Notes: generated from the sequence alone by a model not told the origin. Shown: positions 1 through 35,621, counted from the first letter of the stretch. The stretch is 35,621 bases of DNA from Campylobacterota bacterium (GCA_013151055.1 JAADIZ010000041.1:1-35621), one strand, 5' to 3'. Program-made: numbers and translations.

Positions 1-1
1 C

Positions 2-271
2 GTCACATTTTGGGATAGATGGGGAAGCTACCATCACGCGATATTTAGTGAGCAAATAAACATATTTTCCCATACAGCACAAAGTGCCTTAACAGCCCTA
101 CAACATGCTTCTTTGCCAGCTATTGCTGTCATCAATCACGCATTAACACAACAAGCCATGACAAGATCAAATGACGATATAATGGTCGTTTCAAGCTACG
201 CTTTTGTAGGTCTAATCGTGTTAATATGGTTCGCCAAACCTCCATTTATGTCAAATAAACCTAAGCGATAA
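2..271 (+). CDS. C-terminal fragment of a DHA2 (EmrB/QacA-like) MFS drug efflux permease, 5' end outside window
   Basis: Open frame from nt 2: VTFWDRWGSYHHAIFSEQINIF...VVSSYAFVGLIVLIWFAKPPFMSNKPKR*; resembles the EmrB C-terminal region. Confidence 0.6.
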   Translation, partial: VTFWDRWGSYHHAIFSEQINIFSHTAQSALTALQHASLPAIAVINHALTQQAMTRSNDDIMVVSSYAFVGLIVLIWFAKPPFMSNKPKR

Positions 272-368
272 AATAAACATCTCCACCCATTTAAATCTTT
301 TTAATATAGCTTAGGTAATTTTTCTCGCAACTCAACTTTTGTTTATTGGATAAGCTCTCTTAAGGCTT

Positions 369-3300
369 TTATTTTTTCGTAGCCAAAGTTGAGAACTTTT
401 GTTTAACCCATACAACTATATAAAAAAACATTGGAATAAACAGTACTCCAATTACAGTGGCACTGACCATCCCTCCAACAACTGTCGTACCTATGATATG
501 ACGACTAGCACTTCCAGCTCCAGTGCTCAGAACAAGCGGTAAAGTGCCAACTATAAATGCCAAAGAGGTCATAACAATAGGACGAAACCTAAGTCTGGCC
601 GCCTCTATCGTTGCATCCATCAGGCTCATTCCCTCTTTTAGTTTATCCATCGCAAACTCAACTATCAATATGGCGTTTTTTGCACTTAATCCTATAAGCG
701 TTATTATTCCGACTTGAAAATATATATCAGCTTCTAAGTGTCTTAGAAATACTGCCAATGCGGCCCCAAAAATAGCAAATGGTATGGAAAATAAAACAGC
801 CATTGGAATACTCCAGCTCTCGTAAAGTGCTGCTAAAATTAAAAATACAAAAAGTGCTGCATAGACGGAAGTATAATTTCCTTTTTTTGCAAGTAACTTT
901 TCTTGATAAGAAGTTCCCGCCCAAGCGATTGTGTAGCCCTCAGGTAAAACTTTTTTTGCTATCTCTGCGATGGCAGTAATCGCATCACTTGAGGCAAATG
1001 AAGGTGTGGGATTTCCTGTGATTTGTGCTGCATTAAAAAGATTAAATCTTTGAACAACGCTAGCATCAACAACTCTTTTTACATGTACTAGTTCACTAAC
1101 AGGCACAAGATTGCCATTTTGTGATTTTACAAATAGATCTTTATAATTATTTTTTGTAGCTCTGTATTTAGCTTCTGATTGTATATTTACATGAAAAGTT
1201 CGACCATATAAGTTAAAATCATTTACATATCCTTTTCCAAAAGTTGTTTGAAGAGTAGTGAATATATCTGCAATCGATATATTGAAAGCTTTTGCTTTTT
1301 CCCTATCTACTGTCAGTTTATATTGTGGTACATTTGTATTTAAAGTAGTTCTCACCATCATAAGCCTTGGGTCTTGATTTGCTTTTGCAACTATCTCTTT
1401 TACATACTTGCTAAGAAGATGAATGTCCCCACCAGTTCTGTCTTGCACCCACATTTCAAAACCACCTGTAGTGCTCATGCCCATGATTGCAGGAGGGTTT
1501 ACCGGGATTACAAATGCATTTTTATTTTGCATAAATTGTCCCATTAATTTTCTTGCTAGAGCTTGTGAACTTTGATTTGGTGCCAATCGCTCATGCCACG
1601 GTTTTAGCATTGCAAACATAATGGCAGCATCTGTTTTATATGCAAAGGTTATAAGGTCAATTCCTGTGATTACTCCCGTTGATACGATATTTGGATTTGC
1701 TAGAAGCTTTTTTTCTATGCCTGCGGTTATCTTTGAAGAGTCAGCCAATGAAGTAGCGGGCATCATATAGGCCAACACCATCAAAGCACCTTTATCTTCT
1801 GTCGGAACCAATCCGCTTGGAGTTATTTTTATGATAGTGTAAGTTGCGTATAAAAGTCCGCCAAAGAGCAATAATGAAAAGAACCATAATTTTATAGTTT
1901 GTCTCGCAACTCCTAAAAACACTTTGGTTGACCAAGCAAACAATTGGTTGAATTTTCTTATAGGCCATATCGCTTTGGGTTCATTCTCTTTTAATAATAT
2001 GGCACAAAGAGCGGGAGTTAAAGTAAGTGCAACAATTCCTGATATGATAACAGCTATGACGATTGTCATAGCAAATTGTTTATACATAACTCCACTAAAT
2101 CCACCCGAGAGTGCAGCAGGAATAAAGACAGCTGAAAGTACCAATACGATAGCCACTATCGGTGTGGTTAACTCTTTCATTGCTTTAATCGTGGCGTCTT
2201 TTACACTTATGCCGTCTTTTGTTCTTAAGATTCTCTCGACATTTTCTATAACTATAATAGCATCATCCACTACTAGACCGATAGCTAGTATCAGACCAAA
2301 CAGAGTCAGCAGATTGATAGAAAATCCAGCCACATAAAGTCCTGCGAAAGTTCCTATGATTGAAACTGGAATAGCCAATACAGGGATGATCGTGGCTCTT
2401 AGATTTCCTAAAAATAGGTATATAAGTACGACCACAAACAAAATAGCTTCAAAAAGTGTTTTTAAAACCTCTTTTATAGATTCATTTATAAAAAGTGTTG
2501 TGTCGTAAGGTGTATGATAAACTAAATCTTGCGGGAATTTTTTGGATAATTCTTTTAATTTGTTATCAACAGCTTTTGAAACATTTAAAGCATTTGCACC
2601 TGGTGAGAGAAATATGCCAACAGGTATCATGGGTTCTTTGTTGTATTTTGCATTTGTGTTGTAGGAATCAGCACCTAATTCCACCTTTGCTATATCTTTA
2701 AGTCTCAAAGTACTTCCGTCTGGATTTGAGCGGATAATGACATTTTGAAACTCTTTTACAGTTTTAAATCTGCCTTTTGTTGTTACATTGTAAGTATATG
2801 GCTGTGCTCTTTTTGTGGGTTCTGCCCCGATACTTCCTGCTGCGTATTGATTGTTTTGTGATTTTATTGCGTTAATGATGTCTGTAGAAACAAGATGATA
2901 AAAAGAGAGTTTTTGTGGGTCTATCCATATTCTGATACTATAATCCTTCTCTCCAAAAATCACAGCTTCACCAACACCTGGAATTCTTGTCAAATCATCC
3001 ATAATATTAATTTTCAAATAATTAGATATCCAAAGTGTGTTATGTTTTTGTTTTTTGGAGCTAAAAGCAAGAACTTTTAACATATCGGGTGATCTTTCTT
3101 GTACTTTAATTCCCTGCCTTTGAACTTCAATAGGGAGCTTACTCATGGCAAGCTGAACTCTGTTATTTACATCTACTTTTGCTTGATTAACATTTGTACC
3201 GATTTTAAAAAAGACACTGAGTGACAACACACCGCTAGGTGATGAGGTTGAAGTCATATAAGTCATGTTGTCAACACCATTTATAGACTCTTCAAGTGTA

Positions 3301-3491
3301 TTTGCAACTGTTCTAGAGAGAGTTTCGCCATCGGCTCCTGGATATATGGCTTGCACCATTATTTGAGGTGGAACAACTGCTGGATACTCCTTGATAGGTA
3401 ATAGTTTTATAGAAATGATACCGGCAATTATAATTACCAATGATACAACCGTAGCAAAGATTGGTCTATTAATGAAAAATTTAGAAAACAT
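369..3491 (-). CDS. RND efflux transporter, inner-membrane HAE1/AcrB-MexB family
   Basis: 1040 aa ORF; MFSKFFINRPIFATVVSLVIIIAG... and DDAIIVIENVER, GLSAKNAILIVEFA motifs typical of AcrB/MexB. Confidence 0.97.
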   Translation of the reverse strand: MFSKFFINRPIFATVVSLVIIIAGIISIKLLPIKEYPAVVPPQIMVQAIYPGADGETLSRTVANTLEESINGVDNMTYMTSTSSPSGVLSLSVFFKIGTNVNQAKVDVNNRVQLAMSKLPIEVQRQGIKVQERSPDMLKVLAFSSKKQKHNTLWISNYLKINIMDDLTRIPGVGEAVIFGEKDYSIRIWIDPQKLSFYHLVSTDIINAIKSQNNQYAAGSIGAEPTKRAQPYTYNVTTKGRFKTVKEFQNVIIRSNPDGSTLRLKDIAKVELGADSYNTNAKYNKEPMIPVGIFLSPGANALNVSKAVDNKLKELSKKFPQDLVYHTPYDTTLFINESIKEVLKTLFEAILFVVVLIYLFLGNLRATIIPVLAIPVSIIGTFAGLYVAGFSINLLTLFGLILAIGLVVDDAIIVIENVERILRTKDGISVKDATIKAMKELTTPIVAIVLVLSAVFIPAALSGGFSGVMYKQFAMTIVIAVIISGIVALTLTPALCAILLKENEPKAIWPIRKFNQLFAWSTKVFLGVARQTIKLWFFSLLLFGGLLYATYTIIKITPSGLVPTEDKGALMVLAYMMPATSLADSSKITAGIEKKLLANPNIVSTGVITGIDLITFAYKTDAAIMFAMLKPWHERLAPNQSSQALARKLMGQFMQNKNAFVIPVNPPAIMGMSTTGGFEMWVQDRTGGDIHLLSKYVKEIVAKANQDPRLMMVRTTLNTNVPQYKLTVDREKAKAFNISIADIFTTLQTTFGKGYVNDFNLYGRTFHVNIQSEAKYRATKNNYKDLFVKSQNGNLVPVSELVHVKRVVDASVVQRFNLFNAAQITGNPTPSFASSDAITAIAEIAKKVLPEGYTIAWAGTSYQEKLLAKKGNYTSVYAALFVFLILAALYESWSIPMAVLFSIPFAIFGAALAVFLRHLEADIYFQVGIITLIGLSAKNAILIVEFAMDKLKEGMSLMDATIEAARLRFRPIVMTSLAFIVGTLPLVLSTGAGSASRHIIGTTVVGGMVSATVIGVLFIPMFFYIVVWVKQKFSTLATKK

Positions 3492-4619
3492 CTATTTTCC
3501 TTGTTTATTGATAATCTTATCTACTATAACTTTGCTACCTGGTTTTAGTCTGAAGAAATTATTTATTATGACTTTGTCACCACTTTTTAGAGGTCCACCT
3601 GCGACGATATAATTGTTTCCACTCTCATTTCCTAAAAATACAGGTCTAACTCCTACTCGACCATGGTTTTCTATGAAAACAATCGTTCCTAACGGATTTT
3701 GAAGTACTGCTTTTTGAGGTATGGTTATCACTCCTTTTTGGACTATGTTTTTTGTGATAACTCTGACAAATTGACCTGGCATAAGAAAGCCGTCGCTATT
3801 ATCAAATACAGCTCTCATTTTTACTATTGATGTTTGATTATTTGTATTGATATCTACAAAATTAACTCCAGCTTCTTTTTTTAATATTTTTCCGTTTACC
3901 TCCAGATTTATCTTTATAGAAGCATCTTTTTCTACACTCCAAAGATGATTTTTGATATTTCTGTAATCACTCATAGGAACAGAAAAATCTATGTAAATTT
4001 TTTTAATTTGAGTTATTTTTACTAAAGGAGTCGGTGGGTTTGGAGAAATCAAATCACCTACATCGACTTGTTTCAGCCCGATAATTCCGCTAATAGGTGC
4101 CTTTACTTTTGTATATGCCAAATTGATATTTGCTTGTTTCAATTGTGCCTTTGCAAGAGCTACACTTGCTAAAGCCTGTTGATAAGCAGATGAGGCATTG
4201 TCTCTTTTTTCTTGGCTTACTGCTTTTTGTGTATATAATCTTTTGACTCTTTTCCAATTCCTTTGAGCATTGTCAAGATTTGCTTTGCTCATTTGCAAAG
4301 ACGCAACCGCAGCTTCATTTTTTGCTAGATAAATATCATCTTCTATTTGATACAGCAAGTCACCCTTGTTGACTTTTTGTCCTTCTTTAAAATATTTTTG
4401 CTTCAAGATACCTAAAGCACGGGCTACGACCTGAACTTTTTTATATGCTTTCACTATGGCTGGGTATTTTAGTGTAATTGGTAAAACTGCAGGTTTTGGA
4501 ACAATATAAATATCAGCTTTTGGGACTAGCATCTGTACACCCACAGGTGCTCCTCCTGCAAAAATAGCTGTCGTTGATAGAAATATAGCAATTATTAGGT
4601 TGTATCTCAATTTTCTCAT
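3492..4619 (-). CDS. RND efflux periplasmic adaptor (membrane fusion protein, AcrA/MexA family)
   Basis: 375 aa; lipoyl/coiled-coil/barrel pattern (VKAPISGIIGLKQVDVGDLISPN), in operon with RND pump. Confidence 0.95.
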   Translation of the reverse strand: MRKLRYNLIIAIFLSTTAIFAGGAPVGVQMLVPKADIYIVPKPAVLPITLKYPAIVKAYKKVQVVARALGILKQKYFKEGQKVNKGDLLYQIEDDIYLAKNEAAVASLQMSKANLDNAQRNWKRVKRLYTQKAVSQEKRDNASSAYQQALASVALAKAQLKQANINLAYTKVKAPISGIIGLKQVDVGDLISPNPPTPLVKITQIKKIYIDFSVPMSDYRNIKNHLWSVEKDASIKINLEVNGKILKKEAGVNFVDINTNNQTSIVKMRAVFDNSDGFLMPGQFVRVITKNIVQKGVITIPQKAVLQNPLGTIVFIENHGRVGVRPVFLGNESGNNYIVAGGPLKSGDKVIINNFFRLKPGSKVIVDKIINKQGK

Positions 4620-5845
4620 TTGATAAAATCCTTGATATTTTTATTTGTATAGTAGTAGTAAGAAGCATAAGCAACTTGTAGATTATTTAATGCTGTTTCG
4701 TATTGTGCTTTTGCGTTTGTCTTTACACTTAAAGCATCAAGATAAGCCACATTATTCACAATACCAGCTTCAAATTTTTTAGCTACAGTTTTGTAGGTGC
4801 TAGTAGCTGAGAGCAAAGAGGTTTTTGCACTTTTTATTTGTGCTTTTACAGTTTGAATTTTTGATGTAGCTAATTCTATGTTGATATTTTGAATATTTTT
4901 ACTTTGCTCTATTTGCTTTGCTAATGCTCTTTTTTGCAATAAAATAGACTCTTTTTGTTTAGTAATTACATCATTGTCAAATACTCTTATGCTAAAATTG
5001 AGCATTAGTTTGTTTTGATGGTCCATACCCTCAGGGTGGTATGTATCACTTCTTCTGTAGCCATACAAACTATATGTATCTTCTAGTCTTATTTGAGGTT
5101 TATATGCTGAATTTAAACCGTTTGCAATAAATTGAAGTGATTTTGCTTGTTGTTTTAGTATCAGCGTATCATCGCTTAGACTTTTTTGTATGTTGATTGA
5201 CTCTTTTAAACTAGATGTTTTAAGATTTTTTACATTTTTCCCAACTTTTATAGATAAACCTCTTTTTAATGCGTGTATTTGATATTTTAAATTGTCTTCT
5301 TGATAAACTACATTACTAAGAGCTGCTTGAAGTTTTTCTACATCATCATTTGTAACACTGCCTACCTCATATAATTTTTTTACCCTTGCAACTTCTGCTT
5401 GCAGCTGAGTTTTTTTATCTTCGAGTGCTTTTAAGCTCTCTTTTGCACTAAGCACGGCAAAAAAATCTTGAGTTATATCTAATTGCAAACTCTTTTTATA
5501 TGCACTAGTGGCATATTTTGATGAGTTTAAAAGTGCTCTATTTTGTTCAATTATACTTTTTTTTCTTCCTCCATCATACAGATCAACTCCAATTTTTGCA
5601 TACCCACTATATATATCTCCTGATTGCATCGGAGTTCTATCGTTGTCTAGTCGTTGATAAAAACTACCTAAATCAATTGTTGGATAAAAAGAGTTTTGTG
5701 AAGACTCTAACTCCTTTTGTTTTGCTTGTTCGGTTATGGTTTTTGAAGCTACTATGTCGTTGTTTGTGTTTGCATACTCTAGTAGTGATTTTAAATCTTC
5801 TCCATATAAAATCACACAAATCAATAATAATAATATCTTTTTCAT
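4616..5845 (-). CDS. TolC-family outer membrane efflux protein
   Basis: 409 aa; signal peptide and long coiled coil, TolC-type repeat organisation; ATGA-type overlap with the adaptor gene. Confidence 0.93.
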   Translation of the reverse strand: MKKILLLLICVILYGEDLKSLLEYANTNNDIVASKTITEQAKQKELESSQNSFYPTIDLGSFYQRLDNDRTPMQSGDIYSGYAKIGVDLYDGGRKKSIIEQNRALLNSSKYATSAYKKSLQLDITQDFFAVLSAKESLKALEDKKTQLQAEVARVKKLYEVGSVTNDDVEKLQAALSNVVYQEDNLKYQIHALKRGLSIKVGKNVKNLKTSSLKESINIQKSLSDDTLILKQQAKSLQFIANGLNSAYKPQIRLEDTYSLYGYRRSDTYHPEGMDHQNKLMLNFSIRVFDNDVITKQKESILLQKRALAKQIEQSKNIQNINIELATSKIQTVKAQIKSAKTSLLSATSTYKTVAKKFEAGIVNNVAYLDALSVKTNAKAQYETALNNLQVAYASYYYYTNKNIKDFIK

Positions 5846-6276
5846 TTATTTAATCCCTCGTAATATTTTTTTATTTTTTCTAATACTTTTAGTGTAGTCT
5901 CGTAATCATCTGCACCTATGATAACTTTTAACTCTTCTTCTTGTTTTTCAAATATAGGTGAGAGTTTTTTTGCATTTTCTTTTGTCTCTTCAGTAAGAAA
6001 GATTTTGGATACCCTTCTGTCTTCAAGCGAAGTTTTACGGACAATCTTTCTTTTTTTAACCAAAGCATCAATCATTCTAGTAATCGTTGTTTTATCTTTA
6101 TGTAAATATTGCGAAAGTTCAGTTTGTGTGAGTCCTGGCATCTCATATACATACTTTAAAAGAAATCCCTGTTCATTACTTATACCATAGGGTTTTAAGT
6201 ACTTATTGTGTTCATTTTCTATAAAGTTTTTAGTTAATTTTAACTGAGGTATGATTTTATTTGCAATACTAGACAA
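5842..6276 (-). CDS. MarR-family transcriptional regulator
   Basis: 144 aa; GLTQTELSQYLHKDKTTITRMIDALVKKRKIVRKTSLEDRRVSKIFLTEE winged-HTH signature; first gene of the efflux operon. Confidence 0.95.
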   Translation of the reverse strand: MSSIANKIIPQLKLTKNFIENEHNKYLKPYGISNEQGFLLKYVYEMPGLTQTELSQYLHKDKTTITRMIDALVKKRKIVRKTSLEDRRVSKIFLTEETKENAKKLSPIFEKQEEELKVIIGADDYETTLKVLEKIKKYYEGLNK

Positions 6277-6290
6277 AACAACACTCCTTT

Positions 6291-6308
6291 TAGTTGTATA
6301 TACAACTA
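6291..6308. promoter_or_regulatory. Candidate MarR operator, 18-bp perfect palindrome TAGTTGTATATACAACTA
   Basis: Perfect palindrome 15 bp upstream of the marR start codon; size and position typical of MarR autoregulatory operators. Confidence 0.7.
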
Positions 6309-6357
6309 TTGATAATGCAATTATATATATTTTTAACTTAGAATGCTATAAATTTTT

Positions 6358-7101
6358 TTACGAAACTATATTATAAATAATTTGAGTCTTTAGTCTTTGC
6401 TCTATTATTTCTTCTAATGCTAGATTTTCAACTTCCATATTTTTAAAATCTTTCAAAGAGTTGATATTGTTGATAGCTAGATTTCTTAGTATTATGCCTC
6501 TGTATGCTTTTGCCCAATGGCTAACAACTTTGCCATTTTTTATGAACTTCAAGGTGATATGCGGATATGGAATTTTATAGAATTTTTCATAAAATTCAGC
6601 TCTTAAGTCTATGGTAAACTCATCTCTTAGCATATCGTCTAGTTTTTCACTGAAGAATTCTTTATAAAAATTTTCAGTTTTAAAACCTTCTAGTGAGGAG
6701 CCTTGTTTTAGTTTATATATAGGTATAGAATCTTTAGCTTGAATTGGTCCAAATAAATTTGAAAAAATTATTAAATTTTCATCTATATAGTTTTGCTTCT
6801 TTTTTGAAAGTGTTTGATAATTTAGATACTCATAAGCAACTCCAGTATATCTTTTGATAGATTTACATGTAGAAGCAGATTTTATATCTATATTGCATAA
6901 TTCCAAACATTTTTTTTCATCTTTGATTCCAAACATTTTTTTCAGATTTTCCATATTTTTTGAATCTAAAATTCTTTGGTATCTGTTTATCACTTCAATT
7001 CTTTTATCAAATAAGCTTTGACAACAAAAAGATTTAACATTTATATGCCCATTTTCGACGATATAACTCTTAGTTTCGCTAGGAGAAAAAAGAATTTTCA
7101 T
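6358..7101 (-). CDS. yaaA: YaaA/DUF328 family peroxide stress protein
   Basis: 247 aa; MKILFSPSETK start, Y.GVAYEYL, HWAKAYRG region resembling the YaaA family. Confidence 0.85.
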   Translation of the reverse strand: MKILFSPSETKSYIVENGHINVKSFCCQSLFDKRIEVINRYQRILDSKNMENLKKMFGIKDEKKCLELCNIDIKSASTCKSIKRYTGVAYEYLNYQTLSKKKQNYIDENLIIFSNLFGPIQAKDSIPIYKLKQGSSLEGFKTENFYKEFFSEKLDDMLRDEFTIDLRAEFYEKFYKIPYPHITLKFIKNGKVVSHWAKAYRGIILRNLAINNINSLKDFKNMEVENLALEEIIEQRLKTQIIYNIVS

Positions 7102-7150
7102 GCATATCCTTAAAAATCATTATGTTTTTAGAGATTGTAGCATAAAAGTA

Positions 7151-7179
7151 TTGACATTGAAGTATATTTGAGATATAAT
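7151..7179 (+). promoter_or_regulatory. Consensus sigma70-type promoter TTGACA-N17-TATAAT for the tRNA-tuf transcription unit
   Basis: TTGACA at 7151-7156 and TATAAT at 7174-7179, 17-nt spacer, about 20 nt upstream of the tRNA-Thr 5' end. Confidence 0.85.
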
Positions 7180-7198
7180 TTCACCTCACAAATTAGGT

Positions 7199-7274
7199 GC
7201 TGGCGTAGCTCAGTTGGTAGAGCAGCTGTCTTGTAAACAGCAGGTCGGCGGTTCAAGTCCGTTTGCCAGCTCCA
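7199..7274 (+). tRNA. tRNA-Thr (anticodon TGT)
   Basis: Cloverleaf; ctgtcttgtaaacag anticodon arm, GTTCAAGTC T-loop, encoded CCA. Confidence 0.96.
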
Positions 7275-7326
7275 TTTTCTTTGTGAAATGTAACAGTGTT
7301 TGACCAGATAAAAATGGTATATAAAG

Positions 7327-7412
<86 letters not shown>

Positions 7413-7415
7413 TTT

Positions 7416-7492
7416 GCGGGAGTAGCTCAGTTGGCTAGAGCATTAGCCTTCCAAGCTGGGGGTCGCGGGTTCGAATCCCGTCTCCCGCTCCA
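7416..7492 (+). tRNA. tRNA-Gly (anticodon TCC)
   Basis: GCGGGAG...CTCCCGC acceptor stem; TCC in anticodon loop; encoded CCA. Confidence 0.96.
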
Positions 7493-7626
7493 GATTTTAT
7501 TTACTGGGAGCTGTTGAATTTTTTCTGCTTTTATAAACTACAGAACGAGTTCACTGCTCAAATATTAAAAATAAAATCAATTTGTTATCATTGTTTGGTA
7601 AATAATGTAGTTAATGAGCACTTTGG

Positions 7627-7701
<75 letters not shown>

Positions 7702-7777
7702 TAATATATATAAAAATAGTTTTATATCAAAGTATAAAACCGATAAATTTAAAAATTAAACCCTAACGGAGGAAGAA

Positions 7778-8977
7778 ATGGCAAAGGAAAAGTATTCAAG
7801 AACAAAGCCACATGTTAATGTAGGTACAATTGGTCATGTTGACCATGGTAAAACAACTCTAACAGCTGCAATTTCTGCAGTACTAGCAAGTAAAGGTCTA
7901 GCAGAGTTCAAAGACTTTGATGGTATTGATAATGCACCAGAAGAGAGAGAAAGAGGAATTACAATAGCAACTTCTCATATAGAGTATGAGACAGAAAATC
8001 GTCACTATGCACATGTTGACTGCCCAGGTCACGCAGATTATGTAAAGAACATGATTACAGGTGCTGCTCAAATGGATGGTGCTATTTTGGTTGTTTCTGC
8101 AGCTGATGGCCCAATGCCACAAACTAGAGAGCATATATTGTTGTCTCGTCAAGTTGGTGTTCCTTATATCGTAGTATTCATGAATAAATCAGATATGGTT
8201 GATGATGAAGAGCTATTAGAATTAGTAGAAATGGAAATTAGAGAACTTCTTAGTGAGTATGATTTCCCAGGTGATGATATACCAATAATTGCTGGTTCTG
8301 CTTTAAAAGCACTAGAAGAAGCAAAAGCTGGTGCAGTTGGTGAATGGGGTGAAAAAATATTTGAGCTTATGACTCAAGTGGATGAGTATATTCCAACTCC
8401 AGTAAGAGACACTGATCAAGCTTATTTGATGCCGGTTGAAGATGTTTTTTCAATTTCAGGTCGTGGAACTGTTGTAACAGGAAGAATCGAAAAAGGTACA
8501 GTTAAAGTTGGTGAAGAGATTGAAATCGTAGGTATTAAAGATACTCAAAAAACAATCGTAACAGGCGTTGAAATGTTCCACAAAGAGATGGATCAAGGTG
8601 AAGCAGGCGATAACTGTGGAATCCTTCTTAGAGGAACAAAAAAAGAAGATGTTGAAAGAGGTATGGTACTTTGTAAGCCAGGCTCAATCACTCCTCATAC
8701 AAATTTCGAAGCTGAAGTTTATATATTAAGCAAAGAAGAAGGTGGAAGACACACTCCTTTCTTTAATAACTATAGACCACAATTTTATGTAAGAACAACA
8801 GATGTTACAGGCTCAATCACATTGCCAGAAGGCACTGAGATGGTTATGCCAGGTGATAATGTTAAGATTAATGTTGAATTAATTACACCAATTGCACTTG
8901 ATGAAGGCACAAGATTTGCTATCCGTGAGGGTGGTAGAACCGTTGGTGCTGGTGTTGTTGCTAAAATAAACAAATAA
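7778..8977 (+). CDS. tuf: Translation elongation factor Tu
   Basis: 399 aa; [61 protein letters not shown]. Confidence 0.99.
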
Positions 8978-8986
8978 TTAATATAT

Positions 8987-9021
8987 ACAAGACGAAAATA
9001 TGATGTTTTCGTCTTGTTTTT
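8987..9021 (+). terminator. Intrinsic terminator or attenuator after tuf
   Basis: ACAAGACGAAAA-tatgatg-TTTTCGTCTTGT followed by TTTT. Confidence 0.85.
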
Positions 9022-9033
9022 AAAGGTATTTAA

Positions 9034-9192
9034 ATGACAGTCAAAATTGGGTTGAAATGTAGTGAATGTGGAGACATAAACTATACAACAACTAAAAATA
9101 GCAAAACTCATACTGAAAAAGTTGAACTTAAAAAATATAGTCCAAGACTAAAAAAACATACAGTTCACAAAGAAGTAAAATTAAAAAGTTAA
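9034..9192 (+). CDS. rpmG: 50S ribosomal protein L33
   Basis: 52 aa [52 protein letters not shown]; below the ORF-track length cut-off but a clear L33; canonical tuf-rpmG-trnW-secE context. Confidence 0.95.
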
Positions 9193-9218
9193 GTCTCGTA
9201 TGAGTCTTAACTTAATGT

Positions 9219-9295
9219 AGGGTAGTAGCTCCAATTGGTAGAGCGTCGGTCTCCAAAACCGAATGTTGCGGGTTCGAGTCCCTCCTGCCCTGCCA
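9219..9295 (+). tRNA. tRNA-Trp (anticodon CCA)
   Basis: AGGGTAG...CTGCCCT acceptor stem; cggtctccaaaaccg anticodon arm; encoded CCA. Confidence 0.96.
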
Positions 9296-9313
9296 CTATT
9301 TTAAGGTGATAAA

Positions 9314-9496
9314 ATGGAAAAATTAAAGATTTATTACAACCAAGCCAAATCAGAGTTAACAAAGGTTATCTTTCCCACTAGGGATCAAATAAGAAATGCT
9401 TTCATATCTGTATTTGTTGTTGTAGCAGTTGTTTCACTATTTTTAGCAATAATTGACATGATAATGTCTTATACATTATCCAATATCATTAAGTAG
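9314..9496 (+). CDS. secE: Preprotein translocase subunit SecE
   Basis: 60 aa; YYNQAKSELTKVIFPTRDQI plus one TM helix; upstream of nusG. Confidence 0.95.
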   Translation: MEKLKIYYNQAKSELTKVIFPTRDQIRNAFISVFVVVAVVSLFLAIIDMIMSYTLSNIIK

Positions 9497-9505
9497 GCTA
9501 AAGTT

Positions 9506-10036
9506 ATGTCACACAAATGGTATGCTATACAAACTTTTGCAGGTAGTGAACAAACTGTAAAAAGAGCAATTGAAACTTTAGTAAAAGACAATGGCGTGGA
9601 AGAAAAGTTAAAAAATGTTCTTGTTCCTACTGAAGATGTGATTGAAGTCAAAAACGGAGAAAAAAAGATAAGTGAGAGAAGTTTGTATCCTGGATACGCA
9701 TTTATTCACATTGATTTGGATACCGCTCTTTGGCAACAAATACAATCATTGCCAAAAATAGGTAGATTTATCGGTGAGTCTAAAAAACCAACACCATTAA
9801 GTGAAAAAGATATTAACTTGATTCTTGAAAAAGTAGAAAAAAGAGGTGCTCCAAAACCTAAAATATTTTTTGAAGATGGAGAAAGTGTTAGAATTACAGA
9901 AGGACCTTTTGCCAATTTTACAGGCATGGTTGAAGAGTATGATATGGAACATGGAAAACTAAGACTAAATGTCTCAATTTTTGGAAGAAGTACACCAGTT
10001 GAGATTCTCTACTCACAAGTAGAAAAGATAGTTTAA
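9506..10036 (+). CDS. nusG: Transcription termination/antitermination factor NusG
   Basis: 176 aa; KWYAIQTFAGSEQTVKRAIE, YPGYAFIHI, KOW motif GPFANFTGMVEEYD. Confidence 0.98.
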   Translation: MSHKWYAIQTFAGSEQTVKRAIETLVKDNGVEEKLKNVLVPTEDVIEVKNGEKKISERSLYPGYAFIHIDLDTALWQQIQSLPKIGRFIGESKKPTPLSEKDINLILEKVEKRGAPKPKIFFEDGESVRITEGPFANFTGMVEEYDMEHGKLRLNVSIFGRSTPVEILYSQVEKIV

Positions 10037-10052
10037 GTGAAATGTACTAAAT

Positions 10053-10122
10053 CTTGGCGACAGCCAAAGCTTTAGTGCAATGAATTTAACTTGGGCTTTG
10101 CCCAAATTAAAGAAAACAGTTA
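10053..10122 (+). repeat. Structured intergenic repeat, copy A (nusG-rplK)
   Basis: CTTGGCGACAGCCAAAGCTTTAGTGCAATGAATTTAACTTGGGCTTTGCCCAAATTAAAGAAAACAGTTA; two hairpins; homologous to copies B-E. Confidence 0.85.
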
Positions 10123-10135
10123 GATAAAAAACAGT

Positions 10136-10205
10136 CTTGGCTTCAAGCCAAAGCTTTAGATGATATGAATTTGTGTTGGGCTTTGCCCAAGCACAAAGAA
10201 GAAAT
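10136..10205 (+). repeat. Structured intergenic repeat, copy B (nusG-rplK)
   Basis: CTTGGCTTCAAGCCAAAGCTTTAGATGATATGAATTTGTGTTGGGCTTTGCCCAAGCACAAAG...; divergent lower stem TTTGTG/CACAAA still pairs. Confidence 0.8.
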
Positions 10206-10230
10206 AAAATAAAAAAAAAGGAATTATAAA

Positions 10231-10656
10231 ATGGCTAAGAAAGTAATTGGCGAAATAAAATTACAAATTGCAGCAGCAAAAGCTAATCCATCACCTCCAG
10301 TTGGTCCAGCACTCGGACAACAAGGTGTAAATATTATGGAATTTTGTAAAGCATTTAATGAAAAAACAAAAGATATGATGGGATATAATATACCAGTTGT
10401 TATAACTGTGTATGCTGATAGAAGTTTTACTTTTATCACAAAACAGCCACCTGCAAGTGATTTGATTAAAAAAGCAGCTGGCATAAAAAAAGGTAGTGAC
10501 AATCCTTTGAAAAATAAAATTGCAAATTTGACAAAAGAACAAGTGTTGGAAATTGTTGAAAAGAAAATTGCAGATTTAAATACAGATGATAGAGATGCGG
10601 CATCTAAGATTATCGCTGGTAGTGCAAGAAGCATGGGAATAACAGTTTCTGAGTAA
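10231..10656 (+). CDS. rplK: 50S ribosomal protein L11
   Basis: 141 aa; [43 protein letters not shown]. Confidence 0.99.
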
Positions 10657-10674
10657 TAATTAGTTAAACCTTTA

Positions 10675-10717
10675 CCACTAGGGCTTAGTGGAAGCAAAAA
10701 AAATGCGGAGATGAATA
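10675..10717 (+). promoter_or_regulatory. Possible ribosomal protein L1-binding leader/spacer motif upstream of rplA
   Basis: CCACTAgggctTAGTGG hairpin running into GGAAGC...GCGGAGATGAA, resembling L1 operator mimics of the rRNA site. Confidence 0.4.
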
Positions 10718-11422
10718 ATGGCAAAAAAAATTAATAGAAGAGTTCAAGAACTACAAAAAAAGATAGATTTTGAAAAAACATATAGTATGGAAGAAGCACT
10801 TGCAAATATTAAAAATTTAGCTAGTGCAAAATTTGATGAAACGATTGAAGTTGCATTGAAATTAAATGTAGATCCAAGACATGCAGATCAAATGGTAAGA
10901 GGATCAGTTGTACTACCAGCTGGAACAGGTAAAAATGTTAGAGTTGCTGTTGTTGCAAAAGATGTTAAAGCTGATGAAGCAAAAGCAGCTGGAGCCGATA
11001 TCGTTGGAAGTGATGATTTGATAGCTGACATTCAAGCTGGAAAGATTGATTTTGATGTTCTAATTGCTACTCCAAATATGATGGGTATGGTTGGAAAAGT
11101 AGGAAGAATTTTGGGACCAAAAGGTATCATGCCAAACCCAAAAACTGGTACAGTTACTATGGATGTTGCAAAAGCAGTTGAAAACTCAAAAGGTGGTCAA
11201 GTGAACTTTAGAGTCGATAAACAAGGAAATGTTCAAGCAGGAATTGGCAAAATAAGTTTTTCGCAAGAACAAATCAAAGAAAATTTTGAAACATTTATAT
11301 TAGCGATAAACAAGCAAAAACCAGCGGCATCAAAAGGTAAATACATAAAGACTGCTGCTGTTTCATTGACTATGAGTCCATCATTATCATTAGATAATCA
11401 AGAATTAATAGACTTCAAATAA
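10718..11422 (+). CDS. rplA: 50S ribosomal protein L1
   Basis: 234 aa; [53 protein letters not shown]. Confidence 0.99.
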
Positions 11423-11425
11423 ATA

Positions 11426-11540
11426 ACAAAATAGAGGCTAGATTAGTCTCTATTAATCTTTGATTGGAGATAGCCGAGGCTTAGGCTTAATTTGGAATTT
11501 TCCATCTCTGCTTGAAATCACCGGTCAGAAAGGAGAAAAA
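11426..11540 (+). ncRNA. Ribosomal protein L10 leader (rplJ 5' UTR)
   Basis: Structured spacer directly before rplJ: AATAGAG/CTCTATT hairpin, then GGAGATA...ATCTCTGC enclosing GCC/GGC and TGGA/TCCA hairpins, followed by SD AGGAG; position matches known L10 leaders. Confidence 0.55.
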
Positions 11541-12026
11541 TTGACAAAAAACAAAAAAATTGAAATAGTTAATCAACTAACTGACGGTTTTAAAACTTCA
11601 GAAGCTTTAGTAATATGTGATTATAAAGGTTTAGATACTAAAACTATAGAAGCGTTAAGAAATGCTGCAAGAGTTGCTAATGTAAAAGTTCAAGTTGCAA
11701 AAAATACACTTGCTTCAATTGCTATGAAAAATTCTGAGATTGAAGGAATTGAACTAAACAAAACAAATATGTTCGTTTGGGGTGAAGATCAACTAGATGT
11801 AACAAAAGTAGTTGCAAAATTTGCAGAAGCTAATAAAACTTTTGAAATCAAAATAGGTTTTATAGCTGGCGAAGTTGCTGATATTGCTAAAATAGAAGCA
11901 TTGTCTAAGTTACCATCTCGTGATGAACTTATTGGTATGCTACTTCAAACTTGGATGGCACCAGTTACAAACTTTACAATCGGTCTAGATGCTCTTAGAG
12001 CAAAAAAAGAAGAAGAAGCAGCATAA
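11541..12026 (+). CDS. rplJ: 50S ribosomal protein L10 (TTG start)
   Basis: [51 protein letters not shown] upstream of TTG at 11541; the ORF-track start at 11460 lies in the leader. Confidence 0.93.
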
Positions 12027-12031
12027 GCTTT

Positions 12032-12109
12032 CTTGGTTTTAATTTAAAGCCAAAGCTTTAGTGCAATGAATTTAATTTGAGCTTTGCTCATTTTAAAGAA
12101 AACAGTTAA
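12032..12109 (+). repeat. Structured intergenic repeat, copy C (rplJ-rplL)
   Basis: CTTGGTTTTAATTTAAAGCCAAAGCTTTAGTGCAATGAATTTAATTTGAGCTTTGCTCATTTTAAAGAAAACAGTTAA. Confidence 0.85.
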
Positions 12110-12117
12110 GTAAGTCT

Positions 12118-12188
12118 CTTGGCGAAAGCCAAAGCTTTAGTGCAATGAATTTAACTCAGGCTTTGCCTAAGTTAAAGAAATCAATTAA
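12118..12188 (+). repeat. Structured intergenic repeat, copy D (rplJ-rplL)
   Basis: CTTGGCGAAAGCCAAAGCTTTAGTGCAATGAATTTAACTCAGGCTTTGCCTAAGTTAAAGAAATCAATTAA. Confidence 0.85.
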
Positions 12189-12200
12189 GGAAAAATAAAA

Positions 12201-12572
12201 ATGGCAATTAAAAAAGAAGATGTATTAGAATATATTTCAGGTTTGAGTGTTCTTGAACTAAGTGAATTAGTAAAAGAATTTGAAGAAAAATTTGGTGTAT
12301 CAGCTGCTCCAGTTATGATGGCTGGCGGTGCTGCTGGCGGTGCTGAAGCTGTCGAAGAAAAAACTGAATTTGATGTTATTCTTAAAAGTGCAGGTGCTAA
12401 GAAAATCAACGCTATTAAAGTTGTTAGATCTATCACTGGTCTTGGTCTTAAAGAGGCAAAAGAAGCAGTTGAAAGTGCACCAACAACTCTTAAAGAAGGC
12501 GTTTCTAAAGACGAAGCAGAAGATATTAAAAAGCAAGTTGAAGAAGCTGGCGCAGAAGCTGAAATTAAATAA
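12201..12572 (+). CDS. rplL: 50S ribosomal protein L7/L12
   Basis: 123 aa; [60 protein letters not shown]. Confidence 0.99.
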
Positions 12573-12577
12573 ATCAA

Positions 12578-12604
12578 ATTTAAGGGGGATTTTCTCCCTT
12601 AAAT
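12578..12604 (+). promoter_or_regulatory. Hairpin between rplL and rpoB (candidate attenuator or RNA-processing site)
   Basis: ATTTAAGGGggattttctCCCTTAAAT, no following T-tract. Confidence 0.6.
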
Positions 12605-12692
12605 ATACAAAAAATTTAGTCGTTAAAATTTCTGTAATAAAACAGATAAACTGCTATGAGGTAACTAAAAAGTATCCTCATCACCCTTATAA

Positions 12693-21403
<8,711 letters not shown>

Positions 21404-21433
21404 AAGCTATTTTTAAATAAAATAGCAAGCTTA
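21404..21433 (+). other. Second hairpin downstream of rpoC
   Basis: AAGCTATTTT-taaat-AAAATAGC(a)AGCTT-type stem (GCTATTTT/AAAATAGC 8-bp perfect). Confidence 0.6.
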
Positions 21434-21488
21434 ATTATTTTGTTTATGTAAAAAATAGAATAATATGTAAAAATTTAAAGGAAAGAAT

Positions 21489-21860
21489 GTGCCAACAATC
21501 AACCAATTGGTAAGAAAAGAGAGAAAAAAGGTGATTAAAAAGTCAAAATCACCTGCATTAGTCGGATGTCCTCAAAGAAGAGGGGTTTGTACAAGAGTTT
21601 ATACTACAACTCCAAAGAAACCAAACTCAGCTTTGAGAAAAGTTGCCAAAGTTAGACTAACTAGTGGCTTTGAAGTAATTAGCTATATCGGTGGTGAGGG
21701 TCATAATCTTCAAGAGCACTCTATAGTTTTAGTAAGAGGTGGAAGAGTAAAAGATTTACCTGGTGTTAAGTACCATGTAGTTCGTGGAGCCTTAGATACT
21801 GCTGGTGTTGCAAACAGAACTGTTGCAAGAAGTAAATACGGTACCAAAAAGCCTAAATAG
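21489..21860 (+). CDS. rpsL: 30S ribosomal protein S12 (GTG start)
   Basis: 123 aa; [31 protein letters not shown]. Confidence 0.99.
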
Positions 21861-21863
21861 TTT

Positions 21864-21934
21864 CTCGACGCAAGTCGTAGCTTTAGTGCAATGAATTTAT
21901 CTTGAGCTTTGCTTAAGTTAAAGAAAACAGTTAG
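21864..21934 (+). repeat. Structured intergenic repeat, copy E (rpsL-rpsG)
   Basis: CTCGACGCAAGTCGTAGCTTTAGTGCAATGAATTTATCTTGAGCTTTGCTTAAGTTAAAGAAAACAGTTAG; hairpin 1 covaries (CGAC-GCAA-GTCG). Confidence 0.85.
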
Positions 21935-22009
21935 GCGATAATAATCTAAATTAAATTTAACAAACAGGTGTCACCCATTGAATGTTGGTTGCATTTGAGT
22001 AAAATTTAA

Positions 22010-22498
<489 letters not shown>

Positions 22499-22510
22499 AA
22501 AGGAACTATT

Positions 22511-24589
22511 ATGGCAAGAAATCATCCTATAGATATGGTTAGAAATATCGGTATTGCTGCACACATTGATGCAGGTAAAACCACTACAACAGAGAGAATA
22601 CTTTATTATACAGGTATTTCACATAAGATCGGTGAAGTTCATGATGGTGCAGCTACTATGGACTGGATGGAGCAAGAAAAAGAGAGAGGTATCACAATCA
22701 CAAGTGCTGCCACAACTTGCGAATGGAATAATCATCAAATAAATATCATAGACACTCCAGGTCATGTGGATTTTACAATTGAAGTTGAGCGAAGCATGAG
22801 AGTTCTTGATGGTGCCGTTGCTGTTTTTTGTGCAGTTGGTGGAGTTCAACCACAAAGTGAAACTGTTTGGAGACAAGCAAATAGATATAAAGTTCCAAGA
22901 ATGGTTTTTGTAAATAAAATGGATAGAGTTGGAGCTGATTTTTATGAAGTTGAAAAACAAATAAAAGATAGATTAAAATCAAATCCAGTACCTATTCAAA
23001 TACCAATTGGTGCAGAAGAAGATTTTAAAGGCGTTGTTGATTTAGTTAGAATGAAAGCACTTGTTTGGGAAGATGAAGCCGCTATGGGTTCACACTACGA
23101 AGAAGTTGATATTCCTGCAAATTTACAAGAAAAAGCTGAAGCTTATAGAGAGCACATGATTGAATCTATATCTGAGACAAGTGATGAATTGCTTGAAAAG
23201 TACTTAAGTGCAGAAGCACTTAGCGAAGAAGAGATAAAGGCTGGATTAAAAGCTGGTTGTCTTGCTATGACACTAGTTCCAATGCTTTGCGGAACTGCTT
23301 TTAAAAACAAAGGTGTTCAGCCCTTGCTTGACGCAGTTGTCGATTATATGCCTGCACCTACAGAAGTTGCAGCTATAAAAGGTCAATATGAAGACGGAAG
23401 TGAAACAATCGTAGAATCAAGTGATGAGGGTGAATTTGCTGCACTTGCTTTTAAAATTATGACTGATCCATTTGTCGGGCAATTAACATTTATTAGAGTT
23501 TATCGCGGAGTTCTTGAGAGTGGAAGTTACACCTACAATACTACAAAAGATAAAAAAGAGCGTGTTGGAAGATTGCTAAAAATGCACTCAAATAAAAGAG
23601 AAGAGATAAAAAAACTACACGCTGGTGAGATTGGAGCTGTCGTTGGACTAAAAGATACTCTAACAGGAGATACACTAGCTGGTGATAAAGATAGAGTAAT
23701 TCTTGAAAAGATGGATTTTCCAGATCCAGTTATTAGCGTTGCGGTTGAACCAAAAACTAAGGCTGACCAAGAAAAAATGGGAATAGCATTACAAAAATTA
23801 GCTCAAGAAGATCCAAGTTTTAGAGTTGAAACCGATGAAGAGAGTGGTCAAACCATTATTTCAGGCATGGGCGAACTGCACCTTGAAATTTTGGTTGACA
23901 GAATGCTTAGAGAATTTAAAGTTGATGCTGAAGTTGGACAACCTCAAGTTGCATACAGAGAAACAATCAAAAAAGAGGTTACACAAGAACATAAATATGC
24001 TAAGCAATCAGGTGGACGAGGACAGTATGGTCATGTATATATCAAACTTACTCCTTTAAAACCAGGCGAGGGTTATGAATTTGTAAATGATATCAAAGGT
24101 GGTTCAATTCCTAGAGAATTTATTCCAGCGGTTGATAAAGGTCTTAAAGAAGCTATGCAAGGCGGTGTTCTTGCTGGTTATCCTGTTGAAGATGTAAAAG
24201 TGACACTTTATGATGGAAGCTATCACGATGTCGATTCAAGTGAGATGGCGTTTAAACTAGCAGCATCCATGGCATTTAAAGAAGGTGCTAGAAAAGCTGA
24301 TGCGATTATACTTGAACCTATGATGAAAGTTGAAGTTGAAACACCTGAGGATTTTATGGGTGATGTGATTGGAGATTTAAATAGAAGAAGAGGACAGATA
24401 AGCTCCATGAGTGATAGAAGTGGAAATAAAATAGTCGATGCTTTTTGCCCACTCTCAGAGATGTTTGGATATTCCACAGATTTAAGAAGTCAAACACAAG
24501 GAAGAGCTTCATATTCAATGGAATTTGATCACTATGAAGAAGTTCCAAAAAATGTAGCTGAAGAGATTATCAAAAAAAGAAACGCATAA
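22511..24589 (+). CDS. fusA: Translation elongation factor G
   Basis: 692 aa; [49 protein letters not shown]. Confidence 0.99.
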
Positions 24590-24600
24590 AACAAATACCA

Positions 24601-24644
24601 AAAGCCGAGTATATCCCACTTAGGGCAGTGCTCGGCTTTTTTTA
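24601..24644 (+). terminator. Intrinsic terminator after fusA
   Basis: AAAGCCGAG...CTCGGCTTTTTTT. Confidence 0.9.
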
Positions 24645-24652
24645 TTTTCACT

Positions 24653-24729
24653 GTCCCGGTAGCTCAGCAGGATAGAGCACTTGATTCCTAATCAAGAGGC
24701 CACAAGTTCGAATCTTGTTCGGGACACCA
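24653..24729 (+). tRNA. tRNA-Arg (anticodon CCT)
   Basis: GTCCCGG...TCGGGAC acceptor stem; cttgattcctaatcaag anticodon arm; encoded CCA. Confidence 0.95.
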
Positions 24730-24808
24730 CTAAAACAATTATCCAAATAAACTTGTAAAATAGAGTAAAATAGTGTAGAATACTGCTTAAAAATAGCAGG
24801 GGAATAGG

Positions 24809-25894
24809 ATGGGACTTTTTTCGAATTGCAATTTAGAGCAAAAAAAGATAGTTGAGCTAGAGGTAAAAAATAGGGAGCTTTTAGAGGAGATAGAAAGTCT
24901 AAAGTTACAAATTGCCAATCAAGATAGCGACAAAGTTCAAGATACTAAAAATTTTGAACAAGAGATAAAAGATGAAATCATACAAATGTTGCTGAAATCT
25001 TACAGAAGTGGTGTAGGTTTTGTTAAAGAGATATTGATGACTTCAGTTAGTGCACTAGATGAAGCTAGTGGTATGAATGAAAAGACAAGTAAAAGAATTT
25101 TAGCTGTACAATCTAAAGGTCAAAATATAACAAAATCTATAGAGCAGATAAGCCAAGAAGCAACAAATCTAGATGACGGAGCCAACTCACTAAATGATAG
25201 CGTAACATCTATAGGCGATATCATAAGTCTTATCAAAGATATATCAGACCAGACAAATTTACTAGCTCTAAATGCAGCTATAGAAGCAGCAAGAGCAGGT
25301 GAGCATGGCAGGGGTTTTGCAGTTGTTGCAGATGAAGTTAGAAAACTAGCTGAGCGAACCCAAAAAGCAACTCAAGAAGTAGAGATTAGCATAGGTCAGT
25401 TAAAACAAAATACATCAGAGATACAAGATATTTCGGAACTTTTTAGGGTAAATACAGACAAAATATCTCAAACACTATCTGATTTTTTTGAAGAACTCGA
25501 ATTTGTCATAAAAAATTCTCACAGAATCAAAGATGTGACTGAAAATATAACCAATGAAGTTGGCGTAGGAAATGGAAAAATTGACCATATATTACTTAAA
25601 CTTTTAGCATATGATTCATTTATAAATAGCTCTACTCCAACGATAATAGATGAAAATTCATGTGTTTTTGGAAATTGGTTTAAAGACAATAAAGAAAAAA
25701 TCAAAGATGAAACAAAGGTTTTAGCTAGTGTAAATGAACACCATATAAATGTTCACCAAGGCATAAAAGAGGCTATTAAAACTTGGAATAGCGGTGAATT
25801 TGATAAAACTATAGAATTGATGAAAAGTGTAGAAAACTCAAGTGAAGTTGCTTTTGAAGAGCTATATGGTGCTTTTGTAAGTCATCGTAAATAA
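24809..25894 (+). CDS. Soluble methyl-accepting chemotaxis protein with C-terminal CZB (zinc-binding chemoreceptor) domain
   Basis: 361 aa, no TM segment; signalling hairpin [40 protein letters not shown]-terminal KIDH...CVFGNWF...HHINVH pattern. Confidence 0.88.
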
Positions 25895-25928
25895 AAAATT
25901 ATAGACTTTTTATCAAAAAAGGGCGATT

Positions 25929-26222
25929 GTGATATCAAATGGTTTATATAGTGTCAAATTTAAAAATGATAAAGAAGTTATAGTAAAATTAAGCGATAAA
26001 AATAATCCCATATTTAAAGCCCATTTTCCACAAAGACCGATAATGCCTGGTTTCATTCATTTTGAGATTATTTCTGATTTGTTTGGATTAAATATAACAA
26101 CTATAAAGCGTGCTAAATTTTTAAAATTAATTGAACCAAATCAAGTCCTAACATATAAAAGAGATGGCAGAAAATTTCAAGTTTTTTGCAAGGAAGAAAT
26201 TGTAGCAAGCTTTATATTATGA
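25929..26222 (+). CDS. Hotdog-fold 3-hydroxyacyl-ACP dehydratase-like protein (FabZ/FabA-like)
   Basis: 97 aa; FKAHFPQRPIMPGFIHFEI matches the FabZ HFPGRPVMPG catalytic segment. Confidence 0.75.
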   Translation: MISNGLYSVKFKNDKEVIVKLSDKNNPIFKAHFPQRPIMPGFIHFEIISDLFGLNITTIKRAKFLKLIEPNQVLTYKRDGRKFQVFCKEEIVASFIL

Positions 26223-26905
26223 ATATTTGTGTAGTCATTCCCACATATAATTCACCTTATATAGTAGAAGTGATTAAAGATGTAAAAGAGTATGGATACA
26301 CTATAATTGTGGTTGATGACGGTTCAGATGTAAAAGTTGATATTGATGCTTTTGATATCCATTTGATTGTTCATAAAACAAACATGGGCAAGGGTGAAGC
26401 GATACTAAGCGGAGCTAAAAAAGCAAAAGAGTTGGGGTTTGATAGTTTTGTTACAATGGATGCGGATAAGCAACATATTGCATCACAAATTGATAAATTA
26501 GCAAAATCTTACGAGCCAAATAGTATCATCATAGGGTATCGTAATTTTGAAAATGAAAATGTACCAAAAAGCTCGATTTTTGGGCGAAAGATTAGCAATT
26601 TTTGGGTCAATCTTGAAACATTTAAAAATCTAAAAGATACTCAAAGTGGTTTTAGAATTTACCCTATATCCATACTTGATTTAGGTACAAAAAAAAGAAG
26701 ATTTGATTTTGAGATAGAGGTATTGGTTCTTCACTGTTTTGGTGGTGGAGAGATTAAAGAGGTAGATATAGAATGTTACTATCCACCAATTGAAAAAAGA
26801 ATTTCTCATTTTAATAAAATTAAAGATAATCTCCGCCTAAGTGCAATACATACAAGATTGGTGATACAAAGATTTTTTCTACTCAGGGGCTTTTTATGGA
26901 ATTAA
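26219..26905 (+). CDS. Family 2 glycosyltransferase
   Basis: ICVVIPTYNSPYIVEVI...IIVVDDGSD...NMGKGEAILSGAKKA...VTMDADKQH; start ATG at 26219 overlaps the upstream stop by 4 nt (ATGA). Confidence 0.88.
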   Translation: MNICVVIPTYNSPYIVEVIKDVKEYGYTIIVVDDGSDVKVDIDAFDIHLIVHKTNMGKGEAILSGAKKAKELGFDSFVTMDADKQHIASQIDKLAKSYEPNSIIIGYRNFENENVPKSSIFGRKISNFWVNLETFKNLKDTQSGFRIYPISILDLGTKKRRFDFEIEVLVLHCFGGGEIKEVDIECYYPPIEKRISHFNKIKDNLRLSAIHTRLVIQRFFLLRGFLWN

Positions 26906-26967
26906 TAAAAGCTTAATTGCACTTACTGTAGAATATAAGCTTATGCAAATAACACTATAAAGTAATT

Positions 26968-27885
26968 ATGTACATGAAAAAAATTTTAGTTTTATATTAC
27001 TCTCAATCAGGTCAGCTAAAAAGTGTTGTAGATAGTTTTATCTCAAAACTTGGTGATAAGGACATAAAGGTTGATGTAAGGGGGATTGAGCCCGTTGTAG
27101 CTTATCCATATCCTTGGTCATTTTATGAATTTTTTGATGAATTTCCTGACGCCGCTCACATGAAGGGTTGTGAAGTTCATGAGATTAAAAACTTACAAGA
27201 TGACTATGATTTGATAGTGCTAGGATACACCATATGGTTTTTAGCTCCATCTTCACCGATTGTTGGATTTATGAAATCAAACCAAGCAAAGAAACTTTTT
27301 GAAAATAAGCCAGTTATTACTTTGATAGCATGTCGCGACATGTGGGTTATGGCTCAAGAAAAGGTGAAGAAATTGCTTAGTGATGTTGGAGCCAAACTTA
27401 TAGACAATGTTGCACTTACGGATCAAGGCAAGGGAATATATTCGTTTGCTACAACTCCAAGATGGCTTTTAAGTGGTAAAAAAGATGCTTTTTGGATTTT
27501 TCCTCCAGCTGGTATTTTGCAAAGCGACATAGATGATGCTTCAAGATTTGGACATAGATTAAACGAGGCATTAAAAAGTGATAAAGAAAAAAGAGATGAG
27601 CCTTTGTTGAAAAATTTAGGTGCTGTAAGTGTAAATGGTAAATTGATAGCTTCCGAGATTATAGCTACTAGGAGTTTTTATATTTGGGGAAAAATTATCA
27701 ATTTTTGCGGGAAGAAAAAATCATTTAGTAGAAAAATTGCTATAACAGTCTATACAATTTTTTTAGCATTGATGGTTTTTACACTAGTGCCTATCAATAT
27801 CTTAGTGCGAAAAATTTTAAACTATTTTCAAAAAGATAGATTAAAAGAGTTAGAAAAAAAATATGAGGAACCAAGTGGCAGATGA
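26968..27885 (+). CDS. DarA-like dialkylresorcinol condensing enzyme homologue (flavodoxin-like N-terminus, C-terminal TM helix)
   Basis: 305 aa; KKILVLYYSQSGQLKSVVDSF, YPYPWSFYEFFDEFPDAAH, VITLIACRDMWVMAQE, TTPRWLLSGKKDAFWIFPPAGI recalled as characteristic of proteins annotated as dialkylresorcinol condensing enzyme; adjacent to KASIII. Confidence 0.75.
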   Translation: MYMKKILVLYYSQSGQLKSVVDSFISKLGDKDIKVDVRGIEPVVAYPYPWSFYEFFDEFPDAAHMKGCEVHEIKNLQDDYDLIVLGYTIWFLAPSSPIVGFMKSNQAKKLFENKPVITLIACRDMWVMAQEKVKKLLSDVGAKLIDNVALTDQGKGIYSFATTPRWLLSGKKDAFWIFPPAGILQSDIDDASRFGHRLNEALKSDKEKRDEPLLKNLGAVSVNGKLIASEIIATRSFYIWGKIINFCGKKKSFSRKIAITVYTIFLALMVFTLVPINILVRKILNYFQKDRLKELEKKYEEPSGR

Positions 27886-29027
27886 GTGAAGTTTATATAA
27901 ACAACATAGCGGCATTTTTTCCAAATAAAGCTGTTGATAATGACCATATGGAAAATATATTGGGTGTGGTTGATGGCAAACCGTCCTTAGTTAAAAGAGT
28001 AGTTCTTAGGTCAAATAAGATAAAAACAAGATACTATGCGATAGATCCAAAAACAGGAAAAACAACGCATTCAAATGCAAAAATGGCGGCCGAAGCTATC
28101 GAGACTTTGGAAAGAGATGGGTTTGATAATGCAAAGGCAGAGCTTTTGGTATGCGGTACAACTGTTCCAGACCAACTTTTGCCAAGTCATGCCTTGATGG
28201 TACTAGGAGAGAGTAATCTAAAATCTATGGAAGCTGTAAGTATCGCAGGTATTTGTTTAAGTGGTTTAAGTGCTCTTAAATATGCCTATGCTTCTATAAA
28301 AGCTGGAATTATAGACAGAGCCATTACGACAGGGAGTGAAAATATTTCAGCATCCATGCGTGGCAGAAACTTTGAGCCCGAAGTGCAAAGCAGAGTTGAA
28401 ATGGTTAAAAAAAATAAAGAGTTAACTTTTGAAAAAGATTTTCTAAGATGGATGTTAAGTGATGGTGCGGGAGCTATTGGAGTGAGTAAAGAGCCTAATA
28501 AAGATAGACTATCTTTAAGAATAGATAGGATTTTTTCAAAATCATATGCAAATGAGCAAGAAGCTTGCATGTACAGTGGTTGTGAAAAACTAAAAGACGG
28601 AACACTTATGGGATATAGAGAATATTTGCCTGCTGAATGGCTCAAAAAATCCATATTTGCTGTAAAACAAGATGTAAAACTTTTGAATGAAAATATAGTA
28701 AAATATACGGTTATAAAACCTCTTAAAGAGATGCTTCTTAAGAAGATGTTTGAGCCCCAAGAGATAGATTGGTTTTTGCCTCACTACTCATCTGATTATT
28801 TTAAAGATAAGCTTTATGAAGGCATGAAGGAGGTAAATTGTGATATACCTATGCAAAAATGGTTCACAAATTTAGCAACAAAAGGTAATACAGGTTCAGC
28901 TTCAATATATATAATTCTTGAAGAGTTATTTAACTCTGGCAAGATAAAAAAAGGTGAAAAACTTTTATGCTATATACCAGAAAGCGGCAGGTTTTCAACA
29001 GCTTTTATGTTGCTTGAGGCAGTATAA
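27882..29027 (+). CDS. 3-oxoacyl-ACP synthase III-like ketosynthase (DarB-like)
   Basis: 381 aa; catalytic Cys in SIAGICLSGLSALKYA, His in DWFLPHYSSDYF, Asn in ATKGNTGSASIYIILEEL; 4-nt overlap with upstream gene. Confidence 0.88.
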   Translation: MSEVYINNIAAFFPNKAVDNDHMENILGVVDGKPSLVKRVVLRSNKIKTRYYAIDPKTGKTTHSNAKMAAEAIETLERDGFDNAKAELLVCGTTVPDQLLPSHALMVLGESNLKSMEAVSIAGICLSGLSALKYAYASIKAGIIDRAITTGSENISASMRGRNFEPEVQSRVEMVKKNKELTFEKDFLRWMLSDGAGAIGVSKEPNKDRLSLRIDRIFSKSYANEQEACMYSGCEKLKDGTLMGYREYLPAEWLKKSIFAVKQDVKLLNENIVKYTVIKPLKEMLLKKMFEPQEIDWFLPHYSSDYFKDKLYEGMKEVNCDIPMQKWFTNLATKGNTGSASIYIILEELFNSGKIKKGEKLLCYIPESGRFSTAFMLLEAV

Positions 29028-29444
29028 ATGGAGATCAAAAATGTTCCACAAGATGATAGTTCAACTTATGGAGAAATGAAAAAAGCCATCTATGCTAAAA
29101 ATTCAAATGGCAAAATAAAAAGTATAGGCTCAACTGGTTGGGATGTTGAAGAAGTAGTGACTCAACAAGTCATAGATGATTTAAAACAGAGTGAAAAAGA
29201 AGCTTATGAAGAAGCGGTATCTGGAAAAAAATCTCCACTTTATTATCATATGTATGCACTTAGAATGGATTTGGCAGTTTTAGCTCAATCTACAGGCTTT
29301 TTTCAATGGAGTATTAAAAGGGATTTTAAACCTGAAGTTTTTAGTAAGATAAGTGAGAAAAGATTGCAAATTTACTGTGAAGTTATGGGTAAAACTATGC
29401 AAGAAATAACAGAGCTACCAAAGGTAAGTTATGAAGGAATTTAA
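29028..29444 (+). CDS. Small protein of unknown function encoded between KASIII and BtrH-like genes
   Basis: 138 aa ORF immediately following the KASIII stop; MDLAVLAQSTGFFQWSIKRDFKPEVFSKISEKRLQIYCEVMGKTMQEITELP resembles an HTH-like helical segment. Confidence 0.8.
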   Translation: MEIKNVPQDDSSTYGEMKKAIYAKNSNGKIKSIGSTGWDVEEVVTQQVIDDLKQSEKEAYEEAVSGKKSPLYYHMYALRMDLAVLAQSTGFFQWSIKRDFKPEVFSKISEKRLQIYCEVMGKTMQEITELPKVSYEGI

Positions 29445-30420
29445 ACACACACACCATGCACATTGCGAAAGCGGTGTTATGTCTTCCATGCTTAGGCATC
29501 ACGGGCTAAATATAAGTGAACCCATGATATTTGGACTCTCAAACGCTCTTAATTTTGCTTATATTCCTTTTGTTAAAATTGGTGGAATGCCGCTTGTTTC
29601 ATATAGAAGTATTCCAAAGTCAATTATAAAAAATATCCAAAAAAACCTAAAAATCAAAATGAAATTAGAGACATTCTCTTCGCAAAAAAAAGGCGAAGAT
29701 AGGCTAAATGAACTTTTAGAAGAGGGAAAAGTTGTAGGTGCTCAAAGTTCTGTGTATTGGTTAGAGTATTTTCCACCTGAAATTAGATTTCATTTCAATG
29801 CACACAATTTACTCGTATATGGCAAAGAGGGAGATGATTATCTTATCAGCGACCCAGTATTTGACAAGAGTGTTAAATGCTCCGCTAAGTCGCTTTTAAA
29901 AGCCAGATTTGCCAAGGGCATGATGGCTCCAAAAGGATTGCTGTATTATCCTTTGGAAGTTCCTACACAGATAGATTTAAAACCAATTATCAAAAAAAAT
30001 ATCAAAAAAATATCCAAATACATGCTCAAAACTCCAGTTCCAATCGCAGGACTTAGAGGCATAAGATATCTGGCAAAATCGATACTAAAATTAAAAACAA
30101 AACCAAAAAAATATGCAAAACTTTTTTTGGGAAATATTGTGCGAATGCAAGAAGAAATAGGTACAGGCGGGGCTGGATTTAGATTTATGTATGCTGCATT
30201 TTTGCAAGAGGCGAGTGAACTTTTTGGAGATGATAAAACTCTTAAAGATGCCTCTAAATTGATGTTAGAAGTTGGAGATAAATGGAGAGATTTTGCTTTA
30301 GTAATTGCAAAAGCCATCAAATCTAAAAATGAGATAGAGTATAAAGAGATATCTGATATGTTACTAGATATCGGCAAAAATGAAGCTATAGTATATAGGA
30401 AGCTTTTGGAATTTACATGA
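29431..30420 (+). CDS. BtrH-like (BtrH_N / DUF4872-type) cysteine acyltransferase/peptidase-fold protein
   Basis: 329 aa; HHAHCESGVMSSMLRHHGLNISEPMIFGLSNAL N-terminal Cys motif and RFHFNAHNLLVYGKEGDDYLISDP His/Asp motif. Confidence 0.8.
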   Translation: MKEFKHTHHAHCESGVMSSMLRHHGLNISEPMIFGLSNALNFAYIPFVKIGGMPLVSYRSIPKSIIKNIQKNLKIKMKLETFSSQKKGEDRLNELLEEGKVVGAQSSVYWLEYFPPEIRFHFNAHNLLVYGKEGDDYLISDPVFDKSVKCSAKSLLKARFAKGMMAPKGLLYYPLEVPTQIDLKPIIKKNIKKISKYMLKTPVPIAGLRGIRYLAKSILKLKTKPKKYAKLFLGNIVRMQEEIGTGGAGFRFMYAAFLQEASELFGDDKTLKDASKLMLEVGDKWRDFALVIAKAIKSKNEIEYKEISDMLLDIGKNEAIVYRKLLEFT

Positions 30421-31139
30421 TAAAAATCTCGCATGTAACCAAAAAATATGGCAACTTCAAAGCATTAAATGATCTCTCATTTGAAGTAAAAAAAGGCACA
30501 ATTTTTGGGCTTTTAGGAGTTAATGGAGCTGGAAAAAGTACGATTTTATCTATACTTAATGGACTTTGTAAAATAGATGCAGGAGAGATACAAATTGCTG
30601 GATTTGATATCAAAAAAGATATCCAAAAGATAAAAGAGATAAGCTCCATAGTTCCTCAAAACCTCGCTTTTTATGACAAATTAACAGTAAAAGAAAATCT
30701 TGATTTTTTCAGTAAAATTCAAAATGCTAAAAAAGAAAATTATGATAAAGCTATAGAGGTAAATGGCTTGGAAAGTGTTTTAGACCAAAGAGCCCTAACA
30801 CTTTCAGGCGGACAAAAAAGAAGGCTAAATATCGCCATAGGATTGCTAAATAACCCACAAATTATCTACTTTGATGAACCAACAGTTGGGATAGACCCAA
30901 AAAGCAGAAATGAGATACTCTCTTCTATAAAAAACTACAAAAATTTTGGTATCACAGTCGTTTACACTAGCCACTACATGAATGAAGTAGAAAAAATTTG
31001 TGATGAGGTAGCTATTATTTCACACGGAAAACTTATCAAACAAGATAGCTTAAAAAATTTACTTTCAAAAGACAATCCCAAAGACCAAACAGCACTAGAA
31101 AAACATTTTTTAGAATTGACTGAGGAATCTTATGTTTAA
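30417..31139 (+). CDS. ABC transporter ATP-binding protein
   Basis: 240 aa; Walker A GVNGAGKST, signature LSGGQKRR, Walker B IIYFDEPTVGIDP; ATGA overlap with the BtrH-like gene. Confidence 0.97.
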   Translation: MIKISHVTKKYGNFKALNDLSFEVKKGTIFGLLGVNGAGKSTILSILNGLCKIDAGEIQIAGFDIKKDIQKIKEISSIVPQNLAFYDKLTVKENLDFFSKIQNAKKENYDKAIEVNGLESVLDQRALTLSGGQKRRLNIAIGLLNNPQIIYFDEPTVGIDPKSRNEILSSIKNYKNFGITVVYTSHYMNEVEKICDEVAIISHGKLIKQDSLKNLLSKDNPKDQTALEKHFLELTEESYV

Positions 31140-32265
31140 AGCCATGATAAAAAAAGAGTTTCTTTTGGTTTTAAGAGACAAACAAGCCTTGATGGTGCTT
31201 TTTATTATGCCCGCAATTTTTATTTTGATTATGTCAGTTGCCATGAGAGATATATTTTCACAAAAGAGTGTAAGATTTGACATATCAATCAGAGATTTGG
31301 ATAAGAGTAGCATAAGCAAGGAACTTATCAAAACTCTTAGAGTTGATAAAAGTTTTGATATAGTAAAAGCAGAAGATGCAAAACTATCAATTACTATACC
31401 AAAGGGATATGGCAAAGAAGATGTAGCAAATAAAAAAAAGTTGAATATCAATATAAAGAGTTCACTAAAAAGTGATGAAATCGAACTTTTTAAAGCAAAA
31501 TTGTCAAAAGATGTGATTAGTTTAAAACTAAAAATAATAAAAGTAAAGATGAGTGAGTTTTCAGATGTTGCTGCAAGTGCGATAGGAAGTATTACGCTTG
31601 AACCCAAAAAACTTTTTAGTATCAAATACAACAAAAGTAAAAATATACCAAATGCCACACAACAAAGTGTGCCAACTTGGATAGTATTTAGTATGTTTTT
31701 TGTTATAATTCCAATGTCAACGATATATATAAATGAGAAAAAACAAAATACTCTAGCAAGACTGAGTTCCATGAATATTTCAGTCATCACTATAGCTCTT
31801 TCAAAGATTGTCCCTTATCTATTTATTGCGCAAATTCAGATGGTTTTGATGGTTTTGGTTGGTATGTATATAGTTCCTCTTTTTAATACCCCAGCTCTTG
31901 TGATAAATGGCTCAATTTTAGCCCTAATTTTCCTTTCTTTTGCACTTAGCCTCTGTGCCATTGGGTTAGCAAGTCTTATAGCAGCAAGTTCAAATTCAAG
32001 TGAACAAGCAACAACGATAGGCGGTATATCAAATATACTACTAGGAGCAATAGGCGGAGTGATGGTGCCAAAGTTTATAATGCCACCAATCATGCAAAAA
32101 TTAGCAGATATCTCACCCATGTCATGGGGATTAGATGGTTTTTTAGATATATTTTTAAAAGGAGGAGGCATTGCCACGGTGTTAAATAACTCCATAATGC
32201 TGATACTCTTTGGTGCAGTTACATTAAGTTTGTCGATGTTAATCCTAAAGAAAAAACTACTCTAG
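31132..32265 (+). CDS. ABC-2 type transporter permease
   Basis: 377 aa; N-terminal TM, large extracytoplasmic domain, then five or six TMs (ABC-2 architecture, MIKKEFLLVLRDKQALMVLFIMPAIFI). Confidence 0.93.
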   Translation: MFKAMIKKEFLLVLRDKQALMVLFIMPAIFILIMSVAMRDIFSQKSVRFDISIRDLDKSSISKELIKTLRVDKSFDIVKAEDAKLSITIPKGYGKEDVANKKKLNINIKSSLKSDEIELFKAKLSKDVISLKLKIIKVKMSEFSDVAASAIGSITLEPKKLFSIKYNKSKNIPNATQQSVPTWIVFSMFFVIIPMSTIYINEKKQNTLARLSSMNISVITIALSKIVPYLFIAQIQMVLMVLVGMYIVPLFNTPALVINGSILALIFLSFALSLCAIGLASLIAASSNSSEQATTIGGISNILLGAIGGVMVPKFIMPPIMQKLADISPMSWGLDGFLDIFLKGGGIATVLNNSIMLILFGAVTLSLSMLILKKKLL

Positions 32266-32290
32266 CTAAGTAACCGCCCCCCCCCAACGG

Positions 32291-33888
32291 CATTAAGTTA
32301 AGGAATTGAGTAAAAATAACTCATTAGAAGAAAATGGTAAAAAACTCAAGAAAAAAATTAAAAAAGAACTCTTATTTATATGTCTACAAAAAGCTTCTAA
32401 ATCCCTGTATTTAGGGTTTTAGAAAGGTTTTTAAAAGTACTTTTTAGCTATAATATATATTATATTAAGGGTTGGCTATGTTAAAAAAAACTACTGAAAT
32501 TTCGGTAGTTTTTAAACATGAAAAAAGAAAAAAAGATTTCCAAATAAAACATAAAATTGGTAAAAACAGTTTTACAAGAGATAGAAAGTTAGGATTCGAT
32601 AAAATTATGACTATGATGATTAAAAAGAGTAATAAATCAATTCAAAATAGTATCAATGACACTCAACTAGATTTAGGTGAGGATGTTACTATCTCTAATA
32701 GTGCTTATACACAAGCCAGAGCAAAGTTAAACTATACAGCATTTGAAGAGTTCGCTCAGATGGCTCGCGATATCTTTTACAAAGATGGTGAGTATGAAAC
32801 ATATCATGGATTTAGAATACTTGCTATTGATGGTTCTGTCGTAACACTACCAAATACAGATGATGTAAAAAAAGAATTTAACCCTATGAAAGTTAAATGC
32901 CAAATTAAAGAGTTTGCTAAAGATGTATCTCAAGCACGAGTATCTTGTCTTTTTGATGTGCTTAATAATATTGCCATAGATTCTTCAATAAGTAATAAAA
33001 ACAAGAGTGGAGAGAATGACCTTATAGCTTATGATGAGAGGACTTTGGCAGTAGAGCATTTGCAACACTGCAAAGAAGATGATTTAACTCTTATGGATAG
33101 AGGCTATCCTTCATTTGAGTTATTTGCAGCAGCTTATAATAAAACAAATATTCTTTGTCGACTTAGAAAAAATCTCTTTTCAAAAGCGAAGTTTCTGTTT
33201 GATGCACATAGTGAGAAAAAAGATGTTGTACTTGAGATAAATGCACCGAAATATTTAAAAGATACACTTAGAAGTGAAAACATACCAACTAAAATTAAGA
33301 TACGCTTTGTACAGGTTATTTTGGATAATGGTACGGTGGAAGTCTTGGCTACTAATGTAGTAGACAATAACAGATTAAGAACTTCAGAATTTAAAAAACT
33401 ATATGCTCTAAGATGGGGAATAGAGACATATTTTGATCTTATTAAAAATAGGTTAGGATTAGAAAATTTTACAGGTTTGACAGCCCTAGCAGTAAAACAA
33501 GACTTCTTTGCAACAATATTTTTAACAAATTATGAGTCAATGATGACTTACGATATTAATCAGGATTTAAAAGAGAAAACTAAAAATAATAAATATGTGC
33601 AAAAAGTTAATAAAGCTATATCCTTTAATGTAATAAAGCATAAGGTATTTGATTTACTCTACTTAGATAACCCCATAGATGAGATGTTAGAGCAGATGGA
33701 AAAGTTATTTTTAACCAATACAATTGTTATACGACCAAATAGAAAATCAAAACCACGCCTTGATAAAGATATACATAAATCTACTATAGCCACAAATTCC
33801 ATAAATCATCTTAAAAGGAAGAAAAAAAATGTTGGAAACTAATCAGATGAAAGTTCGTGTTTTAGGTGCTTGTAGGCTTAACTTAATG
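32291..33888 (+). mobile_element. IS4-family insertion sequence (boundaries by internal part of IRs)
   Basis: 12-bp inverted repeats CATTAAGTTAAG (32291-32302) and CTTAACTTAATG (33877-33888) flanking a DDE transposase; C-tracts immediately outside both ends. Confidence 0.85.
32478..33842 (+). CDS. IS4-family DDE transposase
   Basis: About 454 aa; ILAIDGSVVTLPN (D), LTLMDRGYPSFELF (D), LYALRWGIETYFDLIKNRLGLENFTG (E, YREK-like region). Confidence 0.92.
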   Translation: MLKKTTEISVVFKHEKRKKDFQIKHKIGKNSFTRDRKLGFDKIMTMMIKKSNKSIQNSINDTQLDLGEDVTISNSAYTQARAKLNYTAFEEFAQMARDIFYKDGEYETYHGFRILAIDGSVVTLPNTDDVKKEFNPMKVKCQIKEFAKDVSQARVSCLFDVLNNIAIDSSISNKNKSGENDLIAYDERTLAVEHLQHCKEDDLTLMDRGYPSFELFAAAYNKTNILCRLRKNLFSKAKFLFDAHSEKKDVVLEINAPKYLKDTLRSENIPTKIKIRFVQVILDNGTVEVLATNVVDNNRLRTSEFKKLYALRWGIETYFDLIKNRLGLENFTGLTALAVKQDFFATIFLTNYESMMTYDINQDLKEKTKNNKYVQKVNKAISFNVIKHKVFDLLYLDNPIDEMLEQMEKLFLTNTIVIRPNRKSKPRLDKDIHKSTIATNSINHLKRKKKNVGN

Positions 33889-33964
33889 GGGGTGACCCCC
33901 CCCTTCAATATACATTTTAAAGAATGCTTTAGATTTATGATATAATTTTAGGAGAAATTAGGTA

Positions 33965-34078
33965 TTGACACAGAATTTATTACAGTCCCTAGATTTACAA
34001 ACACCTGTTTATGAAGATTCTCCCTTACTTCTTATAAATGCAGGTATGTACTTACCAATAGGAGTAGAACAAGTATGA
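33965..34078 (+). CDS. Short unknown ORF between IS4 and IS3 elements, possible truncated gene
   Basis: TTG start preceded by AGGAGAAATT SD-like sequence and TATAAT-like box: TQNLLQSLDLQTPVYEDSPLLLINAGMYLPIGVEQV*, ending 3 nt before the IS3 end. Confidence 0.3.
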   Translation: MTQNLLQSLDLQTPVYEDSPLLLINAGMYLPIGVEQV

Positions 34079-34080
34079 TC

Positions 34081-34695
34081 TGTCAACACTTTATAGGACA
34101 CAGAATAAGAATTGTTTAAGCACCCTTTACATTTTGTAACAATTGATTTTCAAAGTCAACAGGTGACAAATAATTGTTACTAGAGTGCAACCTCTGACGA
34201 TTGTAAAATACTTCTATATATTCGAATATAGCTTGATTTGCTTGGCTCCTTGTTTCAAATTTAATATGATGTGTAAGTTCTGTTTTTAATGAGTGAAAAA
34301 AGCTTTCAGCTACAGCATTATCATAACAGTTGCCTCTACGGCTCATGCTTTGGATTATTCCATATGATTTTAACAACTCACGATGAGAATCAGCTGCATA
34401 CTGACTTCCTCTATCTGTATGCCACATTAGCCCACTTTTTGGATTTCTAGTTTTTAAAGCCATAAATAGTGCATCATTAACTAAAGTAGTTGTAATATTA
34501 GCATCCATTGACCAACCAACAATTTTACGTGAGTATAGATCAATAACAGTAGCTAGATATAGCCATCCTTCTCTTGTTGGTATGTAAGTAATATCTCCAA
34601 CATAAATTTCATTTGGACTAGTTGCATAGAAATCTTGTTGTACTCTATTTAGTGCGATTGTATAGTTGTGATTTGAATTGGTTGTTAAAATGCCT
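34081..34695 (-). mobile_element. Truncated IS3-family element (3' part only)
   Basis: Putative terminal TGTCAACACTTTATAGGACACAG at 34081; OrfB fragment reads leftward and is cut at its 5' side by the IS21-type end. Confidence 0.75.
34116..34690 (-). pseudogene. IS3-family OrfB transposase, 5'-truncated (rve integrase core)
   Basis: Frame continues upstream of the listed ORF: TTNSNHNYTIALNRVQQDFYATSPNEIYVGDITYIPTREGWLYLATVIDLYSRKIVGWSMDANITT...HTDRGSQYA...NCYDNAVAESFFHSLKTE, no N-terminus. Confidence 0.85.
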
Positions 34696-34797
34696 ATGAC
34701 GCTCTAACTGGCCACCCATCGCGGTGACATTCGGCCACCTTCTAAGAGGATATTTTCTATAACAGCATTTTATCATAAAGTGGCTGGATGTTGAATC

Positions 34798-35550
34798 TCA
34801 ATATTCTAAATTCTTTGATAATGCATTCACTTTTCTCATTGATTCACCCTCAATAGTTACTCTATGAGAAGAGTGAACTATCCTATCTAAAATAGCATCA
34901 GCCACAGTATTATTATTGAGATAGTTATACCACTGGCTTACAGGAAGTTGAGAAGTGATAATTGTAGAGTTTATATTTGTTCTATCCTCAATTATCTCAA
35001 AGAGATTTGTGGCATCATCATCAACCATTGGAGATACTCCAAAGTCATCAAGGATGAGCAGTTGAAACCGTGAGTATTTTTTCAATAAATTTACATAAGT
35101 TCCATCTATCCTTGAGAGTCGTATCTCTTCAAGAAGTGAAGGTGTTCTTGTATAGTAAACTCTATAGGAATTATGAATAGCATGATTGGCTAGTGCTTGT
35201 GCAAGATAGCTTTTGCCCGTACCTGTTTTCCCAGTAATGATAATATTTTGTTTAGCATTGATAAAGTTTAATTGTGTCAGTGATTGAATCTGTGCTCTAT
35301 CAAGATTTCTATCTGTTTTATAATCAAGTGCATCAAGTGCTGCTTGTTTATCTTTAATCTTTGAGAGTCTATGGTTCATGATAATGCGTTTATTTTTTAA
35401 AAATATCTCCTGTGCATCGAGAAGAGAATAGAGTCTCTCCTCAAAGCTCATCTTAGAGTATGCGATATCTTCTGATTGCATCTTGTAGGACTCTAAAAGA
35501 CCTTTGTAGCCTAATGTGGCAATTTTCTCTTCTAGTTGTGAATGTGTCAT
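34798..35550 (-). CDS. istB: IS21-family ATP-binding helper protein IstB
   Basis: 250 aa; IIITGKTGTGKSYLAQALANHAI Walker A, LLILDDFGVSPMVDDDATNLFEIIEDR. Confidence 0.95.
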   Translation of the reverse strand: MTHSQLEEKIATLGYKGLLESYKMQSEDIAYSKMSFEERLYSLLDAQEIFLKNKRIIMNHRLSKIKDKQAALDALDYKTDRNLDRAQIQSLTQLNFINAKQNIIITGKTGTGKSYLAQALANHAIHNSYRVYYTRTPSLLEEIRLSRIDGTYVNLLKKYSRFQLLILDDFGVSPMVDDDATNLFEIIEDRTNINSTIITSQLPVSQWYNYLNNNTVADAILDRIVHSSHRVTIEGESMRKVNALSKNLEY

Positions 35551-35577
35551 ATTAATTCTTCCTTTTTGGTATTTTGA

Positions 35578-35621
35578 TTATTGGTACTCAGTAGCACCAC
35601 GAATATTTTCATGGGTATTAA
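35578..35621 (-). CDS. istA: IS21-family transposase IstA, C-terminal end (partial)
   Basis: Minus-strand NTHENIRGATEYQ* resembles the IstA C-terminus (HENIRG...), immediately upstream of istB. Confidence 0.65.
   Translation of the reverse strand, partial: NTHENIRGATEYQ

Follow-up and report, generated by a model that had tools for sequence, protein, structure and literature searches.

Does the compact gene set at positions 25929 to 32265 of a Campylobacterota draft genome make a product of a class of its own, or does it belong to a pathway already known from other bacteria? The window, a stretch of 35,621 nt, is the whole of one contig (C13) of a 209-contig genome, and this genome, like most of the relatives to which we compared it, is a draft assembly. 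The original prediction had described seven or eight co-directional genes, many of them overlapping by 4 nt, that would make and export an acylated, possibly resorcinol-type product of unknown class. We found eight intact ORFs, all in the same direction, with most junctions overlapping or abutting (Table 1). Gene families were assigned by HMM searches with Pfam and NCBIfam models, and these confirmed the FabZ-like, GT2, BtrH-like and ABC exporter labels given earlier. Overlaps of 4 nt occur at three of the seven junctions, namely hotdog/GT2 (26219-26222), DarA/DarB (27882-27885) and DarH/ATPase (30417-30420); the other four are an 8-nt overlap between ATPase and permease, a 14-nt overlap between DarG and DarH, the abutting ends of DarB and DarG, and a 62-nt gap between GT2 and DarA.

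Table 1. Features of the operon and of the element that follows it, with positions counted from the first letter of the window
Feature	Position	Strand	Description
Hotdog protein	25929..26222	+	97 aa, GTG start; FabZ/ApeI-like dehydratase candidate
GT2 glycosyltransferase	26219..26905	+	228 aa, ATG start; PF00535 5e-16
DarA	26968..27885	+	Predicted flavodoxin-fold DAR aromatase/cyclase partner; C-terminal helices
DarB/StlD-type ketosynthase III	27882..29027	+	NF005293 566 bits; Cys125-His301-Asn336
DarG family protein	29028..29444	+	NF053536 162 bits (cut-off 70); position of Azoarcus darD
DarH, putative BtrH-like acyltransferase	29431..30420	+	NF053550 490 bits (cut-off 300); position of Azoarcus darE
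ABC transporter ATPase	30417..31139	+	PF00005 2e-31; position of Azoarcus darF
ABC-2 permease	31132..32265	+	PF12698 4e-29; position of Azoarcus darI
IS4-family element	32288..33888	+	Transposase NF033592 1.5e-43; ends the operon in this genome

Judged by homology, both DarA and DarB are genuine enzymes of dialkylresorcinol (DAR) formation. DarB scores well above the cut-off of 450 for the StlD/DarB model, and its closest PDB match is the StlD structure 5gk0 (5.7e-124). Against the narrower model NF053539 it reaches 495 where the cut-off is 550, and it therefore falls outside that subfamily. The catalytic triad had been described as intact, and it is: Cys125, His301 and Asn336 are all present and are invariant in 16 aligned homologues. 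For DarA no Pfam domain rises above cut-off. In alignment, however, the protein is 37-82% identical to the darA adjoining darB in 42 other loci, which bears out the name it was given. Its AlphaFold model (pLDDT 93.8) has a flavodoxin fold in the N-terminal half followed by long helices, and the top Foldseek match is the FMN flavoprotein 3edo (1.5e-7). GPCR-like matches to the C-terminal helices were generic helix matches, with an rmsd of around 20 Å, and were disregarded. The earlier concern that the DarA-like protein might be an unrelated flavodoxin does not apply, since authentic DarA proteins have that fold; because the DarA found beside DarB elsewhere is homologous, the fold is no argument against DAR formation. 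Nor is an aromatase missing, as had been supposed: DarA itself is assigned as the DAR-aromatase in Azoarcus (PMC3949708), and homologues of DarA and DarB together make DAR in Escherichia coli (PMC3992019).

DarG is recognized by its family model, and its Pfam and PDB profile matches are marginal; the predicted structure is helical, with weak XRE-HTH-like Foldseek matches over residues 37-134, all at E > 0.01, so that DarG is at most a tentative candidate for a DNA-binding protein. DarH carries a BtrH_N domain (PF14399, 4.6e-48) and DUF4872, and its residues Cys12, His125 and Asp141 are each conserved at 95% or more in 63 sequences. The hotdog protein matches a FabA-like profile at 9e-6 and an ApeI-like one weakly at 0.13, and it retains His32 in the motif HFPxxPxxPG together with the next Glu. 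A hotdog gene also lies upstream of GT2-darA in relatives of the same genus and family. The protein is short, at 97 aa, which we counted against a flexirubin-type reading. For the GT2 gene, a TTG start at 26186 is less likely than the ATG at 26219; homologues 71-75% identical to it occupy the same position in same-genus relatives, and glycosyltransferases are a conserved component of the arcuflavin and flexirubin polyene clusters (PMC3949708, PMC3992019).

The gene-neighbourhood search that had been proposed for the DarA, DarB, BtrH and ABC set showed the set to be co-conserved. Among DarB loci with full flanks in named genomes, 37 of 45 keep DarA, DarG, DarH, the ATPase, the permease, an ACP and KSa. 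In relatives the ATPase gene adjoins darH conservedly, and ACP-KS comes directly after the ABC-2 permease. One relative of the same genus, G008, carries the entire set unbroken on a single contig, in the order HD-GT2-DarA-DarB-DarG-DarH-ATPase-permease-ACP-KS-262aa-KS-KSn-TAL-KR-180aa-AT-158aa-exporter-AMPligase-ACP-118aa. DarB is present in 23 of 200 related genomes, and TAL and AMP-ligase accompany it in 22 of these 23, as against 9 of the 177 genomes that have no DarB (Fisher 4e-21, a value to be read in the light of kin genomes not being independent). In relatives with long contigs the lyase is roughly 12-16 kb from darB.

A search of the window's own genome with the G008 proteins located the polyene genes on other contigs. 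Contig C154 holds ACP, KSa, the 262-aa protein and KSb; C95, linked to C154 by an identical overlap of 89 bases, holds the remainder of KSb, then KSn, TAL, KR, the 180-aa protein, AT and the 158-aa protein; and C121 holds the exporter, AMP-ligase, ACPb and the 118-aa protein. These orthologues are 58-84% identical to those of G008 (lyase 83%, AMP-ligase 79%) and keep their catalytic motifs: TACTSS in both KSs, the Ser in the ACPs, ASG in the lyase, HQSILD (HxxxxD) in AT and YSAAK (YxxxK) in KR. The polyene elongation set in this genome is complete, with ACP, KS pair, KR and the window's hotdog protein as candidate dehydratase, and the aromatic starter genes (ammonia-lyase and AMP-ligase), a membrane acyltransferase and an exporter are present as well. 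The lyase is a member of the ammonia-lyase superfamily and not a FlxA equivalog, the G008 lyase scoring 326 against the FlxA model where the cut-off is 700; we infer that it is specific for tyrosine. The exporter has no Pfam match, and its putative RND/MMPL-type identity comes from its position and from an RND-like GVSVTSVSIDY motif. Its ORF lacks the 5' end at the contig edge, and this too was counted against a flexirubin-type reading. The FabF-type ketosynthases, acyltransferase and MMPL protein that had been reported absent are thus all found on C154, C95 and C121, their absence being an artefact of looking at the window alone. The original prediction's list of parts was good, but its conclusion that elongation, acyltransferase and export functions are lacking is wrong at the level of the genome.

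On its contig the operon ends at mobile elements. The IS4-family element begins about 23 bp past the permease stop and has approximate terminal inverted repeats CATTAAGTTAAG near 32290 and 33880; IS3 and IS21-type fragments then continue to the contig end. Contig C13 stops in IS elements, and for this reason it shows only half of the cluster. About 176 bp of C154 lie ahead of the ACP gene, and they hold the end of an ORF other than the permease, so the DAR and KS operons are not adjacent in this genome; no overlap between the ends of C13 and C154 was found. An insertion or a rearrangement at IS elements, the contigs being compatible with either, has probably parted the two halves of the pathway. 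This physical split of the pathway was likewise counted against a flexirubin-type reading.

Two known systems resemble what we found. The arcuflavin DAR locus of Azoarcus sp. BH72 (azo0283-0293; PMC3949708) has the same gene order, darA-darB-darD-darE-darF...darI-darC(ACP)-darJ(KS), in which darD is a hypothetical gene at the DarG position, darE is BtrH-like, darF is the ABC ATPase and darI is the permease. There, as here, the DAR and polyene loci are unlinked, yet they cooperate: neither of two polyene loci at separate sites can be dispensed with, and the DAR carries a xanthomonadin-like polyene through a bond that, going by its fragmentation, is an ester (PMC3949708). Azoarcus differs in having a PilT/Phd pair inside the locus and in using a 3-hydroxybenzoate starter from the XanB2-type ArcB, whereas an aromatic ammonia-lyase is found here. 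In flexirubins, aryl-polyene acids are esterified to DAR, and TAL and a 4-coumarate ligase start the chain; the cluster of Chitinophaga pinensis and Flavobacterium johnsoniae (PMC3992019) shares with ours DarA and DarB, the TAL-type starter, the 4-coumarate AMP-ligase, several KSs, a FlxB-like KR, AT, GT and exporter. NCBIfam flexirubin models match DarG, TAL and KR here, though below the flexirubin equivalog cut-offs; the Campylobacterota set comes from another phylum, has another gene order, and contains no methyltransferase among the genes listed.

On this evidence the operon is very probably the DAR-forming, joining and exporting half of an aryl-polyene/DAR (flexirubin-type) pigment pathway. 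Pigments of this class, flexirubin among them, are yellow to orange. The operon's product, as predicted from the genes, is most likely an ester of an aryl-polyene carboxylic acid with a 2,5-dialkylresorcinol, and we infer that this strain produces the pigment. The tyrosine ammonia-lyase (C95) would supply 4-coumarate, which the AMP-ligase (C121) would load onto ACP; KSa/KSb with their KS-like partner, the ketoreductase and the hotdog dehydratase or dehydratases would then build it up into an aryl-polyene acyl-ACP. DarB would condense two acyl intermediates of the fatty-acid pathway to a cyclohexanedione, and flavodoxin-fold DarA would oxidize this to the 2,5-dialkylresorcinol. DarH, acting as a papain-like cysteine acyltransferase, would carry the polyene acyl group from ACP by way of Cys12 onto one of the resorcinol's phenolic hydroxyls, forming the ester, and the ABC pair, the RND-like exporter and the small protein at the LolA position would take the ester to the outer membrane. 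The earlier proposal of resorcinol chemistry, acyl conjugation and export is supported by the co-conserved DarA/DarB/BtrH/ABC set, but the compact variant with no KS, AT, aromatase or MMPL is not. The "unknown product" becomes that of a recognizable pigment pathway, the rest of which is in the same genome and contiguous with the DAR set in G008.

A stand-alone compact cluster, making and exporting a dialkylresorcinol lipid, either free or simply acylated, and no polyene, would fit the facts that no polyene genes follow the operon within contig C13, that IS elements end it, and that DarA and DarB suffice for DAR or cyclohexanedione in other bacteria. It is nevertheless highly improbable. This genome contains all the polyene genes, nearly every DarB-bearing relative has TAL and AMP-ligase, and loci that hold darAB only look different. 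In Photorhabdus (L113, L132) and Pseudomonas NFIX28 (L100), the darAB genes (StlC/StlD), though homologous, have no DarG, DarH, ABC or ACP-KS neighbours. Their DarBs form one clade with that of Brenneria, a clade whose known chemistry is free stilbene or resorcinol; the darAB product in Photorhabdus and Pseudomonas is a free small aromatic, and Photorhabdus is known for isopropylstilbene. Because the genome contains the polyene genes, we reject an operon for an acylated-resorcinol lipid alone; the locus belongs to the known aryl-polyene/DAR pathway class. Decay of the pathway in this lineage, after an IS insertion had split it and left the DAR half as a relic, is also unlikely, if less far-fetched. 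The IS4, IS3 and IS21-type pieces directly past the permease, the displacement of ACP-KS from beside it and the separation of the exporter from the AT operon all point that way, as do an in-frame stop in DarB of same-genus G006 and the lack of DarB in some genomes of the genus. On the other hand, all the genes found have open reading frames with catalytic residues retained, the DAR-half proteins are 57-86% identical to those of same-genus relatives, and unlinked loci function in Azoarcus (PMC3949708).

Within the aryl-polyene/DAR pathway, the enzyme that joins the pigment's two halves is harder to name, and here co-occurrence offers an argument. A membrane acyltransferase is found in aryl-polyene clusters that have no DAR, unlike DarH, which is present with polyene-DAR loci and absent from free-DAR and stilbene loci. 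DarH appears to be the foremost candidate for forming the ester because it tracks the polyene-DAR loci in this way, because Cys12, His125 and Asp141 are conserved, and because BtrH is an ACP:aminoglycoside acyltransferase (PMC10318531). The two share the BtrH_N domain; ACP-dependent acyl transfer is a proposal for DarH, the acceptor would be a phenol instead of an aminoglycoside amine, and DarH forms a separate NCBIfam family. Alternatively, DarH could be an accessory thioesterase or protease, with the ester made by a ligase like FlxW or by the membrane acyltransferase. BtrH_N adopts a papain-like fold and has the C39 peptidases among its relatives (PMC10318531), the Azoarcus authors termed the DarH homologue a BtrH-like peptidase (PMC3949708), and the Chitinophaga authors suggested, as a proposal only, that the ligase-like FlxW forms the flexirubin ester (PMC3992019). 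We lean against this alternative, plausible as it is, since BtrH itself is an ACP-dependent acyltransferase and DarH, not the membrane acyltransferase, follows DAR. The FlxW proposal was also counted against a flexirubin-type reading. Tentatively, and at a little short of an even chance, we suggest that DarH is the ester synthase of flexirubin-type pigments and that Campylobacterota, many of which come from sulfidic habitats, make such pigments, primed with tyrosine like those of Bacteroidota, for protection against oxidation and not against light.

Complete gene sets of the flexirubin type occur in Campylobacterota of the Sulfurospirillum, Sulfurimonas and Arcobacter types, and flexirubin thereby loses further value as a marker of Bacteroidota. 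Searches of open-access papers turned up nothing on aryl polyenes, flexirubins or DAR in Campylobacterota, though an epsilonproteobacterium may have been listed before, and the Frischella paper makes no mention of DAR. The best 80 DarB loci in named species belong for the most part to Campylobacterota, Thermodesulfobacteriota and Pseudomonadota. In the DarB tree Campylobacterota fall into two groups, that of the window being nearest to Thermodesulfobacteriota and Vibrionaceae, and some horizontal transfer is likely.

Insertion sequence (IS) traffic probably accounts both for the split of the pigment cluster, whose resorcinol half lies on this contig and whose aryl-polyene half lies on other contigs of the same draft genome (G000), and for the break of the contig, which ends in the IS elements listed in the table. 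On contig C154 of G000, which carries the ACP, the last residues of a separate ORF (...SSFNFGYSIDKRSSGFTNQSVFAKYSMKF) are encoded 5' of that gene (L049:1-90, in the locus extracted from C154), and they look like the C-terminus of an outer-membrane beta-barrel protein.

Features flanking the pigment operon
Feature	Position	Strand	Remarks
ORFs of 1040, 375 and 409 aa and a short ORF	369-6276	minus	
Core gene run	12714-24729		two large ORFs, fusA-like ORF, tRNA-Arg
Soluble methyl-accepting chemotaxis-type protein	24809-25894		adjoins operon upstream
IS4-family transposase with terminal repeats	within 32288-35621		first element there
IS3 transposase fragment	34116-34508	minus	after IS4-family element
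IstB-like ATPase, apparently of the IS21 type	34798-35550	minus	at end of contig

Among the relatives, G002, G012, G013, G022, G027-G030 and G043 encode the ammonia-lyase and AMP-ligase without DarB; these are probably plain aryl-polyene clusters that lack the resorcinol half. In G006, a relative of the same genus, darB is interrupted by an in-frame stop and the darA ORF is shortened (L024:8203-10272), possibly through decay or an assembly error.

Shortly upstream of the pigment operon lies a core housekeeping locus, in which the two large ORFs (1382 and 1509 aa) are, from their size and order, probably rpoB/rpoC. The chemotaxis-type protein has a weak match to a CZB zinc-binding domain at its C-terminus. 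By ORF size, the minus-strand run at the contig start resembles the genes of an RND efflux system together with a regulator gene.
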